This document shows, one piece after another, positions 1 to 64,000 of a DNA stretch of 64,000 nt. The stretch covers positions 1 to 64,000 of the forward strand of contig NZ_JBAJIJ010000003.1 of the NCBI RefSeq assembly GCF_036867135.1, given 5' to 3'. This DNA is from Aeromicrobium sp. Sec7.5. GTDB lineage: Bacteria > Actinomycetota > Actinomycetes > Propionibacteriales > Nocardioidaceae. The notes beneath the pieces are model-generated. The model had not been told where the DNA came from and searched no databases. It saw only the letters and a list, made by a program, of their open reading frames with translations. The position numbers were made by a program, and so were the translations under genes. How positions within the stretch are numbered: the stretch's first letter is position 1; each line of letters starts with the position of its first letter.

Positions 1-1
1 C

Positions 2-73
2 ATCGTCGCGAGGATCAATGAACTGACAGGTGATCGGGAAGCCGTGATCGCCATCAAGTCCACTGCAACCTAA
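2..73 (+). CDS. C-terminal end of a gene entering from the left
   Basis: An open frame runs in from the window edge and stops with TAA at 71-73, giving 23 residues that end in AVIAIKSTAT. The pattern of a short beta strand followed by an IKS turn resembles the end of a TOBE (molybdate-binding) domain, where proteins often finish with a VIKA-type strand. This is a weak guess from very few residues, and the true product lies outside the window. Confidence 0.35.
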   Translation: MVARINELTGDREAVIAIKSTAT

Positions 74-129
74 GTCCGCACCGGGCCGATCCGATGTCCA
101 CCGGTCGCAGCCAGATGGGATCGAACCGA

Positions 130-144
130 CTCGAGAAAGCACCC
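130..144 (+). repeat. Left 15-bp target-site duplication
   Basis: The sequence CTCGAGAAAGCACCC sits immediately outside the left terminal repeat. It recurs in the same orientation immediately outside the right terminal repeat at 5077-5091. IS481-family elements are known to make duplications of about 4-15 bp, so this pair marks the insertion target. Confidence 0.85.
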
Positions 145-228
145 TGTGATGTCTCACGAGATCGTGGACGGTTGTGTCTCGGGACATCGTTGACGGTCGG
201 GTGTCTCATGAGTTCGTGGACGGTCGGT
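145..228 (+). repeat. Left terminal and subterminal repeats of the transposon
   Basis: Three tandem copies of a unit reading roughly TGTCTC-N5-TCGTGGACGGT begin at 150, 175 and 202. The spacings of 25 and 27 bp are close to a multiple of the helical turn. The first copy overlaps the terminal inverted repeat beginning TGTGA at 145. Iterated subterminal copies usually serve as transposase-binding sites; that role is inferred here. Confidence 0.75.
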
Positions 229-421
229 TCTGGGTGGGGCCGTGCCAGCCGTGGCGGGTCGCGGGCTTCTCGTAGGTCGCGATTGTGTGTCCTTGTGCGT
301 CGGTGAGGGTGACGGTGCCGGCATCCCAGCTGATCGCGACGTGTACTGGTAGCACCGATTGTTGCTGAGTCGCGTATTCATCAGATGTCGACTGCTGTTT
401 CGCCTTGTGGCGGAGGCTGAT
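206..421 (-). pseudogene. C-terminal remnant of an IS481-type transposase
   Basis: A minus-strand frame, open from 436 down to a TGA at 206-208, ends inside the third left subterminal repeat. Its roughly 70-residue tail contains VHVAISWDAGTVTLTDAQG, a beta-hairpin pattern like the C-terminal strand region of IS481 transposases. It has no start of its own: cmtR and its promoter lie just upstream. The complete-looking transposase at the other end (3882-4976) runs out in a low-complexity Pro/Arg tail, as expected if its original C-terminus had been cut away. I infer that the cargo inserted into the 3' part of the transposase gene. The identification rests on pattern, not alignment. Confidence 0.45.
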
Positions 422-449
422 GCATCTGGCGATTGATCAGCCTGTGCTG

Positions 450-455
450 TATAGT
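450..455 (+). promoter_or_regulatory. Possible -10 element of the cmtR-cad operon
   Basis: TATAGT lies 8 bp before the ATG of cmtR, so the transcript would be nearly leaderless. No good -35 hexamer is visible at the right distance. CmtR-type repressors bind AT-rich sequence overlapping the promoter of their own operon, and this TATAGTTCA stretch is the only AT-rich candidate in the region. Confidence 0.3.
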
Positions 456-462
456 TCAGTGC

Positions 463-822
463 ATGCTGACTATTGCTTCTCGACTCGACGTCATGAACCG
501 GCTCGGCCGGGCCATGGCGGATCCGATGCGTTCCCGGATCCTGATGACCCTGCTCGAGGGACCGAGCTACCCGGCGGTGCTCTCGCGTGAGCTGGAGCTG
601 ACTCGCTCGAACGTGTCGAACCACCTCACCTGCCTGCGCGACTGCGGCATCGTGGTCGCTGAGCCGGAGGGTCGCCAGACTAGGTATGAGATCGCTGATC
701 CGCACCTCGCGGCCGCTCTCATCGCGCTGGTGGATGTGACTCTGGCTGTCGACGAGCACGCTCCGTGCGTGGACTCGTCGTGCACCGTTCCGGGTTGCTG
801 CGGAGCGGGAGCAGACGCGTGA
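463..822 (+). CDS. cmtR: CmtR-type Cd/Pb-sensing ArsR-family repressor
   Basis: This 119-residue winged-helix protein of the ArsR/SmtB family releases operator DNA when cadmium or lead binds. The recognition helix region reads LTRSNVSNHLTCLRDCG. Cysteines fall at positions 57, 61 and 102, the same positions as the metal ligands of M. tuberculosis CmtR (118 aa). Four further Cys residues lie in the tail (107, 112 and 113, plus an acidic stretch) and could tune metal binding. The ATG at 463 was chosen because it reproduces the CmtR N-terminus; an in-frame start at 433 would add ten unrelated residues. The stop overlaps the GTG of the ATPase gene (GTGA at 819-822), so the two are translationally coupled. 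It is expected to repress the whole cargo operon. Confidence 0.88.
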   Translation: MLTIASRLDVMNRLGRAMADPMRSRILMTLLEGPSYPAVLSRELELTRSNVSNHLTCLRDCGIVVAEPEGRQTRYEIADPHLAAALIALVDVTLAVDEHAPCVDSSCTVPGCCGAGADA

Positions 823-2735
823 GCGCGGCATGCGGCTGCGAGCACGAGCCGACGACCACGGCAGTCGATGAGAGCGAGGAGAAGGAGCGGCCCTGGTGGA
901 GGGACCGCGGGATCATGGTGCCGGTCTTCTCCGGTGTCGCGTTCCTCGCTGGTCTGATCCTTGAGTGGTCCGGCATGGAGATCCCGGCACTGGTGCTGTT
1001 CTGGGTCGGCTTGCTGCTGGGCGCGTCGACGTTCACGCCGGGCGCGATCCGGAAGCTGTTCAAGGGCAAGCTGGGCATCGGGCTGCTGATGACGATCAGC
1101 GCGGTCGGCGCAGTCGTCCTCGGCTACGTCGAAGAGGCTGCGGCGCTGGTGTTCCTCTACTCGATCGCAGAGGCGCTGGAGGACAAGGCGATGGACCGCG
1201 CCCGCGGCGGGCTGCGAGCGCTGCTGAAGCTGGTCCCCGACACCGCGACCGTGCGCCGCGACGGCGCTTTGGTGGAGATTGCGGCGAAGGACCTCGCGGT
1301 CGGGCAGGTCATGGTGGTTCGTCCCGGCGAGCGGATCGCGACCGACGGAGTCGTCCGTGCGGGGCGCTCCAGCCTGGACACCTCGGCGATCACGGGCGAG
1401 TCGATCCCGGTCGAGGTCGAGCCCGGCGACGCCGTGTCGGCCGGCGCGATCAACAGCGCCGGTGCGCTGGAGGTCGAGACGACGGCGGCGGGCACCGACA
1501 ACTCGCTCACGACCATCGTGGAGCTGGTGGAGCAGGCGCAGGCGGAGAAGGGCGAGCGAGCGCGCCTCGCGGACCGGATCGCGCGCCCGCTGGTCCCGGG
1601 CGTGCTGGTCCTCGCGGCCCTGGTCGCCCTGGTCGGCTCGCTGTTCGGGGACCCGGAGCTGTGGATCACCCGAGCCCTCGTCGTCCTCGTCGCCGCCTCC
1701 CCGTGCGCGCTGGCGATCTCGGTGCCGCTGACGGTGGTCTCGGCGATCGGCGCGGCGAGCAAGTTCGGCGTGATCATCAAGTCCGGCGCGGTGTTCGAGC
1801 GCTTCGGCACGGTCCGCCACGTCGCCGTCGACAAGACCGGCACCCTCACCGGCAACGAGCCCGCCGTCACCGCGGTCCTCGCCGCGGACGGCGTGACCGA
1901 CGCCCAGGCGCTGGCCTGGGCGGCCGCGCTGGAGCAGCACAGCACGCACCCGCTGGCCGCGGCGATCACCGCCGCAGCCCCCGGAGCCCAGGCTGCGGAG
2001 GGCGTGACCGAGCAGGCCGGGCACGGCATCGAGGGCAAGATCGACGGGACTCGGATCACCGTCGGCAGCCCCCGCTGGCTCGACGCCGGGGTGCTCGGCG
2101 ACCAGGTCGCGGGCCTGGAGGAGCAGGGCATGACCGTTGTGATCGTGCACCGCGACGGGGCCCCTGTCGCCGCGATCGGCGTCCGCGACGAGCTGCGTCC
2201 CGAGGTCCCCGAAGTGGTGCGGACTCTCGCGGCGCAGGGCGTCGGGGTGACGATGCTCACCGGCGACAACGCCCGCACGGCACGGGCGCTGGCAGCGCAG
2301 GCCGGTATCAGCGACGTGCGCGCGGAACTGCGTCCCGAAGACAAAGCGACCGCGATCGGGGAGCTGTCAAAGGCGGGGTCGGTTGCAATGATCGGCGACG
2401 GCATCAACGACGCCCCCGCTCTGGCCGCCGCGGACATCGGCATCGCGATGGGCGCGACCGGCTCGGACGCGGCGATCGAGTCCGCCGACGTCGCGTTCAC
2501 CGGCCACGACCTCCGCCTCATCCCGCGCGCGTTCGACCACGCCCGCCGCGGACGCCGCATCATCAACCAGAACATCGTCCTGTCGCTGCTGATCATCACC
2601 GCGCTGCTGCCGCTCGCGCTGTTCGGCGTCCTCGGACTCGCCGCTGTGGTGCTGGTCCACGAGATCGCCGAGGTCGTCGTGATCCTCAACGCACTCCGCG
2701 CCGCCCGCACGCGTACCCCACGGCTGGAGAGCTGA
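819..2735 (+). CDS. P1B-type heavy-metal-translocating ATPase (SPC motif)
   Basis: This 638-residue P-type ATPase should export Cd2+ (and possibly Zn2+, Pb2+ or Co2+) across the membrane. Visible motifs are TGES in the actuator domain, SPC at about 294-296 in the transport helix, the phosphorylation site DKTGT at about 338-342, an HP dipeptide in the nucleotide domain (STHPLAA), and GDGINDAPAL. Membrane segments flank these domains. SPC instead of CPC is typical of the P1B-4 subgroup. The last helix reads HEIAEVVVILN, where P1B-4 enzymes usually carry HEGST, so substrate choice may differ. There is no full N-terminal metal-binding domain, only a short CGCEHE stretch. The GTG start overlaps cmtR, and the stop overlaps the next ATG. 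Confidence 0.9.
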   Translation: MSAACGCEHEPTTTAVDESEEKERPWWRDRGIMVPVFSGVAFLAGLILEWSGMEIPALVLFWVGLLLGASTFTPGAIRKLFKGKLGIGLLMTISAVGAVVLGYVEEAAALVFLYSIAEALEDKAMDRARGGLRALLKLVPDTATVRRDGALVEIAAKDLAVGQVMVVRPGERIATDGVVRAGRSSLDTSAITGESIPVEVEPGDAVSAGAINSAGALEVETTAAGTDNSLTTIVELVEQAQAEKGERARLADRIARPLVPGVLVLAALVALVGSLFGDPELWITRALVVLVAASPCALAISVPLTVVSAIGAASKFGVIIKSGAVFERFGTVRHVAVDKTGTLTGNEPAVTAVLAADGVTDAQALAWAAALEQHSTHPLAAAITAAAPGAQAAEGVTEQAGHGIEGKIDGTRITVGSPRWLDAGVLGDQVAGLEEQGMTVVIVHRDGAPVAAIGVRDELRPEVPEVVRTLAAQGVGVTMLTGDNARTARALAAQAGISDVRAELRPEDKATAIGELSKAGSVAMIGDGINDAPALAAADIGIAMGATGSDAAIESADVAFTGHDLRLIPRAFDHARRGRRIINQNIVLSLLIITALLPLALFGVLGLAAVVLVHEIAEVVVILNALRAARTRTPRLES

Positions 2736-3343
2736 TGCTTGCGACCATCGGCTCAGCGATCGGCTTGTTTGCTGCGACCAACATCGATGACATCGTCGTG
2801 CTGACCGTGCTGTTCCTGGCCTCCAGCCGAGGGAAGCCGCGACCGTGGCAGATCGTCGCAGGCCAGTACCTCGGGTTCATCACCCTCGTCGTGATCAGCG
2901 TGATCGCCGCGCTCGGCCTGACCATCGTCCCCGACGAATGGGTGGGCTTCCTCGGCCTGATCCCGCTCGGCATCGGCATCTGGACCCTCGTGCGGGGCCT
3001 GCGACGCAACGGTGACGACGATGACGACGACGAGAAGATCACCGCGGTCGGGCTGTGGGGCGTCGCCGGGATCACGATCGCCAACGGGGCCGACAACATC
3101 TCCCTCTACACGCCGATCTTCCGCACCAGTTCGCCCGGCGACGTCGTCGTCATGATCGCGGTGTTCCTCGTCCTCGTCGCCGTCTGGTGCGCTGCTGGAC
3201 GCCTGATCGGAACCCACAAGGCCGTCACCGAAACGCTTGAACGCGTCGAGCACTGGCTCGTACCCGTCGTGTTCATCGGCCTGGGCCTGTTCATCCTGAT
3301 CGATTCCGGCGTCATCGTCCGCCTCGTCGAGGTCCTCGCATGA
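2735..3343 (+). CDS. CadD-family cadmium resistance transporter
   Basis: This is a 202-residue integral membrane protein with about five or six hydrophobic helices and a central acidic stretch of six Asp before EKI. The N-terminus has the CadD-type pattern FAATNIDDIVVLTVLF, repeated in weaker form as NGADNISLYTPIF in the second half. That internal duplication, with conserved Asn-Asp pairs, fits the Cad family (PF03596), which confers cadmium efflux or tolerance. Its ATG at 2735 overlaps the ATPase stop by one base, and its own stop overlaps the lspA ATG. Two different cadmium exporters in one operon is an unusual degree of redundancy. Confidence 0.85.
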   Translation: MLATIGSAIGLFAATNIDDIVVLTVLFLASSRGKPRPWQIVAGQYLGFITLVVISVIAALGLTIVPDEWVGFLGLIPLGIGIWTLVRGLRRNGDDDDDDEKITAVGLWGVAGITIANGADNISLYTPIFRTSSPGDVVVMIAVFLVLVAVWCAAGRLIGTHKAVTETLERVEHWLVPVVFIGLGLFILIDSGVIVRLVEVLA

Positions 3344-3864
3344 CCCCGGACGCGGCTGCCGATGCTGAGCTGACGTCGGGAGAGCGGCAGCAGAGGGGGC
3401 GTTGGCGGCTCACGGCGGGGGCACTCGCGCTCGGCGGGCTCGTCCTCCTGATCGATCAGGGGACGAAGGCATGGGCGGAGGCCATGCTCACAGTAAGTGA
3501 GCGCCTCCCGCTGATCGGCGACCTGCTGGGCCTGCAACTCGCTTACAACCCCGGCGCGGCGTTCTCCTTCGGTGAGGGTTCCACCTGGGTGTTCGCGCTG
3601 GTGGCCGTCGCGGCCACCGTCACCGCGATCGTGTTCGCGTTCCGTGTCCGACACCCCGGGTGGGCGATCGTGATCGGCGCGCTTGGCGGGGCCGCCGCCT
3701 CCCACGCCGGCGACAGGCTTTTCCGTGCTCCAGGGTTCGCCCAGGGGCACGTCGTGGACTTCCTCGCCTACGGGAACTGGTTCATCGGGAACGTCGCCGA
3801 CGTCGTGATCGTCACCGCCGCGATCGCCGGAGCGCTTCTGATGATCCGCGGCAACGAGAACTGA
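3340..3864 (+). CDS. lspA: Lipoprotein signal peptidase (signal peptidase II)
   Basis: This is a 174-residue, four-helix aspartic protease that cleaves signal peptides of prolipoproteins. The conserved segments are present: YNPGAAFSFG, the first catalytic Asp in GDRLFR, and the second in NVADVVIVTA within a final hydrophobic helix. A charged N-terminal tail of about 25 residues precedes the first helix. The usual GNLIDR block is replaced by SHAGDR, so it is a divergent copy and probably not the housekeeping enzyme. The start forms an ATGA overlap with the CadD gene. lspA is a recurrent passenger beside metal-resistance genes on mobile elements (for example ISPpu12), where its benefit is unclear. 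Confidence 0.88.
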   Translation: MTPDAAADAELTSGERQQRGRWRLTAGALALGGLVLLIDQGTKAWAEAMLTVSERLPLIGDLLGLQLAYNPGAAFSFGEGSTWVFALVAVAATVTAIVFAFRVRHPGWAIVIGALGGAAASHAGDRLFRAPGFAQGHVVDFLAYGNWFIGNVADVVIVTAAIAGALLMIRGNEN

Positions 3865-3881
3865 GAGGACCATCATGGAGA

Positions 3882-4976
3882 TCATCCTGCACCCGTTGGG
3901 TCTGACCTTGACGATGGCCTCTCCTGTTGCCGGGTGGAGGGTGAGCCGCGTTCTGGTAGCGATCGTGGTCGTCTCGGTGGTGGTCGGGTGGTCGTGGCGC
4001 GCGCCGAGGGCGGGATTTGCAGGAGGCGGGGTTCAGGCGTCGGTTCGGGTGCGGCCGGGGTGGCGGCCCACGCCTCGGCCGGGGTCTTGCCGTCGAGTGC
4101 TTGATGGGCTCGTTCGTTGTTGTAGTAGAGGTCGAACTCGTCGACCAGTGCCTGCAAGGCCTCGATTGTCTTCGCTGGTGGCCTGGCGTTGAGCCACTTC
4201 TGCAGCGTCTGGTGGAACCGTTCGTTCTTGCCCTGGGTTGTCGGCCGGTCCGGTTTGCCAGTGATGGGCTTGACCCCGAGGTCGAGCAGGTAGTCGACCA
4301 GCTTGCCGGTGAACCCGCGGCGGGTGGGGTTGAACGCCAACCCGTTGTCGGAGAGCAGCCGCTGCGGGACGCCCCAGCGGCGGATCGCGGTAGACACGAC
4401 CAACACTGCGGCTCTGGCTGTCTCGCCGTCGGCGACGAGGCTTGCGGTGGCCATCCGGGAGTGGTCGTCGATGACCTGGTGAATCGACACGCTGGTGCCA
4501 TCGGCCAGCGACCAGGCGAACGCGTCTATCTGCCAGCAGCAGTTCGGGGCCGGGTAGACGAACCGGCGGTTCGCCGCCCGCGGCCGCTTACGCGGTTCCG
4601 GCTTGGACACGCCAGCGGCAGCGAACGCACGAGCCAGCGTGGCCCTTGAGGGCGGGTTCAGCCCCTGGCGGCGCATCCGGGCGAGCACGGACAAGGGGCC
4701 GGCGTCCAGCCCCTGCTCGGTAAGCCAAGCTCGGACGGCGAGCGCGTGCTCGATCAACTGCTGGTCGGTCCGGTTCGGGCTGTGATGGGGGCGCCGTGAG
4801 CCCGGCTCTGTCGCGCCGACCGGACCGACCTCACCGGCCTGGCGACGGATCTTGTAGAACACCGCCCGACTGATCTGGTGCCGCTCGCAGAAGCGCGTGA
4901 CCGCACCCCGCTCGGCATCATCGGGCCAGTTCGCGATCGCCCACCGCACGTCGGCGGGCACGTGGTTGAAGTCCAT
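3882..4976 (-). CDS. IS481-family DDE transposase
   Basis: The 364-residue product has an N-terminal helix-turn-helix (about residues 5-60, RFCERHQISRAVFYKIRR) followed by an rve-type integrase core. The acidic triad is visible: Asp in WQIDAFAW, Asp in LSDNGLAFNP and Glu in QGKNERFHQTLQKWL. The YYNNERAHQALDGKTP segment is typical of IS481. The last 60 residues are rich in Pro, Arg and Ser and unlike a normal C-terminus, consistent with truncation by the cargo. The ATG at 4976 was preferred over a GTG 21 bp upstream because the protein then starts MDFNHVPADVR. Its 3' end points into the end of the cargo operon, converging on lspA. Activity would need the truncated tail to be dispensable. Confidence 0.88.
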   Translation of the reverse strand: MDFNHVPADVRWAIANWPDDAERGAVTRFCERHQISRAVFYKIRRQAGEVGPVGATEPGSRRPHHSPNRTDQQLIEHALAVRAWLTEQGLDAGPLSVLARMRRQGLNPPSRATLARAFAAAGVSKPEPRKRPRAANRRFVYPAPNCCWQIDAFAWSLADGTSVSIHQVIDDHSRMATASLVADGETARAAVLVVSTAIRRWGVPQRLLSDNGLAFNPTRRGFTGKLVDYLLDLGVKPITGKPDRPTTQGKNERFHQTLQKWLNARPPAKTIEALQALVDEFDLYYNNERAHQALDGKTPAEAWAATPAAPEPTPEPRLLQIPPSARATTTRPPPRRPRSLPERGSPSTRQQERPSSRSDPTGAG

Positions 4977-5016
4977 GCCCAAACCCCACACCCGCACCCA
5001 GTGCCCACGATGTCGT

Positions 5017-5076
5017 GAGACTCACTGCGCACGATGTCCCGAGACAGAACCGTCCACGATCTCGTGAGACTTCACA
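5017..5076 (-). repeat. Right terminal and subterminal repeats of the transposon
   Basis: On the minus strand, three copies of the GTCTC...ATCGTGG unit start near 5070, 5045 and 5021, mirroring the three copies at the left end. The outermost copy includes the terminal repeat that begins TGTGA at 5076. The innermost lies just upstream of the transposase start, so transposase binding there could also autoregulate its gene (inference). Confidence 0.75.
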
Positions 5077-5091
5077 CTCGAGAAAGCACCC
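5077..5091 (+). repeat. Right 15-bp target-site duplication
   Basis: A perfect copy of CTCGAGAAAGCACCC from 130-144, in direct orientation and immediately outside the right terminal repeat. Removing the element and one copy restores a continuous reading frame from 94 to 5130 (see findings). Confidence 0.85.
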
Positions 5092-5196
5092 CGCCTGCCC
5101 GAAATCGCCGACTCCGTCAGGTTCCTTTGAGCCACTAGAGCGCGGGAAACCCAAATGCCGGCGAGTTCAGCGGTGCGCCAAAACGCACTGTCCGAT

Positions 5197-5664
5197 CTAG
5201 ATTTGTTGTCCGCGGGGTCTAGTCGCGTTCCAGAATGCGCTGGCAAGTTCATCGATCGACGACTTCAAGTCCAGCACAATCTGATCGAGCTGAGTCATCG
5301 ACCAATCGCGCGTGTCCTCACGATTCCGGAACCACCGCACCCCCGTCACGTGACCCGGCGGGGTCGTGTTCTTGCGGATCCATGACACGTGCACAACCTG
5401 GTCGCGAAGCTTCATCGCCGCGCTCGCTCGAACGAGCATCGCTCGAAGGCTGGCTATCGTCTCCGCCTCCAAGTCGGTTCTTTGTGCAAGGGCCCGCCGA
5501 AGCCTCCGGATGTTCGCCGAATGCCACTCCCCCTGAGTCTCGGTCATGTCCACTGAGCCCGTAAGTTCCATGTAAGCGCTCTCTAGCTGGTACTCCAGCT
5601 TCGTTGACCAATTGCATATGGCACCAATTCGGCGATGTGTTTCGTCTAGCCAAACGTCGCTCAC
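5197..5664 (-). CDS. Hypothetical protein
   Basis: This is a 155-residue soluble, largely helical protein that I do not recognise. It starts VSDVWLDETHRRIGAICNWS and has a charged middle (LRRALAQRTDLEAETIASL). Near the C-terminus lies the segment RDQVVHVSWIRKN, whose His and Trp spacing recalls small HEPN-like or Abi-type helical proteins without matching a known motif. The GTG at 5664 was chosen because a strong ribosome site (GGGAGGT) lies 8 bases upstream; a longer frame to 5988 has no such site. It stands alone between the transposon and a non-coding stretch. Confidence 0.55.
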   Translation of the reverse strand: MSDVWLDETHRRIGAICNWSTKLEYQLESAYMELTGSVDMTETQGEWHSANIRRLRRALAQRTDLEAETIASLRAMLVRASAAMKLRDQVVHVSWIRKNTTPPGHVTGVRWFRNREDTRDWSMTQLDQIVLDLKSSIDELASAFWNATRPRGQQI

Positions 5665-6311
5665 GGACACCCACCTCCCTTCCTCTGCGGTCTTCCGCGA
5701 CGATAACTGCGGGGTGTGACACCCGCGGCCCTGTTGAGAGCGAACTCGCTGCCGCCAGCACCTAGAGGTACGAGTAGCGCCGACGGGCTGCGCCGATCGC
5801 CTTTCCTTGGAGATCTGGCGAAGACTTGCCGCGGCGCTGTGTCCCGTCTCCACGCAAGCGTCGCTCAAGCGGTACGTCGCAACCCGTCGGGTTCTTCTTG
5901 GACACCGCAAGGCACAACTCGCTTCGCAGCCTGCGTCACCAAGATTGGACTTCACGCGGCTGCGCCCGCACCACCGTCCCGACCCCAATCAGAAGGATCT
6001 CCGGGATGGCGGGTGGACACCCGTTGAGTCGGAGCCAGCAGACGTTCGCACTCCTACGACCGAGAGCCCGGCTGCGCCGAAAGTAAACCGCTCCCGGGAT
6101 CGTAAGAAGTGGCCTCCGAATGCGAGGTATTAGTGCTCTCGAGTCTTCGATTCGACTCGTCCGGTCGACGGCCAGCGAACGCGTGACTACCGCGGGCTGG
6201 GTGGCACACGCACAGAACCTGGCCGAAGAACCGTCGGATCTCGGTCGCACTTTCAAGTCCGCTGTCAGCGGAGCATGGCATGCTCGCCGACATCAAAGGA
6301 GAGGGGATCGC
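5665..6311. other. Non-coding stretch, 647 bp
   Basis: Several frames are open for 80-110 codons on both strands, but none has a ribosome site or a protein-like composition. The last bases (AAAGGAGAGG at 6296-6305) form the ribosome-binding site of the next gene. The divergent promoters of the flanking genes must lie here, but no clear hexamers stand out. Confidence 0.5.
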
Positions 6312-7262
6312 GTGAGCGCGACAGTCCAGAAAGTCACCTACGCGCGCGTCGCGAAGGACGCAACGCCAGGTACCGCATCTATCCGGCCTCACGATTCAAA
6401 GCTCGACGCATTTCTCCTCGAGCACGTCGAAGCACTCCAAGGTTTTGCCAACGGCAAGAACTCTTGCCCGGCAGTCTTCGTGGACCCCGCAAGCAAGACC
6501 TCCTTCGAGGCCTTGCGAGACGGCAACGATGCAGAGTTCCTGCAGGCTGCGCACGACCTGACACTCCAACTGATCGGCCAGATGACCGGCTCAACCGCGG
6601 AGGGTCTCCTGGTCTGCGTTCAGCTCCACGACGGTCAGGCCGCCGCCGCGGCGGTACTGAAGCTTCAGGTTGTCACTCCGAACGCCGCGAACCTCCAGAC
6701 CCTGGACAGCGGGGAGCAACTGCTTTCCGCCGTCACAAACGTCATGGACGCGCCAGGGAAGTTGCAGAAGGGCGCGCTGCTAGACGATCCCCAGCCTGGC
6801 AGCGACGTTGTTGTAGGTGACGTGGCCAGCAAGGAGGCACAGTACTTTCCCCGCGCCCTCGGCATCTCGATAGAGGAGCGTCCCGGCCAGGCAGCCATCG
6901 CGATGCTCGACGTCATCAAGGACCTTCAAGGAGACGCGGTCGAAGTCGCATCCCGCAACGCACTTCCTAACTTGAGTGCCGGCACAGTCAGCGACGTGCT
7001 CACTCAACTGTCGACCGTCGTGCCGGAACTTCAGCCGACCACGGTACGTGACGAGGTCAGCAAGAAGCTCGCGGCCCGTGCGAGGCCAGTACGGAACGTT
7101 GAAACCACCGCGCCTCTGACTGAACACATCACCGCTTCCGGCGTCACGATCAAGGTGCCCATCACTGGGCAGGACCGAGTGAGCATCGAGCAGGACAAGG
7201 TCAATGGCGGATACAAGATCATCATCCGAGTCGACGAGCATCCCAAGCGCGAAGTTCGTTGA
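6312..7262 (+). CDS. NdpA-like (nucleoid-associated family) protein
   Basis: This is a 316-residue soluble protein. The C-terminal half carries the pattern of the 37-kDa nucleoid-associated/NdpA family: a KGALLDDP segment, then EAQYFPRALGISIEE, then a closing pair of strands SGVTIKVPITGQDRV and YKIIIRVDEH. The N-terminal region (FLLEHVEALQG, then a run of Ala-rich helices) also fits. The GTG at 6312 was chosen for its strong upstream site AAAGGAGAGG; the frame is open further upstream without support. The stop overlaps the next ATG (TGATG), so it is translationally coupled to a membrane protein. The family call is by pattern only. A DNA- or nucleotide-linked role in a two-gene module is inference. 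Confidence 0.55.
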   Translation: MSATVQKVTYARVAKDATPGTASIRPHDSKLDAFLLEHVEALQGFANGKNSCPAVFVDPASKTSFEALRDGNDAEFLQAAHDLTLQLIGQMTGSTAEGLLVCVQLHDGQAAAAAVLKLQVVTPNAANLQTLDSGEQLLSAVTNVMDAPGKLQKGALLDDPQPGSDVVVGDVASKEAQYFPRALGISIEERPGQAAIAMLDVIKDLQGDAVEVASRNALPNLSAGTVSDVLTQLSTVVPELQPTTVRDEVSKKLAARARPVRNVETTAPLTEHITASGVTIKVPITGQDRVSIEQDKVNGGYKIIIRVDEHPKREVR

Positions 7263-8884
7263 TGAGCAGTTCGCCCACTCCCCCAGTCGTCGCTGACCCG
7301 ATCCAACAGATCCGCGATGCCATCACTGTGGCAGAGCGCGTCACGAGAACAGCCGACGCGGTGGAGACGACCGCCGACCTCAACCAGATCACCCTGACTG
7401 CTCGCGCGTCCCTAGCAGCCATCGACCTGGACGACTTCGAATGCCTGATTGCGGCTGGCCACCTGGTGGATCTCCGCATCGATGCCCACCCGTGGAGTCT
7501 CCAGTTGAGGCGCGGAGGTTTTGACGGCGACGTCACCGAGGAAACCGGGCCACCCACAGCCGCCGTTGACCAAGCCAAACTCGATGACCTTCGGGACGCG
7601 CTAGATGCGAAGGACTTCCGCCCACTCGTGGACCTGCTGCAGGTACACGACGCGGACCTGACTCTGAAGATCGTCAACGACCCCGACGTGACCGGGACGC
7701 ACTGGATCACAACGTCCGCCGCCATAGCGTCGATAGTGGGCTCAGATCTCTGGATACCCTTCGCGCACCGAGTCAGCCAAGGCCCAGCGATTCTGCTCGT
7801 CGACGATCTCGACGACACGGTCCTGCGGGGCGAGTCACTAGCCGTCTACGGGCCACGGTCCCCTACCCCCCGGGTTTTCGAGGAACGTGAGGTGCTGCGC
7901 CTCGAGGCAGAGTTCCGGGCGGCGGGGTCAGTGCATGGCCACACGCTCCCCTCCCCCCTGACCTTCGCAGACCTGACGGATGCTTCGTCCTCGACCAACC
8001 CTCACGCCCGCATCGTTGCCACGGCCATGCGGAAACTCACGGCACTCCTGATCTGGTCCCTCTTGGCAAGCTCCAGCGAGCCAGAAACCGGAGCAGTAGA
8101 CATCCGGATCAGCGGCGCTCGTCAATTGCACGTCTCGGTCGTTCCAACCGGACATGAAGAGCTCGCGCACCTCATCGAGATGTACCGATGGGTTGCCACA
8201 AGCCCGGAGATAGACCGCCTGTACTTCGCACAGCAGGCACTGACCCTCGCAATTGTCACCCCCGAGGACATAAGCTCGGCTCCCGAACCTGCGCTACGAA
8301 CAGCTCGATCGCTCTACGACCTCAGCCGACAGAACGCCGTATCTGAGGTCATGGCCGCTAGACGTTCCGCTCGAGAGACGGCACTCAGCGCGAGCCGAAG
8401 CGCCGCCACCCAGGCTCGCGAAGCGGCCTCGAAGTCAGTCGAGCGAACTATCGTTCAGGTAGTCGCAGCAGCGGCAGTCGTCGTCGCTCAACTACAAGAT
8501 GCCGTGAGCGCGAAACAGGCCGCCTGCCTCCTAGCTCTCCTTGCGACACTGTGTGCCCTCGCCGCCATCGCAACGGACTTCGTCATCCTGAGATCCGCCC
8601 GCAACGGCCTCGATCACGAACTGCGGGATTTGAAGCGATACCGGGACACCCTGTCAAAGGATGACGTCAGGAGCGCCAAGCGGACCGGCGCTGTGAGGGC
8701 GGCTCGCGCTGACCTGCGACGAGCCCGCCTTACTTCCTGGGTGGTCTACGGTGCAGCCGCCGTCGCCCTATCCGTCGCTGCAGTCGTCGTCGTCAACCTC
8801 GGAATGGCGCACCCCCAACCCGTCGAACGAGCGCCTTCGAGCAACTCTCCGACGACGACCCCGGGAGTCTCTGAACTCAACTGA
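7262..8884 (+). CDS. Hypothetical membrane protein paired with the NdpA-like gene
   Basis: This is a 540-residue protein of unknown family. The first 340 residues are soluble and acidic with no motif I recognise. Residues 360-400 form an Ala/Ser/Arg-rich coiled-coil-like helix (ARRSARETALSASRSAATQA). The C-terminal third has two clear membrane helices (around LLALLATLCALAAIATDFVIL and WVVYGAAAVALSVAAVVVV), and a weaker hydrophobic stretch precedes the first. A basic, helical linker (about residues 455-490) separates the two clear helices, and a short Ser/Thr/Pro tail follows. The ATG overlaps the upstream stop by one base. The layout of large sensor domain plus C-terminal membrane segment resembles effectors of two-gene defence modules; that is speculation. 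Confidence 0.6.
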   Translation: MSSSPTPPVVADPIQQIRDAITVAERVTRTADAVETTADLNQITLTARASLAAIDLDDFECLIAAGHLVDLRIDAHPWSLQLRRGGFDGDVTEETGPPTAAVDQAKLDDLRDALDAKDFRPLVDLLQVHDADLTLKIVNDPDVTGTHWITTSAAIASIVGSDLWIPFAHRVSQGPAILLVDDLDDTVLRGESLAVYGPRSPTPRVFEEREVLRLEAEFRAAGSVHGHTLPSPLTFADLTDASSSTNPHARIVATAMRKLTALLIWSLLASSSEPETGAVDIRISGARQLHVSVVPTGHEELAHLIEMYRWVATSPEIDRLYFAQQALTLAIVTPEDISSAPEPALRTARSLYDLSRQNAVSEVMAARRSARETALSASRSAATQAREAASKSVERTIVQVVAAAAVVVAQLQDAVSAKQAACLLALLATLCALAAIATDFVILRSARNGLDHELRDLKRYRDTLSKDDVRSAKRTGAVRAARADLRRARLTSWVVYGAAAVALSVAAVVVVNLGMAHPQPVERAPSSNSPTTTPGVSELN

Positions 8885-9179
8885 CCTCGATGGTGGTGAG
8901 GACGGATCCGACCGAGCGCCGACAGACCGGTACGCCGTCTCGTCTGAGCGGAACGTCAACCGCTTCCCGAGCGACACGTCACTGCAACTCGTGCAGTATC
9001 GCTACTAGAGCCCGCGGGTCACTCCTGCAAGTGAGCCGCCGCCGAGGGATAGCGCGGGGTGCTCCGTCCAGTGTGTTGGCGGCGCCCGCGGCGACAAGAT
9101 CGAGGGTTTCAGGACAACCAGTTCTTCCAGAGGTCCGAGCGCCTTAACGGTGATCCAAAGCGGCAGGCAGGATGGGAAC

Positions 9180-10325
9180 ATGAGCACCCGGGTGAGTGCC
9201 CTCGACGTGATCGACTGGTCCACTATCGAGCCGCACTGGATCGAGGCGTTCGGCGCGGCTGACGTCGACGGTCCACCCGGGCCAGGTGCTCGCGTCTGGC
9301 AGGTGGAGGCTGGCGGTGATGTCGCAGCACTCGGCATCGATCGCGAGTTCGCGACCTGGTTCGGCGACGTGCGCGTACCGACCGCCGGCATCGCTGGGAT
9401 CGCGGTCCCCGCGGAACATCGCGGCAGCGGATATCTGCGACCACTTTTCGAGGCCATGCTCGGTGCGTCCCGCGAGCGAGGTGCCCTGCTCAGCGGGCTG
9501 TTCCCGACCTCTACCGGGACCTACCGCAGCCTCGGCTACGCGCCCGTGGCGCACCTCGACGACATCGCCGTGCCCACCCACCTGCTCGCGGTGCGCGGTG
9601 ATGCCGCGACGGTTCGCAGGGCGACGCACGACGACCTGCTGGCGATCGCCTCGGCGTACGCGTCTTGGGCGCAGCACCACCGTGGGCCCCTGACCCGCGA
9701 CGGCATCTCGTTCCCCGATCCCGCCAAGGCCTTCACCGACGAGACCACCGGTGTCACGATCGCTGAGTCGGCCTCCGGCGAGGTCACCGGGTACGCGTCA
9801 TGGGACCGCGGCACGGGGTACGGCGCCGACGCCGTGCTGCGCGTTCGCGAACTCGTCGCCCTTGATCGCCCGAGCCTCGTGGGACTTCTGCGCACGATGG
9901 GCTCGTTCTCGTCGGTGGCGCCGGTCACCGTGGTCCGGTCCAGCACGGCCGACGAGTGGACCGGTCTGCTCCGCTCCGACGAATCCCGGGTGCAGCTGCG
10001 AAACACCTACATGGTCAAGGTGCTCGACGTCGCAGCACTGACCGCCCTGAGGCCCGCGGCGGGACTGTCGGCCGAGCTGCCGTTCACATGGCAGGGGCAG
10101 GGGTACGTGGCCACCGTCGATGGCGGACGGCTCGAGGTGGATCAGGACACCGCCGCGTCCGGCCGGCACGCGTTCGACGACACCGCGATCGTGCAGACCC
10201 TGTTCGGCGCGAGCGACTCCCGCACCCTGCGACGTCTCGGTCACCTGACGGGCAATGACGCCGACGACGCAACGTGGGATGCGGTCGCCTCAGGCTCGCG
10301 GCCTGCGATCGCCGACTACTACTGA
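9180..10325 (+). CDS. Eis-like GNAT N-acetyltransferase
   Basis: This 381-residue protein has the Eis architecture: an N-terminal GNAT domain with the acetyl-CoA loop in VPAEHRGSGYLRPLFEAML, a second GNAT-like domain, and a C-terminal sterol-carrier-like domain. The chain ends in Tyr-Tyr; in Eis proteins the terminal carboxylate takes part in catalysis, so an intact C-terminus supports function. Eis enzymes acetylate aminoglycosides at several amines, as well as peptides or proteins. The ATG at 9180 follows a modest GGATGGG site. The gene stands alone between the accessory NdpA module and an HxlR regulator. Confidence 0.85.
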   Translation: MSTRVSALDVIDWSTIEPHWIEAFGAADVDGPPGPGARVWQVEAGGDVAALGIDREFATWFGDVRVPTAGIAGIAVPAEHRGSGYLRPLFEAMLGASRERGALLSGLFPTSTGTYRSLGYAPVAHLDDIAVPTHLLAVRGDAATVRRATHDDLLAIASAYASWAQHHRGPLTRDGISFPDPAKAFTDETTGVTIAESASGEVTGYASWDRGTGYGADAVLRVRELVALDRPSLVGLLRTMGSFSSVAPVTVVRSSTADEWTGLLRSDESRVQLRNTYMVKVLDVAALTALRPAAGLSAELPFTWQGQGYVATVDGGRLEVDQDTAASGRHAFDDTAIVQTLFGASDSRTLRRLGHLTGNDADDATWDAVASGSRPAIADYY

Positions 10326-10439
10326 GGGTCTGTCCAGCAAAGCGCGAACGGGCGGGAGCGTCGGCCTCACGTATTTGGCGTCTCAGATGCCCCTGGGGAC
10401 CAGGGCCGTCCCGATCTGGTCAAGGCCGCTCGAGGCGAC

Positions 10440-10904
10440 TCAGTTCGCCACCGATGTTGGCTCGGCGCCGGCGTCGAACTTCGCGCGAGCCTGGGCGATT
10501 TGGATCTGATGTTCCTCGGTCCAGCCGACGAGCGACTGGACCGTGCCGAGCAGGGTGTGGCCGAGCGGCGAGAGGCGGTACTCGACCTTGGGCGGAACCT
10601 CGGCGTAGACCGTGCGGTCGACCAAGCCGTCGCGCTCGAGGTGGCGCAGCGTGACGGTCAGCATGCGCTTGCTGATTCCGTCGACGGCGCGCTCCAGCTC
10701 GCCGAACCGCATGGTCTTCTCTTCGAGCAGTGAGATGACCAGTAGCGACCACTTGTCGGCGATGCGGTCGAGGATCTGGCGGACCTCGCAGTCCTCACGC
10801 GTGTCCCACTGGTAGGCGTCGTTGCCGCCGCGGCAGCAGTCGTCGGCCAGCACCTCGGTTACCTCGGAGGAACCGGGTGACTTCAAAGTGCCTTCTTGTG
10901 CCAT
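10440..10904 (-). CDS. HxlR-family transcriptional regulator
   Basis: This is a 154-residue winged-helix protein with the HxlR hallmark order: a Cys near the N-terminus of the domain (TREDCEVRQILDRIADKWSLLVISLL), then RFGELERAVDGISKRMLTVTLRHLERDGLV and VEYRLSPLGHTLLG. An N-terminal extension of about 30 residues holds a Cys pair (DDCCRGG) that could make it redox- or aldehyde-responsive (inference). It is transcribed away from an MFS exporter gene across a short gap containing a perfect dyad, so it most likely regulates itself and that exporter. Confidence 0.88.
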   Translation of the reverse strand: MAQEGTLKSPGSSEVTEVLADDCCRGGNDAYQWDTREDCEVRQILDRIADKWSLLVISLLEEKTMRFGELERAVDGISKRMLTVTLRHLERDGLVDRTVYAEVPPKVEYRLSPLGHTLLGTVQSLVGWTEEHQIQIAQARAKFDAGAEPTSVAN

Positions 10905-10932
10905 CTCTCCATGGTGACCCACGCTGGTTCCA

Positions 10933-10947
10933 GTTACAAGAAGTAAC
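10933..10947. promoter_or_regulatory. Candidate HxlR operator
   Basis: The perfect dyad GTTAC-AAGAA-GTAAC lies between the divergent HxlR and MFS genes, 32 bp before the MFS start. Placement and symmetry suit a dimeric winged-helix regulator; binding is inferred. Confidence 0.55.
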
Positions 10948-10978
10948 CCGGATCTGATTCGTGACCAAGGAGATCGTC

Positions 10979-12397
10979 GTGACCGACAAGACCGCCGCGC
11001 AGCCCGCGGCACCCGCACCACCGATCGCCCCGAGGGCCGCCTGGGGAGTGCTCGCGGTGGTGACCGGGGCACTCTTCCTCGAGGGGATCGACATCGCGAT
11101 GCTCAACGTGGCGGTGCCGAGCATCGCCGCAGACATCGGCCTGGAGACTGGGTCGGCCCACTGGGTCGTCAGCGCCTACGTGCTCGCCTATGGCGGCTTC
11201 ATGATCCTCGGTGGGCGCGTGGCCGACCTCGTCGGACGCCGCCAGGTCTTCCTGGTCGCCCTGACGGTGTTCATCGCGTTCTCCGCACTCGGCGGCCTGG
11301 CTCAGGACGCGTGGGTGCTGGTGCTCGTGCGCTTCATCACCGGAGCCACCGCCGGCTTCATGACTCCGGCCGGGTTCGGCCTGCTGACGACGTCGTTCGC
11401 TGAAGGCTCAGCGCGCAACCGCGCCCTCGCGATCTACGGCGCGATCGGTGCCTCCGGCTTCCTCCTCGGCGTTGTGGCCGGCGGACTGCTGACGAGCGTG
11501 GACTGGCGCTGGGTCTTCTTCGCCCCAGCGCTCATCGGTGCTGCCTTCCTGGCAGCCGGTGCGGCATTCATCCCCCGGGAGTCGTCGGCACGCCCTCACC
11601 CGCGCCCCCGGTTCGACCTCGGCGGTGCGATCACCCTGACCGGCGCGATGGTCGCGGTCATCTTCGGAGTCGTCACGGTCGGCGAGGACCGAGAGTCCGT
11701 CGGCGGGTATGTCGCCATCGCCATCGCCGCGGCATTGCTCGTGGCGTTCGCCGGCATCGAACGCCGCACGGCCGACCCGCTCATCCCCACCGGCGTCCTC
11801 ACCCGGGGCATGCTTCCGTGGGCGAGCACGATCGGCCTGCTCTTCATCGGCTCGTTCTTCGCCTGGCAGTTCCTCCTGACCCTCTACCTGCAGGAGCACC
11901 TCGGCTGGAGCCCCCTCGAGACCGGTCTGACGTTCGCCGCGATGGGCATCGAGCTCCTCGTCGCCCCGGTTCTGACTCCTAGACTGGTCGACCGATTCGG
12001 CAATGTCGCGGTCATGCTGGCTGGCCTGGTGGCTGTGACGGTTGCCTTCGCCTTGACGCTCCGGCTCGACGACACGTCGGTCTACGCCGGACTCCTGCCG
12101 TCAATGCTGCTCCTGGGCCTGGCGTTCGCCCTGATCTACGGCCCGCTCGCCGCAGCCGCAGTCGAGGGCGTCGACGAGGCGGACCACGGGGTCGGCGGTG
12201 GCGTGGTCTACACGGGCTTCCAGTTCGGCGCCGCCCTCGGCGTCTCCCTCGGCACGATCGTGCTCGTGGCCGGAAGCACCGCCGTGCCAGCGCTCGAGGA
12301 CTACCAACGGGCACTGCTCGTCCCGGCCATCGGGGCCGTCATCGCCGCCGGATTGGGAGCAGTCAGCGTGGTCCGCCACCGCCAGGTCAGCACCTGA
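10979..12397 (+). CDS. MFS drug exporter, DHA2 (EmrB/QacA) type
   Basis: This is a 472-residue protein with about 14 hydrophobic helices. Motif A is GGRVADLVGRRQVF. The opening MLNVAVPSIAADIG is typical of DHA2 proton-coupled multidrug antiporters, and motif C-like glycines occur in the fifth helix region (GFLLGVVAGGLL). The GTG at 10979 was chosen because AAGGAG sits 7 bases upstream; an in-frame GTG at 10961 lacks a site. It is divergent from an HxlR regulator with a shared operator-like dyad, so expression is probably induced by a compound sensed by that regulator. The substrate cannot be read from sequence. Confidence 0.88.
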   Translation: MTDKTAAQPAAPAPPIAPRAAWGVLAVVTGALFLEGIDIAMLNVAVPSIAADIGLETGSAHWVVSAYVLAYGGFMILGGRVADLVGRRQVFLVALTVFIAFSALGGLAQDAWVLVLVRFITGATAGFMTPAGFGLLTTSFAEGSARNRALAIYGAIGASGFLLGVVAGGLLTSVDWRWVFFAPALIGAAFLAAGAAFIPRESSARPHPRPRFDLGGAITLTGAMVAVIFGVVTVGEDRESVGGYVAIAIAAALLVAFAGIERRTADPLIPTGVLTRGMLPWASTIGLLFIGSFFAWQFLLTLYLQEHLGWSPLETGLTFAAMGIELLVAPVLTPRLVDRFGNVAVMLAGLVAVTVAFALTLRLDDTSVYAGLLPSMLLLGLAFALIYGPLAAAAVEGVDEADHGVGGGVVYTGFQFGAALGVSLGTIVLVAGSTAVPALEDYQRALLVPAIGAVIAAGLGAVSVVRHRQVST

Positions 12398-12413
12398 CGG
12401 GCACGCCCATCTC

Positions 12414-13292
12414 CTATGCGCTCGGCGGCAGGAAGTCTTCGGCGACCACATCCCAATCTGTACCGGGTGTCCTGCTGGTCATGGCTCGCGCGGAGGCCGC
12501 GCGCACCAGCTCCGCGAGGCCGGGATCGATCCCGGCCTCGCGGCTGGACGCCACGATGTGCTCCAGAAACGACAGACACATGTCGAGCCGGGCCTGCCCG
12601 GCGTCGTACTGGCGCGCCGCGACCGACGCGGTCAGGTCGGGAAGGGATGCACCCAGCGTCCCGACGATCCCCTGTGCGTAGGGCAGGAACCGCTGCGGGT
12701 CGATGCCGTGCGCGGCCGCGAGGGCCGTGGCGTGCAGGTGGGCGTACATGCCGGCAAAGTAGATGTCGAGCATCGCCAGGTCGAGGGCTGGCGGCACCGC
12801 GTGGTCAGTGCCGACCACGTCGCTGGTGCCGCGCATCGCGGCATGGAGAGGCGCAGCCTGATCGAGGTCGGCCGGATCCCCGGCATAGAGCACGACGCAG
12901 CGCTCAGTTGCGACCAGCGGGGTTGGCACCATGACCGCGCCGGTGACGTACCGGACACCGAGTCCGGCCGCGTGCTCGGCCGACTCGGCGGCCTCGGCCG
13001 GCGTCCCCGTCGAGAGGTTGACGACGACCTGGCCCTCCAGGTGCGGGGCGATCTGCTCGAGCACAGCGCGGCTCGCGGCGTGATCACGGACGCACACCAC
13101 CACGAGGTCCGCGTCATCGACGGCCGCGGCGGGCGATTCCACGACGTCGACCTGTCCGTCGGACAGGTTCTTCGGCGTGCGGTTCCAGGCACGGACCCGC
13201 CGGCCGTCTGTGGCGAGGGCTCCGGCGATCGTTGCGCCCATGGCACCCAGGCCGAGGACGGAGATGGACGTCATGTCGTTCGTGTCGGTCAT
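12414..13292 (-). CDS. NAD(P)-dependent beta-hydroxyacid dehydrogenase / imine reductase-like
   Basis: This is a 292-residue dehydrogenase with an N-terminal Rossmann fold (ISVLGLGAMGATIAGALATDGRRVRAWNRTP) and a C-terminal all-helical dimerisation domain. The nearby Arg in WNRT favours NADPH. The usual catalytic Lys position of 3-hydroxyisobutyrate dehydrogenases is occupied by Asp in PALDLAMLDIYFAG, as in imine reductases and their relatives, so reduction of a cyclic imine or similar substrate is likelier than a hydroxyacid. Alternative start: ATG at 13301. It is divergent from a small HxlR regulator (13369), which probably controls it. Confidence 0.75.
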   Translation of the reverse strand: MTDTNDMTSISVLGLGAMGATIAGALATDGRRVRAWNRTPKNLSDGQVDVVESPAAAVDDADLVVVCVRDHAASRAVLEQIAPHLEGQVVVNLSTGTPAEAAESAEHAAGLGVRYVTGAVMVPTPLVATERCVVLYAGDPADLDQAAPLHAAMRGTSDVVGTDHAVPPALDLAMLDIYFAGMYAHLHATALAAAHGIDPQRFLPYAQGIVGTLGASLPDLTASVAARQYDAGQARLDMCLSFLEHIVASSREAGIDPGLAELVRAASARAMTSRTPGTDWDVVAEDFLPPSA

Positions 13293-13368
13293 GCTGACCA
13301 TGCTGGGCGGGTGCGCTGGGCACGGTCCAGTACGCACAAAATAGTGGGGCCGAACCCGAGGTGAGCAG

Positions 13369-13710
13369 GTGGCGATGACCAAGACCGACCAGCAGTGCGG
13401 CGTGAACGTCGTCTTCGACCTCGTCGGCTCCAAGTGGAAGCCCACGATCCTGTGGCGACTCGACCAGGGCGACCACCGGTTCGCCGAGCTCCGCCGAGCC
13501 GTCGGCGGCGTCTCCGAGAAGGTCCTGACCGACCAGCTCCGCGAGCTCGAGCGCGACGGACTCGTCATCCGCACTGCGGGCGAGGGCTTCCCCCTGCGCG
13601 TCGACTACCGACTGAGCGAGGAGGGCGCCGAGCTCAACGCTCTCCTCGACCCGCTCGCCGCCTGGGGCGACCGACGGACGGCGGAGCCTCGTCAGCCTAC
13701 GACGTCCTAG
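13369..13710 (+). CDS. HxlR-family transcriptional regulator
   Basis: This is a compact 113-residue winged-helix protein with the single HxlR Cys near the N-terminus (QQCGVNVVFDLVGSKWKPTILWRL), then FAELRRAVGGVSEKVLTDQLRELERDGLV and VDYRLSEEGAELNALL. It starts with GTG at 13369 (ATG at 13375 is also possible). It is divergent from the imine reductase-like gene across about 75 bp containing CAGTACGCACAAAATAGTGG, which must hold both promoters. Most members of the family are repressors or activators responding to reactive electrophiles. Confidence 0.85.
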   Translation: MAMTKTDQQCGVNVVFDLVGSKWKPTILWRLDQGDHRFAELRRAVGGVSEKVLTDQLRELERDGLVIRTAGEGFPLRVDYRLSEEGAELNALLDPLAAWGDRRTAEPRQPTTS

Positions 13711-13716
13711 GCCCGG

Positions 13717-14391
13717 TCACGCGGCGTCGCGGGCCGCTCGCTCGGTGTCCGTGGGATGCCGGTCGACGTACTCCTGGCCGCTGAGCGTCCGGATCGCCGA
13801 CATCAGCTCGTCGGTCGCCGCGCGCCACGTGGCCGGATCGTTCGGGCGATCACTCCACCCCGACAGATCCAAGGGTTCACCCAGACGAATCTCGACCCGC
13901 CCGCGCGACCAACCCCGCCGCCCCGGGCGGTCGACGGACCTCGTCCCGGTGATGCCCACCGGCACGACGGCACAGGGCGTCCGGAGGGCGACGCGCATCG
14001 CCCCCGTCCGCCCCCGGTACAGCCGCCCGTCGGGTGACCTCGTCCCCTCGGGATAGATCGCCCACACGCCACCGCCCCGCAGGATCCCGGCGGCGGCGGC
14101 GAGGGCCCCATCGGCACTGCCGTCACCGCCACGACTGATGGGCACCTGCCCCGTCAGCCGGCACAAGGTGCCGTACAGCCAGGCGGCTGCTCCGCCCCGG
14201 GAGAAGTACTCGCTCTTGGCGACGAAGGTCAGGCGCCGCGGCAGGGCCGCGCACAGCACGAGGGAGTCGATCTCGGCGAGATGATTCGGCGCGAGCACGA
14301 CCGGCCCCTTCGGCAAGCGGCCCACGACCCTCGGTCGCGCGAACCACCGCACGACCGGTCCGAGCAGCAGCATCTTCAACACCCAGTACAT
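13717..14391 (-). CDS. 1-acyl-sn-glycerol-3-phosphate acyltransferase (PlsC-like)
   Basis: This is a 224-residue membrane-associated acyltransferase that would transfer a fatty acyl group to lysophosphatidate or a related lysolipid. The catalytic HX4D box is NHLAEID, and the glycerol-phosphate box is YPEGTRSPDGRL. One hydrophobic segment lies at the N-terminus. It is transcribed divergently from a TetR regulator, and its ATG lies 2 bp from the first of two operator-like palindromes, pointing to direct control by that TetR. It converges on the HxlR gene, with the two stops only a few bases apart. Confidence 0.85.
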   Translation of the reverse strand: MYWVLKMLLLGPVVRWFARPRVVGRLPKGPVVLAPNHLAEIDSLVLCAALPRRLTFVAKSEYFSRGGAAAWLYGTLCRLTGQVPISRGGDGSADGALAAAAGILRGGGVWAIYPEGTRSPDGRLYRGRTGAMRVALRTPCAVVPVGITGTRSVDRPGRRGWSRGRVEIRLGEPLDLSGWSDRPNDPATWRAATDELMSAIRTLSGQEYVDRHPTDTERAARDAA

Positions 14392-14393
14392 CC

Positions 14394-14424
14394 AATGCCT
14401 CCTAGACAGTGTCTAGGAGGCATT
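14394..14424. promoter_or_regulatory. 31-bp perfect palindrome, TetR operator 1
   Basis: Arms of 15 bp (AATGCCTCCTAGACA and its complement) surround a single G. The core TAGACA-N-TGTCTA recurs 35 bp away next to the tetR start. It lies directly in front of the plsC-like ATG, so binding would block transcription or a near-leaderless start. Confidence 0.7.
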
Positions 14425-14437
14425 CTGCCGATAGTGC

Positions 14438-14450
14438 TAGACACTGTCTA
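14438..14450. promoter_or_regulatory. TetR operator 2
   Basis: TAGACA-C-TGTCTA, the same core as operator 1, ends 1 bp before the ATG of the tetR gene, which suggests autorepression. The centres of the two sites are 35 bp apart. Confidence 0.65.
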
Positions 14451-14451
14451 T

Positions 14452-15003
14452 ATGGAGGCTCGCGAACGACTCGTCCAGGCCGGGGTGGAGCTGCTGGAAG
14501 CACACGGCTTGGCGGGAATGACGCAGCGGCAGATCGCCGTGCGCGCCGGCGTCTCGCACGGCGCACCGCGGCACCACTTCCCGACCTACGCCCACCTGCT
14601 GGCCGCGATCGCGCGCGAGGGAGTCGAGGAGCTGGACGACCGGATCACGACGAGCCTGGCCGCAGACGATCCTCGTGAGGCGCTGACCTCGGCGTGCCAC
14701 GCCGTGATCGAGTTCGCGGTTGCCCGTCCGGCGATGTTCGAGCTGATCGCTCGGCACGATCTGCTGGAGGGTGCCGGTGGCCGTCTGCGGGAGGTGACCG
14801 GTCGGTGGCTGGGCCTGCTGAGCGAGCGGATGGTCGAGGTGCGACCTCAGGCCGACCACCGGCACGGGCTCGCACTCTGGGCCGGGATCCAGGGTCTCGG
14901 GGTGATGCTCGGTCGCCGGAGCGGTGAGGCCATCACCGACGAGGGTGTCGATGCGACCGCCGTGGTCGACGTGCTTCTGGACGGTGTTCTCGGAAAGGAC
15001 TGA
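14452..15003 (+). CDS. TetR-family regulator
   Basis: This is a 183-residue regulator with an N-terminal helix-turn-helix (MTQRQIAVRAGVSHGAPRHHF, about residues 23-43) and a helical ligand-binding domain. The ATG at 14452 is immediately after a perfect operator half-pair and gives the usual TetR N-terminus EARERLVQAGVELLEAHG. A divergent acyltransferase gene and two copies of TAGACA-N-TGTCTA make self-regulation and control of the acyltransferase likely. The ligand is unknown; a lipid is plausible from the target. Confidence 0.88.
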   Translation: MEARERLVQAGVELLEAHGLAGMTQRQIAVRAGVSHGAPRHHFPTYAHLLAAIAREGVEELDDRITTSLAADDPREALTSACHAVIEFAVARPAMFELIARHDLLEGAGGRLREVTGRWLGLLSERMVEVRPQADHRHGLALWAGIQGLGVMLGRRSGEAITDEGVDATAVVDVLLDGVLGKD

Positions 15004-15022
15004 CACCCGGCACCGGCACCCT

Positions 15023-15811
15023 TCAGGAGGGACTGTCGATGGGCCGGACATTGGTCCACCCGGTGTATCCGCGCTCCTCGAGCAGCTCCAGGAGACGCGG
15101 GGCGGCAGCGAAGGAGTCGACGAAGGCCGAGTCGAGCAGGTCGACGATGTCGTCGGTGAGCCATCCGTCGTCGATCGCCGAGTCGTGCGCCACCTGTCGA
15201 GCTTTGTCGCCGGCGGCCTCGATGAAGGCCACGACCCGGTCGGCGAACGCGGGCAGGCGCGGGTCGTCTGGCGCGCAGTCGAAGATCTCCTCGAACGAGA
15301 GGTATAGCCCGGCCACGAAGGGATCCTCGATCTGCTGTCGTTTCAGCGCCATCATGGCCGCGACCCGGTCGGGCGCCTGAGCGGCCACGAGGATCCAGCT
15401 GTCTCGTTCGATCTCGACCACACGCTCACGGAAACCCAGCTCTCGCAACCGGCTCAGGTAGTCCACAGCCTCTGGAGGCAGCGCGAGGCTGTCGCCCGAG
15501 GCCAGCTGTGCGACGCGTTCCCTGTGCCGCTGCCGCTCCCGAATCTCCGACCGCAGGCGGCGGTCGATGTCGTCGACCGCCGCCGCGAATGCCTCCTGGT
15601 CCGCTGCCACAAGGTCAGCGACCCGCGACAGCGGGACGCCGGCCTCGGCCAAGGTGCGGATCTTGACGAGTCGCACGACAGCATCCGCACCGTAGCGCCG
15701 GTATCCGGAGTGGTCCCGTTCGGGCTCAGGGAGCAGTCCCTTGGCGTGGTAGTGCCGCACGGCACGGACCGTCACCCCGGCGTAGGAAGCGAGCTGGCCG
15801 ATGGTCAACAT
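15023..15811 (-). CDS. MerR-family regulator with large effector domain
   Basis: This is a 262-residue protein. The N-terminal MerR winged helix (MLTIGQLASYAGVTVRAVRHYHAKGLLPEP) is followed by the HSGYRRYGADAVVRLVKIR wing and a long dimerisation helix. A C-terminal domain of about 140 residues, TipAS-like or otherwise ligand-binding, is helical and rich in Trp and Phe (SFEEIFDCAPDDPRLPAF). It is the last gene of a four-gene minus-strand operon, 1 bp after the DUF1048 gene. A classic MerR-type dyad in front of the operon's first gene suggests that it activates its own operon in response to a drug that the ABC exporter removes. Confidence 0.85.
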   Translation of the reverse strand: MLTIGQLASYAGVTVRAVRHYHAKGLLPEPERDHSGYRRYGADAVVRLVKIRTLAEAGVPLSRVADLVAADQEAFAAAVDDIDRRLRSEIRERQRHRERVAQLASGDSLALPPEAVDYLSRLRELGFRERVVEIERDSWILVAAQAPDRVAAMMALKRQQIEDPFVAGLYLSFEEIFDCAPDDPRLPAFADRVVAFIEAAGDKARQVAHDSAIDDGWLTDDIVDLLDSAFVDSFAAAPRLLELLEERGYTGWTNVRPIDSPS

Positions 15812-15812
15812 C

Positions 15813-16154
15813 TCAGAGGTGCCTCTTCACATCCTGATTCAACGTGTTCCTCCACGCCGTCAAATAGCGGTCGGCTGGGGTGGCACCGCCGAGGAGCCGA
15901 TCGCAGTATGCCGCGACGTCGTCGCCGGTGACATCCAGGACCCGTCGGCCGTTGCCCGCGGCGGTCTCAAATTCCTGGAGGACGTCCTCGAGGATTGCGA
16001 CGATGTCCATTCCATCGTCGGCGGTGAAGCGCCACATGTATGACTTCATGCGGTCATAGACCATGCGGTAGTCGCCGGGCAGTGCGTCGGCTCGCGCCTC
16101 CATCTTCTTCCAAGTCTTTCGGTTGCCCATCATCTTGGTCAGGATGCTGCTCAT
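15813..16154 (-). CDS. DUF1048 family protein
   Basis: This is a 113-residue helical protein with the DUF1048 pattern, starting MGNRKTWKKMEARADALPGDY followed by YMWRFTADDGMDIVAILEDVLQEFE. Proteins of this family commonly sit beside drug-responsive regulators and ABC exporters, but their biochemical role is unknown. Here it lies between the permease gene and the MerR gene in the same operon. Confidence 0.8.
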   Translation of the reverse strand: MSSILTKMMGNRKTWKKMEARADALPGDYRMVYDRMKSYMWRFTADDGMDIVAILEDVLQEFETAAGNGRRVLDVTGDDVAAYCDRLLGGATPADRYLTAWRNTLNQDVKRHL

Positions 16155-16208
16155 CGTGTTCTCTCTTCTGTGGTGATCGGTCTTGGTGAGTGAGTGAGTG
16201 ACTGCGGT

Positions 16209-16970
16209 TCAGGCGATCTTTCGTCGGTAGACGCGCATCGCTAGCCCGTACGCGAGCACGAGCAGGCCGGCACACCAGGCGAACGCCAAAATCAACTCGT
16301 CACCCACGTCCCGTTGTGCGAACAGGTCGCGGATGGCGTCAACGATCGATGTGACTGGCTGGTGCTCCGCGAACCACCGCACGGGCCCGGGCATGCCCTC
16401 AGTGGGCACGAACGCCGAGCTGATGAACGGAAGAAAGATCAGCGGAAAGGAGAAGCCGCTGACGCCGTCAACCGAAGTGGCGGTGAGGCCGGCGATCACG
16501 GCCACCCAGGCCAGCGCCAGCGTGAACAGCGCGAGGATTCCGATCACGGTGAGCCAGTTGAGGACACTGGCGCTCGTCCGGAATCCCATGAGCAGCGCGG
16601 CGAGCACGACCAGGGCAACGGAGATCAGGTTTGCGACGAGCGACGTCAGCACGTGACCCCACAGGACTGAGGACCGAGCAATCGGCATGGTCTGGAACCG
16701 AGCGAAGATGCCGCCGGATACGTCCAGGAAGAGCCGGTAGGCCGTGTAGGAGATCCCAGAAGCCACGGTGATGAGCAAGATTCCAGGCAGGAGGTAGTTC
16801 ACGTAGTTGTCACTGCCGGCTTGGATCGCTGCTCCGAAGACGTAGACGAACAGCAACAACATCGCGATGGGGGTGAGTGCGGTGGTGATGATGGTGTCGG
16901 GGCTGCGGGCGATGTGTCGCAGCGAACGCTTGAGCATGACGCCGGAGTCGCCGATGACTGGTGTGAGCAT
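16209..16970 (-). CDS. ABC-2 type permease (DrrB-like)
   Basis: This is a 253-residue membrane protein with six hydrophobic helices. The opening LKRSLRHIARSPDTIITTALTP and the FLPFISSAFVPTEGMPGPVRWFAEHQPVT segment are hallmarks of daunorubicin-resistance-type ABC-2 exporters. It pairs with the ATPase encoded 11 bp upstream; together they should form a drug or lipid exporter. The substrate is unknown. Confidence 0.88.
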   Translation of the reverse strand: MLTPVIGDSGVMLKRSLRHIARSPDTIITTALTPIAMLLLFVYVFGAAIQAGSDNYVNYLLPGILLITVASGISYTAYRLFLDVSGGIFARFQTMPIARSSVLWGHVLTSLVANLISVALVVLAALLMGFRTSASVLNWLTVIGILALFTLALAWVAVIAGLTATSVDGVSGFSFPLIFLPFISSAFVPTEGMPGPVRWFAEHQPVTSIVDAIRDLFAQRDVGDELILAFAWCAGLLVLAYGLAMRVYRRKIA

Positions 16971-16981
16971 GGTCGTGGTCC

Positions 16982-17749
<768 letters not shown>

Positions 17750-17756
17750 ACCGAGA

Positions 17757-17787
17757 GTTTGGGGGCCTGACCCTGCGTCATGGTCAA
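17757..17787 (-). promoter_or_regulatory. MerR-type promoter of the ABC exporter operon
   Basis: On the minus strand, TTGACC (-35) is followed after a long 19-20 bp spacer by a CAAACT-like -10. The spacer contains an imperfect dyad, TGACC-N9-GGTCA on the plus strand at 17768-17786. Long spacers with a central dyad are how MerR activators work: they untwist the DNA when bound to ligand. The regulator is probably the MerR encoded at the end of this operon. Confidence 0.6.
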
Positions 17788-17939
17788 GCCTTCAACGCAG
17801 CCAATGTGTCAGCCTCCGCTGCAGCGGCAGGCGGCACTTCCGGGGGTTCGGATCAGAGGCCCGTCACACGAGGAGGTGCGCCCGATCAGCGACTACTCCA
17901 GCCTGATGCCCCCTGTCCGCGCGGGGGCTCGAATGCGGC

Positions 17940-19310
17940 TCAGCCGTTTCGCACCGCCTGCCTTGAGAGCACGACTGCTGCTCCTGCGACGACTACCGCC
18001 GCCGCGTAGACGACGTCGTAGCCGCTCGCTCCAGCGACCGTTGTCAGCACGACACCTGCGCCCGCGAGGAAGGCTGAGGTAGCCATGCTCTCGGACGCTT
18101 GCAGTGCCGAGCTGTTGGCGCCATGCTCGCCGGGTTGGGAGCCGGCGACGACACCTGAAGAGATTCTCGGGTAGGCCATGCCCATGCCGATTCCCATGAG
18201 GACGCACCCGGCGACGGCCCCGGCGACCGGAATCGCCCCGCTGATGAAGGCCAGTGCTCCGACCGGGCCGCAGACGACGAGCGACGTGGCGCGGAACAAC
18301 GTCCGGCCAGCGCTGGTGGAACTGTCAGCGGTCCGGCCCTGCACCCAGGCGCCGACCGCCCAGCCGAGTGCGCCGATCGCGATGACCAGACCGGCGTTAC
18401 CGGGAGAGAAGTCCCGCTCCTTCTGGAGGTAGAGGGGCAGGTAGACGTCGGTGGTCACGACTGCGGCTCCGAGCAACCCCCGCAGACCGATCAGGGCCGG
18501 CACGCCTGGACTAGCACGGAGTGTTCCCGGCGGGAGGAGCTGGGTGCTCAGCAGCACGAGGGCAGTGACGAGAACGACCAAGAGGATCGTGTTGCGGGGG
18601 TAGGGCTGCTGGCCACCCAGGTGAAGTCCCATCAGGCAGGTAGCAGCGGCGACCGCGGCCCAGCCCTTCCGTCCGAAAACCGGCCCGGTCGACAATCGCG
18701 GACCGGAGTCGCCGGCTCCCGTCGACCGGGGCGTCCAAGTCGCCCAGAGCAAGCCGGCCAAGGCGATGGCTGACCCGACCAGCACGACGGCGAAGACGAT
18801 TCGCCAGTGCAGCACTTCGGCGACGAGGCCCGCCGCGAGCGGCCCCGCCATTGACGGGACCAGCCAGGCGGCAGTGAGGAGTCCGAACATGTTCGCCTGG
18901 AGTGGGCCTGGGATGTGTTTGGCGATGGCGACGTAGATCACGACGGAGTCGATACCGCCGCCAAGGCCCTGGAGAAAGCGGCCGACGACGAAGGTCGTCA
19001 TGTCGGGGGCGACCGCGCACAGGCCGATGCCGAGAAGGAACAACGCTCCACCCCCCATCAGCGGGATGGTGACGCCGGCGCGGTCGGCCCAGGACCCGCC
19101 GGCGATCATGCCGACCAGGGCGGCCGTGAGCGTAGCGGCGTAGGCGACGGAGTACCACTGCAGTCCGTCGAGGTCCGTTGCGACCACGGGCAGGACGGTG
19201 GTCACGGCGAAGGACTCGATCGCGATGAAGGTCATCAGCGCCAAGGCAGCTGCGACGACTGGCCACCGTCCGGAGCTCCACAGTCGCTCCCGATCGGTGT
19301 TCACGCTCAT
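17940..19310 (-). CDS. MFS transporter
   Basis: This is a 456-residue multidrug-type major facilitator with about 12-14 helices. It begins with a cytosolic SVNTDRERLWSSGRWP segment and the first helix ALMTFIAIESFAVTTVLPVV; motif A-like residues follow in MIAGGSWADRAGV. Its ATG overlaps the stop of the quinone-reductase-like gene (ATGA), making it the last gene of a three-gene operon headed by a DsbA-like protein and facing SoxR. It is probably part of a redox-cycling-compound defence. Confidence 0.85.
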   Translation of the reverse strand: MSVNTDRERLWSSGRWPVVAAALALMTFIAIESFAVTTVLPVVATDLDGLQWYSVAYAATLTAALVGMIAGGSWADRAGVTIPLMGGGALFLLGIGLCAVAPDMTTFVVGRFLQGLGGGIDSVVIYVAIAKHIPGPLQANMFGLLTAAWLVPSMAGPLAAGLVAEVLHWRIVFAVVLVGSAIALAGLLWATWTPRSTGAGDSGPRLSTGPVFGRKGWAAVAAATCLMGLHLGGQQPYPRNTILLVVLVTALVLLSTQLLPPGTLRASPGVPALIGLRGLLGAAVVTTDVYLPLYLQKERDFSPGNAGLVIAIGALGWAVGAWVQGRTADSSTSAGRTLFRATSLVVCGPVGALAFISGAIPVAGAVAGCVLMGIGMGMAYPRISSGVVAGSQPGEHGANSSALQASESMATSAFLAGAGVVLTTVAGASGYDVVYAAAVVVAGAAVVLSRQAVRNG

Positions 19311-20236
19311 CTCGTCTGGCCGGTCGTCAGCGCGATCTTGCCGCGTCCGTGCCCGGACTCGACGTCGCGGTGCGCGGCGGCCGCCTCGTCGAGGTCGTAC
19401 GTGCGCCGGACGTGGATCCGGAGAGTTCCGTCGTCGACACGGTCCATCAGGTCCTGGAGCCTCGCGGCCGACCTGTCGCTGCGGATGACCCGGCACCCGA
19501 GCTCCTGGGCGAGGGCCATGTCGACGATCGTCGCGATCCGATCACGATCGGCCACTACCTGGACGGCACTGCGCAGGTTGTCGTGCCCGGCCGCGTCGAA
19601 GGCGACGTCCACCGGCGCCGTTGTCACTGCGCGGATCCGCTCGAGCTGTCCCGGGCCGTACTCCACGGGCACGGCGCCCAGGCCGCGCACGTACTCATGG
19701 TTTTCTGCGCTGGCGGTGCCGATCACCTGGGCACCGCGTACGACGGCCAGTTGAACGAACACCGTGCCGACCCCACCTGCGGCACCGTGAACCAGGACCG
19801 TCTCTCCCGCACTGATTCCGAGTACATCGACGGCGGTGTGGGCGGTCTGACCCGATGCCGACAGGACACCTGCCGCCTCCCAGGGCACACCGGCCGGCTT
19901 CCGGACGATCTGTGTCGCGGGGACCGCCACGAGTTCGGCGTAGCAGCCGAGGACACGGAACCCGGCGGCCTCGTCGCCCAGGGACCATCCGGTCACATCC
20001 GGGCCGACGTTCTCGATGACACCGGCGAACTCGTTTCCCAGAATCTGGGGGAACATGATCGTGGCGCCCGGTGGGGTCCATCCGCCGCGGATCGCAGCAT
20101 CGGTGATCTGGACACCCGCCGCAAGGACCCGGACCAGCACTTCACCCGGACCAGGGACGGGCACCTCGACGTCCCGTGCTGTCAATGCGTCGGCGGGGCC
20201 GAAGGCGTCGATCGCGGCCGCGCGCATCGTGCTCAT
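19307..20236 (-). CDS. Zinc-independent quinone oxidoreductase (MDR family)
   Basis: This is a 309-residue medium-chain dehydrogenase/reductase. The N-terminal GroES-like domain (MRAAAIDAFGPADALTARDVEVPVPGPGEVLVRV) lacks the zinc ligands of alcohol dehydrogenases. The Rossmann domain carries VLVHGAAGGVGTVFVQLAV, the NADPH-binding pattern of QOR-like enzymes. It should reduce quinones or enones with NADPH. It overlaps both neighbours by ATGA-type junctions, within a SoxR-linked operon that makes sense as detoxification of redox-cycling compounds. Confidence 0.87.
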   Translation of the reverse strand: MSTMRAAAIDAFGPADALTARDVEVPVPGPGEVLVRVLAAGVQITDAAIRGGWTPPGATIMFPQILGNEFAGVIENVGPDVTGWSLGDEAAGFRVLGCYAELVAVPATQIVRKPAGVPWEAAGVLSASGQTAHTAVDVLGISAGETVLVHGAAGGVGTVFVQLAVVRGAQVIGTASAENHEYVRGLGAVPVEYGPGQLERIRAVTTAPVDVAFDAAGHDNLRSAVQVVADRDRIATIVDMALAQELGCRVIRSDRSAARLQDLMDRVDDGTLRIHVRRTYDLDEAAAAHRDVESGHGRGKIALTTGQTR

Positions 20237-20895
20237 GCGGTGACCTCGGTCGCGGCCGCGAGGACCGTGACGAGGTCCTCCACGCTTCGACTCCCGGACA
20301 ACATCGTGTCGGCGGCGAGCACGGTGGGAACCGATCGGACTCCTAGGCGCTGAGCCTCCCGGAGGTCAGCATCAACCTCGGAGACGAACTCCGCGCCAGC
20401 GAGCATGTGCTCGACCGCCGCTTGGTCGAGCCCGATCTCCACACCAGCCGCGACCAGAACGGCAGCCTGACCGAGGTCGGCGTTACGACGGAAGTGCAGG
20501 TCGAAGATCGTCTCCCACGCACTCTCGACACCAACGTCATCGGTCACGGCCGCCAGCTTCAAGAGCCGGTGGACGGTCCGCGAGTCGAAGATCCGCGCCG
20601 TGTCCATCCTGATCTCCAGCCCCTCCGCACGGCCGGCGGACTCGATCCGGTCGCCACTGACTTCCCAGTCCGACCTGCTCATGCCCCAGTCCCCGAGCGC
20701 CGCCTCGCGCACCGTGATCCCGGACACCGGTGGGCCCTTGGGCTCGAGCAGGAACGCCCGACGCACCACCTCCGGCACTGGGCGGTTGCTCCCCAGGAGG
20801 ACCTTCTGGGCTTCGGCCATTCGCCGGTGGCCGATCCAGCACCACGGACACCTCACATCGGCCCACACCTGAACAGTCCCCGAATTGACGGTCAT
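20233..20895 (-). CDS. DsbA-family oxidoreductase (FrnE-like)
   Basis: This is a 220-residue thioredoxin-fold protein with active site CPWC in VQVWADVRCPWCWIGHRRMAEA, a helical insertion, and the cis-Pro loop GVRSVPTVLA. There is no signal peptide, so it acts in the cytosol, like FrnE and 2-hydroxychromene-2-carboxylate isomerase relatives. It is the first gene of a three-gene operon divergent from soxR. Cytosolic dithiol-disulfide oxidoreductases of this kind are often induced by oxidative stress. Confidence 0.85.
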   Translation of the reverse strand: MTVNSGTVQVWADVRCPWCWIGHRRMAEAQKVLLGSNRPVPEVVRRAFLLEPKGPPVSGITVREAALGDWGMSRSDWEVSGDRIESAGRAEGLEIRMDTARIFDSRTVHRLLKLAAVTDDVGVESAWETIFDLHFRRNADLGQAAVLVAAGVEIGLDQAAVEHMLAGAEFVSEVDADLREAQRLGVRSVPTVLAADTMLSGSRSVEDLVTVLAAATEVTA

Positions 20896-20940
20896 GTAGT
20901 CCTCCAGCAGTCGCGATCAACAGATGACTACACTCCACTT

Positions 20941-20958
20941 CATCAAGTCCACTTGATG
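20941..20958. promoter_or_regulatory. SoxR box
   Basis: The perfect dyad CATCAAGT-CC-ACTTGATG lies between the divergent dsbA-like operon and soxR. It matches the known SoxR operator core TCAAGT-N2-ACTTGA. On the minus strand, TTGACA overlaps its edge as a -35, which places the dyad in the spacer of the dsbA-like promoter. Confidence 0.75.
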
Positions 20959-20987
20959 TCAAGCAGCGACCGAGGAAGGACCGAAGG

Positions 20988-21437
20988 GTGCCGCAGATCG
21001 ACCCCGACCTCGTCTGGCTCAAGCCCGGACAAGTCGCCGCACGAGCCGGCATCGCCGTCTCGGCACTGCACTACTACGAGAGCCTCGGCCTGATCACCAG
21101 CCGACGCACCGCAGGCAACCGCCGCGAGTATCGGCGCGACACCCTGCGCCTCATCGCCTTCATCCGCACCGCCCAACGCGTCGGCGTCTCACTGACAGAC
21201 ATCAAGAAGGCCATCGACGAACTTCCCGCCGAAGGACTCCCCACAACCCGCGACTGGGCACGGATCTCACGCCAATGGCACGACGACCTCACCGCTCGCA
21301 TCACCGAGCTCACCGCACTGCGCGACACCTTCACCCACTGCATCGGCTGCGGCTGCCTCTCCCTCAAGGCCTGCCCGTACTCCAACCCCGACGACGTCCT
21401 CGGCCTCGACGGAGCCGGACCACGACGGTTCCCATGA
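20988..21437 (+). CDS. soxR: Redox-sensitive transcriptional activator SoxR
   Basis: This is a 149-residue MerR-family protein. The winged helix is VAARAGIAVSALHYYESLGLI, and the [2Fe-2S]-binding cluster CIGCGCLSLKACPYSNPDD has the SoxR spacing CX2CXCX5C. It starts with GTG at 20988 behind GAGGAAGGA. It senses redox-cycling compounds by cluster oxidation. In actinobacteria SoxR usually controls a few reductases and exporters rather than soxS, which fits the divergent DsbA/quinone reductase/MFS operon and the SoxR box at 20941. Confidence 0.92.
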   Translation: MPQIDPDLVWLKPGQVAARAGIAVSALHYYESLGLITSRRTAGNRREYRRDTLRLIAFIRTAQRVGVSLTDIKKAIDELPAEGLPTTRDWARISRQWHDDLTARITELTALRDTFTHCIGCGCLSLKACPYSNPDDVLGLDGAGPRRFP

Positions 21438-21608
21438 CCCCTTCAGCTGACTGGGGGCGAGGGCAAAGGCATCGGAGATCTGTCTAGGTGGTTGGTACGT
21501 TGCGCGCCGACGATGCGAACGATCCGCGACCACTCCTAGCCAGCCACACGACAGCGCAAGTCGCTTAGCCCTCTGATCGAAGTCGGCAGTGGCGGAGCCG
21601 AATCTCGA

Positions 21609-21752
21609 TCACCCGTCAGCCGACAGTCGCTTCAGAAGTGCGTCGTACTCGTGAGGATCCAATGGGCCGTTGCCGACCTCAGATTCTTCGAGCAGGTCGA
21701 GTCGTGCGGCACGCTCTTCGGGACGCGCACGGTCCGGCGAACGCGAGGGCAT
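21609..21752 (-). CDS. Possible small acidic protein
   Basis: This 47-residue frame starts with ATG at 21752. The protein is highly charged and ends LDPHEYDALLKRLSADG, a compact amphipathic helix. Composition looks protein-like, but there is no ribosome site, and it may be the relic of a longer gene. It lies downstream of, and on the same strand as, the TIR operon. The rest of 21438-21913 shows no gene; the island boundary with the SoxR region probably falls here. Confidence 0.35.
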   Translation of the reverse strand: MPSRSPDRARPEERAARLDLLEESEVGNGPLDPHEYDALLKRLSADG

Positions 21753-21913
21753 ACGACGAACTTATTCGACTGGCGTCGTGTCAGGTGGCAGCTTGCCTGC
21801 GGTGCGAGCGGTCAGCGTTCGCCACGCTCGGGCTGAGCGATGCGATCGGCACCCTGCCGAGGAACGCGTACATCAACGTGAGCTGGTCGTCTGGCCGCGT
21901 CCCGACGGGCGAA

Positions 21914-22810
21914 TCAGGGGTGCTGCCCGTCGTAGATCTCTTGCCTCTCGAGGAGCGTGAGGAGCAAGATCGAGGCGCAGCCGCTGAAGTACAGGCCAGA
22001 CAATGCACTCACGAGTGGGACTGGCACTTCTTGCAGCAATCTCGTAGCCACGGATAGTTGCGTCAACACCGCGGGAGCGGCAGCTACGACGATGATGATG
22101 GCAGTGGGCGATACGTGTAGGCGCTGCTTCGCTCTGCGGAGACTATGAACACGATTCGTTGCCGACCATCTCCTGTTCGCGAAAGCGGTCACGAAGGCCA
22201 GTGGCGCCACCAGTGCGGCGACGTGGGCAAGCCACCACCATGCAGATAGATCAGGTCCCCGACCATCGACCGTTTGACTGATCTCTGATCCGACTTTGTA
22301 GCCAAGTAGCAGGATCCCGGCAACTGTCCACGTGGCGACCATGAACACGCTGAGCGCCCACCCACGCGCGTCGATCTCATCTGATTCCACACCTCCGCTC
22401 GGACCTCTTGCAGTGTTGTCGAAGATGGAGGCTGTGACGACGAACAGTGTCATCAACGCACCAATTGCCAGAACGGACCCCGCCGTGGCGAACCCTTGTG
22501 CGGAGGAAGTCGCGTAACTTCGCATCGCTTCGGCGACCTGCGACTCGTCCAACGCAGCGAGGGTGTCCTCCCCTGCTAGACCTGCCACTTCTGCTGGCGA
22601 GGTCGGTATTCCGTCGAGCACGATGTACAGGTAGGTCGCGAGCATCAGGGTCACCAACGTTGGGGGTGAAGCCTTCAGACTCAGTGCCTGGCTCCCGGGG
22701 GTGCGGACTCGTGTTGCGATCTGGACCGAGATGGTGATGACCAGCGCGGCGAGCACGCCCGAGAAGGCGGCTCCACTGGATGCGGAGTAGAGGGGTATCC
22801 AGCCGGGCAT
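21914..22810 (-). CDS. Hypothetical polytopic membrane protein of the TIR operon
   Basis: This is a 298-residue protein with about seven hydrophobic helices. It opens with AAFSGVLAALVITISVQIA and has a short periplasmic or cytosolic acidic loop (about residues 65-95) and a basic loop (FANRRWSATNRVHSLRRAKQRL). No family is recognised. It is the last of four minus-strand genes, 71 bp after the second TIR gene. If the cluster is a defence system, this could be a second membrane effector or a transporter accessory (inference). Confidence 0.6.
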   Translation of the reverse strand: MPGWIPLYSASSGAAFSGVLAALVITISVQIATRVRTPGSQALSLKASPPTLVTLMLATYLYIVLDGIPTSPAEVAGLAGEDTLAALDESQVAEAMRSYATSSAQGFATAGSVLAIGALMTLFVVTASIFDNTARGPSGGVESDEIDARGWALSVFMVATWTVAGILLLGYKVGSEISQTVDGRGPDLSAWWWLAHVAALVAPLAFVTAFANRRWSATNRVHSLRRAKQRLHVSPTAIIIVVAAAPAVLTQLSVATRLLQEVPVPLVSALSGLYFSGCASILLLTLLERQEIYDGQHP

Positions 22811-22881
22811 GCCATCTCCTGCAGACTAAGTTCTTGGACTCGAGGACTTTGATCCCCCGCTTCGCGAGGTTGCTGGGGCAG

Positions 22882-23460
22882 TTACGTATCGAGTCGATAG
22901 TGGTCGGCCCCCGCGATGAGGGCGTCCAGCGACTTGGTACGTCGTCTCAGGGGCCCTCCGCGAGTGATGACGACTCGCGGTGCGACGGTTCCCGAGGCGT
23001 ATCCCTTCTCTGCAAGGGGATACAGACCGACAAACTCTTGCCCGGGATAGGACCCGGTTCCTTCGATTGGGAGTATCGCGATGGACTCAGCACTCTTGAT
23101 GCCGTTGAAGTAGCCGAGTTCCCAGGGCATCCAGACGCTGCGAGACGATCGCGGTGAGGTGGCGTAGATCAGGGACCGCGACTGATTCATGCGTCGCTGC
23201 AGGGTTGCTGCGGTCGCCGCCGACACGTTTGCGCGGTCGAGGTGGGGGTCGTCGATCCAGTCGACGTACACCGAATTTCCTGACTTCTCGAGGGTGACCT
23301 TGATGCCGAGGATGAGATCGGCGTCGATCCTTGCGTGACTCAGGAACACGTCGTAGGTCGGGTACTCAGCGGAGGCGCGCAGGACCCTCTCCGATGATTC
23401 GTAGACGGTCGTCTTGGTGCGCGCAGTTGCGCGGAGCTCTGCCTCGGTGAACCTGCTCAT
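22882..23460 (-). CDS. TIR-domain protein
   Basis: This 192-residue protein has a short helical N-terminus followed by a TIR domain. Its first strand is YDVFLSHARIDADLILGIK, there is a BB-loop-like region (SVYVDWIDDPHLDR), and the segment WMPWELGYFNG holds the Glu expected at the NADase catalytic position. TIR domains of bacterial defence systems cleave NAD or make cyclic ADP-ribose-type signals. It starts 7 bp after the stop of the ThsB-like gene, so both TIR proteins are made together. A toxin or signalling role is inferred from domain and context. Confidence 0.82.
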   Translation of the reverse strand: MSRFTEAELRATARTKTTVYESSERVLRASAEYPTYDVFLSHARIDADLILGIKVTLEKSGNSVYVDWIDDPHLDRANVSAATAATLQRRMNQSRSLIYATSPRSSRSVWMPWELGYFNGIKSAESIAILPIEGTGSYPGQEFVGLYPLAEKGYASGTVAPRVVITRGGPLRRRTKSLDALIAGADHYRLDT

Positions 23461-23467
23461 GCGCGTT

Positions 23468-23914
23468 CTATCGTCCTGCCTGCTTGGCAGCGAGTTCGAT
23501 CCAAGCGGCGAGGTTCTTTCCACCGTCCTGCTGGTTCCACTTGTAGAGCGGGTAGCCGGACGGCAGCGGGTTCGCGCCGGTGGTGTCGGTGTGGAGCTCG
23601 CGGTCGAGGATCTTCGAGATATCGATACCGAGAAGTCCGTTCCCACGCTTGATGCTCTCTTCAATCTCGTACTTCACCCAGCGTCGCTGTGCGGTCTGCG
23701 CGCCAATGAGGACGATCGTCACCGATGTGCCGCGGAGTTGGCTGTCGATCCACGAGCGGATCGCAGGGGTACCTTGCCGTTTGATGGACTCCCACTGGGC
23801 CTTGTCGTAGAAGGGCGGCTTCTCATAGTTGCCGATGACAGCCGAGTTTCGGACCTTGGCGACCCTCCATGCGTCTCGGTCGTAGTGGAAGCTGAAGAAC
23901 ACTCGTCGTGCCAT
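23468..23914 (-). CDS. ThsB-like TIR (DUF1863) protein
   Basis: This 148-residue protein begins MARRVFFSFHYDRDAWRV, the diagnostic opening of the MTH538/ThsB TIR-like family, followed by VTIVLIGAQTAQRRWVKYEI and GNGLLGIDI. In Thoeris systems ThsB senses phage and makes an ADP-ribose-derived messenger. Here there is no ThsA (SIR2-SLOG or TM-Macro) partner. Instead it sits between a small membrane protein gene (7 bp upstream) and a second TIR gene (7 bp downstream). This suggests a related but different TIR system. Confidence 0.85.
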   Translation of the reverse strand: MARRVFFSFHYDRDAWRVAKVRNSAVIGNYEKPPFYDKAQWESIKRQGTPAIRSWIDSQLRGTSVTIVLIGAQTAQRRWVKYEIEESIKRGNGLLGIDISKILDRELHTDTTGANPLPSGYPLYKWNQQDGGKNLAAWIELAAKQAGR

Positions 23915-23921
23915 GTGGGAC

Positions 23922-24353
23922 CTATCGGTTGATGCTGATCGTGACTAGGGCGGTGGCGGCCAGGAGGCTGGCGTAGAAGCCGATTTGAGTTCGGCTCATC
24001 ACGGTTTCGATCCAGCCGGTGTTCCCGACGGTGATGTGCGCGGTGCTCAGGTTGAAGTCGATCTGGTCCGCAGGGAGTTGGCGGACTTCGTCGTAGAGCC
24101 CGCGGTACTTACGTTCCTGACTGAGGTAGAAGGCGTCGAGGGACCAGAAGACGACGATCGGCATGTACGCGATGAACACGTAGCGCTGCTCGCTGTCGGA
24201 AGCGGCCAGAGCGAAGAGGGCAGCGACAAGAGTGACGGCCCAGCCTTTGAGTAGGAATGAGTTCGCGGCCATCCTGGTGATCGTCAGTTGGATGAAGTCC
24301 AGGTGGCGGATACGGTCGTCGCTTGATGCGTGACCCTGCCCTTGCGCGGTCAC
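23922..24353 (-). CDS. Small membrane protein, putative effector of the TIR operon
   Basis: This 143-residue protein has two adjacent membrane helices (SFLLKGWAVTLVAALFALAAS and YVFIAYMPIVVFWSLDAFYL), a soluble acidic segment, and a third helix at the C-terminus (GFYASLLAATALVTISIN). The opening DDRIRHLDFIQLTITRMAANSF is a recurring pattern in small SLATT-like membrane proteins encoded beside TIR proteins. It starts with GTG at 24353. As the first gene of the operon it is a good candidate for the pore-forming or membrane-damaging part (inference). Confidence 0.7.
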   Translation of the reverse strand: MTAQGQGHASSDDRIRHLDFIQLTITRMAANSFLLKGWAVTLVAALFALAASDSEQRYVFIAYMPIVVFWSLDAFYLSQERKYRGLYDEVRQLPADQIDFNLSTAHITVGNTGWIETVMSRTQIGFYASLLAATALVTISINR

Positions 24354-24787
24354 TGGATGTCACCGTCCGCACCAACGGCGCTCGATTGGACGGGCGTCTC
24401 AATAGGTCGCTCGCTGCTCGGCGGGCACAGATGAGTCCGACCCGCACGCTCGCTGAGGACCTCCATGCCAAGTACTCACAGTTGGCGGCCCTCGATTACC
24501 GGTCGAGAAGGAGTTTTCGGCAACTTCTCGTCAGGACTGACGTCGCATTCCCACGTCGACGCCCGTGACCTGCCACTGATCGCGGCGGGCAGTTGGTCCG
24601 AAGCAGAAGTTGATGCTCGCCAGAGATTCCGCTTCAGCTGAGCGCGATCGCGAGCCCCTAGCCCGGGCGCAAGGCATTCGGCTGCCTCAGGTCATCGCAA
24701 TATCGCGGCGGACCTTACTGAGCCGGACACACATTCTCTGTCGGTGAGACCGCTGTAATTCCAGCGGAAAGTCCGCGAAGTGCGGGC
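24354..24787. other. Non-coding stretch, 434 bp
   Basis: Divergent intergenic region between the TIR operon and a secreted-protein gene. No open frame with protein-like composition is present. The right end is less GC-rich (around 24700-24790) and probably holds the promoter of the secreted protein; no convincing hexamers or repeats were seen. Confidence 0.5.
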
Positions 24788-25159
24788 ATGAATATCAATG
24801 CGCGCATCGCGCGAATCGCCGCCCCGCTTCTCCTCGCTTCCGGACTTGTGGTCGCCAGTCCCACTCAAGCCTCGGCAGCCTTGTCCGATTGCCCTTCCGG
24901 ATACCTGTGCCTCTGGTCCGGCACCAACTACACCGGAACTTTGAAGAAGATCTCGGTCACCAACTCGTACGTATCGACGTCGTTGCCGACCGTCCGCTCG
25001 TACTACAACAAGCGTTCCTACCGCTCGCTCCTGTACTCCGGCACGGGTGGGACCGGCTCGAACGCCTGCCTGTCCAGCAACGTCGCATCGCCGAACGTGA
25101 GCGGTTGGCCGAGCTACGCGAAGTCCGCCTTCCTCTCGACGACCGTGTCGTTCTGCTGA
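24788..25159 (+). CDS. Secreted peptidase-inhibitor I36-like protein
   Basis: This 123-residue precursor has a clear Sec signal peptide (basic start, hydrophobic core LLLASGLVVASP, cleavage near ASA-AL at about 31). The mature part carries CPSGYLCLWSGTNYTGTLKK, the signature of the inhibitor I36/beta-gamma-crystallin-like secreted family, and two further Cys. It is likely a small extracellular disulfide-bonded protein. It lies just upstream of an ECF sigma factor gene, which may or may not be linked. The inhibitor activity is a family-level guess. Confidence 0.82.
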   Translation: MNINARIARIAAPLLLASGLVVASPTQASAALSDCPSGYLCLWSGTNYTGTLKKISVTNSYVSTSLPTVRSYYNKRSYRSLLYSGTGGTGSNACLSSNVASPNVSGWPSYAKSAFLSTTVSFC

Positions 25160-25172
25160 ACCACTGGCAAGT

Positions 25173-25715
25173 GTGGCTTACCGTTGCCGGGTGGGCGAAG
25201 AGGAATTCCGGTCGCTCTATGAACGACTCAGCGCACGGATCTTCTCCTTCGCCGCCCGGCAACTGCCGCCGGAAGTCGCGAAGGATGTCGTCAGTGAGAC
25301 TTTCGAAGTCGCATGGATAAAGAGTTCGGAAGTTCCCCGCGACCCAGACGCTGCTGCCGCATGGGTATTCGGTGTCGCCAAGAACAAGATCCTCCAAGCG
25401 CACCAGCACAAAGTTCGCAAGCATCACGATCACCGGTTCGCTGCGGATTTCCAAGAGCGCACCCGTGCGTCCCGCGACACTGCCGATACGGTGACCGAGT
25501 CCGCACTCGGGCGGTGGGTCTATCGACGACTGACGGCCAACGAACGCGAACTACTCGACGTTGCGTTCATTCAAGACACCGAACGCGCCGACGCAGCGGC
25601 GATGTTGGGCCTGTCTGTTGGTGCCTTCAACACCCGCGTGTCGCGACTGCGGTCGCGAATCAACGAACTCACCCGCCTTTACGAAGATCCCGCCCCAGCG
25701 AGAGGTGCGCGCTGA
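25173..25715 (+). CDS. ECF-type RNA polymerase sigma factor
   Basis: This protein of up to 180 residues has region 2 (FRSLYERLSARIFSFAARQLPPEVAKDVVSETFEVAW) and region 4 (RRLTANERELLDVAFIQDTERADAAAMLGLSVGAFNTRVSRLRSRI). GTG at 25173 and GTG at 25191 are both possible; the second gives the more usual N-terminus VGEEEF. The stop overlaps the ATG of a membrane protein gene, as in sigma/anti-sigma pairs. It probably directs its own operon, with release triggered by an envelope signal. Confidence 0.87.
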   Translation: MAYRCRVGEEEFRSLYERLSARIFSFAARQLPPEVAKDVVSETFEVAWIKSSEVPRDPDAAAAWVFGVAKNKILQAHQHKVRKHHDHRFAADFQERTRASRDTADTVTESALGRWVYRRLTANERELLDVAFIQDTERADAAAMLGLSVGAFNTRVSRLRSRINELTRLYEDPAPARGAR

Positions 25716-26863
25716 TGAGCAAGCATGGACCTGAGGATCCACTGGTACAACTTCGCCGCGAAGCGCGCGAGTTGGGCATTCCAGAGTCCCCGTCGCCCGA
25801 GGAGACCGGGGTTGAGCTCGACTCAGCCGACGACATCATCGCCAGGCTTCGTTCTCGTCACGGGCCGATCCTCGAGCCACCAGCAGCCGAGCCCGATTCA
25901 CCGGTCGTCGACATCGACACTGGTCTGCTGCGGCGCAGGCGCCGGGTGGGATTGGCGTTCGCCAGCGGACTCGTTGCGGCCGCAGTCGTGGGCCTCCTAG
26001 TCGTCCAGCCGTGGTCGGAGCAGGCCGCCGTCGCGGACGAACCTGCTGTCCTCGACTTCGAGTACGCCGCAGCAGCGAACATCGCGTTCTCGCCCGGTCG
26101 AGATTCAGCCGCTACATTGCTGGAGTTGTCGGCAGCAGCATCACGACAGACCTCCGGGGTCGGGTCCGGGCCCATTCAGCATGTCGTGACCGACAACTGG
26201 TTCGCTGAGCTCACCGCTGACGAGGAGAAGTCTTCGGCCGGCCAGGTCATCCCGACCTTCCGGGAGACCTGGCTACAGCCCGATGGGTCCCTCACCGTCT
26301 TGGAACACGACGGGAAGCCACTCTCAGCTGACGGGAGGACGGACGCCGACGTGGAGAGACCATCCGGAGTGTCGAGCGAGATGCTGCCAGCTGGGACCGT
26401 GGATCCTTCCGCGTCCTCCGACCTACCCCTGGAGGCGGGCCCACTGAGAGAAGCTCTCTTCGCGAGGTCCGGTTGTGAATCGGGACCGCCCAGTCCCGCA
26501 ACTGCGGCGTGCATCGTGCAGGCCGTAATCGACCTTCACAGCGCGAACGTGGTGCCAAGCGAGGTTTCTGCGGCGATCTGGCAGGTGATGGCAGCCGAAC
26601 CCGACCTACGTTTGCTTGGCGATGTGACAGATCGTCTGGGACGCGAAGGGGTCGGGATTGCGATCGTGCCGCCCGACTCCCCGCAGTTCCGAAATGTGCT
26701 CATCATCAGTCCCGTGACCGGTGCGCTGCTGGGGACGGAGACGGTGCTCATCGCCGAGCAACCGGATCTCGACCTTGAGGCGCCCGCGATCTTCTCGTTC
26801 ACCGCTTATGTGACCACCGAGTTGGTCGGTCCCTCATCTCTGCCGTCCGCCAGTTCGGAATGA
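25715..26863 (+). CDS. Single-pass membrane protein, putative anti-sigma partner
   Basis: This 382-residue protein has a cytosolic N-terminal region of about 75 residues, one membrane helix (VGLAFASGLVAAAVVGLLVVQPW) and a large extracytoplasmic domain. That domain begins ADEPAVLDFEYAAAANIAF and ends with a strand-rich segment (VRNVLIISPVTGALLGTETV-like). This resembles the CU044_5270-type proteins found downstream of actinobacterial ECF sigma genes. It is coupled to the sigma gene by a TGATG overlap and to the next gene by ATGA. An anti-sigma role is inferred from order and topology; no zinc-binding anti-sigma motif is visible. Confidence 0.7.
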   Translation: MSKHGPEDPLVQLRREARELGIPESPSPEETGVELDSADDIIARLRSRHGPILEPPAAEPDSPVVDIDTGLLRRRRRVGLAFASGLVAAAVVGLLVVQPWSEQAAVADEPAVLDFEYAAAANIAFSPGRDSAATLLELSAAASRQTSGVGSGPIQHVVTDNWFAELTADEEKSSAGQVIPTFRETWLQPDGSLTVLEHDGKPLSADGRTDADVERPSGVSSEMLPAGTVDPSASSDLPLEAGPLREALFARSGCESGPPSPATAACIVQAVIDLHSANVVPSEVSAAIWQVMAAEPDLRLLGDVTDRLGREGVGIAIVPPDSPQFRNVLIISPVTGALLGTETVLIAEQPDLDLEAPAIFSFTAYVTTELVGPSSLPSASSE

Positions 26864-27909
26864 AACGATTCGCCCAAGTCACGGTCGTCAGCGTGTGCGT
26901 TGCGATGCTGGGTTGCTGCGCCCCGAATGAGTCCGATCCCGTGCCTCAGGAGGTCACCGTCCTGGTGGTGCATGCCACCTCAAGCGACACACTTTCGTTC
27001 GCCGACGCTACGGCCGTCGCCGAGAATGGCGAAACGGCAATCAACGATGCTGGTGGATGGGCCGGAGAACGCGTCCAAGTCATCAGCTGTGCTGCCACGT
27101 CGACAAAGGATGTCGAGACGTGCGCCAATGGCGCGCAACCAGCCGTTGTAGTCGCCAGCAGCGAAGACGCCGCCGCTTGGTCCGAAGTAGCGTTCGAAGA
27201 CATTGCCATCATCGGTCCGCAGAGTCCCGATGTTCCTGACACGTCGACGTCGCGTCGAGTTCCCGTGGCGCACCACAACGAAGCACTGGCGGAGAGTCTC
27301 GCCGCCAGCCTCCTCGATCACCCGGCATGTGGCGGCGGGCTCTACACAAGCGGCGGCTCTGCGGCAGGATCCAGCACCACAGTTGAGGCCATTCAACGAG
27401 CGACAGCCACGGCCGGCGGGGCATACCTCGGCAACTTGGCTGTCAGCGGCATTGATGACAAGTGCGTCATCCATGTCAGTGCCGGCGCCGACCCGACACT
27501 CGACCCGGAGGACCTCCTGGCGCATCCCCCGATCGTTCTCGGGCTTCTCGATGCCGCGTACACCTCTGACCGCCGGGTCGCGTTGGCCGCAGCCCCATTC
27601 GAGGTGCATGTCGCCTCGTCGTATCTGCCGCTCACGGGGTTGACCCAGGATGTCGATGTCAACGGTTTCCTCGAGGCCGGACGAGCCGTGGCGCCCGACT
27701 TCGTCGGCGATGCCGCCGCCGTCACGACGTACCTGGGCTTGTTGCTAGTGCGCGAGCTCGTGCAGAACGGCGACGGACCTGTCGGCGACGTGCGGGACGC
27801 CCTCCTGAACTCCTCTGATCTCGCAAGGGGCGGTCTCGGCGCGACCTGGGACTGGGAACAGGTCCGGCTCACGTCACCAGTGCACGTGTTTCAAAAACAG
27901 ATCTCGTAG
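26860..27909 (+). CDS. Putative lipoprotein, periplasmic-binding-like
   Basis: This 349-residue protein has a lipoprotein signal peptide and lipobox (VAMLGC, Cys at about 19). The mature part alternates strands and helices (VTVLVVHATSS, RVQVISCAA, EDIAIIGPQSPDVP, ALAESLAASLLDHPACGGGLY), like type I periplasmic binding proteins of the amino-acid or ABC-substrate type. No permease is nearby. Given the ATGA overlap with the putative anti-sigma gene, it may be the sensor of an extracytoplasmic signal for the sigma module (inference). Confidence 0.65.
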   Translation: MKRFAQVTVVSVCVAMLGCCAPNESDPVPQEVTVLVVHATSSDTLSFADATAVAENGETAINDAGGWAGERVQVISCAATSTKDVETCANGAQPAVVVASSEDAAAWSEVAFEDIAIIGPQSPDVPDTSTSRRVPVAHHNEALAESLAASLLDHPACGGGLYTSGGSAAGSSTTVEAIQRATATAGGAYLGNLAVSGIDDKCVIHVSAGADPTLDPEDLLAHPPIVLGLLDAAYTSDRRVALAAAPFEVHVASSYLPLTGLTQDVDVNGFLEAGRAVAPDFVGDAAAVTTYLGLLLVRELVQNGDGPVGDVRDALLNSSDLARGGLGATWDWEQVRLTSPVHVFQKQIS

Positions 27910-28116
27910 GTGGACAGGTAGCAGAGTCCGGCGCGTATCCCGGCTGCGATCCCGGTGGCTGGCGCGAACCGTCAGGCAGGTGGTCCGCAGGATTTTCGCG
28001 GGCTCCCTCGACGCGCTCAGCCTTCGCTCGCGGGTTTGAACCCTGTTCGTGATCCCATGGATCGGTGGGCGTGTGGGGTGCTGCCCGCGCTGATTCTCGA
28101 ATGAGGGAGTGATGTC

Positions 28117-29235
28117 TTGGGGTCGCGGGACGGCTTGACCTTGACCGCGGTTGCTCAGCAGCTCGCGCACTCGCGCGATCCAGAGCGAACCGCCGAGCGC
28201 CACCTGCCCGAGGGGTGGCGAGCCATCGTCACGGCAGTCGCAGGCACCGGTGTCGTCGTGGCTGTTACGGCGGCGCCTGTGGCCGCTGCACTGTCGGTAC
28301 GCAATGAGGCGCTGTCCATCCCCTCGATCCTGTCGGGCTTCGTCGTGGCCCTGTTTCTGTTCGTCATGATGTGGGCGTGTTCAGATCAGTCGTTCGCTCT
28401 GATCTCTCGCACGGTGGAGTTTGCCCGCATGGTTCAGGTCTTGATCTTCGCTGCTGCCGCGGGTGTGCTCGGGGTGGCTGGGCCGTCCTTCGTATTCTTC
28501 GGCGGTGGCGAGGTGGCGTGGATCGTTGCCGGCGGCGGTGCTGTGGCGCTTGCTGCGTTGCTCGCCTTGTCGGCCATGAGGGGGTTGCCGCCGATTCTGG
28601 AGGTTCCGACGGTCCCATGGAGATTCGCGACAGTGGTCGCGAGAACTGCCTGGGTCTGGGCACTGACATCGGTCGCGGTTTCGACGACTTCAATCTTGTG
28701 GGCGGCTGACTACCAGACAGTTGCCGGCGGGGCCGGCGTTGCCTTAATCATCGCCGCGGTGGCTTACATGGATCGTCTTCGAGCCTCGACCAATGCGGCG
28801 GCCTCCGAGATCCGCCGCTCCCTGACGTCGCTGTACCTGCTGGCCGACTCGGCCTCCCGCTCGACGTCAACGTCCAAGCACTGGGACGAGCTGCGGGCCG
28901 GACATTTCGAGACCCTCGATGTGCTGGCGAACCCTCCGTGGCGGACCCTCGTATCGCCTTCAGTCCGCCGTGCAGACGCGGTGACCACTTCGATGTTGAG
29001 GTACATGGCTTCGAAGATGTACACCCTGCCCCGGCCAGTCCCATCGCATCGCGTCGATCGATACATCGAAGATTTGCTGGGACACCGTTCTCGCCGTGAG
29101 CTTGTGTCATTGCTTCGCGACTACGTAGGTGACCTACACGATCAGGTCGGCCGTAGTCGACGGATGAGTCGGCGCGGAAGTGCTGTCACTGGACGACCAC
29201 CGGTCGGGTGGTCCGAAGCCCCCAGCCGGGGATGA
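28117..29235 (+). CDS. Hypothetical multi-pass membrane protein
   Basis: The 372-residue product starts with TTG behind GAGGGA (28103-28108). Six hydrophobic helices occupy about residues 35-225. A cytosolic C-terminal domain of about 140 residues follows, starting with the helix DRLRASTNAAASEIRRSLTSLY and rich in Arg and Ser. I do not recognise the family. The topology of membrane channel plus charged tail resembles unknown genes elsewhere in the island. Its 3' end overlaps the convergent gene at 29186 by 50 bp. Confidence 0.6.
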   Translation: MGSRDGLTLTAVAQQLAHSRDPERTAERHLPEGWRAIVTAVAGTGVVVAVTAAPVAAALSVRNEALSIPSILSGFVVALFLFVMMWACSDQSFALISRTVEFARMVQVLIFAAAAGVLGVAGPSFVFFGGGEVAWIVAGGGAVALAALLALSAMRGLPPILEVPTVPWRFATVVARTAWVWALTSVAVSTTSILWAADYQTVAGGAGVALIIAAVAYMDRLRASTNAAASEIRRSLTSLYLLADSASRSTSTSKHWDELRAGHFETLDVLANPPWRTLVSPSVRRADAVTTSMLRYMASKMYTLPRPVPSHRVDRYIEDLLGHRSRRELVSLLRDYVGDLHDQVGRSRRMSRRGSAVTGRPPVGWSEAPSRG

Positions 29236-29581
29236 ACTGTCGTCCGACTCGGGCGGTATCGAGGTGCAGGCTGATGGTGACGCGGCCGGGGACGGTCGGG
29301 GTGGAGGGTGATGGGTCGTCGAGCTCGTGAGGCTCGCGAGAGTCGGGGACCATGGACCCCTGGTAGGGCCCGATGTCTACCTGCGTTCCCTGCGCGCGGA
29401 GTTGCCGCAGGTCATGGGGAGTCAGCCATAGGCGGACGGGTTCATCGGTGATGGCGCGATGCTGATGCCGACCGTCGTCTGGCGCGAAGTTGATAGTTGC
29501 TTGCACTTCGACGCGCGCGTCTTGGCCGTGGCGACGCCGCATGACGGCGCCCCTGTCGAAGGTCGATGTTTGTCTGGCCAT
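29186..29581 (-). CDS. Hypothetical protein upstream partner of the methyltransferase
   Basis: This is a 131-residue soluble, strand-rich protein (VEVQATINFAPDDG, RVTISLHLDTARVG). It has an N-terminal Arg/Gln-rich segment and the repeated theme of short beta strands ending in Asp/Arg. The family is not recognised. It starts with ATG at 29581, 24 bp downstream of the methyltransferase stop on the same strand, so the two are probably co-transcribed. A role linked to the methyltransferase is possible but unsupported. Confidence 0.5.
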   Translation of the reverse strand: MARQTSTFDRGAVMRRRHGQDARVEVQATINFAPDDGRHQHRAITDEPVRLWLTPHDLRQLRAQGTQVDIGPYQGSMVPDSREPHELDDPSPSTPTVPGRVTISLHLDTARVGRQFIPGWGLRTTRPVVVQ

Positions 29582-29605
29582 GTTGGTCTCTTCCGTAAGA
29601 ACTGA

Positions 29606-30682
29606 CTAGAGCGGGAGTGTCAGGACAGTTTCGGCGCCGTCCTGTTCGGATTCGAATGGTCTGAGTCGGCGGCGGATCCGTTCGAGGATCAGCGGCACGT
29701 AGGCGGCTTCCCGTTCGATGCCGATTGCGTGGAATCCTTCGATGAGCGCTGCTTCGAGCGTGGTCCCTGATCCAGCGAACGGGTCCAGCACAGTGCCGCC
29801 TGGTGGGGTCACAAGGCGGACGAGGTGCCGCATTAGGGTCAGCGGCTTCACGGTTGGGTGTTCGACCCCTCTTGATCGGGTCCGTTCCTTCGCATTCGGC
29901 TTGGACACGAAGAAGACGCTCTCGGGAGGTGTGTTCCCCCTGGCGACCAAGCCCTTCACTGATGCCCCTTCAACGTGCACGTTGGTGGGCCATCTGCCGG
30001 CCGACTCCTGGTGGGTGCCCGCTGCGAGGAGGACCCGGCAGCCACCGAGGTTGAGCGCTCCCGTGGAGTGTCTTTCGAGGTTCTCCGTGACGGTGCCCTC
30101 GAGGGGTTTGCGTGCGAGCACGAAGGGTTCGAACCCTGGCTTCAGGGTTGTCCCCCACCCCTCCCAACGAAGAGCCTCTTCGTGCCTACCGGCCGTCGCG
30201 AGAGCCGACTGGACGTCGAGTCCCTTCGGCACCCCGCTGGCGTACAACCAAGCCATGTTGTCGCGAATCTCGAAGTCCACGTCCTCGGCTGCTGAAACGA
30301 GCCGGTGCCACGTGCGGGTGCCTCCGAAGGCTATGAGGTGGCCTCCTGGCTTGAGAACGCGATGACATTCCGTCAGCCATGCCTCACACCAGGTCTGAAA
30401 CTGGTGGGGGTCGCTGTCTGCATAGCCGCGGGAGTGCGTTGCGCTCTCGTGCCAGTTTTGCGATTGCATACCGAGCATCGCGGACTGCATGAGCTGTTCG
30501 GGGTCGGCGCCGGCCTCGGCCCGATTGATGGCGTAGGGAGGGTCCGTGACCACGGCATGCACAGACTCGTCCGGCATGGCACGGAGCGCAATCAGAGCGT
30601 CGCCATGCGTCACCTTCAGGCGCCCATCGTCGAAGGCCGTTGCGGGAGAGGCGGACTCGGGGATCGAGGAAGAGGTCGTCAT
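29606..30682 (-). CDS. DNA methyltransferase (N6-adenine/N4-cytosine, DPPY type)
   Basis: This 358-residue enzyme has motif IV, TDPPYAINR, near the N-terminus and motif I, LDPFAGSGTTLEAAL, near the C-terminus, the beta-type order for amino-methyltransferases that use S-adenosylmethionine. The middle holds a variable target-recognition region (about residues 130-260). ATG at 30682 was chosen because motifs follow normally from there; upstream in-frame starts to 30823 would cross the operator-like dyad. No restriction endonuclease gene is recognisable nearby, so it is either an orphan methylase or partnered with an unknown gene. The divergent gene is a phosphoesterase. Confidence 0.88.
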   Translation of the reverse strand: MTTSSSIPESASPATAFDDGRLKVTHGDALIALRAMPDESVHAVVTDPPYAINRAEAGADPEQLMQSAMLGMQSQNWHESATHSRGYADSDPHQFQTWCEAWLTECHRVLKPGGHLIAFGGTRTWHRLVSAAEDVDFEIRDNMAWLYASGVPKGLDVQSALATAGRHEEALRWEGWGTTLKPGFEPFVLARKPLEGTVTENLERHSTGALNLGGCRVLLAAGTHQESAGRWPTNVHVEGASVKGLVARGNTPPESVFFVSKPNAKERTRSRGVEHPTVKPLTLMRHLVRLVTPPGGTVLDPFAGSGTTLEAALIEGFHAIGIEREAAYVPLILERIRRRLRPFESEQDGAETVLTLPL

Positions 30683-30749
30683 GTACTTGATATCGGCGAA
30701 CTTCGGCCAGTTGATGACGGGACAAACCTTGACCTCAATTGAACCAAGA

Positions 30750-30767
30750 CTTAGCATATTTGCTATG
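30750..30767. promoter_or_regulatory. Operator-like dyad, copy 1
   Basis: CTTAGCA-TATT-TGCTATG lies between the divergent methyltransferase and phosphoesterase genes, 24 bp before the latter's ATG. A closely similar perfect dyad recurs at 41878-41895 before the recombinase cassette. It is a candidate binding site for a shared repressor of the island. Confidence 0.5.
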
Positions 30768-30790
30768 TCACACGCCGTGAACTTCTCCTC

Positions 30791-31912
30791 ATGACACACG
30801 CTGCCAGGATCGAGCGGCGACACCGCAACACGCTCGCGAAGTACGTGGCTCCATCCACCGTGGCTCTCGCTTGTGGAATCGATCGTGATGGATTGGGCGC
30901 CTGGGTCGCTGGAGATGATCGCCCATCAGACCTCGGCCGCGCACAGCTGCTCTGGGACGTGTTCTCCAAGCACATCCGGTCACGAGGGTTTGTGGGCGCG
31001 GGTAAGTGGATCAGCGACCCGAAGCCCTGGCCTCACAGCGAGCGTCCCGCCAACCTGATCGCTGCGGGCGACCGGGAGGCGTTCGCCGAGACTATCGGGC
31101 TGGCCGTCCACGGGGTCGCGTACGACTTCGACCATCTGGACTCATTCGGCGGCGCACAGGTCGGTCTGGCCGGCGACTGGCACGGCAACACACGATGGGC
31201 GTTGAAGAAGCTGGAGAGGTTCCACCGAGACGGGATCCGCACCATCTTGCACCTCGGGGACTTCGGCCTGTGGCCAAATCAGGGAGGAGCAAAGTTCCTT
31301 CGCCGCATCGATGAGGCTTGCCTGGAGTACGACCAGACCATCTACGTCACGGACGGCAATCACGAGGATCACGCGAGACTCGCCTCCGTCGAGCCATACG
31401 CCGGGAAGCGCTGGGTCTCCGACCGCGTCGCCTTCTTCGAGCGCGGACACCGGTGGCGGTGGCAGAACCAAACCTTTGTGAGCCTGGGTGGCGCAGCGTC
31501 CGTGGACTTCGAGGACCGCGCAGAGGGGCGCTCATGGTGGCGCGACGAAGTTGCCTCCACGGCCGACGTCGAACGGGCCGTCCGAAACGGGCGAGCCGAC
31601 GTGCTGCTCACCCATGACGCACCCGCTCCGAGTACACCGACGATCGAGCAGATCATCCGCACCAACCCACTGGGGTTCTCGGAACGTGCACTCGAGTACG
31701 CCGCCGAGAGCCGTGTCCGCGTGACCGAGACCTTTCACGCTCTCCAACCTGTGCTTAACGTCCATGGGCACATGCACTACGGCGAGCGTCGCAAGCGACA
31801 CATCGAGGGGTTCCCGCACCTCACTGAGACGATCGCGCTGTCCTGTGACAACGACGAAGGCAACATCGCAATCCTCGACGTTCTCGACCTTCGTGTTCGC
31901 CCCATCGACTGA
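30791..31912 (+). CDS. Metallophosphoesterase with N-terminal antitoxin-like domain
   Basis: This is a 373-residue protein. The C-terminal calcineurin-like phosphoesterase has all metal-binding blocks: GDWHGN, HLGDFGLW, DGNHEDH, LLTHDAP and HGHMH. The first about 110 residues are helical. They include WVAGDDRPSDLGRAQLLWDVF and a WPHSERPANLIAAGDREA segment resembling the small helical fold of Xre/MbcA/ParS antitoxins. Such a fusion could bind the dyad just upstream and autoregulate (inference). It is divergent from a DNA methyltransferase. The substrate is unknown: nucleotides or nucleic-acid ends are typical for this superfamily. Confidence 0.82.
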   Translation: MTHAARIERRHRNTLAKYVAPSTVALACGIDRDGLGAWVAGDDRPSDLGRAQLLWDVFSKHIRSRGFVGAGKWISDPKPWPHSERPANLIAAGDREAFAETIGLAVHGVAYDFDHLDSFGGAQVGLAGDWHGNTRWALKKLERFHRDGIRTILHLGDFGLWPNQGGAKFLRRIDEACLEYDQTIYVTDGNHEDHARLASVEPYAGKRWVSDRVAFFERGHRWRWQNQTFVSLGGAASVDFEDRAEGRSWWRDEVASTADVERAVRNGRADVLLTHDAPAPSTPTIEQIIRTNPLGFSERALEYAAESRVRVTETFHALQPVLNVHGHMHYGERRKRHIEGFPHLTETIALSCDNDEGNIAILDVLDLRVRPID

Positions 31913-31938
31913 ACTGACCGACCGCCAGGAGGTTCAAA

Positions 31939-32250
31939 GTGTCAAAGCATGCCGGGAACGATCACGACGGCCACTCACCTATGGACATCATCCTCGAGCG
32001 CCGCGACGGCATCATCACGACCGAAGAGATGATGAAGCTTCTCCGGGACTATCACTACACGTCGTTCATGCCCGCAGCCGACGACTGGGACCCTCTCGCG
32101 ATGATCGCCATGCCGCGAGGGACCATCGAGGACCTGGGCGAGGCATTCGACGAGAATCTTCTCGCCGAGGACGAGTACGACACACTTGCGACGGACCCGA
32201 GCCTGAAGGTCACCCGGACCCAGATGCCCAGCATTCGGGAACTGGACTAG
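31939..32250 (+). CDS. Hypothetical small acidic protein
   Basis: This 103-residue protein starts with GTG at 31939 behind a strong AGGAGG site. A His/Asp-rich start (KHAGNDHDGHSPMDIILERRDG) is followed by TTEEMMKLLRDYHYTSFM and an acidic helix. It lies 26 bp after the phosphoesterase gene, so it is likely co-transcribed. Size, acidity and position would suit an antitoxin or small regulatory partner, but no motif confirms this. Confidence 0.6.
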   Translation: MSKHAGNDHDGHSPMDIILERRDGIITTEEMMKLLRDYHYTSFMPAADDWDPLAMIAMPRGTIEDLGEAFDENLLAEDEYDTLATDPSLKVTRTQMPSIRELD

Positions 32251-32342
32251 GACGCCGCACCTCTGCGCCCCGTGGCGCGGAATCGATCATCGGACCAACA
32301 CTCTCCCGGAGCCGTCGCGCCGCGCGCACTAGTGGCGCGGCA

Positions 32343-32693
32343 CTAGTCGTCTTCCGGAGTGGCGAGGTCGAACGCCGGTACGAGATGGACGTGCACGCTG
32401 TGAAGTACGTCCTTGGTCGCCGCCATGAGTTCATCCACCCACACTGGGACGTTCTCGGTATGCCGGAACTGGGTCGTGGCGCGACCGATCTGCCGTTCCA
32501 AAGTCAGGGCCGACTCGTACAGCCGCTGGAGGCCTCGCACATCGTCAGGGCCAATCACATACAGGTGTGGTTCAGACTTCCTGCTTCGGAATTGGCGGCG
32601 CTGTTGAGTGTGCGTCTCGCAGAAGCGAGCGCTGTTGCTCGCTAGTGGGGTATCGCATGAAAGGCAGTAGTTAACGTTGCCGTCGTGCGACAT
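32343..32693 (-). CDS. Hypothetical zinc-ribbon protein
   Basis: This is a 116-residue protein. The first 35 residues contain NYCLSCDTPLASNSARFCETH, a CX2C-X12-CX2H arrangement typical of a small zinc ribbon. A basic linker and a helical C-terminal half with several His follow. ATG at 32693 was chosen because it places the zinc ribbon at the N-terminus. Function is unknown; nucleic-acid binding is plausible. Confidence 0.55.
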   Translation of the reverse strand: MSHDGNVNYCLSCDTPLASNSARFCETHTQQRRQFRSRKSEPHLYVIGPDDVRGLQRLYESALTLERQIGRATTQFRHTENVPVWVDELMAATKDVLHSVHVHLVPAFDLATPEDD

Positions 32694-32984
32694 GCGCCGC
32701 TGGGGTGAGGTGCCGCGGCGGCCGACCGGAATCTCATTGATCGGCCGGGGTGGGACCCGCGGAGCTTGCGGGTTTCGTGCAGTCGGGCGCAGTCCCGGCA
32801 TCATGACTCCTCAGAGCTCGCAGAGGCGGCCGGCATTCGATGATCGCCGACCTGACCGCTCCTCGCATTCCCGGCGCGGTACTTACCGGCGACTTTCGCC
32901 TCGCCACAAAGCGACCCGCGGCACGAGGCCGCCACGGTCTCCCAATTCCCCGCGAACCGCACCTTCGAAGTCTCCGCGCTTCTG

Positions 32985-33701
32985 TCAGCTGAGGGTCAAC
33001 TGACGCCATCCTGTGCCGTCGAGGGCCTGCGAGATGGGAGCGTCGTCCGGGGGCGCGTAATCCAATGTGCGGAAGGTGACGCGCGAGACGCGCCAGGCAT
33101 CGTCGTCGCGTACCAGGTCGATTCGGTGCGTCACCCACGTCCGGAAGTCATCGTCTTGGTCAAGGCCCAGCGAGAAGGCGATCTCGACCGAGATCGAGTC
33201 TGGGCGTTCGGGATCGCCGATGGTTTGGGTCCTGATCCAGGACTCCTCATTGGTGCGCCAGACCCGGCGGATCTCAGAGCCCTTGTTTCTGGCGAGGCTT
33301 GTCTCGAAGTAGGAGACCGTGGCGGGATCGGCGTCTTCCGCTACGAGCGTTTCGACCATCTTGTCGACATCCATCTCTTCGCGGGTGTCGACGATCAGGT
33401 GCAGAAACTCGACCGCGAACGCTTCCGCGTCAGAGCGGCTGCTACCCGCATCGGAAAGTTCTTCGGCAAGGTCGAGGCTCGGAAGATCGGTCGGGCCTTC
33501 CGGGGAGTCTCTAAAATCGCCTGGTTCCGCGATTGGCTCTCCTTCGGCCAACTCGGTCAGTTGGCTCCCATCGTCCGGGACAATGGAATCTGAACCACTT
33601 GAGCCGCCCCCGCCACCGTTGGATTGCAGCGCGACGACCGCGAACGCTACGACCACGGCTACGACCGCGGTCCCCCCGATTCCTGCCCACCGTCGATTCA
33701 A
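32985..33701 (-). CDS. Membrane-anchored protein with NTF2-like domain
   Basis: This is a 238-residue protein. One N-terminal membrane helix (IGGTAVVAVVVAFAVVAL) is followed by a Gly/Ser linker, an acidic low-complexity region, and a C-terminal domain of about 140 residues. That domain starts EAFAVEFLHLIVDTREEMDVDKM and ends with strands (WVTHRIDLVRDDDAWRVSRVTF), as in VirB8/TraC-type NTF2-like proteins of actinobacterial conjugative elements. Its ATG overlaps the stop of the SGNH gene. It is probably an envelope protein inherited from an integrative element (inference). Confidence 0.6.
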   Translation of the reverse strand: MNRRWAGIGGTAVVAVVVAFAVVALQSNGGGGGSSGSDSIVPDDGSQLTELAEGEPIAEPGDFRDSPEGPTDLPSLDLAEELSDAGSSRSDAEAFAVEFLHLIVDTREEMDVDKMVETLVAEDADPATVSYFETSLARNKGSEIRRVWRTNEESWIRTQTIGDPERPDSISVEIAFSLGLDQDDDFRTWVTHRIDLVRDDDAWRVSRVTFRTLDYAPPDDAPISQALDGTGWRQLTLS

Positions 33702-35815
33702 GGCTGTGTCCTCGCAGTCAATGCGTTGCCGAAAGCGATCGCGTATCCGAGTTGCCCGGACGCGTTCGGATGGAAACTGTTCGGGATCGGGTTCACGTCA
33801 AGATCGTGGATCCAGTCATCGTAACCGTTGTCCGAGCAGGCTCCGTGGCCCATGAACACTGAGCGAACGCCCTGGCCCACAGACCATACTCCGGCTGCGT
33901 TGGCTGCTGACGTGATGACGTTGTTTAGTCTGATCACCAGCCGATCGGCCATCGCTCGCTCCGCCGGCTTGATCTCTTGACAGGTCAACGGATCGAACAG
34001 ACCTCCGCGTCCGCCGACGGTGATGACCTGGGGATACCCACCCACCATGATGTCCGCGTACGGCTGCTCCTGTCGCATGAACGAGTAGAGCGTCGTCAGT
34101 GTGGGGAGCAGCGCGTCGATCCTGTTGGCAGCAGTCGCCTCAAGGTTGGTGCAGTCGAGAAGCACGCACTGCTTGATCAGACTCGCGAAGCCGACGTCGT
34201 TTCCACCGATCGTCATCGTGATGAGACGCGGCCTGGACGGCGATCCGTTGAAGGACATCATCGCCTCATACATCTGATCCACGATGGCGTCCGTCTCCGC
34301 GCCCCCGCAGGCCTTCGATGACGTCAGATACTGGAGAGAGCTCTGCATGTCATACGGCCACGGGCTTGTTCCAATCATGCAGTAAGGATTGGTGTTGGCT
34401 GGGATGGTCCCCGTGCCCGCAGTGTAGGAGTCCCCCAAGGGGGTGTAGACCCGATTTCCTGGTAGCCCGCGGGTGCGAGTCGTCGGACTGTAGGTCCACC
34501 CACCGTTCAAGTACGCCCGATTCGGAAGCACCCTGAATTGGTGGTAGTAGCCGCTGTAGATGAGGTCGATTTCCCACAGAGTGGCCGTCACCGGGTAGGG
34601 CAGGTCGACCCATGCCTCGCCTCCAGCCGTCATGGTCCGCCGCGACAGCATGTAGCCGGTGGCGTTGTTCGAAGCTGCCCACCCGAGAGTGACGCTCGTC
34701 TGGCCGACGTGCCACGCCGACAGCGTGGGCACAGTCGCAGGTTGCGGTCCACCGACGGTCCTACTGACCGTCGGGCTCGCGGTTCCTCTGCTAAACCCCT
34801 TCGATGGGAAGATCTTGAACTCGTAGGTTCCTCCCGCCGCGAGGATGTCGACGGTCCAACCGTTTCCTGATGCCGGGGCCTGAAGTTCATAGAACGCCTG
34901 ACCGGAGTTGACCAAACGCATCTGGATGAACATTCCCGTCGAGCCGGTCGAAACGCGAGACCAGCCCAGCGTTGCCGCTTCCGACCCCGCGGTGACCGTG
35001 GGCGTCGGCGCAGCAACGTTCCAGGGCTGGTAGGTGGCAATGTTCGGACCGATTGTGCCAATGCCGAGCTGCGCGAGACCCTCCGAGATCCGCTGCGCGA
35101 TGAGGGCTTCACCGGTGGGGTTGGGGTGGGTGCCGTCCCACGTGTGTGCCTGGGCATCCCACCCATTGCGGGTGGACGCGATGACAACTCGCTCCGCAGC
35201 GGTGTTCGTCTGCGCCGCGTACGTCTGCAGCAGTGCGGCGTACTGGTTCGTCTCGTTCGTGATCTGGTGCGTCTGGGTCCATGGGTTCCAGCGGTTGACG
35301 ACTTCCGCGACAACGATGTCGATTCCTGGCTTGGCCGCCCGGGCTTGATTCACGTACGTCGTCAGGTTCGCAATCGTCTCGGAGGGGCTGGTCAGATATG
35401 CGAGGTCGTTGCTGCCTAGAGCAACGACCAGGACGTTCGCATTCGTTGACGTGACCTGGCCGCCGATCTGACCGAGTTCTTGGGTATACGAGTCGCCCCA
35501 TCTCGCGGAGTGAGCCTTCGCGCTAAACGGGGCTGCGTAGTGCTGCGAGCCGTGCACGTTGTTGACGATGTCGAACAGGTCGGTCCGTGTCCCCACGAAC
35601 TCCACGTTGCCCGGTGCCGTCCCCGCGAGCTTGTTCCAGAGTCGGTAGCGCCACGTGTAGTCGCCCGACGAACCCTGGGTGATGGAGTCGCCGGTTATCA
35701 AGATGCGGTGGGCGGGGACTGCCGCCGCTGGTGGCGCAGACAGAGTGACTGAGACGAGAAGCGAACTCAGTAGGGCGACGATGAGCATGGCGGCGCTATG
35801 CCGGCGGGTCACCAT
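33698..35815 (-). CDS. Secreted protein with two SGNH hydrolase domains and two FN3-like domains
   Basis: This is a 705-residue precursor with a signal peptide (cleavage near AAA-VPA at about 33). The first SGNH domain has GDSIT at 42-46, GSND at 134-137 and DGTHPN with Asp227/His230. Two fibronectin type III-like domains occupy about 265-355 and 360-450. The second SGNH domain has GDSYTAG at 461-467, GGND at 537-540 and SFHPN with His682. In the second domain the usual Asp three residues before His is Asn679, as in Streptomyces-type lipases. Substrates may be acyl or acetyl esters in the cell envelope or outside. It is the middle gene of a three-gene operon, 3 bp after the preceding gene. 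Confidence 0.85.
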   Translation of the reverse strand: MVTRRHSAAMLIVALLSSLLVSVTLSAPPAAAVPAHRILITGDSITQGSSGDYTWRYRLWNKLAGTAPGNVEFVGTRTDLFDIVNNVHGSQHYAAPFSAKAHSARWGDSYTQELGQIGGQVTSTNANVLVVALGSNDLAYLTSPSETIANLTTYVNQARAAKPGIDIVVAEVVNRWNPWTQTHQITNETNQYAALLQTYAAQTNTAAERVVIASTRNGWDAQAHTWDGTHPNPTGEALIAQRISEGLAQLGIGTIGPNIATYQPWNVAAPTPTVTAGSEAATLGWSRVSTGSTGMFIQMRLVNSGQAFYELQAPASGNGWTVDILAAGGTYEFKIFPSKGFSRGTASPTVSRTVGGPQPATVPTLSAWHVGQTSVTLGWAASNNATGYMLSRRTMTAGGEAWVDLPYPVTATLWEIDLIYSGYYHQFRVLPNRAYLNGGWTYSPTTRTRGLPGNRVYTPLGDSYTAGTGTIPANTNPYCMIGTSPWPYDMQSSLQYLTSSKACGGAETDAIVDQMYEAMMSFNGSPSRPRLITMTIGGNDVGFASLIKQCVLLDCTNLEATAANRIDALLPTLTTLYSFMRQEQPYADIMVGGYPQVITVGGRGGLFDPLTCQEIKPAERAMADRLVIRLNNVITSAANAAGVWSVGQGVRSVFMGHGACSDNGYDDWIHDLDVNPIPNSFHPNASGQLGYAIAFGNALTARTQP

Positions 35816-35818
35816 GAG

Positions 35819-36586
35819 TCAGCTCGCGCTATCGAACGACTGCCAACCGAGACCCTCGAGGGTCGCGGCACGCTCGGCGTCCGAGAGGTCGTCGACTGAG
35901 CTCTTACCCGCCGGTTGAGGGACCTCGCGGGGAGCGATACTCACGAGATCCCAACCGGCCTCGGTCCATTGCACCACTCCACCAACGACAGCCCAACGCG
36001 TCGCACCCGCGATCGTCAACGGTGCAGCAATCTCGACCATCACCTGGTCCGGGGCCGCGTCGTCTCCGGAGTGCGCGATCACTCGGTAGGCCCCGACCTC
36101 GACGGCGAAATGATTGTCTCCGCTCCGATCGATGTCGAGCAGCGTTTGGGCAACTGCCGGGTTGAGAAGGTCGCTGGCCACAGCGTCGAGAGCTGCGGCT
36201 GCATCGCTTGCAGCGGCGGGCGATCCAATCAGCCAAGCGCTGTAGGAGGAGAACGCTGCGACTGCTCCGTTCTTCGTCCGGTCCTTGCCCTTGGCGACAG
36301 GCGTAGCGAGGTCACCTACTTCGGGCGCCGGCTTGACCAGACCCTCTTGCAACGAATCCGCACCAGGCGCAGTTGCCGGCTCGCCCGGGTCGATGACAGT
36401 CGTGTCGTTCGGCCCAGCCGCAGGAGTGGGTACCGGCGCGGCGACCGGACTGGGCGGATCGTCACCGGACTGCGCATCGGCAGCCATCGAGGCTCCGAAG
36501 AGCAGCCCAAACGCGATACCTGCGGCGGCGATCCCTGTCCCCTTGGACTTCCCGGTGAACGGTCCCCGGCTCGAACGTCTGCTCAT
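35819..36586 (-). CDS. Membrane-anchored protein with NTF2-like C-terminal domain
   Basis: This is a 255-residue protein with a basic N-terminus, one helix (GIAAAGIAFGLLFGASMAA), a Pro/Ala-rich linker of about 70 residues, and a C-terminal domain. The layout (AVAAFSSYSAWLIGSPAAAS, YRVIAHSGDDA, strands, then W-containing end) resembles the product of the third gene in this operon and the paired NTF2-like transfer proteins of actinobacterial plasmids and integrative elements. First gene of the operon. Function is inferred from architecture only. Confidence 0.55.
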   Translation of the reverse strand: MSRRSSRGPFTGKSKGTGIAAAGIAFGLLFGASMAADAQSGDDPPSPVAAPVPTPAAGPNDTTVIDPGEPATAPGADSLQEGLVKPAPEVGDLATPVAKGKDRTKNGAVAAFSSYSAWLIGSPAAASDAAAALDAVASDLLNPAVAQTLLDIDRSGDNHFAVEVGAYRVIAHSGDDAAPDQVMVEIAAPLTIAGATRWAVVGGVVQWTEAGWDLVSIAPREVPQPAGKSSVDDLSDAERAATLEGLGWQSFDSAS

Positions 36587-37099
36587 TGTCTTTCCTCACC
36601 CTGGCGTTTCGATGGTCGTTAGAACGCGACGATCGAGGCCTGAGAGGGCTTTCGACGCTGCCGGGGTTGTGACGAGGCAAGCGAGTCGCTGCCTACTCCT
36701 CGCACAGCTGGCGAGATTGTTACGAAACTCAACCGCCCGAGGATGCGGCGCCGACGATGCTGGCGAGGACGACGCCCGATTGCTTGTTTGGAGGCTCAGC
36801 GCCCAAAGCTGATCGTTCAGCATGAGGTTCGGCCAGGACGGACGCGCTCCGAGCACTCCTGGTGAGCAAACGGGGCCGATGCGGCCTAGCGACCTTTAGG
36901 TTGGGCTATTCCTGCGTCTCAACCGATCGGGTTCGCCAGTTTACGTGGCTGAAACATGCTGGGCAGCGTGCCGCCGGGGCACATCGGGCGTATGCGGTTC
37001 GATGGGAATGGGATCCCCAATCCTCGCTGGAGACGCTACGGGTCCCGGCAATAGTCAGGGCTTGGTGCGAGCCGAGCCACCCGAAGGCAGGTGACGGTC
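36587..37099. other. Non-coding stretch, 513 bp
   Basis: Lies between two divergent accessory genes. Frames are open on both strands for up to about 85 codons but lack ribosome sites and look like chance. No repeats or hairpins were noticed. The promoter of the envelope operon should lie just right of 36586. Confidence 0.5.
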
Positions 37100-37357
37100 A
37101 TGGCAAAGGGACGCGACACGCGACGTCGGTTTACGAGTACCCAGGAGTTCGAGCTCCAGCTCGTGAGGCATCAGCACGTCCGCCGAGTCATCAATTTCGT
37201 AGGGGCCTTCCTGATCGCTACTGGCATCCGCCCAATGGTCGAGGCGATCGCGGGGCAGAGCACCTCGTTGACCATTTACGTCCCGATCGCTGCGACCCTG
37301 TCGGCACTCGCGCTGGCGCTGCCAATCGCTCTCAATCGCCGCCGGGCCGGCCGTTGA
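37100..37357 (+). CDS. Hypothetical two-helix membrane protein
   Basis: This is an 85-residue protein. A charged N-terminus of about 30 residues (KGRDTRRRFTSTQEFELQLV) is followed by two hydrophobic helices (VINFVGAFLIATGIRPMVEAI and YVPIAATLSALALALPIAL) and a basic tail. Start ATG at 37100 has a weak GGCAGG site. Size and topology suit a holin-like or phage-associated membrane protein, but nothing specific supports that. Confidence 0.45.
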   Translation: MAKGRDTRRRFTSTQEFELQLVRHQHVRRVINFVGAFLIATGIRPMVEAIAGQSTSLTIYVPIAATLSALALALPIALNRRRAGR

Positions 37358-37535
37358 CCCAGCACGGGCCTGCTTCCCAGAGCGCCGATGTCCGGTGAGT
37401 GGGCCTGGCTTGGGTGGCGACCGTGGATCGACCGCCCGTCGCGAACGACGCAATCGAGCCAAGCGGAGTCCTCGGCGTCGGACGACCGATGCTCAACCGA
37501 TTCGACAAGGACTGGTCAGGCCGCTGCTCCGGGAT

Positions 37536-38666
37536 TCACCGAGGCGTCGTCTCGGACGTATAGAACGAGCCGATCCCGCCGCCGATGAAGTAACTGCCCG
37601 CTGGGTGATAGGCCTTCGCCCTGCGCACGGCGGTCTCCCATACCTTCGGCTCTACACCTTCTGGTGCCCCTGCCTCGAACTCTTTCGGACCCCTGCGGTG
37701 TCCTCGCATGATCGCGGAATGGAGAGGCTCCGGGAACTCGCCCGACTCGTAGAGCCCGTGGTCTCTCGAGACCAGGCCCCTGTCCGTCACGGCCCACCCG
37801 TCCCATACCCATTCGTACATCTCGCCGCGAACCCAGAACCCCGGCAAAGCGGCCCGCCCCGCCATCGCCTCCTGGATCGCGATGCTCAGATGTTGAAACA
37901 TCGGAGCGCCAATGCTCCCTGCTTCAGCACCGAAACCACGCCGCCGCATTTCGACAACAAGCGCCGCGACCGCCTCCGCTGCGGGGGTGTCTGCATGCCA
38001 ATCGACCTCCACGACCGGGGTCCCGGTGTGCTCGGGGCGCTTCTCTTCGACCACGTAGGTCAACCGCATTCTTGGCTGGCCGTGCAGGATGCCTGCCTCC
38101 TCGTCGTCCGCCATTTGCGGCCCCCACGAGAATCCCACTCGCGGACCATCAATCTGCTCTGACGCTGGCACGACTACGACCCCGCCCGCGAGTGCTCCGA
38201 GCGAGTTCGCATGCTCGAGCGCCTTTGCAACGTTTTCGAACGACACATCCGAAGCCAGTCGGCTGCTTTCCGCGAACCGATGAGCGTCTGTGGCGGCGAC
38301 CTGGCTTTCGAGTTGAGCTTGCAGGGCGTCGAGCCGGACGCCGAGATTCGAGTTTGCCCGCTCCAGATCCTTGGTACGGGTTTCGACCACTTCTTGAGCA
38401 CTGGTCCTAGCGACACTCTTGACGCGCTTCTCTAGGACGCGCTCGAGAAGAAACGCTACGGCTACCAACATGACTGCTGTGCCAACGTTGAGCAGGGCGG
38501 TAGCCAGCAGGGACTGTTGTGTCCCGAATTGGTCACCGAACTTGGCGCTGAGCACGAACGGACTGGCGGAGACGCCGAATCCGACGACAGCAACGATCGC
38601 CATAGCGCCCCATCGAACCTTCACCTGCGGCTCTTCCGACACTGGCACTCCCTGTCGATCGGTCAT
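37536..38666 (-). CDS. Hypothetical membrane protein with coiled coil
   Basis: This is a 376-residue protein. Two N-terminal helices (AMAIVAVVGFGVSASPFVLS and LLATALLNVGTAVMLVAVAFLL) are followed by a basic coiled coil (about 80-130, RTKDLERANSNLGVRLDALQAQLESQ) and a large soluble domain. The domain contains several Trp and strand-helix alternation (GFWVRGEMYEWVWDGWAVTD). No family recognised. The arrangement of anchor, coiled coil and globular sensor is common among uncharacterised defence-island proteins. Confidence 0.55.
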   Translation of the reverse strand: MTDRQGVPVSEEPQVKVRWGAMAIVAVVGFGVSASPFVLSAKFGDQFGTQQSLLATALLNVGTAVMLVAVAFLLERVLEKRVKSVARTSAQEVVETRTKDLERANSNLGVRLDALQAQLESQVAATDAHRFAESSRLASDVSFENVAKALEHANSLGALAGGVVVVPASEQIDGPRVGFSWGPQMADDEEAGILHGQPRMRLTYVVEEKRPEHTGTPVVEVDWHADTPAAEAVAALVVEMRRRGFGAEAGSIGAPMFQHLSIAIQEAMAGRAALPGFWVRGEMYEWVWDGWAVTDRGLVSRDHGLYESGEFPEPLHSAIMRGHRRGPKEFEAGAPEGVEPKVWETAVRRAKAYHPAGSYFIGGGIGSFYTSETTPR

Positions 38667-38821
38667 GCATCTAGATCTCCCACGCCAAGCGCGGACGTTG
38701 GCTTTGGACTGGGCGTCGCCCGCGATTCAAACAGGTCGAGGCATGGCTTCGGCCTTTAGCGCTCCGCAACACCGCATGCGAGCCTGCGGTCAGGATCGCC
38801 CACGCCTGCGACGATATAGCG

Positions 38822-39649
38822 ATGATCGCTGCTGCTGGGTCGTCTGGGATCGAAACCCTTACCGCTTGGAGCACGCTCGGGGCAGCGATAGCGACCACCG
38901 TCTCGGTTGTCTTCATTGCGTGGCAGATCCGGCTGACACGTAAGAGCGTCGAGGCCACCGAACAGGCTCTGGCGCTGGCCCATCAGGAATTTCGACACAG
39001 TGAAACTCTGCGGGTCGATGCTCAGCGAGCCGCGATCGACGCCGAGATGCCCCGAATTACCGTAGAGGTCTACTCCCAGAGCTCGGAGGTCTGGCGCGTC
39101 GACAGTCTCGAACCGGATGCCGTGACGAAGGCCGACAGTACTACCGCATTGCCTTTCAACGAGGAGTTCATCGTTCCCAGGGACGACGAGGTATTACTCG
39201 GAGTTCGCGTGCGTCTTGTTGTGAGCAACGATGGTCCTCGCCGGGCGCCGCTACGACTGGACAGATTCGGGGGCGGAGGTCGAGAGATCGTTCTCGGAGT
39301 GGGTGAGACCCACAGCGAACTTGTTGGCCGAGTGCAACCGCTCAGAGAATGGGTCTCGATTGCGGAGGCCCGGGCGAACGGCGAGCCCGGCGAGGAGCGG
39401 GCGATCGCGACGGTGGTCTTGGTACACCCCGGAGACATGAGCGCAGTCGAGGTCCATGAGGTCGTGCAAGGCGGCACGGTCGTCGAACCTGTTTATGCGA
39501 ACGCAGCGGGATGGCGGCTCGCATCGTTCGACCGAACGCTTGAGAACCCGTTTGGCTGCGTCAACGCTGTTGTGCAGCCGTTCACCCGAAGGTACTGGGC
39601 CTCTCGTCGAGACGGACGGTTGCTGGACCCGCCAAACGGTTCGAGTTAG
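38822..39649 (+). CDS. Hypothetical membrane-anchored protein
   Basis: This is a 275-residue protein with one N-terminal helix (WSTLGAAIATTVSVVFIAWQI), a coiled-coil segment of about 40 residues (RKSVEATEQALALAHQEFRH), then a beta-rich domain. The N-terminal pattern is typical of small membrane proteins annotated only as hypothetical in actinobacterial islands. It converges on the ApeA-like gene across 264 bp in which I see no gene. Function unknown. Confidence 0.55.
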   Translation: MIAAAGSSGIETLTAWSTLGAAIATTVSVVFIAWQIRLTRKSVEATEQALALAHQEFRHSETLRVDAQRAAIDAEMPRITVEVYSQSSEVWRVDSLEPDAVTKADSTTALPFNEEFIVPRDDEVLLGVRVRLVVSNDGPRRAPLRLDRFGGGGREIVLGVGETHSELVGRVQPLREWVSIAEARANGEPGEERAIATVVLVHPGDMSAVEVHEVVQGGTVVEPVYANAAGWRLASFDRTLENPFGCVNAVVQPFTRRYWASRRDGRLLDPPNGSS

Positions 39650-39913
39650 CGCCGAGGATCGACCGCCAGGTTTGGCCTATCGACTCGCAGTAACCGCTTT
39701 CATCCAAGGCGCCCCTCCGGCCTGGTGCTTTTCGTAGCAGCGGATCTTCCACTTCGAAGCCCCAGTAGTTGTTCTACGACTCCGCCGATTGGCGGCGACG
39801 TGAGCACGGTGCTCGAGAACGGCTCTGGTCGCGCGCCTGATCGGTTGACAGTGAGATCGCCGCTACGGCGCTGTCGTGATTCCGAAACCGTGTCGACGCG
39901 GACCAACCGCGAC

Positions 39914-41257
39914 CTAGCGCAGTTCGTAGGGGTGGGACAACCGATCCAACGCCAGCCGCTCAGTGAGCTTCTCTGTGTCGACCCCAAGTTGGCTCGCGAT
40001 CCATGCTCGGAACACTTGCACCGATTGACGCCATCCGTTGAGAGATTCGAGAAACTCTGGCTTCTCGCGATTGGCGTGCTTAGTTCCGTTGTACACGTCC
40101 GACATCCGTTGTGCCCACGCCATAGGCTCAAAGCCAAGGTCGGAAGAGATGTCCCGCGCGATTCGCTCGAGCCGCTCACGGAAGTTCGCACCCCTTGCCG
40201 CTCTCGGTGATTCGCCGTCTTGGAGCAAGAGTTCATAGCCGATCGCTTCCAAACCGATCCCCATTTCGGTGACCCGGCTTGGAACTGGAGCCCCCGGATT
40301 CTGCAGGGAACTAAGGATCGGGTCGATCCCTCGGCTGAAGTCGTTGCGGAGCTTCATCCACCGCCGGACGCCGGCGACGTGTACGTGGCTCGCGTTGAAA
40401 AGAAACAGGTGATCGAGATCGAGATCGGCCCCTTCTTCAGCAGGACTCGGGTTGGTTGCGTAGGTGACGACCGGATGCCAGGCCTCGCCGATCCGTGCGC
40501 CCGACAGTGAACGTGCAGGATCGCTGTCGGTCATTGCCCGATGCGATAGGAATCGTGGAGTTTTCCACGCTGCGACCGCGAGTAGGTCGCGTATCGCGAG
40601 GTGCGGTGCCATGTGTTGAGACCACGATCGGGCGTCCGCTACGCGCGTTTCGACCCGTGTTGGTTCCTTCAGGACGGTGTCGCGGCCACTCTCGTCAGGT
40701 TCAAATGAGGTGACGAGCGTCAGGTTGAGTCCGTGAGCGATCGGGAGGCGTGCTCGATGCTGGGCGGTGTAGGTGCTGGAGGTCCAACCATGCTCGGTCA
40801 ACTCGTCGGAGCGTTCGAGGGTGGAAGTCGCGAACCATCGCGCTAGCCCGTCGATCTCTGACTGGAGCGCGTTGATCTTCTGGTAGGCAGATGCGCCATC
40901 GCCACCCAGGACGGCGTAGCGCGCTGTGATTCGACCTCGGCTGTGACCGCCGAACTGGCTGCGGTATCCCGCTGACCGGCAACCTACGAGCACGACGGAT
41001 CCGTCGTTGTCGTGGAAGTCGATGCATTCCGGCACCATGTAGGCGAATTTACTGCGGTCGGGATCATCTCCCCACCGCATGTCGCGCCCCATAAACCACC
41101 GGCTGTACTCGGCGTTGATGTCATCGTGCCAAGGAATGGTGAGCACGAGGTTTGTACCCGTGTTCTCGAGGAGAGCTGCCTGGTAGGGGGTCCTTTCGTC
41201 GTTGTCGAAGATGAACCCGACACGGTGTGCGTCTGGCTCAAGAAGGTTCCTGCTCAT
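39914..41257 (-). CDS. ApeA-like HEPN-domain protein
   Basis: This is a 447-residue protein. The N-terminal 280 residues fit the ApeA N-terminal domain: an opening with paired strands, SAYQKINALQSEIDGLARWF, and a helix APHLAIRDLLAVAAWKTPRFLSHRA. The C-terminal region is helical and ends in a HEPN-type segment with YNGTKHANR, where the Asn/His pattern matches the Apea-like HEPN RNase family. ApeA-type proteins are single-gene abortive-infection defences acting through RNA cleavage. ATG at 41257 is supported by an AGGGAGG site. The call rests on pattern recognition; the RX4-6H motif of other HEPN nucleases is not exact here. Confidence 0.65.
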   Translation of the reverse strand: MSRNLLEPDAHRVGFIFDNDERTPYQAALLENTGTNLVLTIPWHDDINAEYSRWFMGRDMRWGDDPDRSKFAYMVPECIDFHDNDGSVVLVGCRSAGYRSQFGGHSRGRITARYAVLGGDGASAYQKINALQSEIDGLARWFATSTLERSDELTEHGWTSSTYTAQHRARLPIAHGLNLTLVTSFEPDESGRDTVLKEPTRVETRVADARSWSQHMAPHLAIRDLLAVAAWKTPRFLSHRAMTDSDPARSLSGARIGEAWHPVVTYATNPSPAEEGADLDLDHLFLFNASHVHVAGVRRWMKLRNDFSRGIDPILSSLQNPGAPVPSRVTEMGIGLEAIGYELLLQDGESPRAARGANFRERLERIARDISSDLGFEPMAWAQRMSDVYNGTKHANREKPEFLESLNGWRQSVQVFRAWIASQLGVDTEKLTERLALDRLSHPYELR

Positions 41258-41676
41258 ACGCCCTCCCTTGCGAAGCGCAGCAGTTGCTTGCTTGCGAACC
41301 GAGGCCGGACGTCGATCTGAAACACATGGGCCGGCCGAGCATGATCCCGGCGTGGGTCCCGTCGTCTGCCACGAACCAAACGTAGGCGAGCGACGCCCGT
41401 TCCGAAATGTTTCCCGACTTCCCAGTGCGCCCGCCCGTGGCACGACAGGTGCCACTCGTCTAAGCAAGGGCTGTCGGCGAACAGGCGCAGGCCTGGTGCC
41501 AGTGCCTTGGCATGTGCGATCAAAGCGGTGGCTCTCGTGGTGTGCGAGGTGGTCTTCGTCGGTCTACCGCATGAGGCATCGAGGCTTTCCGGTAGGCGCA
41601 CATTTCTGCGCTCACGCGATGTTCTGACACGTGAACTAGTCGCGAAGTCCCGTGCCGCGACCGTGCTAGTTCGCAC
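41254..41676 (-). pseudogene. Possible degenerate gene upstream of the ApeA-like gene
   Basis: A 140-codon frame ends in an ATGA overlap with the ApeA-like start, as in coupled operons, and its last 25 residues (HVFQIDVRPRFASKQLLRFAREGV) look protein-like. Further upstream the composition becomes Arg-rich and unnatural, while a neighbouring frame reads SLAYVWFVADDGTHAGIMLG, which looks better. This suggests a frameshifted relic of a real gene. The family cannot be named. Confidence 0.3.
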
Positions 41677-41877
41677 TCGATCCGTGCAACAGCGGCGGAT
41701 CGAGCTCGACTAGTTGCGCCTAGTTCGGATGGTGTCACCCCTGGCATGCACCTTCGACCCATGCCACCCCACAACGTTCGCCCCCGGGTTCAGGTTCGCC
41801 GCGGCGGGCGACGTACCTCGACTCGGTCCTACGCGGCTGATGCCTGGGGCTTGACGTGGTGCGGAGCCAGTCAGACG

Positions 41878-41895
41878 CTTAGCACATCTGCTAAG
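41878..41895. promoter_or_regulatory. Operator-like dyad, copy 2
   Basis: The perfect dyad CTTAGCA-CATC-TGCTAAG lies about 140 bp before the small ORF of the recombinase cassette. It matches the dyad at 30750-30767 (CTTAGCA-N4-TGCTA[T/A]G). A repressor-binding role is inferred. Confidence 0.5.
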
Positions 41896-41930
41896 TGCTC
41901 GAAGGGAGCGACACACCACAACTGAAGGAA

Positions 41931-41979
41931 GGGAGGTGGACCGGGGGCAACCGGTCCACCTCCCGGAGGCAGAGCCTCC
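41931..41979. repeat. Two back-to-back hairpins in the leader of the recombinase cassette
   Basis: A perfect 14-bp stem (GGGAGGTGGACCGG with CCGGTCCACCTCCC, loop GGGCAA, 41931-41964) is followed directly by a 6-bp stem (GGAGGC-AGA-GCCTCC, 41965-41979). In RNA these would be very stable and could act as a leader attenuator or sequester a ribosome site. As DNA they could be the recognition end of a mobile element. No T-tract follows, so a simple terminator is unlikely. Confidence 0.65.
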
Positions 41980-42035
41980 ACGAGTCAACGGCGTATGGGG
42001 ACGCCGACCAAACATCAAACAACTAGGAGTACCTG

Positions 42036-42131
42036 ATGCTCTCGACCCGCAACACCATGATCTCGTCCGGGCATGACAGTTCCAACTCGGACGGACGTCC
42101 GACCGCTACATCGCGAGTGGCGGTGGCGTGA
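42036..42131 (+). CDS. 31-residue leader-type ORF
   Basis: ATG at 42036 follows TAGGAG by 6 bases. The frame encodes 31 residues rich in Ser, Thr and Arg (MLSTRNTMISSGHDSSNSDG) and ends in a TGATG overlap with the recombinase gene. A good ribosome site plus a coupled junction makes translation likely. It may simply deliver ribosomes to the recombinase gene or be a small DNA-binding accessory; no fold can be inferred. Confidence 0.5.
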   Translation: MLSTRNTMISSGHDSSNSDGRPTATSRVAVA

Positions 42132-43144
42132 TGTCCCGCAAAGCACGCAAGCAGAACGAGGTTCGGATCGAATCCGGGCTCGGCCCCGGAGTGGCACCCA
42201 GCGCCCCGTACCCGGCGTCGTCGACACAGTTCCGTGAACTTGTCGCGACAGACCCGGAGCGGGTCATGCGACTGTCGAAGTTCCAGCCGCGCCTACCCGC
42301 CGCACTCGTGACGCAGGTCCGCGACGCCGTGATCATGCTGGTCATGCGGGTCCCGTTCGGCAGTGTCCGCACCGACAACGCAATGATCGGTGTCGGCTAC
42401 CAGTACGCCGTGGCGTGCGTGAAGCAGCGCGGCGGATTCGACCCGTTCCGAGACCTGCGCGATGACCTGCTCACGGAGTGGGCGTACCGCCGAGGCGACA
42501 AGGGCGCGACTGCCGCATCGAAGTTAAGCACCCTGCGGCGGCTGCGGGACGCCCCCGGGAAGAAGCCAGCGAGGGGCAACCGGTCGATCGCGTCGGCGCC
42601 ATACACACCGGCAGAGTGGGATCGGCTGTGGGAAGCGGTGCAGGAGAGCGACGTCCGTGGTGCGGCCATGACCTTGGCGCTGATCGGTCGCCTCGGACTC
42701 CGTCCCGGTGAGGTGACCCGGGCCGACTCGCATTCGATCCTCGAGGTCGCCGGCGGTCTCGCACTCCACGCGTACGAGCAGACCGGTGTCATGCGGGTCG
42801 TTCCGGTGGACCCGGTGACCGCCGAACTGCTGGTGCCGTTCCTGGAGGGCGACCCGCGGTTCTTGGTCCGTCCGACGGTGGGCCGGTACACGAACCTCGT
42901 CTATCACGTACTGCACGAGCTTCGGCATTCGTCGCCTCAGTTCGCACACGTCGACTCTCACCGCCTGCGGCACACCGCGGTGGTGCGCTGGCTCCAGCAA
43001 CCGATCCCCTATCCGGTCGTGTGCGCGGCAATGGGGATCGGTGCGAGTTCACGCCTGCCATCCGATCTGATGCCGTACGTCCCCATCCCCCACGAGGGAC
43101 AGGTCCTGCGTTCGTTCCGCGAGTGGACGGGAGCCTTCAAATGA
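42131..43144 (+). CDS. Tyrosine recombinase-like protein
   Basis: This is a 337-residue protein. The C-terminal half has the integrase layout: box I Arg191 in GRLGLRPGEV, box II HRLRHT with His277/Arg280, and a candidate nucleophile Tyr316 in SDLMPYVP. The second catalytic His (usually LGH) is replaced by the MGIGASS segment, so the active site is divergent. The N-terminal 150 residues form the core-binding region, with VGYQYAVACVKQRG. Its ATG is coupled to the 31-residue ORF, and its stop overlaps the ATG of a DDE-transposase-like gene. The three form one translational unit, presumably a mobile element or a derived recombination system. Confidence 0.7.
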   Translation: MSRKARKQNEVRIESGLGPGVAPSAPYPASSTQFRELVATDPERVMRLSKFQPRLPAALVTQVRDAVIMLVMRVPFGSVRTDNAMIGVGYQYAVACVKQRGGFDPFRDLRDDLLTEWAYRRGDKGATAASKLSTLRRLRDAPGKKPARGNRSIASAPYTPAEWDRLWEAVQESDVRGAAMTLALIGRLGLRPGEVTRADSHSILEVAGGLALHAYEQTGVMRVVPVDPVTAELLVPFLEGDPRFLVRPTVGRYTNLVYHVLHELRHSSPQFAHVDSHRLRHTAVVRWLQQPIPYPVVCAAMGIGASSRLPSDLMPYVPIPHEGQVLRSFREWTGAFK

Positions 43145-45105
43145 TCCGCGTTCCCGGTGCGCTTTCCCAGCGCACGCAGCGATTCAAGTTCGCCCGCCTT
43201 TGGGTAGAGCTCTCCGGAATCCTGGAGATCCTCGACACTTCACCGCGCCCGGAAGGAGGCCGTGGCCGTCCGGCAGTCCACCCACCGTACGACGCCCGCG
43301 GCATGCTGATCTGCCTGATGGAACTCGGCCTGTCGCGTGCGCCGCTGACGTACGCGGCTATGCAGGAGGCCCTGTTCTTCACCTACTCCGATGCCGAGAT
43401 GGAGATGCTCGGAATGGGCACCCTGCGCCAGCACCCGAACTACGAACTGTTCGCGAGCGGCCTCACGTTCCAGCACGACGCCGACGACAAGACGAAGGTG
43501 ACGGTCAAATACGCGAGTCCTCGCGCGCGCCGCGTGTGGGCGTCCGAGAACGAGCGACTCCGACGCGCGTTCGAGCGAGCCCTCGAACCGATCAACGACA
43601 ACGTCATGTGCCGCGCCGAGGACGACGACATCAACGGGAACTCACGCCGGTACAAGAACTCCGTCATCGAGGCAGAGCGTCGCCGGCAAGGCGTCCTTCC
43701 TCAGACCGCGATCCGGGACAAGGCCATGAACCGCCTCATCCTCGGATCCGTCTACGCCCTCAACGCACAGGCCTACCCGGACCTGGACCCAACGGACGTC
43801 CACTCGGGGATCCTCGCCGACCACGTTCACGACTACGCGATCGACGAGACCGACTACGTCACCGCCCAGTCGGCAACCACCAGCGTGAAGCCCGACAAGT
43901 TCCACGCTCGCGCCGAACTTGCTGCGCCAAGCCCGAAGAGCCGCCTCTACATCTGGTCCGAGAAGATCGGCCTCACGATCTTGTGCACCGTCTCACGACC
44001 GAACCGACCGAGGGTCCCGACGCTAACCGTCGCCGGGGCGCTCGGGAAGCCGAAGCCCGCCAACCCCGCCTCCGTCAAGACGATCTTGGAGTTCCTGAAG
44101 TCCAGCGGCTTCCGGACCAAGCCACGTGGACGCGCACATCAGTTCCTCGTTGGAGACATGGCCTACCCGGACTCCCGCGGATATGCCGAACTGATGTCCA
44201 AGATGCGGTTCTCCCAGGTCATGAAGTACCCGACCCGACGCAGGCGGATCCACCCACTGCGCACCTCGGAGGCGGCGATCCTCGCAGAGAAGCAGATGAA
44301 GTCGCTCAAGGCGTTCCCCGTGGCGGCACACCTCGCGAACGGATGCGTCGTCTGCCCTGGCGTCTCGAAGGCCGCTCTCGAAGGCCTGTCCCCCGGCGTC
44401 CCCACCCCCGCCGAGGGAACCGAGCGCACCCTCAAGGCCACCGACCTCGGCATGCCTCAGTACCGGCCCGCCGAACTTCAACAGCACGCCGAGGACAGTG
44501 CCTGGATCGAACCGTTCGAGATGAACAGCCACGGCCGTGCGCAGGTCGGTCCACTCCTCGGGTCCGGCCGTCCTCGCAACGACGCCCCGGACGCCCCCGT
44601 CGTCCACCGGCAGACGTTCAAGTGCCCTGCCGTGGACGAGAAGGTCCGCTGCCCCCACGTGCCGGAGTCGATGGACCGACACGAACTTCCCCGCGTGCCA
44701 TCACCGCCACCAGCCGACGACCTCCCGCCGACGTGCCAGCAGACCTACACGACGCTCGTGTTCTCCAGGAGAGAGTTCAAGCAACTCCAACCGCTTCGCG
44801 CCGGCACGTGGGAACACTCCGACATGTACGAGTCCGCGCGCGCACGCAACGAGTGGTTCAACTCCGTCCTCAAGAGTCCGAGCGGCGCTGGCCTCCACCC
44901 CCGACGAATCGAAGCCACAAAGAACGCGTTCCTCACCATCGCGATCGCCATCACCGTCGGCACGGCAAACCACCACGTCATGACCGCCTGGACCAACGAG
45001 GTCCTCGCCAACGACGGCGTCACTCCTCGCGAACCCCACGAGAAGAAGCAAGCCTCACGCAGACGTCAACTCGCCACCGCGAAGCAGAAGAAGGCTGCCG
45101 CATGA
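43141..45105 (+). CDS. DDE-transposase-like protein with zinc-finger insertion
   Basis: This is a 654-residue protein. The N-terminal region recalls IS1182/IS4-type transposases (RGRPAVHPPYDARGMLICLM). A candidate acidic triad is Asp235 in YAIDETDYVT, Asp339 in LVGDMAYPDS and Glu571 in RARNEWFNSVLKS, followed by a typical helix (NAFLTIAIAITVGTANHHV). Between the second Asp and Glu lies an insertion with Cys402, Cys405, Cys495, Cys504 and Cys532 that may bind zinc. The tail is strongly basic. It overlaps the recombinase gene by ATGA. A DDE enzyme co-translated with a tyrosine recombinase is not an arrangement I know. The domain call is by pattern and needs a profile search. Confidence 0.6.
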   Translation: MIRVPGALSQRTQRFKFARLWVELSGILEILDTSPRPEGGRGRPAVHPPYDARGMLICLMELGLSRAPLTYAAMQEALFFTYSDAEMEMLGMGTLRQHPNYELFASGLTFQHDADDKTKVTVKYASPRARRVWASENERLRRAFERALEPINDNVMCRAEDDDINGNSRRYKNSVIEAERRRQGVLPQTAIRDKAMNRLILGSVYALNAQAYPDLDPTDVHSGILADHVHDYAIDETDYVTAQSATTSVKPDKFHARAELAAPSPKSRLYIWSEKIGLTILCTVSRPNRPRVPTLTVAGALGKPKPANPASVKTILEFLKSSGFRTKPRGRAHQFLVGDMAYPDSRGYAELMSKMRFSQVMKYPTRRRRIHPLRTSEAAILAEKQMKSLKAFPVAAHLANGCVVCPGVSKAALEGLSPGVPTPAEGTERTLKATDLGMPQYRPAELQQHAEDSAWIEPFEMNSHGRAQVGPLLGSGRPRNDAPDAPVVHRQTFKCPAVDEKVRCPHVPESMDRHELPRVPSPPPADDLPPTCQQTYTTLVFSRREFKQLQPLRAGTWEHSDMYESARARNEWFNSVLKSPSGAGLHPRRIEATKNAFLTIAIAITVGTANHHVMTAWTNEVLANDGVTPREPHEKKQASRRRQLATAKQKKAAA

Positions 45106-45777
45106 ATCAGTGTGCGGAGCGCTCTCGAACAACTGGGCGGCAACCGCCTCACCCAAATATGAACGAGTAACAACGAGCAAGAACAACGCCGACGGCGCGA
45201 CCCGTCCCGCTGGATCCGGGCACCCGGACAGCCGAGCGCGACGTCCCGCAACGCCACCGGACTCGACGATCCAATCGCCAAAGGTCCACCGCGAGTGCAA
45301 CAAGCCGACCAACCGCTAGTCCCGCAAGCGCAAGCATCGAAGCGAGGCGCCCACCGATCACCGGATCGGCGGGCGCCTCGCTTCGTCGTTCCCGCAGAAA
45401 ACCCGTTAGCAAAAACCGAACGTTCTGGAGATCCCTCCCGCAGGGTGACATCGAACGTCCGACCACCCGACGGCGAACTGACGAATCACAGAGCTTCTGA
45501 GGGCCATCCAGCCCCCCTCGCAATCCCTTCAGAACCGATGGGAAATCCCCGAGAACCCATTGGCAAAACCATTGAAACCCTTGAGCGAGACCCTGTCGAT
45601 GCCCGGAAAGGCCTGCAATTGCAGTATATGTGAACCACTCTCCACCTACCGCGAAGCGGTCTTCTGAGCCGATGCTCTCGAATCGAGTGGGCCCCACCCC
45701 CACGAGCGAAGCGAGTCCCCGAGGGATCCCGTCATCGGCTCCCGCACGGAGTCCGACGTCGCCACTACGGTCGACCT
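45106..45777. other. Non-coding stretch with strong hairpin, 672 bp
   Basis: Lies downstream of the DDE-like gene. It holds the 48-bp hairpin at 45338-45385 and the perfect palindrome CTGCAATTGCAG at 45613-45624. It also holds a stretch of similar short phrases (CCCATTGGCAAAACCATTGA, then AAACCC) around 45420-45600 with lower GC than its surroundings. The cassette's right border and the island boundary are probably here. A minus-strand frame of 236 codons crosses the region but looks spurious. Confidence 0.5.
45338..45385. terminator. Long GC-rich hairpin after the recombinase cassette
   Basis: Arms of 21 nt (45338-45358 and 45365-45385) pair at 20 positions around a 6-nt loop CACCGG. This is by far the strongest stem in the area and lies 230 bp after the DDE-like stop. 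Only a short mixed tail (TCGTT) follows, so it may act as an actinobacterial stem-type terminator or as an element end. Confidence 0.55.
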
Positions 45778-46221
45778 GTGAAGTCCGACGACGTGCCGAG
45801 CGCCACCTCATTCCCGAGCGGCTCTCCCGAGTCCCGGGCGATGATCGCCGAGGTGTCACGGGCCTGGTCGCTCGTCCCGCGCCACTACAGCGTCATGGTG
45901 CGACGCGGCGGCAGGTTGGTCGCCTCGGTCCAGGCGTGGCCGGACGGCGACGCCTGGTGGATCGGTCGGCTCATGGTGGCCGTCGACCATCGGCGGCGCG
46001 GCGTGGCCACGGCACTCCTGCGCCATGCGCAGGCGGTGGCGACGTCCGGCACCACACACATCCGGTTGAACACGGGAGCCGCCAGCCGGATCAACCTGAG
46101 GTTCTACGAGTCCGAGGGCTTCACGGCCGGCCCGACGAATGGCGACGGGATGGCGACGCTGTCAAAGCACCTCCTGCCCGACGAGCGGGCTCATCGATCC
46201 GACGGCCCACCGCGCACCTGA
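45778..46221 (+). CDS. GNAT-family N-acetyltransferase
   Basis: This is a 147-residue acetyltransferase with the acetyl-CoA-binding signature in WIGRLMVAVDHRRRGVATALLRHA (motif A, R/Q-X2-G-X-A form), followed by the strand-turn INLRFYESEGFTAG of motif B. GTG start with no clear ribosome site; possibly leaderless. The first gene right of the island. The substrate (small molecule or protein amine) cannot be inferred. Confidence 0.82.
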   Translation: MKSDDVPSATSFPSGSPESRAMIAEVSRAWSLVPRHYSVMVRRGGRLVASVQAWPDGDAWWIGRLMVAVDHRRRGVATALLRHAQAVATSGTTHIRLNTGAASRINLRFYESEGFTAGPTNGDGMATLSKHLLPDERAHRSDGPPRT

Positions 46222-46299
46222 GGGAGATCGCGATGCCCGAACGCGACGCAGTGACCCTTCGCCAGGCCCAGGAGTGAACGTGGGGCGGGCTGGCCGCCC

Positions 46300-46617
46300 T
46301 CAAAGCTCGCTACGGAAGTGCTCGGCGAGTCGAGAGATCTGCTGCTCGTCGCGCCGGTAGTGCGTCCACTTCCCGACCGACGTGGCGACGACGAGTCCGC
46401 CGGCTGCGAGCGCGGCCATGTACTGGGACGCCGTCGACTGCGAGACCCCTGCCCGCGCCTGGATGTGCTTGAGGCACACCCCGACCTCCGTGGCGGGCTC
46501 GAGCTGCGGGGGGAAGGACTCGGGATCCTTCAGCCAGCCCAGGATGCGCACGCGCGCCGGGTTGGCCAACGCCTTGAGCGCGGCCGCCAGCTCGTCCTCC
46601 TGCAGGATCCCGTCCAC
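46300..46617 (-). CDS. ArsR-family transcriptional regulator
   Basis: This is a 105-residue winged-helix protein (ALKALANPARVRILGWLKDP, recognition helix AGVSQSTASQYMAALAAGGL, wing VGKWTHYRRD). A single Cys in GVCLKHIQ does not form a recognised metal site, so it is probably a non-metal ArsR member. It is divergent from a PRISE-like reductase gene across 84 bp carrying dyads, and is likely its repressor. Starts with GTG at 46617. Confidence 0.85.
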   Translation of the reverse strand: MDGILQEDELAAALKALANPARVRILGWLKDPESFPPQLEPATEVGVCLKHIQARAGVSQSTASQYMAALAAGGLVVATSVGKWTHYRRDEQQISRLAEHFRSEL

Positions 46618-46665
46618 GACCCCAGCCTACGACATATCGCACAAACGCGATGAGACTGCTAAATT

Positions 46666-46683
46666 GATCGTCACATCACGATC
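46666..46683. promoter_or_regulatory. Candidate ArsR operator
   Basis: The dyad GATCGT-CACATC-ACGATC lies 18 bp before the reductase ATG, in the gap between the divergent arsR-like and reductase genes. A second imperfect dyad, ATCGC-ACAAA-CGCGAT, lies about 30 bp to its left. Binding is inferred from position and symmetry. Confidence 0.5.
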
Positions 46684-46701
46684 TAACGATTTGGAGTAGC
46701 C

Positions 46702-47760
46702 ATGTCCCGGGAACGCAAGGTCGCACTGGTCGTCGGCGCGCGCGGAGTGATCGGTGGAAACCTGGTCGATCACCTCGAGTCGACCGGCGAGTGGGACGTC
46801 ATCGGCCTCTCTCGGCGGGGAGGTGCGGACTCAGGTCGTGTGCGGCACGTGGCCGTTGACCTGCTCGACCGCGACGACGCGGGAGCGAAGCTGTCCGGCC
46901 TCACCGACGTCACGCACATCTTCTATGCCGCCTACCAAGACCGTCCCACCTGGGCCGAGCTCGTACCACCCAACGTCGCGATGCTCGTCAACACCGTGGA
47001 CGCCATCGAGCCGATCGCCCCCCGCCTCGAGCACATCAACCTCATGCAGGGCTACAAGGTCTACGGCGCGCATCTCGGTCCGTTCAAGACTCCCGCGCGA
47101 GAGGACGACCCGCCGCACATGCCGCCGGAGTTCAACGTGGACCAGCAGCAGTTCCTGGAGCGCCGGCAGCCAGGCAGCACCTGGACCTGGTCCGCCCTGC
47201 GCCCCTCGGTCGTGTGCGGCTTCGCCCTGGGCAACCCGATGAACCTGGCGGTGCTCCTCGCCACCTACGCCTCGATCGCGAAGCACCTCGACGTGCCCCT
47301 CCGGTTCCCCGGGAAGCCCGGGGCCTGGACCAGCCTCGTCGAGATGACGGATGCCACGCTGCTCGCCGAGGCCACTCTGTGGGCCGCCACGACGCCGGAG
47401 TGCGCCAACCAGGCCTTCAACATCACCAACGGCGACCTCTTCCGCTGGCAGGACATGTGGCCGGTCATCGCCGACTACTTCGACCTGCAGACCGCTCCGC
47501 CGCTGCCCCTGTCACTCGACGACGTGATGGCCGACAAGGAGCCGGTCTGGGACGAGATCGTGCAGCAGAATCAGCTCGAGCCGACGCCCTACTCCGACGT
47601 CTCGTCCTGGCAGTTCGGCGACTTCGTCCTGGCGTGGGACTACGACGTCATCGCCGACGGATCGAAGGCCCGACGGTTCGGCTTCCACTCCTTCGTCGAC
47701 ACGCGCGAGATGTTCGTCCGGATCTTCGACGACCTCCGCACCCGCCGCATCATCCCCTGA
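46702..47760 (+). CDS. NAD(P)-dependent SDR, PRISE (progesterone 5-beta-reductase/iridoid synthase)-like
   Basis: This is a 352-residue extended short-chain dehydrogenase. The Rossmann start is VALVVGARGVIGGNLVDHL, and the atypical active site LMQGYKVYGAHLG has Lys and Tyr in the order typical of PRISE enone reductases. The substrate-lid region includes FNVDQQQFLE and WSALRPSVVCGFA. Such enzymes reduce activated C=C bonds of enones, including steroids. GGAG lies 5 bases before the ATG. It is probably repressed by the divergent ArsR-type protein. Confidence 0.83.
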   Translation: MSRERKVALVVGARGVIGGNLVDHLESTGEWDVIGLSRRGGADSGRVRHVAVDLLDRDDAGAKLSGLTDVTHIFYAAYQDRPTWAELVPPNVAMLVNTVDAIEPIAPRLEHINLMQGYKVYGAHLGPFKTPAREDDPPHMPPEFNVDQQQFLERRQPGSTWTWSALRPSVVCGFALGNPMNLAVLLATYASIAKHLDVPLRFPGKPGAWTSLVEMTDATLLAEATLWAATTPECANQAFNITNGDLFRWQDMWPVIADYFDLQTAPPLPLSLDDVMADKEPVWDEIVQQNQLEPTPYSDVSSWQFGDFVLAWDYDVIADGSKARRFGFHSFVDTREMFVRIFDDLRTRRIIP

Positions 47761-47875
47761 GCCGGTCGACGGTGCGGCAGACCGGAGCACGACAGGATGC
47801 CTCGACGCCCTCACCGGGGCCTCGGGCCGAGACGACACCCGGAATAGCCCGCTCCGCGCAGGCGCTGCTCTCAGC

Positions 47876-48757
47876 ATGAGTCTCGCTCCGGACGTCGCGC
47901 AGCACCGGACCTCGCTCGATCGGGCGCTCGCCGCCCTGGACTGGACACTCGTGGGGTCGGGACGCCGTGTCCTGGACGCCGGGGCGTCCCACGAGCGCAG
48001 GGACGGAGCGGCCGGCTTCCTCTACGTGTCCGTCGGATCGGTCACCGTGCGTGTCGACGAGCAGGACCCGATCGACCTGACAGCCGGCGACCTGGTCCTC
48101 TTCGCCCGTGGTCAGCGCCGACGGCTGCGGGCCACGACGGCCGGTTCGACGATCGAGGTGGCCATGGTGCCCGCCGTGGCCGGTCGCACGGCCCTCGACA
48201 GCCTGCCCGATGCGATGGTCGTCCGCCGGTTCTCCGAGCACGAGCCCCGGGTCATCGGCCTGATCGACGAGATGCAGGCCGGGTGCGCCCCGATCGGATC
48301 GACGCGGGACGGCGACGCGGTCATCTGCAGTCGTATCGGCACGATGGTCGCCTCGGTCGCGATCCGCCGCTGGTTCGAGCTCGGCTGCGCGGCGCCCGAC
48401 TGGCTGCGCGACGTGCAGGACCCCCACGTCGGTCGCGCGCTCGAGGAGCTGCACGGCAACCTCGGCCGGAGCTGGAGCGTCGACGAGCTGGCCCGTTCAG
48501 CCGCGATGTCGCGGTCGGCGTTCGCCCTGCGCTTTCGCGAGCTGCTCGGCCAGTCCCCCGCCACCTACCTCGCAGCCGCCCGAATGGACGCGGCCAAGGC
48601 GTTGCTCGCGCGCCACGAGTCCACCGTGACCGAGGTGGCCCACCGCCTGGGGTACGAGTCCGACGCGGGGTTCAGCCGCGCGTTCCGGCGGCACGTCGGA
48701 GCCTCGCCGTCACAGTGGCGCGCGGCGCAGCGAGCGGCCGCGGCTCACGCCGCCTGA
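47876..48757 (+). CDS. AraC-family regulator with cupin domain
   Basis: This is a 293-residue regulator. The N-terminal cupin_6-type sensor (about 1-180) contains the beta-barrel segment DLTAGDLVLFARGQRRRL. The C-terminal double helix-turn-helix is intact (WSVDELARSAAMSRSAFALRFRELLGQSPATYLAAARMDAAKALL, then VTEVAHRLGYESDAGFSRAFRRHVGASPSQWR). It converges on the MFS gene at 48745 with a 13-bp overlap of ends. It may control the reductase or MFS neighbours, but no operator was recognised. Confidence 0.88.
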   Translation: MSLAPDVAQHRTSLDRALAALDWTLVGSGRRVLDAGASHERRDGAAGFLYVSVGSVTVRVDEQDPIDLTAGDLVLFARGQRRRLRATTAGSTIEVAMVPAVAGRTALDSLPDAMVVRRFSEHEPRVIGLIDEMQAGCAPIGSTRDGDAVICSRIGTMVASVAIRRWFELGCAAPDWLRDVQDPHVGRALEELHGNLGRSWSVDELARSAAMSRSAFALRFRELLGQSPATYLAAARMDAAKALLARHESTVTEVAHRLGYESDAGFSRAFRRHVGASPSQWRAAQRAAAAHAA

Positions 48758-49941
48758 GGGTCGTCCGCCCCGAGACGAGCCGTGCTGAAGATCGCCGCAC
48801 CCACCAGGCCGATCAGCGCACCGACCACGAGCGCCGGACGGATCCCGAGACCGTCGACGACGAGCCCGCCGAATCCGGCTCCCAGCGTGATCGCGAGCTG
48901 GAACCCGGCCACGACCAAGCCGCCCCCGGCCTCCATCAGGTCGTTGGCCACTCGTGCCATCCACGTCGTCACCACGGTGAGCCACGCTCCGAACGAGAAT
49001 CCCCACGCGGCCACCGCCACGGCCACCACGGCGACGGAGCCCGGGAACACCCCCAGCGCACCGATGCCGGCCGCCATGAGGAGCGGGACGGCGAGCCGCA
49101 GCACCCGCAGGTGACGATCCACCAGCACGCCGATGGCGAGGTTGCCGACGAAGCCGCCGACGCCGAACACCACCAGCAGCACCGCTACACCGCTCGCGTC
49201 GAGCGACGGCGTCTGCTCGAGGGCAGCGCGGATGTAGGTGAACGCGGCGAAGTGCCCCAGGACCACCAGCACGTGCCCCACCAGGCCCCAGGCCACACCC
49301 GGGACGGCGAGCGCGTCGCCGAGGCTCCGGGAGCCGGTCGCGGCGGCGGGCGCCACCGGCGGCAGGACGACGCGGATCGCGACGGCCACGGCGAGCGTCA
49401 GCACGGCCGTGCCCCAGAACACCGTGCGCCAGTCGAAGACCGTGCCCAAGTACAGGCCGAGCGGCACCCCGGCCACGGTCGCGACCGTCGTGCCGGTATT
49501 GACCATCATGACCGCGCGGCCGAAGTGCTGCGGCGCGCTCAGACGTGCCGCGACCGCCAGTGACATCGCCCAGAAGCCACCGATCGCCGCACCCAGCAGC
49601 AGCCGCGCCACGAGCAGGGTCAAGAGGTTGGGCGCGAGCGCGACGGCGACGTTCGAGCCGGCCGCGGCCACGGTCAGCCACATCAGCAGGGCCCGCCGGT
49701 CCAGCTGCGGGAAGATCACCGCGATCGTCGGCGCCGTGAGCAGTCCGACGAACGCGGTCACCGTGACCGCCTGGCCGGCCTGGCCCTCGGTGATCCCGAG
49801 CGACGCGGCCATGGCCGGCAGCAGGCTCGGCGGGAGGAACTCGGCGGTCACGAGCACGAAGCTCGTCGCCATCATCGCCGCCACGGCCCACCAGGACGTG
49901 TGCGTGCGGAGCGTCGGGGACACCTCGGTCTGGATCGTCAT
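48745..49941 (-). CDS. MFS transporter (DHA1 type)
   Basis: This is a 398-residue 12-helix transporter beginning with a polar stretch and the helix WAVAAMMATSFVLVTAEFLPPSLLP, a pattern of the arabinose/drug efflux (AraJ/YdhP-like) group. The central cytosolic loop is VLPPVAPAAATGSRSLGDAL. Its start at 49941 was chosen over an in-frame start 33 bp upstream. The 3' end overlaps the araC-like gene on the other strand. Substrate unknown. Confidence 0.87.
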   Translation of the reverse strand: MTIQTEVSPTLRTHTSWWAVAAMMATSFVLVTAEFLPPSLLPAMAASLGITEGQAGQAVTVTAFVGLLTAPTIAVIFPQLDRRALLMWLTVAAAGSNVAVALAPNLLTLLVARLLLGAAIGGFWAMSLAVAARLSAPQHFGRAVMMVNTGTTVATVAGVPLGLYLGTVFDWRTVFWGTAVLTLAVAVAIRVVLPPVAPAAATGSRSLGDALAVPGVAWGLVGHVLVVLGHFAAFTYIRAALEQTPSLDASGVAVLLVVFGVGGFVGNLAIGVLVDRHLRVLRLAVPLLMAAGIGALGVFPGSVAVVAVAVAAWGFSFGAWLTVVTTWMARVANDLMEAGGGLVVAGFQLAITLGAGFGGLVVDGLGIRPALVVGALIGLVGAAIFSTARLGADDPQAA

Positions 49942-50023
49942 GTCTCGAGCCTGCCCATCCGGACGCCGTGCCACCTGACCCTGCGTCCAGCCGACCCGAC
50001 CGTTCGTCCAGCGGAAGACGCCA

Positions 50024-50587
50024 TCAGAGGTCGCGCGCCCAGGTGACCTCGTCGACCGTCCGCCGGTCCCGGCTGGTTCCTGCGCCGGTGGAACCCGCCG
50101 CCTCGGCGTGCGGCACGCCGATCGCCGCCAAGGTCAGGACCTCCCAGTGTCGCGGAACCGAGAACTCGACGGTCACGGCTTCCCGGTCGAAGGCCCGGAA
50201 CTGGTGCACGAACAGCCCGAGGCCGTGGGCCTGGAAGGTCAGGTGGGCGACGGCCTGTCCGACGTCGTAGTGGCTGAACTCCGAGTACTCGAGGTCGGAG
50301 TCCTCGACGAGCCGGTGCGACAGGTTCGCGACGATCGCGCTCGCGTCGGGCGCCCATCGGGCCGAGCTGCGCGCGAGGTGAGGGACCAGTCGGCGGTGGA
50401 CCGCGTCGCCCCGGCGCCCGACGACGAACGCCCACGGCTGGGAGTTCCCGGCCGACGGCGATCTCCGCGCTGCGTCGAGGAGGGTCTCCACGTCGGTCTG
50501 GGACATCACGTGGTCCGGGTCGAACCGGATGGGGCTGTACCGCTCGAGCGCGAACGGGTGCGTGGGCAGAGCGTCCGGTTCGGTCAC
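50024..50587 (-). CDS. Nitroreductase-family flavoprotein
   Basis: This is a protein of about 187 residues with the FMN-binding start of the nitroreductase fold (RRSPSAGNSQPWAFVVGRRGDAVH) and the closing VLTLAAIGVPHAEA. Its middle includes YDVGQAVAHLTFQAHGLGLFVHQF. It would reduce nitro, quinone or enone groups with NAD(P)H. GTG at 50587 chosen; a start 9 bp earlier is also in frame. It stands alone. Confidence 0.85.
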   Translation of the reverse strand: MTEPDALPTHPFALERYSPIRFDPDHVMSQTDVETLLDAARRSPSAGNSQPWAFVVGRRGDAVHRRLVPHLARSSARWAPDASAIVANLSHRLVEDSDLEYSEFSHYDVGQAVAHLTFQAHGLGLFVHQFRAFDREAVTVEFSVPRHWEVLTLAAIGVPHAEAAGSTGAGTSRDRRTVDEVTWARDL

Positions 50588-50716
50588 ACGGCCCACAACC
50601 TCGCACGTCCGCCGAGAATTCCGGGCTCCAGCGCGCCCAGCCCTTCCGGCCTCGTCGCCGCCGTGCTGCTGGTCGTGATTGCCAGGGGGCGAGGCTGTTC
50701 CGAGTCCGTGAACGCG

Positions 50717-51286
50717 TCAGGACAGGCGCACCGCGATACCGGGGTAGTTCACGATGAGACCCGAGCCGTCGTACTCGAGCTCGCAGGCGAAGTCGAACGT
50801 CGTCGAGGTGTAGGCGAATCGGCCCTCCGCGCGAAGGCGCGTGTAGGTCTGCTCGAGTCGCTCGACCCGCAGGTCGTCGGCCCTGACGAAAGCCGCCGGA
50901 ACACTGACGGTCTCGTCGATCGCCAGCGTGAGCCGGCGGACCGGCAGCAGGTTCGTCACGCTCGAGGACTCGAAGTCGACGTCGACGCATCCGTCGAGGT
51001 CGGGTCGCGGTGCACCGTCGACGAACCAGGCACCGTCGCGGCGCTCGAGATCGGCAGCGAGGTCACCGCCGGCCGTGCGGGCCACGGCGCGCACCCGCCG
51101 GGTCGTCCAGCTGCCGTCAGTCTCGACGTCGTAGCCCACCGACCATGCAGCGCCGTCCTCGATCGCCGTGGTGTGCCCTCGCAGGAGGTGCCCGCCAGGC
51201 GTGCCCTTGTGGAACAGCACCTCGTGACCGTCACGGGCGCCGGTGTGACGCCACGAGGACTGCGGAGGCAGGTCCGCGAAGCTCAT
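50717..51286 (-). CDS. Putative glycolipid-binding family protein (PF06475-like)
   Basis: This is a 189-residue, all-beta protein with a Trp in the first helix/strand (PQSSWRHTGARDGHEVLFHK) and the core pattern AAWSVGYDVETDGSWTTRRVRAVARTAG, followed by CVDVDFESSSVTNLLPVRRL and ending IVNYPGIAVRLS. This matches the putative glycolipid-binding family related to P. aeruginosa PA1994 and to LolA-like folds. No signal peptide. Ligand and role unknown. Confidence 0.75.
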   Translation of the reverse strand: MSFADLPPQSSWRHTGARDGHEVLFHKGTPGGHLLRGHTTAIEDGAAWSVGYDVETDGSWTTRRVRAVARTAGGDLAADLERRDGAWFVDGAPRPDLDGCVDVDFESSSVTNLLPVRRLTLAIDETVSVPAAFVRADDLRVERLEQTYTRLRAEGRFAYTSTTFDFACELEYDGSGLIVNYPGIAVRLS

Positions 51287-51295
51287 GCCCCGATC

Positions 51296-51475
51296 CTAGG
51301 TCCGCGTCCGCCACCCCGGGAGGGCCGTGCCGCCGGTGCGCGTCGGTCCCACGGCGTCGTCACTGACGGCGTGCTCCACGACGTTGTCGTCGCTCTCGAC
51401 CCGATGCAACGCGATGAACATGACCAGCCGTGCGAGTCCGAGCACCAGGGCGATCGCAGCGAAGAGCGTGGTCAT
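51296..51475 (-). CDS. Small single-pass membrane protein
   Basis: This is a 59-residue protein with one N-terminal helix (LFAAIALVLGLARLVMFIALH) and a polar, acidic tail. Its ATG overlaps the stop of the DUF3995-like gene (ATGA), so the two are co-translated. No known family. Coupling and good composition support a real gene. Confidence 0.6.
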   Translation of the reverse strand: MTTLFAAIALVLGLARLVMFIALHRVESDDNVVEHAVSDDAVGPTRTGGTALPGWRTRT

Positions 51476-51963
51476 GATGATTCCTCCGCGCTGAGTCGAC
51501 GGTCTGCGGTGAGTCGCAGCCAGGTCACGAGGGCGGCCCCCCAGATGAGGAACAGCGGGTCCCACAGGAACGCGTGGCCGACCATGGCGGCCATGTCGTA
51601 GCCGCCGTCAGGCGTGATCAGCCCGGACAGCACCGCGACGCTGACGACGACGTTGAGACCTCCGTAGAGGACGAGCACCGGCCCGCCGATCCAGCACAGC
51701 CCGCGCCAGAACCTCGGCCACGGGATCCGCCCTCGGTCGACGAGGACCGGAATGACCGCGGCCGCTGTCTTCGCCAGGGCGATGACGCCCAGCAGCAGCC
51801 CCGCCTCGAGTGGCGACTCCTCGACCAGCTCCACGGCCCACTCGCCCACCGTGTCGAGCAACCATGACCCGCCCAGCGCCCAGTACAGGCTCGACGCTGC
51901 GTGGAGCAGACCAGCTGCACACGCGATGCCCACTGCCGCGCGCGCGACCGACTCCCGATGCAT
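51472..51963 (-). CDS. DUF3995-like membrane protein
   Basis: This is a 163-residue protein with four helices. The first contains GIACAAGLLHAASSLYWALGGSWLLDTVG, the characteristic start of DUF3995 (HxxxxxYWAxGG). The rest has ALAKTAAAVIPVLVD and WGAALVTWLRLTA. Function unknown. ATG at 51963 gives the family N-terminus. The stop is coupled to a 59-residue membrane protein gene. Confidence 0.75.
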   Translation of the reverse strand: MHRESVARAAVGIACAAGLLHAASSLYWALGGSWLLDTVGEWAVELVEESPLEAGLLLGVIALAKTAAAVIPVLVDRGRIPWPRFWRGLCWIGGPVLVLYGGLNVVVSVAVLSGLITPDGGYDMAAMVGHAFLWDPLFLIWGAALVTWLRLTADRRLSAEESS

Positions 51964-52109
51964 CTCTCGCCCCCTCGTTGCCGTTCGCAACCATACATTT
52001 GTCCAAGAAGGTGAACGCCTGGTGACCTGTCCGACCACCGGACACGGTCTCGCCGAACAGCCGAACAGCCGGACAGCCTGACGAGCCAGGCGCGACCCCG
52101 CTCGACTGA

Positions 52110-52718
52110 TCAGACCGGCGACGCGAGCTCGATCGGTTCGAGGTAGCTGACGCAGTCCTCGACCGCGCTCTCGAGATCGCTGGTCCGACCGTCGAGGGCA
52201 GCGTCGACGGTGGCGATCCAGCGGCGCTCCGGGTCCTCGTACCAGCGCTGGGTGACCGCGAAGCCGTACATGCGCGCCATCTCGGCGGCTGCGGCGTCGA
52301 CGCGGCTCGGCGACCCGGCGTCCAGGGCCTGCACGAGCTCCTGCTGCCACGCGCACTGCCAGCCAAGCAGGACGAAGGTCTCCCCGAACCCGGCCCCCAG
52401 CTGCACCGGGCCCGTCCCACCGGCGAGGAACATCTCCTGCAGCAGCAGGTCGACGTCGGGGAAGACGAAGCCAGCGGGGAACTGGCCCTCGAACGTGGCC
52501 ATCGCGGCCCGCGCCTCCACCGCCGCGGTCGACGTTCCCCGGACCTCGGTCACGGCCGGCTGCAGCTCAGCCGACTCGGAGGACTCCACGGACCCCGCCG
52601 GCGTGCCCTCGCCCGCGACCGCGCCCACGATCTTGACGCCCACCACGAGGACGAGAAGCACCAGCAGCCTCGTGACGAGCATCCCGCCCAACCGGCTCGA
52701 GTCGTCCGCGTCGCTCAC
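52110..52718 (-). CDS. Hypothetical membrane-anchored protein
   Basis: This is a 202-residue protein. One helix near the N-terminus (MLVTRLLVLLVLVVGVKIVGAVAG) is followed by a Ser/Glu-rich linker and an extracytoplasmic helical domain with two Cys (LLGWQCAWQQELVQAL, LESAVEDCVSYLEPIE) that may form a disulfide. No family recognised. It follows the ferredoxin-reductase gene on the same strand after a 111-bp gap. Confidence 0.6.
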   Translation of the reverse strand: MSDADDSSRLGGMLVTRLLVLLVLVVGVKIVGAVAGEGTPAGSVESSESAELQPAVTEVRGTSTAAVEARAAMATFEGQFPAGFVFPDVDLLLQEMFLAGGTGPVQLGAGFGETFVLLGWQCAWQQELVQALDAGSPSRVDAAAAEMARMYGFAVTQRWYEDPERRWIATVDAALDGRTSDLESAVEDCVSYLEPIELASPV

Positions 52719-52829
52719 GGCACCGGCCTCGCGGCGAGGACGTGGAGCAGCATCGGAACCTCCGGCACGGTGGGCGTGGTCCGAACATGGTCGTGCCGGA
52801 CGGCGCGCCAGCGCAAGGGCCCGACCCGG

Positions 52830-54461
52830 TCAGCGCTGGCGCAGCATCTCCGCCACGGTCGCGAGCTTGACGCGCGGCCTCCCCGCATCGGCGCCGCGCG
52901 ACCGCTCGGCGGCGTCGATACGGCGCATCCGGCGGCGTCCCACGACGTCGACGCGTCGTGACTTGAGCAGCCGTTCGAGCTCGCGCCGCTTGCCCGAGGG
53001 AGTGGCGACGTCGCCGCGGGCCACGTCGGCCAGCAGCGTCGCCACGGTCTCCTGGGCGTCGCTGCGGTTGGCGCCGATGCCGCCGGTCGCACCACGCTTG
53101 ATCCACCCGACGACGTAGGCGCCGGGGACCGGTGCGCCGGTCGCCGGGTCGACGACCCGACCCGCCTCGTGCGGCACAGTGGCGGTGGTGGCGTCGAAGG
53201 GCAGGTCCGCGACCGGGGTGCCGCGGTGGCCGGTGGACCGGACCAGCAGACCGGCGGGAGCCACGACCGACTCGCGCGGTTCGGCCGGGTCGCCCGTGGA
53301 ACGCCCGAGCCGCACGGCCTCGAGACGCTGCTCACCCTCGAGCGCCTCGACCGTGCGGAAGAACGCCAGGACGAGCCGGCGGCCGGGCGGCGGAGGCGCG
53401 GACCAGTCCATCTGCTCCTGCGGCAGGTCGGCCAGGAGGGCCGCCTTCGACGTCGGTCCGGCGTCGGCGATCTCCTCGGCCACACGTGGGTCGTGCTCGA
53501 CGACGACGTCGATGCCGGCCGGCATCATGAGCAGCTCCGGCCGCGTGAACGCGGCGTTCGCCGGGCCGCGCCGACCCACCACCACGACCTCGCGCACCGC
53601 GCTGGTGCGCAGCTCGGCCAGGGCGTGGTCGGCGATGTCGGTGCGCCCCAGGTCGTCCACGTCCGACAGCAGGATGCGGGCGACGTCGAGGGCCACGTTG
53701 CCGTTGCCGACCACGACGACACGCTCGGCGTCGAGCTCCACCGCGTCGGCCGCGACGTCCGGGTGCGCGTTGTACCAACCGACGACCTCGGGCGCCGCGT
53801 GCACGCCGGACAGCTCGTCCTCGCCCGCCAGCCCCATCGGCCGGTCGTCGCGCGCACCGACCGCGTACACGACCGCGTCGTGGTGCTCGAGCAGCTCGGC
53901 GTGGGTGACGTCGCGGCCGACCTCCACGTTCAGGTACATGTGGGTGCGCGGGTGGTCGTAGGTCCACGTGAACATGTCGAGCAGCCGCTTGGTGTCGGCG
54001 TGGTCGGGCGCCACCCCGGCACGGAGGAGCCCACCGGCGACGGGCAGGCGATCGAAGATCGAGATCTCGCTCGACGACGTCGTGAGCAGCTCCCGTGCGG
54101 CGTACGAGGCGGCAGGGCCGGAGCCGACCACCGCGACGCGCGGAGGCGTGTCCCGCTTCGGCGTGACCGGCAGGAACGTCGGCGCCGACCAGCCGTCCTC
54201 GGCCGGACGGTCCCGGTAGTAGTCGGCGTTCAGGTCGATGAAGACCTGTTCCTCACCGGAGAGCCGGTCGAGCGGCTTGATCGCCGACACCGGGCACGCG
54301 TCGGCGCACGCCCCGCAGTCGATGCAGGTGTCGGGGTCGACGTAGACCATCTCGGTGCGGCCGAAGTCGGGCTCCCCCGGGGCCGGGTGGATGCAGTTGA
54401 CCGGGCACACCGACATGCAGGAGGCGTCGTTGCAGCACGACTGGGTGACGACGTAGGTCAC
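52830..54461 (-). CDS. Ferredoxin-ferredoxin NADP reductase fusion (FprB-like)
   Basis: This is a 543-residue redox protein. Residues 1-70 form a 7Fe/8Fe ferredoxin with clusters in SCCNDASCMSVCPVNCIHP and DTCIDCGACADACPVSAI. From about 105 an adrenodoxin reductase-like domain follows, with FAD site RVAVVGSGPAASYAARELL and NADPH site RVVVVGNGNVALDVARILL. It should pass electrons from NADPH to oxygenases. GTG start. It is transcribed directly downstream of the AurF-type oxygenase gene (18 bp), so the two very likely work together; the nearby P450 is another possible client. Confidence 0.92.
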   Translation of the reverse strand: MTYVVTQSCCNDASCMSVCPVNCIHPAPGEPDFGRTEMVYVDPDTCIDCGACADACPVSAIKPLDRLSGEEQVFIDLNADYYRDRPAEDGWSAPTFLPVTPKRDTPPRVAVVGSGPAASYAARELLTTSSSEISIFDRLPVAGGLLRAGVAPDHADTKRLLDMFTWTYDHPRTHMYLNVEVGRDVTHAELLEHHDAVVYAVGARDDRPMGLAGEDELSGVHAAPEVVGWYNAHPDVAADAVELDAERVVVVGNGNVALDVARILLSDVDDLGRTDIADHALAELRTSAVREVVVVGRRGPANAAFTRPELLMMPAGIDVVVEHDPRVAEEIADAGPTSKAALLADLPQEQMDWSAPPPPGRRLVLAFFRTVEALEGEQRLEAVRLGRSTGDPAEPRESVVAPAGLLVRSTGHRGTPVADLPFDATTATVPHEAGRVVDPATGAPVPGAYVVGWIKRGATGGIGANRSDAQETVATLLADVARGDVATPSGKRRELERLLKSRRVDVVGRRRMRRIDAAERSRGADAGRPRVKLATVAEMLRQR

Positions 54462-54479
54462 GGGCGGTTCCGATCCGGC

Positions 54480-55388
54480 TCAGAGCATGTGGACGGCGCG
54501 GTACCGGCGCATCGCCGCCGGCGTCAGGAGGCCCACGTCGGACAGGAAGTCCATCAGGTGCACGCAGCTCAGCCGCATGAGGTTGTGGTGGTGCTCGTTG
54601 CCCTTGGCGGCCGCGAGGGCACGCTTGCGGTCGAGGCCGACGTTCTCGTAGACCGCCGGGTTCACCATGCTCTTGACGATCACGAACGCCGCGGTCGCGA
54701 TGACCCAGGCACTCTGCCGGCGGCGCAGGGCGCTGGCGCCCTCGAGGTGCTGGCGGATCTCGTGCCGCGCGAACTTCATGTGCCGCGCCTCCTCCACGAC
54801 GTGGATCTTGCTCGTCGTGCGGACGATGGGAAGGACGTCCTCCCCGCGCATCCAGTCGCGCTGCATGACGTCGAGGATCTCCTCGGCGACGAGGATCGCG
54901 CCGTACGCGACCTCGGCCTTCGCGACGCTCTTCAATCCGCGTGCGGCCTCCACGACGGGGCGCGCCGGCACGTAGTGCGGGACCCCCATGGTCTGGCAGG
55001 CCCGGGCGAACATCAGCGAGTGGCGGCACTCGTCAGCGATCTCGGTCAGCGCGAACTGGAACTCTGAGCCCGTGACGTCGGCGGTGTACTGCTCGCGCAG
55101 CAGCATCTGCTGCAGGATCATCTCGAACCAGATGCCGGTGCTCATGATGGAGCCGACCTCGTGCCGTGTGAGCGCGACCCGCTGGTCCTGCGTCATCTCG
55201 TCCCAGAGGTCGGTGCCGTAGAGCGTGCACCACTCCGGGTTCAGGCCGTAGTGTCCGGGGTCGAGCGGGGTGTCCCAGTCGACCTCGGTCTGCGGGTCGT
55301 ACGAGAGCTTCTGCGAGGAAGTCAGCAGGCGTGCGAGCTCGTCGTCGGCGTCGAGTGCGGTGCGGAACGCGTCCGGTGCGATCGTCAT
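54480..55388 (-). CDS. AurF-family diiron oxygenase
   Basis: This is a 302-residue helical protein with paired Glu/His iron ligands: RHEVGSIMSTGIWFEM, TEIADECRHSLMFARACQ, AEEILDVMQRDWM and VEEARHMKFARHEI. AurF-type enzymes oxidise aryl amines or carry out related N-oxygenations and hydroxylations. ATG at 55388 was chosen for the GGGAG site 6 bases upstream; an ATG 6 bp earlier is also possible. It is the first gene of an operon with the ferredoxin reductase fusion that can supply its electrons, and sits beside fatty-acid/steroid-type genes. The substrate is unknown. Confidence 0.85.
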   Translation of the reverse strand: MTIAPDAFRTALDADDELARLLTSSQKLSYDPQTEVDWDTPLDPGHYGLNPEWCTLYGTDLWDEMTQDQRVALTRHEVGSIMSTGIWFEMILQQMLLREQYTADVTGSEFQFALTEIADECRHSLMFARACQTMGVPHYVPARPVVEAARGLKSVAKAEVAYGAILVAEEILDVMQRDWMRGEDVLPIVRTTSKIHVVEEARHMKFARHEIRQHLEGASALRRRQSAWVIATAAFVIVKSMVNPAVYENVGLDRKRALAAAKGNEHHHNLMRLSCVHLMDFLSDVGLLTPAAMRRYRAVHML

Positions 55389-55423
55389 GAACATCTCCCG
55401 ATCGTGATTGACAGGTGGTATGG

Positions 55424-55438
55424 GACATCTGCGATGTC
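55424..55438. promoter_or_regulatory. Operator-like dyad before the AurF-type gene
   Basis: GACATC-TGC-GATGTC lies 36 bp upstream of the oxygenase start, between the operon and the upstream TetR gene, which has the same orientation. TetR-type control is plausible but unproven. Confidence 0.45.
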
Positions 55439-55517
55439 GCATTGCGTACCCACGGTATGCCACGCGTCGCGCAGACGAAACCCGGCGCGACGAGATGCCC
55501 GTCACGCTGGCCGGACG

Positions 55518-56123
55518 TCAGGCCGGCGCGTCCCATGCGTCGGCGAGCGTGCGGAGCGCGACCTTCCAGGCCGTGACCACGCGGTCGGTGCCGACGCGGG
55601 GCTCGAGCACGCCGGCCAGGTGCGAGCCGGTGAGCAGGTCGATCGTGAACTGCACGAGCATCGCCGCCTGCGGGTGGTCCTCGCCGACCAGGATCGTGAT
55701 GCTGCGGTGCACCGCTACGAAGATGCGCTGCTGCAGCGGCACGAGCGCGTCGCGCAGGTCGGGGTCGGTGCGCGCGGCGACCCACAGCTCGAGGGCCGCG
55801 GTGTAGGCGGGGCTCCGGAGCTCGCGCCAGACCAGGTCGACGACCTCGTCCCACGACCCCGCCAGCGGGCCGTCGGCCGGGGGGTTGTCACCGAGCACCT
55901 CCAGGCGGCGCTCGATGATGTCCTCCACGACACCGGCCATCAGCGCGCTGCGCGTCGGGAAGTGGTGCAGCAACGTGCCCCGCGCGACACCCGCGCGCGC
56001 CTGGACGGCGCCGACCGTGGTGGCCGCGTAGCCGCCGTCGAGCAGGCAGTCGAACGCCGCCTCGACGAGCCTCGCGCGGGTCGTGACCGACCGCTGCTGC
56101 TGCGCGCGCTGCGTCGCCACCAT
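55518..56123 (-). CDS. TetR-family regulator
   Basis: This is a 201-residue TetR protein. The helix-turn-helix is TTVGAVQARAGVARGTLLHHFPTRSALM (about 36-63), and the ligand domain is helical (LELWVAARTDPDLRDALVPLQQRI). It is divergent from the SRPBCC-thiolase-hydratase fusion and upstream of the AurF operon, with dyads in front of both. It probably coordinates this lipid- or aromatic-oxidation block; an acyl-CoA ligand would be typical. Confidence 0.87.
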   Translation of the reverse strand: MVATQRAQQQRSVTTRARLVEAAFDCLLDGGYAATTVGAVQARAGVARGTLLHHFPTRSALMAGVVEDIIERRLEVLGDNPPADGPLAGSWDEVVDLVWRELRSPAYTAALELWVAARTDPDLRDALVPLQQRIFVAVHRSITILVGEDHPQAAMLVQFTIDLLTGSHLAGVLEPRVGTDRVVTAWKVALRTLADAWDAPA

Positions 56124-56190
56124 GGCGGCACCCTAGTCGACCGCGGCCGCGCCCCGCGGGTTGCGGAGTCGGACGGTGGTCCCTCATCAT

Positions 56191-56202
56191 GACTAAACAG
56201 TC
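56191..56202. promoter_or_regulatory. Candidate TetR operator
   Basis: GACT-AAAC-AGTC lies between the divergent TetR gene and the three-domain fusion gene, 24 bp before the latter's ATG. The dyad is short, so the call depends on position more than on strength. Confidence 0.35.
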
Positions 56203-56226
56203 CGACCAGACCGAAAGGCGTCTCCG

Positions 56227-59181
56227 ATGCCTGCCTCCTCCCGCGACCGCCTCGTCCGACGCGCCCAGAGCGCCCGGGTCGTCGCGCGCGCCCTGACCCG
56301 CACCGCCGTCGACACCCTCGGATCCGCGGTCGGCGGGGCGCGTCAGTCCGTCGACGACGGAGCGGTCGCCGTCGACCTCCCCGCACCGGCCGGCGTCGAC
56401 ACGTACGCCCGCACCGTGAGCAACCAGCGGTTCGTCGCCGCACCACCCGCCGTGGTCGCCGAGCTGGTGCGCGACCTCGACCGCACCGCCGACTGGCTCA
56501 CGCTCCACGTCGCGTGGCGCGGCGAGCGCCCGGAGCGCATCGAGCCCGGCGCCGAGTTCGTGCAGCAGATCTCGCTGATGGACATCCCCGCCCAGGCGCG
56601 CTGGCACGTCGAGCGGGCCGACGACTCCGGCTACGCGCTGCGCGGCACCGGTCCGATGGGCATCACCGTGGGCCTGTGGTGCTCGATCGCACCGCACGCC
56701 GGCGGCACCGCCGTGCGGATGGACGGCGCCCTCGACGGGGCGCCCGTGCGCGGACCCATCGGGCTGACCGCGGTGCGCAGCGTCGAGTCCGCGCTGCAGG
56801 AGTCGCTGGCAGCGCTCGCCGCCCTGCTCGAGGGGGGTGCCGCCATGCTGCGCGTGCCTGACGAGCCCGTCCTGCACGAGCGCACCGGCACACTGCTCGA
56901 CCCCACGACCCCGGTCGTGATCGGTGTCGGCCAGGTCGTCCAGCGCACGCCCGACCTCGAGGGCCCCCTCGAGCCCACCGCGCTCTCGGCCGAGGCGCTG
57001 CGCCGAGCGGCCACCGACGCGGGCGGCACCGCCGACCTGCTCGCCGCCGCCGACGTGGTCTACGCCGTGCCCAGCGCCTCGTGGGCCTACCGCGACCAGG
57101 CCGGTGCCGTCGCCGCACTCGTCGGCGCGCACGACGCGGCCACGGTGCAGACCTCCCAGTACGGCGGCGACGGGGCCCAGCTGGCGCTCAACGACGCCGC
57201 CCAGCAAGTCGTCGACGGCTCCGCGCACGTCGTGCTCGTCTCGGGCGCCGAGGCCGGCTCGACCGTCTCGGCGCTCCAGAAGGTCGGTCGGGACCCGGAG
57301 TGGACCCAGCAGGCCGACGACGCCGCCCCCGACCGCGAGATCGGCATCGACCGCTCGGCCAACACCGAGATCGAGACCGGCGTCGGGCTCGGCGCACCGA
57401 TCTACGTCTACGCCCTGATCGAGTCCGCGCTGCGGGGCGCCGCGGGCGAGGACGCCGACGAGCACCAGGGCCGCATCGCCGACCTCTGGGCGCGGGGCAG
57501 CGAGGTCGCCGCCGACAACCCGTTCGCGTGGGACCCCACGGCACGCACCGCCGAGGAGATCGCGACGCCCACGCCCGACAACCGCAGCATCAGCGACCCG
57601 TACACGAAGCTCATGTGCGCGAACCTGCAGGTCGACCTCGCGGCCGGCGTCATCGTGGCGAGCGTCGCGGCGGCGCAGGCGGCTGGAGTGCCGCAGGACC
57701 AGTGGGTGTTCCTGCACGCGGGCGCCTCGGCGACCGACGAGTGGTTCGTCTCCGAACGTGCCGACCTCGCGGAGTCCCCCGCGATCGCCGCGGCCGCGTC
57801 GGCGGCGCTCGACCACGCCGGCATCACCGCGCAGGACCTCGGTCCGATCGATCTTTACTCGTGCTTCCCCGCCGCCGTCCAGCTCGGGGCGAAGGCGCTC
57901 GGGCTGCCGTGGGCCGACCCGGCACGGCCCCTGACGGTGACGGGCGGGCTGACCTCGGCCGGCGGCCCCGGCAACAACTACGGGCTGCACGCGGTCTCGA
58001 CGATCGTGCCTCTGCTGCGCGAGGCGCGGGAGGAGTTCGGGCTCTCGAGCTCGCTCGGCTGGTACGCCACCAAGCACGCCCTCGGCGTCTACTCGGCCAC
58101 GCCCCCGGGCCGCCCCTTCGCCCACCTCAAGCCGGCGTTCGAGCGGCCGCCGGCGCGGCGGGTGCTCGCGACGCTCGAGGCCTCCGCCGTGGTCGAGGCC
58201 GTCACGGTGCCGTTCGGGCGCGTGGGCGACCCCGAGGCCGTGATCGTCTCGGCGATCACGGCGGCCGGCGACCGCGTGCTGCTGCGCCGCGAGGATCCCG
58301 ACGAGGTCGTCATGCTCATGGAGACCGATCCGCTGCGGCGCACGATCCGATTCGACGGCGACCGGCTCGTGCTCGACGACGCGTCTCCCGCCGACCTGCC
58401 GGCCCCGCCCTCCGCGACGGTCCGCACGGACCGCGCCGGTGACCACGGCGAGGTCCTGGTCATCACGCTCGACCGCCCGGCCGTGCGCAACGCGGTCGAT
58501 CGGCCGATGGCGCTCGCCCTGGAGCGTGCCGTCGACGACGCCGAGGCCGACGCGTCGGTGCGCGTCATCGTGCTGACCGGTGCGGGTGGCACGTTCTGCG
58601 CCGGCATGGACCTCTCCGGCGCCCACCGCGGCGAGATCCCCGTGACCGACCGGCGCGGGCCGCTCGGGCTCACGGCGGAGCCGCCGACCAAGCCGACGAT
58701 CGCCGCCGTGGAGGGCCCGGCGCTGGCGGGCGGGTTCGAGCTCGCGCTGTGCGCCGACCTCGTGGTGGCCGCGGACGATGCGATCTTCGGGCTGCCGGAG
58801 GCCAAGCGCGGTCTGCTCGCCGCCGCGGGCGGGCTCTGGCGCACCGCCGTCCGACTCCCGCGCCCGGTGGCGATGGAGCTCGCACTCGTCGCTGAGCCCC
58901 TGCCGGCGCGGCGCCTCGCCGAGCTGGGCCTGGTGAACTCGGTCGTGGAGCCGGGCACGGCCCTCGAGGCAGCACTCGACCTCGCGAGGAAGATCGCCGC
59001 GAACGCCCCCCTGTCGATCACGGTCGGCAAGCAGATCGTCGACGCGGCCCCGACCTGGTCACCCGAGGAGGGCTTCGCGCGGCAGAGCGAGCTCGCGAGC
59101 CCCGTGATCCTGTCCGACGACGCCCGCGAGGGCGTGGCGGCCTTCGCCGAGAAGCGCACCCCGCACTGGACCGGCCGCTGA
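56227..59181 (+). CDS. SRPBCC - thiolase-like - enoyl-CoA hydratase fusion protein
   Basis: This is a 984-residue three-part protein. Residues about 60-205 are an SRPBCC lipid-binding domain (VSNQRFVAAPPAVVAELVRDL). Residues about 215-715 are a type-1 thiolase-like domain (VVIGVGQVVQRTP, DLYSCFPAAVQ, GGLTSAGGPGNNYGLHAV) with a C-terminal OB-like extension. Residues about 727-984 are an enoyl-CoA hydratase/isomerase (GGTFCAGMDLSG, LAGGFELALCAD, FGLPEAKRGL, with a Glu at the usual acid position). At the place of the nucleophilic Cys, the thiolase reads TSQYGGDGAQ, so condensing or cleaving activity is doubtful. An ATG at 56845 behind GAGGGGGG might give a separate thiolase-hydratase product. 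It likely acts on acyl-CoA in beta-oxidation-like metabolism. Confidence 0.85.
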   Translation: MPASSRDRLVRRAQSARVVARALTRTAVDTLGSAVGGARQSVDDGAVAVDLPAPAGVDTYARTVSNQRFVAAPPAVVAELVRDLDRTADWLTLHVAWRGERPERIEPGAEFVQQISLMDIPAQARWHVERADDSGYALRGTGPMGITVGLWCSIAPHAGGTAVRMDGALDGAPVRGPIGLTAVRSVESALQESLAALAALLEGGAAMLRVPDEPVLHERTGTLLDPTTPVVIGVGQVVQRTPDLEGPLEPTALSAEALRRAATDAGGTADLLAAADVVYAVPSASWAYRDQAGAVAALVGAHDAATVQTSQYGGDGAQLALNDAAQQVVDGSAHVVLVSGAEAGSTVSALQKVGRDPEWTQQADDAAPDREIGIDRSANTEIETGVGLGAPIYVYALIESALRGAAGEDADEHQGRIADLWARGSEVAADNPFAWDPTARTAEEIATPTPDNRSISDPYTKLMCANLQVDLAAGVIVASVAAAQAAGVPQDQWVFLHAGASATDEWFVSERADLAESPAIAAAASAALDHAGITAQDLGPIDLYSCFPAAVQLGAKALGLPWADPARPLTVTGGLTSAGGPGNNYGLHAVSTIVPLLREAREEFGLSSSLGWYATKHALGVYSATPPGRPFAHLKPAFERPPARRVLATLEASAVVEAVTVPFGRVGDPEAVIVSAITAAGDRVLLRREDPDEVVMLMETDPLRRTIRFDGDRLVLDDASPADLPAPPSATVRTDRAGDHGEVLVITLDRPAVRNAVDRPMALALERAVDDAEADASVRVIVLTGAGGTFCAGMDLSGAHRGEIPVTDRRGPLGLTAEPPTKPTIAAVEGPALAGGFELALCADLVVAADDAIFGLPEAKRGLLAAAGGLWRTAVRLPRPVAMELALVAEPLPARRLAELGLVNSVVEPGTALEAALDLARKIAANAPLSITVGKQIVDAAPTWSPEEGFARQSELASPVILSDDAREGVAAFAEKRTPHWTGR

Positions 59182-59185
59182 CACA

Positions 59186-59291
59186 GCCACCGGTGGTTGA
59201 GGTGCGACGAGCGCCAGCGAGGAGCCTCGAAACTGACCAGGGTTTCGAGGCTCGCGCCCTGGAGGGCACTCACACCTCAACCACCGGTGGC
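59186..59291. repeat. 106-bp nested inverted repeat
   Basis: The outer arms are perfect over 19 bp (59186-59204 and 59273-59291, core CCACCGGTGGTTGAGGTG). The inner arms are perfect over 11 bp (AGCCTCGAAAC at 59223-59233 and its complement at 59242-59252). It lies between convergent genes and could serve as a bidirectional terminator. The modular palindrome with GGTTTCGAGGCTCG resembles dispersed intergenic repeats of some actinobacteria, so it may be a MITE- or REP-like element. Confidence 0.75.
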
Positions 59292-59302
59292 GAGGCGGGT
59301 GG

Positions 59303-60139
59303 CTAGGAGCGGCGGGCGCGGTCCTCGTAGGCCTGGCGCTTCGCGGCGTCGGCGTTCTTGAAGACCTGGTCGGCGCCCATGGCCCGGGCCACCGCCTCCT
59401 GGACGAACCGCGGGAGCGCGCCCGTCGTCTTGACGATGGCCTGGCTCCAGCGCGGCACCCAGACCTCGGCCTTCGGCTTGCGCAGCACGCTCTCGATGAC
59501 CTTCGCGACGTCGTCGGCCGTGACGGGCTTGACGCCCTTGGCCGCCGGCACGCCGGCCGACAGCTCGGTCTGCACCACGGTGGGCAGCACGACGCTGACG
59601 TCGACCCCCGCGGGCGCCAGCTCGCTGCGCAGCGCCTCGCTCAGACCCACCACGGCGAACTTCGACGCCGAGTAGGTGGCACCGTCGGCCACCGCGAGCC
59701 GCCCCACCGCGGAGGCGACGTTGACGACGTGGCCGTGGCCGCGCTCGACCATGCCCGGCACGACGGCCTTGGTGCCGTGGATGACCCCGTGCAGGTTGAC
59801 GTCGACGATCGCCTTGGTGACCTCGTCGGGCTCCTTGAGGATCGAGCCGATCGGCATGATCCCGGCGTTGTTGACGAGCGCGTCCGGCGGGCCGGCCTCC
59901 GCCGTGGCGGCGAGGAAGGCGCGCCACGAGTCGGCCGACGTCACGTCGAGCGCACCCGCCAGGGCGCCGCGACCGATCTCGGAGGCGACGGTCGCCGCGA
60001 GGGCACCGTCGAGGTCGCCGAGCACCACGGTGCAGCCGGCCGCAGCGAGCCGCTCGGCCGTGGCGCGGCCGATCCCGCGCGCGCCTCCGGTGATGACGAC
60101 GACGCGTCCGGCGAGGTCGTGCGCATTCGATGAGGGCAT
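59303..60139 (-). CDS. Short-chain dehydrogenase/reductase
   Basis: This is a 278-residue classical SDR. The cofactor site is VVVITGGARGIGRATAERLA, with Asp in VLGDLDG suggesting NAD preference. NNAG is present, and the catalytic Ser-Tyr-Lys lies in VNVASAVGRLAVADGATYSASKFAVVGLSEAL. A C-terminal extension of about 60 basic residues (FVQEAVARAMGADQVFKNAD) is longer than in minimal SDRs. Its ATG overlaps the stop of the P450 gene, so it probably oxidises the alcohol the P450 produces. Confidence 0.9.
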   Translation of the reverse strand: MPSSNAHDLAGRVVVITGGARGIGRATAERLAAAGCTVVLGDLDGALAATVASEIGRGALAGALDVTSADSWRAFLAATAEAGPPDALVNNAGIMPIGSILKEPDEVTKAIVDVNLHGVIHGTKAVVPGMVERGHGHVVNVASAVGRLAVADGATYSASKFAVVGLSEALRSELAPAGVDVSVVLPTVVQTELSAGVPAAKGVKPVTADDVAKVIESVLRKPKAEVWVPRWSQAIVKTTGALPRFVQEAVARAMGADQVFKNADAAKRQAYEDRARRS

Positions 60140-61488
60140 CAGCGAGCTCCTGGGGTGGTGAGGGGGTGGAGGTCGACGGGCTGTCCGTCGTCCGGGAACG
60201 GCAGCGAGCCGTAGTTGAGGGGGGTGGAGTAGTCGGCCGGCACGGTCCAGCGGAAGCGGCGCAGCAGCTGGTGCATGATCGCGCGGACCTCGGCCCCCGC
60301 GAAGTGCATCCCGAGGCACTTGTGCACGCCGCCTCCGAACGGCTCCCAGGCGTGGCGGTGCACCTTGTCCTCGCGGCGCTCGTCGGAGAACCGGTCGGGG
60401 TCGAACCGCTCCGGCTCGGTCCAGTACTCGGGCATGTGGTGCTGGAGGTGCACCATGACCGCCGTGAGGCGGCCCGCCGGAATCGGCACGCCGAGGATCT
60501 CGGTGTCCTTGACGGTGCGGCGCGCCAGGACGGGAACCGGCGGCACGAGGCGCAGCGACTCCTTCATCACGAGGTCGAGCGACGTGAGTCCGCCGAGCGC
60601 GTCGAAGTCCGGGTGCGCGGGCAGCATCATCGACTCGTCGCGGCACCGTTCCTGCCACTCGGGGTGCTGGCCGAGGAACCGCATCATGGTCGACACCGTG
60701 ATCGTGCTGGTGTCGTGCGCGGCCATGAGCAGGAAGATCATGTGGTTCACGACGTCCTCGTCGGTGAACGACGTGCCCTCGTCGTCGGTCAGACGGGTGA
60801 GCACCGAGAACAGGTCGTCGCCGCCGGAGGCCCGCCTCTCGCCGACCTGGCGCCCGAGGAAGTCCTCCAGCAGCGCCCGCCCCTTGGTCGCACGCCCCCA
60901 CCGGGTACCGGGCACCGGGGCACGCACGAAGCCCGTGGCCGCCTGCACGCAGTCGATGAAGGCCGCGTTGACCCGGTCGAGCTCGGCGTCGTCGGCGAGG
61001 TCCGCGCCCCCCATGAAGATCTGGGTCGCCAGGTCGAGCGTGAGCTGCTTGAGCGCGGGGTACACCTGCACGCCCCGGCCCGGGCTCCAGGCGTCGAGGC
61101 CCCGCGAGATGGCCGGGCCGAGGCCCTCGACGTACCCGTGCAGACGGTCGCGGGTGAACGCCTCCTGCATCAGGCGCCGGTGACGGTGGTGCTCCTCGAA
61201 GTCGAGCAGCATGAGCCCGCGGTTGAAGAACGGACCCACGAGGTAGTCCCACCCGAGCTCGTTGCTGAAGGCCTTCTCCGGGTTGCGCAGCGCCTCGGCG
61301 CAGGCGTCCGGGCCGGTGAGCACGGTCCACCTGCGACCGAGGAACGGCATCTCGGAGACGGGCCCGAACCGGTCGTGCTGGTCGCGCATCAGCGCCAGGG
61401 GGTCGTTGATGTAGGCGAGCGTCGGACCCAGGACGGGCACGGCCCGTCGTCGGGGCACCCGAGGGTGGGTGAGCGTGGTCGTGGACAT
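60139..61488 (-). CDS. Cytochrome P450
   Basis: This is a 449-residue monooxygenase. The I-helix motif is LMAAHDTSTITVS, ExxR is KESLRLVPP, and the heme-binding loop FGGGVHKCLGMHFAGAEVRA contains the Cys ligand. The AHDT form in place of AGxxT and the Trp-rich N-terminus resemble CYP51-like or class E bacterial P450s. First gene of a two-gene operon with an SDR. It is divergent from a TetR gene across a 20-bp palindrome, so probably induced by substrate. Electron partners may include the ferredoxin fusion at 52830. Confidence 0.93.
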   Translation of the reverse strand: MSTTTLTHPRVPRRRAVPVLGPTLAYINDPLALMRDQHDRFGPVSEMPFLGRRWTVLTGPDACAEALRNPEKAFSNELGWDYLVGPFFNRGLMLLDFEEHHRHRRLMQEAFTRDRLHGYVEGLGPAISRGLDAWSPGRGVQVYPALKQLTLDLATQIFMGGADLADDAELDRVNAAFIDCVQAATGFVRAPVPGTRWGRATKGRALLEDFLGRQVGERRASGGDDLFSVLTRLTDDEGTSFTDEDVVNHMIFLLMAAHDTSTITVSTMMRFLGQHPEWQERCRDESMMLPAHPDFDALGGLTSLDLVMKESLRLVPPVPVLARRTVKDTEILGVPIPAGRLTAVMVHLQHHMPEYWTEPERFDPDRFSDERREDKVHRHAWEPFGGGVHKCLGMHFAGAEVRAIMHQLLRRFRWTVPADYSTPLNYGSLPFPDDGQPVDLHPLTTPGAR

Positions 61489-61499
61489 CCGTCCTCCAT

Positions 61500-61519
61500 C
61501 TGACAGGGAGCCCTGTCAG
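61500..61519. promoter_or_regulatory. 20-bp perfect palindrome, TetR operator
   Basis: CTGACAGGG-AG-CCCTGTCAG lies 12 bp before the P450 start and 52 bp before the divergent tetR start. A partial repeat, CCTGTCAAG, follows at 61539-61547. Strength and placement make it a very likely TetR operator controlling both genes. Confidence 0.75.
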
Positions 61520-61570
61520 TTTGTGACCCAGGTCATGTCCTGTCAAGCACCGCAGTGGGAGGATGCGGTC

Positions 61571-62227
61571 ATGAGCTCCCCTGCCGAGTCGGCCGGCACG
61601 ACGCGCACGTACGGCGGTCGCTCCGCCGACGACCGGCGCGCGGAGCGTCGCGAGCGCCTCGTGGCCGCGACGGTGCGCCTGCTCGGCGAGCGCGGTGAGG
61701 GCGCCACGACGATGACGGCGGTGTGCGCCGAGGCGGGCCTGACCGAGCGCTACTTCTACGAGTCGTTCGCCGGTCGCGAGGCCGCGCTCGTCGCCGCGCT
61801 CGACGCGGTGTCCGACGACATCGCCGCAACAGCGGTCGCGGCGATCACCGAGACCGAGGGCCCCGCCACGGCCCGCGCCCACGCCGCGCTGGCTGCGCTC
61901 GCGGCCTGGGTCGACGACCACCCCGACGACGCGCGCGTGGCCCTGGTCGAGTCGAGTGCGCACCCGGCCCTGCGGGCGAGGCGGCGCGAGCTGCTCGGCA
62001 CGTTCGCCGACCTCGTCGTCACCGAGGCCACGGAGCTCTACGGTCCCTCGAGCTGGAGCCCCGTGCGCGCTCGGGCCCAGGGCCTCATCTACGTCGCCGG
62101 ACTGGCCGAGCTGGTCACGGCGCGCATGGCGGGCGAGCTCGACCTCACGACCGAGGAGCTCGTCGAGATCGGCGCCGACTCGTTCGAGCGGCTCGCGCGC
62201 GCGACGCTCGAGGACCCCCGCGACTGA
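61571..62227 (+). CDS. TetR-family regulator
   Basis: This is a 218-residue TetR protein with recognition region ATTMTAVCAEAGLTERYFYESFAGREAALVAAL. ATG at 61571 has GGGAGG 8 bases upstream; the frame is open further upstream into the operator, which argues against earlier starts. The helical effector domain contains several Ala-rich helices. It is divergent from the P450-SDR operon and likely represses it until a steroid- or lipid-like ligand binds (inference). Confidence 0.88.
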   Translation: MSSPAESAGTTRTYGGRSADDRRAERRERLVAATVRLLGERGEGATTMTAVCAEAGLTERYFYESFAGREAALVAALDAVSDDIAATAVAAITETEGPATARAHAALAALAAWVDDHPDDARVALVESSAHPALRARRRELLGTFADLVVTEATELYGPSSWSPVRARAQGLIYVAGLAELVTARMAGELDLTTEELVEIGADSFERLARATLEDPRD

Positions 62228-62233
62228 CGAAGG

Positions 62234-63433
62234 TCAGGTGTTCGCGGCGGGCAGGCGGAACCAGGCCTCGGCGCCGCCACCCTCGCGGGGCCGCAGGCCG
62301 ATCGTGCCGCCGTGCGACTCGATGACGCGGCGGCTCGTGGCCAGGCCGATCCCGGTCCCGGGGAGCTCGGGGTGGGCCCGCTCCAGCGGCTCGAAGACCC
62401 GCTCTGCGTCGGCCGGGTCGATGCCGACCCCGCGGTCGCTGACCCGGATCTCCCACGCGTCCTGGTCCTCGACCGCCGAGATCTCGACCCGCGGGTCCTC
62501 ACCGCCGAACTTGAGCGCGTTCGTCACGAGGTTCTGCACGACGGCGCGCAGCTGGCCGGCGTCGCCGGACACGACCGGCAGCTCACCGATCGCCAGCCGG
62601 GGGTCGTCGGGGGCGATGCCGAGATCGAGCGCGACCGCCTTGACGACGCCGCCCAGCGGTGTGGGGCGCAGCCTGAGGGAACCGCCCAGGCTGGCGAAGC
62701 TCAGGATGTCGCGGATCATCGCGCCCATGCGGTCACTGCCCCGCTGCGCCGTGTCGATCCAGAACTTGGCGTCCTCCGGCGGATCCGGCAGGGCGTCGAT
62801 CTGCTCGTCGAGGAGGTCGATCGACATCGAGACCGTCGACAGCAGGCTCGAGAGGTCGTGGCTGATCTGCCCGGCGAAGGCCGACAGGTGCTCGTTCGAG
62901 CGGTGCAGCTCGTCGCGCAGCGCCTCGGTGCGAGCCAGGGCCTCGGCGAGCTGGCTCGTGCGCTGGGCCAGGCCGAGCACATCGACGATCCGATCGGCGA
63001 GCGTGAGCAGGAACGCCGTCCGGGTCGCGTCGAGGACTCGCGGCTCCAGGTCGAAGACGCACAGCGTGCCGATGATCTCGCCGCCCGGCAGCACGAGCGG
63101 GGTGGAGGCGTAGAAGCGGACGTCGCCGATCACCCCGGTCACGAAGGGGTTGTCGCGGTAGCGGTCGTCGAACCGGGCGTCCTCGACGACGATCGACTCG
63201 CCGGACTCGACCGTGAGCCGGCACATCGAGTCCTCCCGACGACAGATCGCGGCGTCGAAGCCCACCGCCGCCACCTGGTGCTGGGCGTCAGCGGTGAGGA
63301 TGTTGATCGTGGCCATCGGGACGTCGGCCATGAAGGCCGCGAGCTCGACGATCGACTGCCACTCGGCGGGCGGGCTGTCGATGACGTGCTGCTCGGCGAT
63401 CAGGGCATCGACGTCGGTGACGGAGCTGGTCAA
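62234..63433 (-). CDS. GAF-domain sensor histidine kinase
   Basis: This is a 399-residue cytosolic kinase. The N-terminal GAF domain (about 25-165) has TINILTADAQHQVAAVGFD and FYASTPLVLPGGEIIGTLCVFD. A coiled-coil linker leads to the H box FAGQISHDLSSLLS. The ATPase domain has N box VQNLVTNALKFG, G1 SDRGVGIDPAD and G2 GTGIGLATS. It starts with TTG behind a strong GGGGAGGAGG site. No response regulator is adjacent; it is an orphan kinase. The GAF type resembles those that sense small molecules or redox state. Confidence 0.9.
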   Translation of the reverse strand: MTSSVTDVDALIAEQHVIDSPPAEWQSIVELAAFMADVPMATINILTADAQHQVAAVGFDAAICRREDSMCRLTVESGESIVVEDARFDDRYRDNPFVTGVIGDVRFYASTPLVLPGGEIIGTLCVFDLEPRVLDATRTAFLLTLADRIVDVLGLAQRTSQLAEALARTEALRDELHRSNEHLSAFAGQISHDLSSLLSTVSMSIDLLDEQIDALPDPPEDAKFWIDTAQRGSDRMGAMIRDILSFASLGGSLRLRPTPLGGVVKAVALDLGIAPDDPRLAIGELPVVSGDAGQLRAVVQNLVTNALKFGGEDPRVEISAVEDQDAWEIRVSDRGVGIDPADAERVFEPLERAHPELPGTGIGLATSRRVIESHGGTIGLRPREGGGAEAWFRLPAANT

Positions 63434-63546
63434 CGGGTCCTCCTCCCCACGGCCAGCTCACAGCCTACGACCCGGGACGGTCGCCGAGCGCAGGATGGGC
63501 GCACGGCATCGCGAGCGGGTCCCGCGGGCGCCACTAGCCTGAGCCG

Positions 63547-64000
63547 GTGACGAGCGACACCGCCCATCCGACGCGCTCGCCGCGCCTCGGCCTGCTGCAG
63601 ATTTGTGCGGCCGGCTTCCTCTGGGGCACGGGCGGGCTGGTCGTCACGATCCTCCACGAGGACGACGGGCTCGGCGCCATGACGACGAGCGCCTGGCGGA
63701 TGCTGGTCGCCGCCGTCGTGCTCGTCGCGGTCACGGCCCTCGCCCGGCGGCTCGGTTCCCTCGTCGCGACGTTCCGCGCCCAACCGGTGGTGGTGGTCGC
63801 GGTCGGCTGCTGCACAGCGGTCTACCAAGGCCTCTACTTCCTCGCGGTCCTCGCGGTGGGCGTCAGCGTCGCCACCGTCGTGTCCCTCGGGCTCGCGCCC
63901 GTGCTGGCCGCCGGATGGGAGCACGCCCGCGCCGGGACCCGACCCGGACGACGCGAGCTCGTGGTCCTGGGGACGGCGCTGACCGGCCTGGTCCTCGTCT
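63547..64000 (+). CDS. EamA/DMT-family transporter, truncated by the window edge
   Basis: The frame starts with GTG at 63547 and runs past the end of the window. The 151 visible residues show a polar start and about four helices: LLQICAAGFLWGTGGLVVTI, AWRMLVAAVVLVAVTAL, VVVVAVGCCTAVYQGLYFLA and VSVATVVSLGLAPVLAAGWE. These are the recurring pattern of the first EamA repeat (drug/metabolite transporter superfamily). The substrate cannot be predicted. It is divergent from the histidine kinase gene. Confidence 0.85.
   Translation, partial: MTSDTAHPTRSPRLGLLQICAAGFLWGTGGLVVTILHEDDGLGAMTTSAWRMLVAAVVLVAVTALARRLGSLVATFRAQPVVVVAVGCCTAVYQGLYFLAVLAVGVSVATVVSLGLAPVLAAGWEHARAGTRPGRRELVVLGTALTGLVLV

What the first reader, a model, noticed from the sequence alone, without database searches (positions are those of the whole stretch)
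41878..45385. Compact recombinase + DDE-transposase-like cassette bracketed by strong hairpins
An operator-like dyad and two adjacent hairpins lead to a 31-aa ORF, a divergent tyrosine recombinase missing the second catalytic His, and a DDE-like protein with a Cys-rich insertion. All coding junctions overlap by 1-4 bases. A 48-bp hairpin closes the unit. Enforced co-translation of two enzymes from different transposition chemistries is not a known IS design. It may be a new class of mobile element or a domesticated recombination system.
Basis: partly seen in the sequence, partly recalled or inferred. Interest (0 to 1): 0.78.

Follow-up and report, generated by a model that had tools for sequence, protein, structure and literature searches.

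The report
tRNA-homing transposon with dead integrase
The two genes are the mobility module of a large mobile island in an actinobacterium; relatives insert at the very end of tRNA genes, apparently pairing a transposase with a mostly burnt-out integrase that probably picks the target, a principle known from an unrelated transposon but here with other enzymes and another address.

The parts
1..45640 (.). Part of the mobile island that lies in the window (the rest, about 8.25 kb, is the end of contig C2 of the same genome; the join between the contigs is inferred)
   Evidence: GC 65.1% against 72.1% beyond; duplication, inverted repeat and empty site
41878..41902 (.). Weak dyad upstream of the module, possible operator
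   Evidence: z -2.8, 4 of 200 shuffles as stable
41931..41980 (.). Two adjacent hairpins upstream of the module, role unknown
   Evidence: z -7.7; 14-bp perfect arms in the first
42036..42131 (+). 31-aa open frame; no evidence that it is a gene
   Evidence: no family match
42131..43144 (+). Tyrosine-recombinase-fold protein, probably a DNA-binding target selector
43141..45105 (+). DDE transposase, D235/D339/E571, with a Cys-containing insertion before the Glu
45338..45385 (.). Strong hairpin inside the element end, probably a terminator after the transposase gene (inferred)
   Evidence: z -7.6
45626..45640 (-). Transposase-side end (LE) of the element: terminal inverted repeat GAGTGGTTCACATAT read inwards
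   Evidence: 12 of 15 identical to the end next to tRNA-Gly on C2; 0 of 2000 shuffles
45641..45645 (.). 5-bp target duplication TCCAC (other copy at C2:604131-604135, which begins with the discriminator base of tRNA-Gly)
45646..45749 (.). Original DNA downstream of tRNA-Gly(CCC), displaced by the insertion
   Evidence: similar sequence follows tRNA-Gly(CCC) in the 8 genus relatives that carry it

Best explanation
The two genes are the mobility module of a homing DDE transposon/island. SHOWN by sequence: the element has short imperfect terminal inverted repeats and, where both ends were in hand, is flanked by a 5-bp target duplication that begins with the discriminator base (nucleotide 73) of a tRNA gene, so the tRNA stays intact and the element begins five bases after the acceptor stem. 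In the core elements followed, the module sits at the end far from the tRNA; in the other clades it sits at the tRNA-proximal end. SHOWN: the module is a conserved pair with a near invariant DDE triad and a recombinase-fold partner that has lost most catalytic residues in most members. INFERRED: the Tn5-like transposase cuts and joins the ends with a 5-bp stagger, and the recombinase-fold protein, descended from a tRNA-directed integrase, binds the tRNA gene (perhaps its T-arm) and delivers the transposase there. Overlapping genes would keep the partners in step. Later insertions at the same tRNA stack elements in tandem.
For: Pair conserved. In 30 loci of the other clades (359,739 bases) ARAGORN found 21 tRNA/tmRNA genes, all at the transposase-side end; 20 of these have a transposase 3' end 108-278 nt away, the 21st (L109) a truncated one. 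25 tRNA-abutting ends share one register (four needed a 1-base correction by eye; L037 fits less well). 5-bp duplication plus inverted repeat in 4 of 4 core elements with both ends in hand (0, 0, 0 and 5 of 2000 shuffles) and, by eye, in 3 of 4 tandem Ala copies. Empty site: the joined flanks align with 8 relatives, cleanly across the junction in G004. Prediction test: of 3 further core elements, a tRNA upstream in the right orientation in 2. Triad D 49/51, D 51/51, E 49/51 (2 gaps) against Tyr 8/55, HisI 1/55, ArgI 20/55. Near-identical copies in two Corynebacterium species. Precedent: TnsF (PMC10293859, passages).
Against: No tRNA within 60 kb upstream of the G129 element, and none within the fetched flanks (up to 8 kb) of the 21 named core loci L112-L132, 19 of which were not followed further. 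L103 has a non-tRNA neighbour; L095 and L110 are degraded. In L102 the duplication does not match (ACCCA at the tRNA, ACCAG at the far end). G429's inverted repeat is weak (9 of 15). The window's own recombinase keeps ArgI, HisI, ArgII and a possible Tyr, so it may be less dead than its relatives. One transposase frame (L098) has no recombinase-like frame, though it sits at a tRNA. In G031 (L140) the empty-site alignment is gapped just after the tRNA. Foldseek alone gave Tn5 only at E 0.026. C2 and C3 are separate contigs. No movement was observed, and there is no binding evidence for the recombinase-fold protein.
Confidence: 0.7

Rival explanations
1. An ordinary tRNA-directed integrative island in which the tyrosine recombinase is the catalyst and the DDE protein is a passenger or accessory.
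For: tRNA 3' ends are the classical target of tyrosine integrases (recalled). The window protein keeps ArgI, HisI and ArgII. Overlap sequences can also leave short direct repeats.
Against: Across 55 recombinase rows the nucleophile column is Tyr in 8 and HisI is His in 1, while the DDE triad is near invariant. Ends are inverted repeats with a 5-bp repeat that follows each tRNA's own sequence (TCCAC, ACCAG, ACGAT, ACAAA), as transposition gives. That the DDE gene is present in every locus is no evidence, since the searches were seeded mainly with it.
Confidence: 0.13
2. A DDE transposon whose inactive tyrosine-recombinase-fold protein is a repressor or end-binding factor, while the transposase itself finds tRNA genes.
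For: MrpR/YopR and SroF, phage repressors of this fold, are among the structural matches (PMC10516654 seen as a search listing; that they are inactive as recombinases is recalled). TnpI of Tn5401 modulates tnpI and tnpA expression (PMC7157771, passages). A dyad and hairpins precede the module.
Against: Does not explain tRNA specificity by itself; TnsF shows the selector role for such a fold (PMC10293859). L098 lacks the recombinase frame but lies at a tRNA, which is neutral, as it may have lost it after insertion.
Confidence: 0.25
3. Tn3-like arrangement: the DDE transposase makes cointegrates and the tyrosine recombinase resolves them.
For: Tn4430 tnpI and tnpA are colinear (PMC7157771, passages).
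Against: No Tn3 transposase match; Tn5-like fold; recombinase catalytic residues mostly lost.
Confidence: 0.04

Closest known systems
Tn6022-like Tn7 element with TnsF (Faure et al. 2023, PMC10293859; passages read)
   Same: DDE transposon using an inactivated tyrosine-recombinase-fold protein as target selector; an overlapping gene pair in the targeting module
   Different: Tn6022 needs TnsA, B, C, TniQ and TnsF and targets comM; here a conserved two-gene module with a Tn5-like transposase sits at tRNA 3' ends. Whether the islands hold a TnsC or TniQ homologue was not systematically tested
Tn7-like/CAST homing at tRNA genes (CAST I-D, PMC10293859; passages read)
   Same: Protein-guided homing next to a tRNA gene
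   Different: CAST I-D inserts about 30-33 nt beyond the tRNA; here the duplication begins at the discriminator base
Tyrosine-integrase genomic islands at tRNA genes (recalled)
   Same: tRNA 3' end target, tandem arrays, tRNA kept intact
   Different: Here the conserved catalytic site is DDE and the recombinase partner is mostly inactive; inverted repeats with a 5-bp duplication
IS4/Tn5 transposases
   Different: 9-11% identity in the structural matches; P0002 itself has no family match; partner protein and fixed target
Tn4430/Tn5401 (Tn3 family) tnpI-tnpA (PMC7157771, passages)
   Same: Tyrosine recombinase gene next to a DDE transposase gene
   Different: Another transposase; TnpI is an active resolvase; no tRNA target (last point recalled)
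MrpR/YopR and SroF phage repressors
   Same: Recombinase fold (structural matches)
   Different: Repressors of prophages, no transposase partner (recalled)

Membership tests
IS4/Tn5-like DDE transposase superfamily | RNase H-like fold with D, D, E and an insertion before E | tested here: met
IS4/Tn5-like DDE transposase superfamily | Sequence membership by family model | tested here: inconclusive
   P0002 none; of 10 relatives scanned, 1 passes PF01609 and 2 more match PF13751 or PF01609 below cut-off
Active tyrosine recombinase | R-H-R-H/W-Y catalytic set conserved in the family | tested here: not met
   ArgI 20/55, HisI 1/55, ArgII 53/55, Tyr 8/55; the window protein keeps more than its relatives
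Active tyrosine recombinase | Tyrosine-recombinase fold | tested here: met
Tn7-like transposon | TnsB-type transposase as the nearest match | tested here: inconclusive
Tn7-like transposon | TnsA, TnsC and TniQ genes | not tested
   only 20 cargo frames of the window were scanned with Pfam; none matched these
Tn3 family | Tn3 transposase | tested here: not met
   no such Pfam or NCBIfam match
DDE transposon in general | Terminal inverted repeats and fixed-length target duplication | tested here: met
   4 of 4 core elements with both ends in hand, 3 of 4 tandem Ala copies by eye
DDE transposon in general | Transposition observed | not testable with these tools
   no experiment; near-identical copies in two species only

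The most novel reading that the evidence does not exclude
A previously undescribed superfamily of actinobacterial transposons in which a Tn5-like transposase works directly with a dead tyrosine integrase, without an AAA+ go-between, to insert with a 5-bp duplication exactly at the discriminator base of tRNA and tmRNA genes, stacking cargo islands of up to about 62 kb there.
Probability: 0.55. Interest if true: 0.92.

Novelty: new variant of a known kind. Interest (0 to 1): 0.85.

Why it matters
Islands at tRNA genes are normally credited to tyrosine or serine integrases (recalled). A DDE transposon family that lands at one exact base of tRNA genes would mean that part of these islands in actinobacteria, including Mycobacterium-related and Corynebacterium species, moves by another chemistry and is easily overlooked, because the transposase is not recognised and the recombinase only weakly recognised by the family models tried here. 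It would be a second case, after TnsF, of a dead recombinase used as an address reader, and a small two-gene system for site-specific insertion that can be tested directly.

Tried and rejected
Hairpins as element ends: rejected, the ends are elsewhere. Searches with P0002 in plasmids, phages and viral contigs gave no match, with the G129 protein in plasmids and phages none, with alignment A1 in viral contigs none. Generic scans for long inverted repeats showed no pair that could be the ends, and a search for an inverted copy of the first 45 nt of the tRNA-side end did not clearly exceed shuffles; the repeats are short and were found only through the tRNA register. A regular-expression search for the far end in named loci gave nothing convincing. 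Rfam at a relaxed threshold found nothing convincing near the module. Foldseek gave no match at E 0.001 for the transposase. Reading the palindrome and terminator beyond the core-clade ends as a structured RNA gene: dropped, it follows a tRNA or is the tRNA-side end of another element. Rows dropped: of the 15 genomes matched, G482 and G514 (L043, L044) looked spurious and were left out; L015 was not in the pairing and residue counts; before the DDE count 4 broken frames (L012, L042, L094, L095) were left out; before the recombinase count the duplicates L130 and L134 and the shifted row L038_3628. The 55 and 51 transposase frames still hold two duplicate pairs (L034/L130, L036/L134). Papers: searches for a description of this family listed none; subscription journals, preprints and ISfinder were not searched. 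PMC3414803, PMC10293859 and PMC7157771 were read as passages only, the rest as listings.
Full report
What is there. The hairpins are far more stable than shuffled sequence, the dyad less so. The recombinase matches Pfam Phage_integrase below its cut-off and the PHROGs integrase family; the second protein matches no NCBIfam or PHROGs family and only a chance-level Pfam entry, and no solved structure by sequence. The element is single copy in its genome, where the window is the first 64 kb of a 150-kb contig, C3.

The pair is conserved. Searches of whole genomes found relatives in actinobacteria: with P0002, 5 of 198 genomes near the window, its own included; with a profile, 15 of 393 genomes drawn from the class, its own included and two of the 15 probably spurious; and, with a profile of a second clade, 52 of 297 genomes of one family, many as fragments. 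A scan of named species gave 24 loci, among them Corynebacterium, Mycolicibacterium, Rhodococcus and Antrihabitans, and three more distant ones. Of 55 transposase open frames of 450 aa or more collected (two duplicate pairs included), 49 have a recombinase-like frame on the same strand within 900 nt; of the other six, four have one overlapping the long frame, one (L092) ends at a contig end and one (L098) has none. Some loci (L037, L039, L093, L094) carry two recombinase-like genes. These searches were seeded mainly with the transposase, so they show that the transposase is found with the recombinase, not the reverse; a search with P0001 alone hit 3 of 198 genomes, of which G133 was not seen to carry the transposase.

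Where the elements sit. In the clades away from the window the transposase gene ends just short of a tRNA or tmRNA gene. ARAGORN found 21 such genes in 30 loci of 359,739 bases in all, and no other tRNA in them. In 20 of these the tRNA 3' end lies 108-278 nt from the transposase stop, facing it; in the 21st (L109) the transposase end is truncated. The targets are Leu-CAG, Ala-CGC, Ala-TGC, Gly-CCC, Ser-CGA and tmRNA. Of the 9 loci without such a gene, L105, L106 and L135 show by eye a tRNA 3' half at the expected place, L097, L100 and L111 are cut by the contig end at the element end, L103 has another sequence there, and L095 and L110 are degraded.

The window element. Core-clade elements have no tRNA beside the transposase. 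Following the DNA beyond their ends showed why: where I could follow it, the tRNA lies at the other end of a long island. In Mycobacterium sp. GA-0227b (G429, identical to L130) a tRNA-Leu lies 22 kb away, and in Mycolicibacterium sp. P1-5 (G393, identical to L124) at least 38 kb. For the window, the DNA beyond 45640 resembles the sequence that follows tRNA-Gly(CCC) in eight genus relatives; these are the eight that matched it among the 49 genus genomes searched. The genome's own tRNA-Gly(CCC) is on contig C2 at 604061, and its likeness to relatives stops at the tRNA 3' end. The 4 kb before it match five of the nine relative stretches compared. Joining C2 up to the tRNA with the window from 45644 gives a sequence that aligns with the 8 relatives with 161-175 identities in 180-194 aligned letters, gaps not counted and the 73 tRNA letters included; of the two alignments printed, G004 (L141) runs through the junction without a gap and G031 (L140) is gapped just after the tRNA. 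GC is 65.1% before and 72.1% after 45640. The island is thus 45.6 kb in C3 plus 8.25 kb in C2, if these are neighbours; the gap between the contigs is unknown.

Ends and target duplication. Read outward from the tRNA, the acceptor stem ends, five bases follow that begin with the discriminator base, and the element starts. This register holds for 25 ends (20 transposase-side, 5 opposite); in four of them (L101, L102, L107, L109) my stem finder was one base off and the register was corrected by eye. The first element base is G in 20 of 21 distinct ends as counted before that correction; the exception is L037. For the four core elements with both ends in hand I looked for an exact copy of the five bases within 700 nt of the transposase stop and scored the inverted repeat beside it: window TCCAC 12 of 15, G011 ACCAG 13 of 15, G194 ACGAT 12 of 15, G429 ACAAA 9 of 15; of 2000 shuffles each, 0, 0, 0 and 5 did as well. 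In tandem copies at tRNA-Ala the five bases between the far end of one element and the start of the next equal those at the tRNA in three of four (L042 and L104 ACCAG, L109 ACCCA) and differ in L102 (ACCCA at the tRNA, ACCAG beyond) (by eye).

A prediction and its result. If core elements are tRNA-homing, a tRNA should lie upstream with its 3' end towards the element. I fetched 60 kb for each of three further core elements. G194 has tRNA-Leu at about 40 kb and G011, whose transposase gene is broken by a stop, tRNA-Arg at about 62 kb, both in the right orientation and with the duplication and inverted repeat just described; G129 has none. Nineteen named core loci were not followed beyond their fetched flanks.

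Mobility. L112 (C. tuberculostearicum) and L131 (C. propinquum) share 4239 bp at 99.9%, and the likeness stops about 248 nt past the transposase stop, near where the element end is expected. This points to recent movement between species, unless one assembly is contaminated. Stacked and decayed copies at the same tRNA point to repeated insertion.

Mechanism. The 5-bp duplication, inverted repeats, near invariant triad and Tn5-like fold indicate DDE transposition. What finds the tRNA is inferred. A recombinase-fold protein that is conserved while its active site decays is best explained as a DNA-binding address reader. The precedent is TnsF, an inactivated tyrosine recombinase that is required for a Tn6022-like Tn7 element to insert into comM (PMC10293859, passages). 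The alternative, a repressor or end-binding factor, is not excluded.

Comparison. Tn7-like homing to tRNA genes exists, about 30-33 nt beyond the tRNA for CAST I-D (PMC10293859, passages). Tn3-family elements with tnpI show that a tyrosine recombinase gene beside a DDE transposase is not new in itself (PMC7157771, passages). Van Houdt et al. (PMC3414803, passages) describe recombinase pairs and trios and a bipartite module; none of the passages seen describes this pair. The searches listed no description of this family. I therefore call it a new variant of a known kind: a homing DDE transposon with an inactive recombinase selector, but with another transposase, another target and possibly no mediator.

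Noticed in passing
window 39914-41467 (-): ApeA-like protein with HEPN domain (PF18862, PF18739), a likely phage-defence cargo gene beside the module; no PADLOC match.
   Followed up: partly
window 1-45640 and C2:604136-612388 (L169): Cargo includes a P-type ATPase, an rve-type transposase at 3882-4997, MFS and ABC transporters, a DNA methylase 29606-30823 and a GDSL lipase; the C2 part holds frames that look like a type I restriction-modification pair (read by eye).
   Followed up: partly
window 45646-45749; L137-L144: Downstream of tRNA-Gly(CCC) in this genus are one to several repeats that end in a copy of the tRNA 3' end, as left by other integrations; the tRNA looks like a hot spot.
   Followed up: partly
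L112 5747-9985 and L131 4647-8885: 99.9% identical element stretch in Corynebacterium tuberculostearicum and C. propinquum, a sign of recent transfer or of contamination.
   Followed up: no
L128 433-11533: Two modules in tandem, the second element apparently starting directly after the end of the first.
   Followed up: partly
L037, L039, L093, L094: Two recombinase-like genes instead of one upstream of the transposase.
   Followed up: no
window 40634-40675 (-): Hammerhead ribozyme match, 26.4 bits, below the family cut-off of 34, inside the ApeA-like gene; probably chance.
   Followed up: no
L014 10705-13429: Two 99.8% identical tandem copies of another IS near the G129 element.
   Followed up: no
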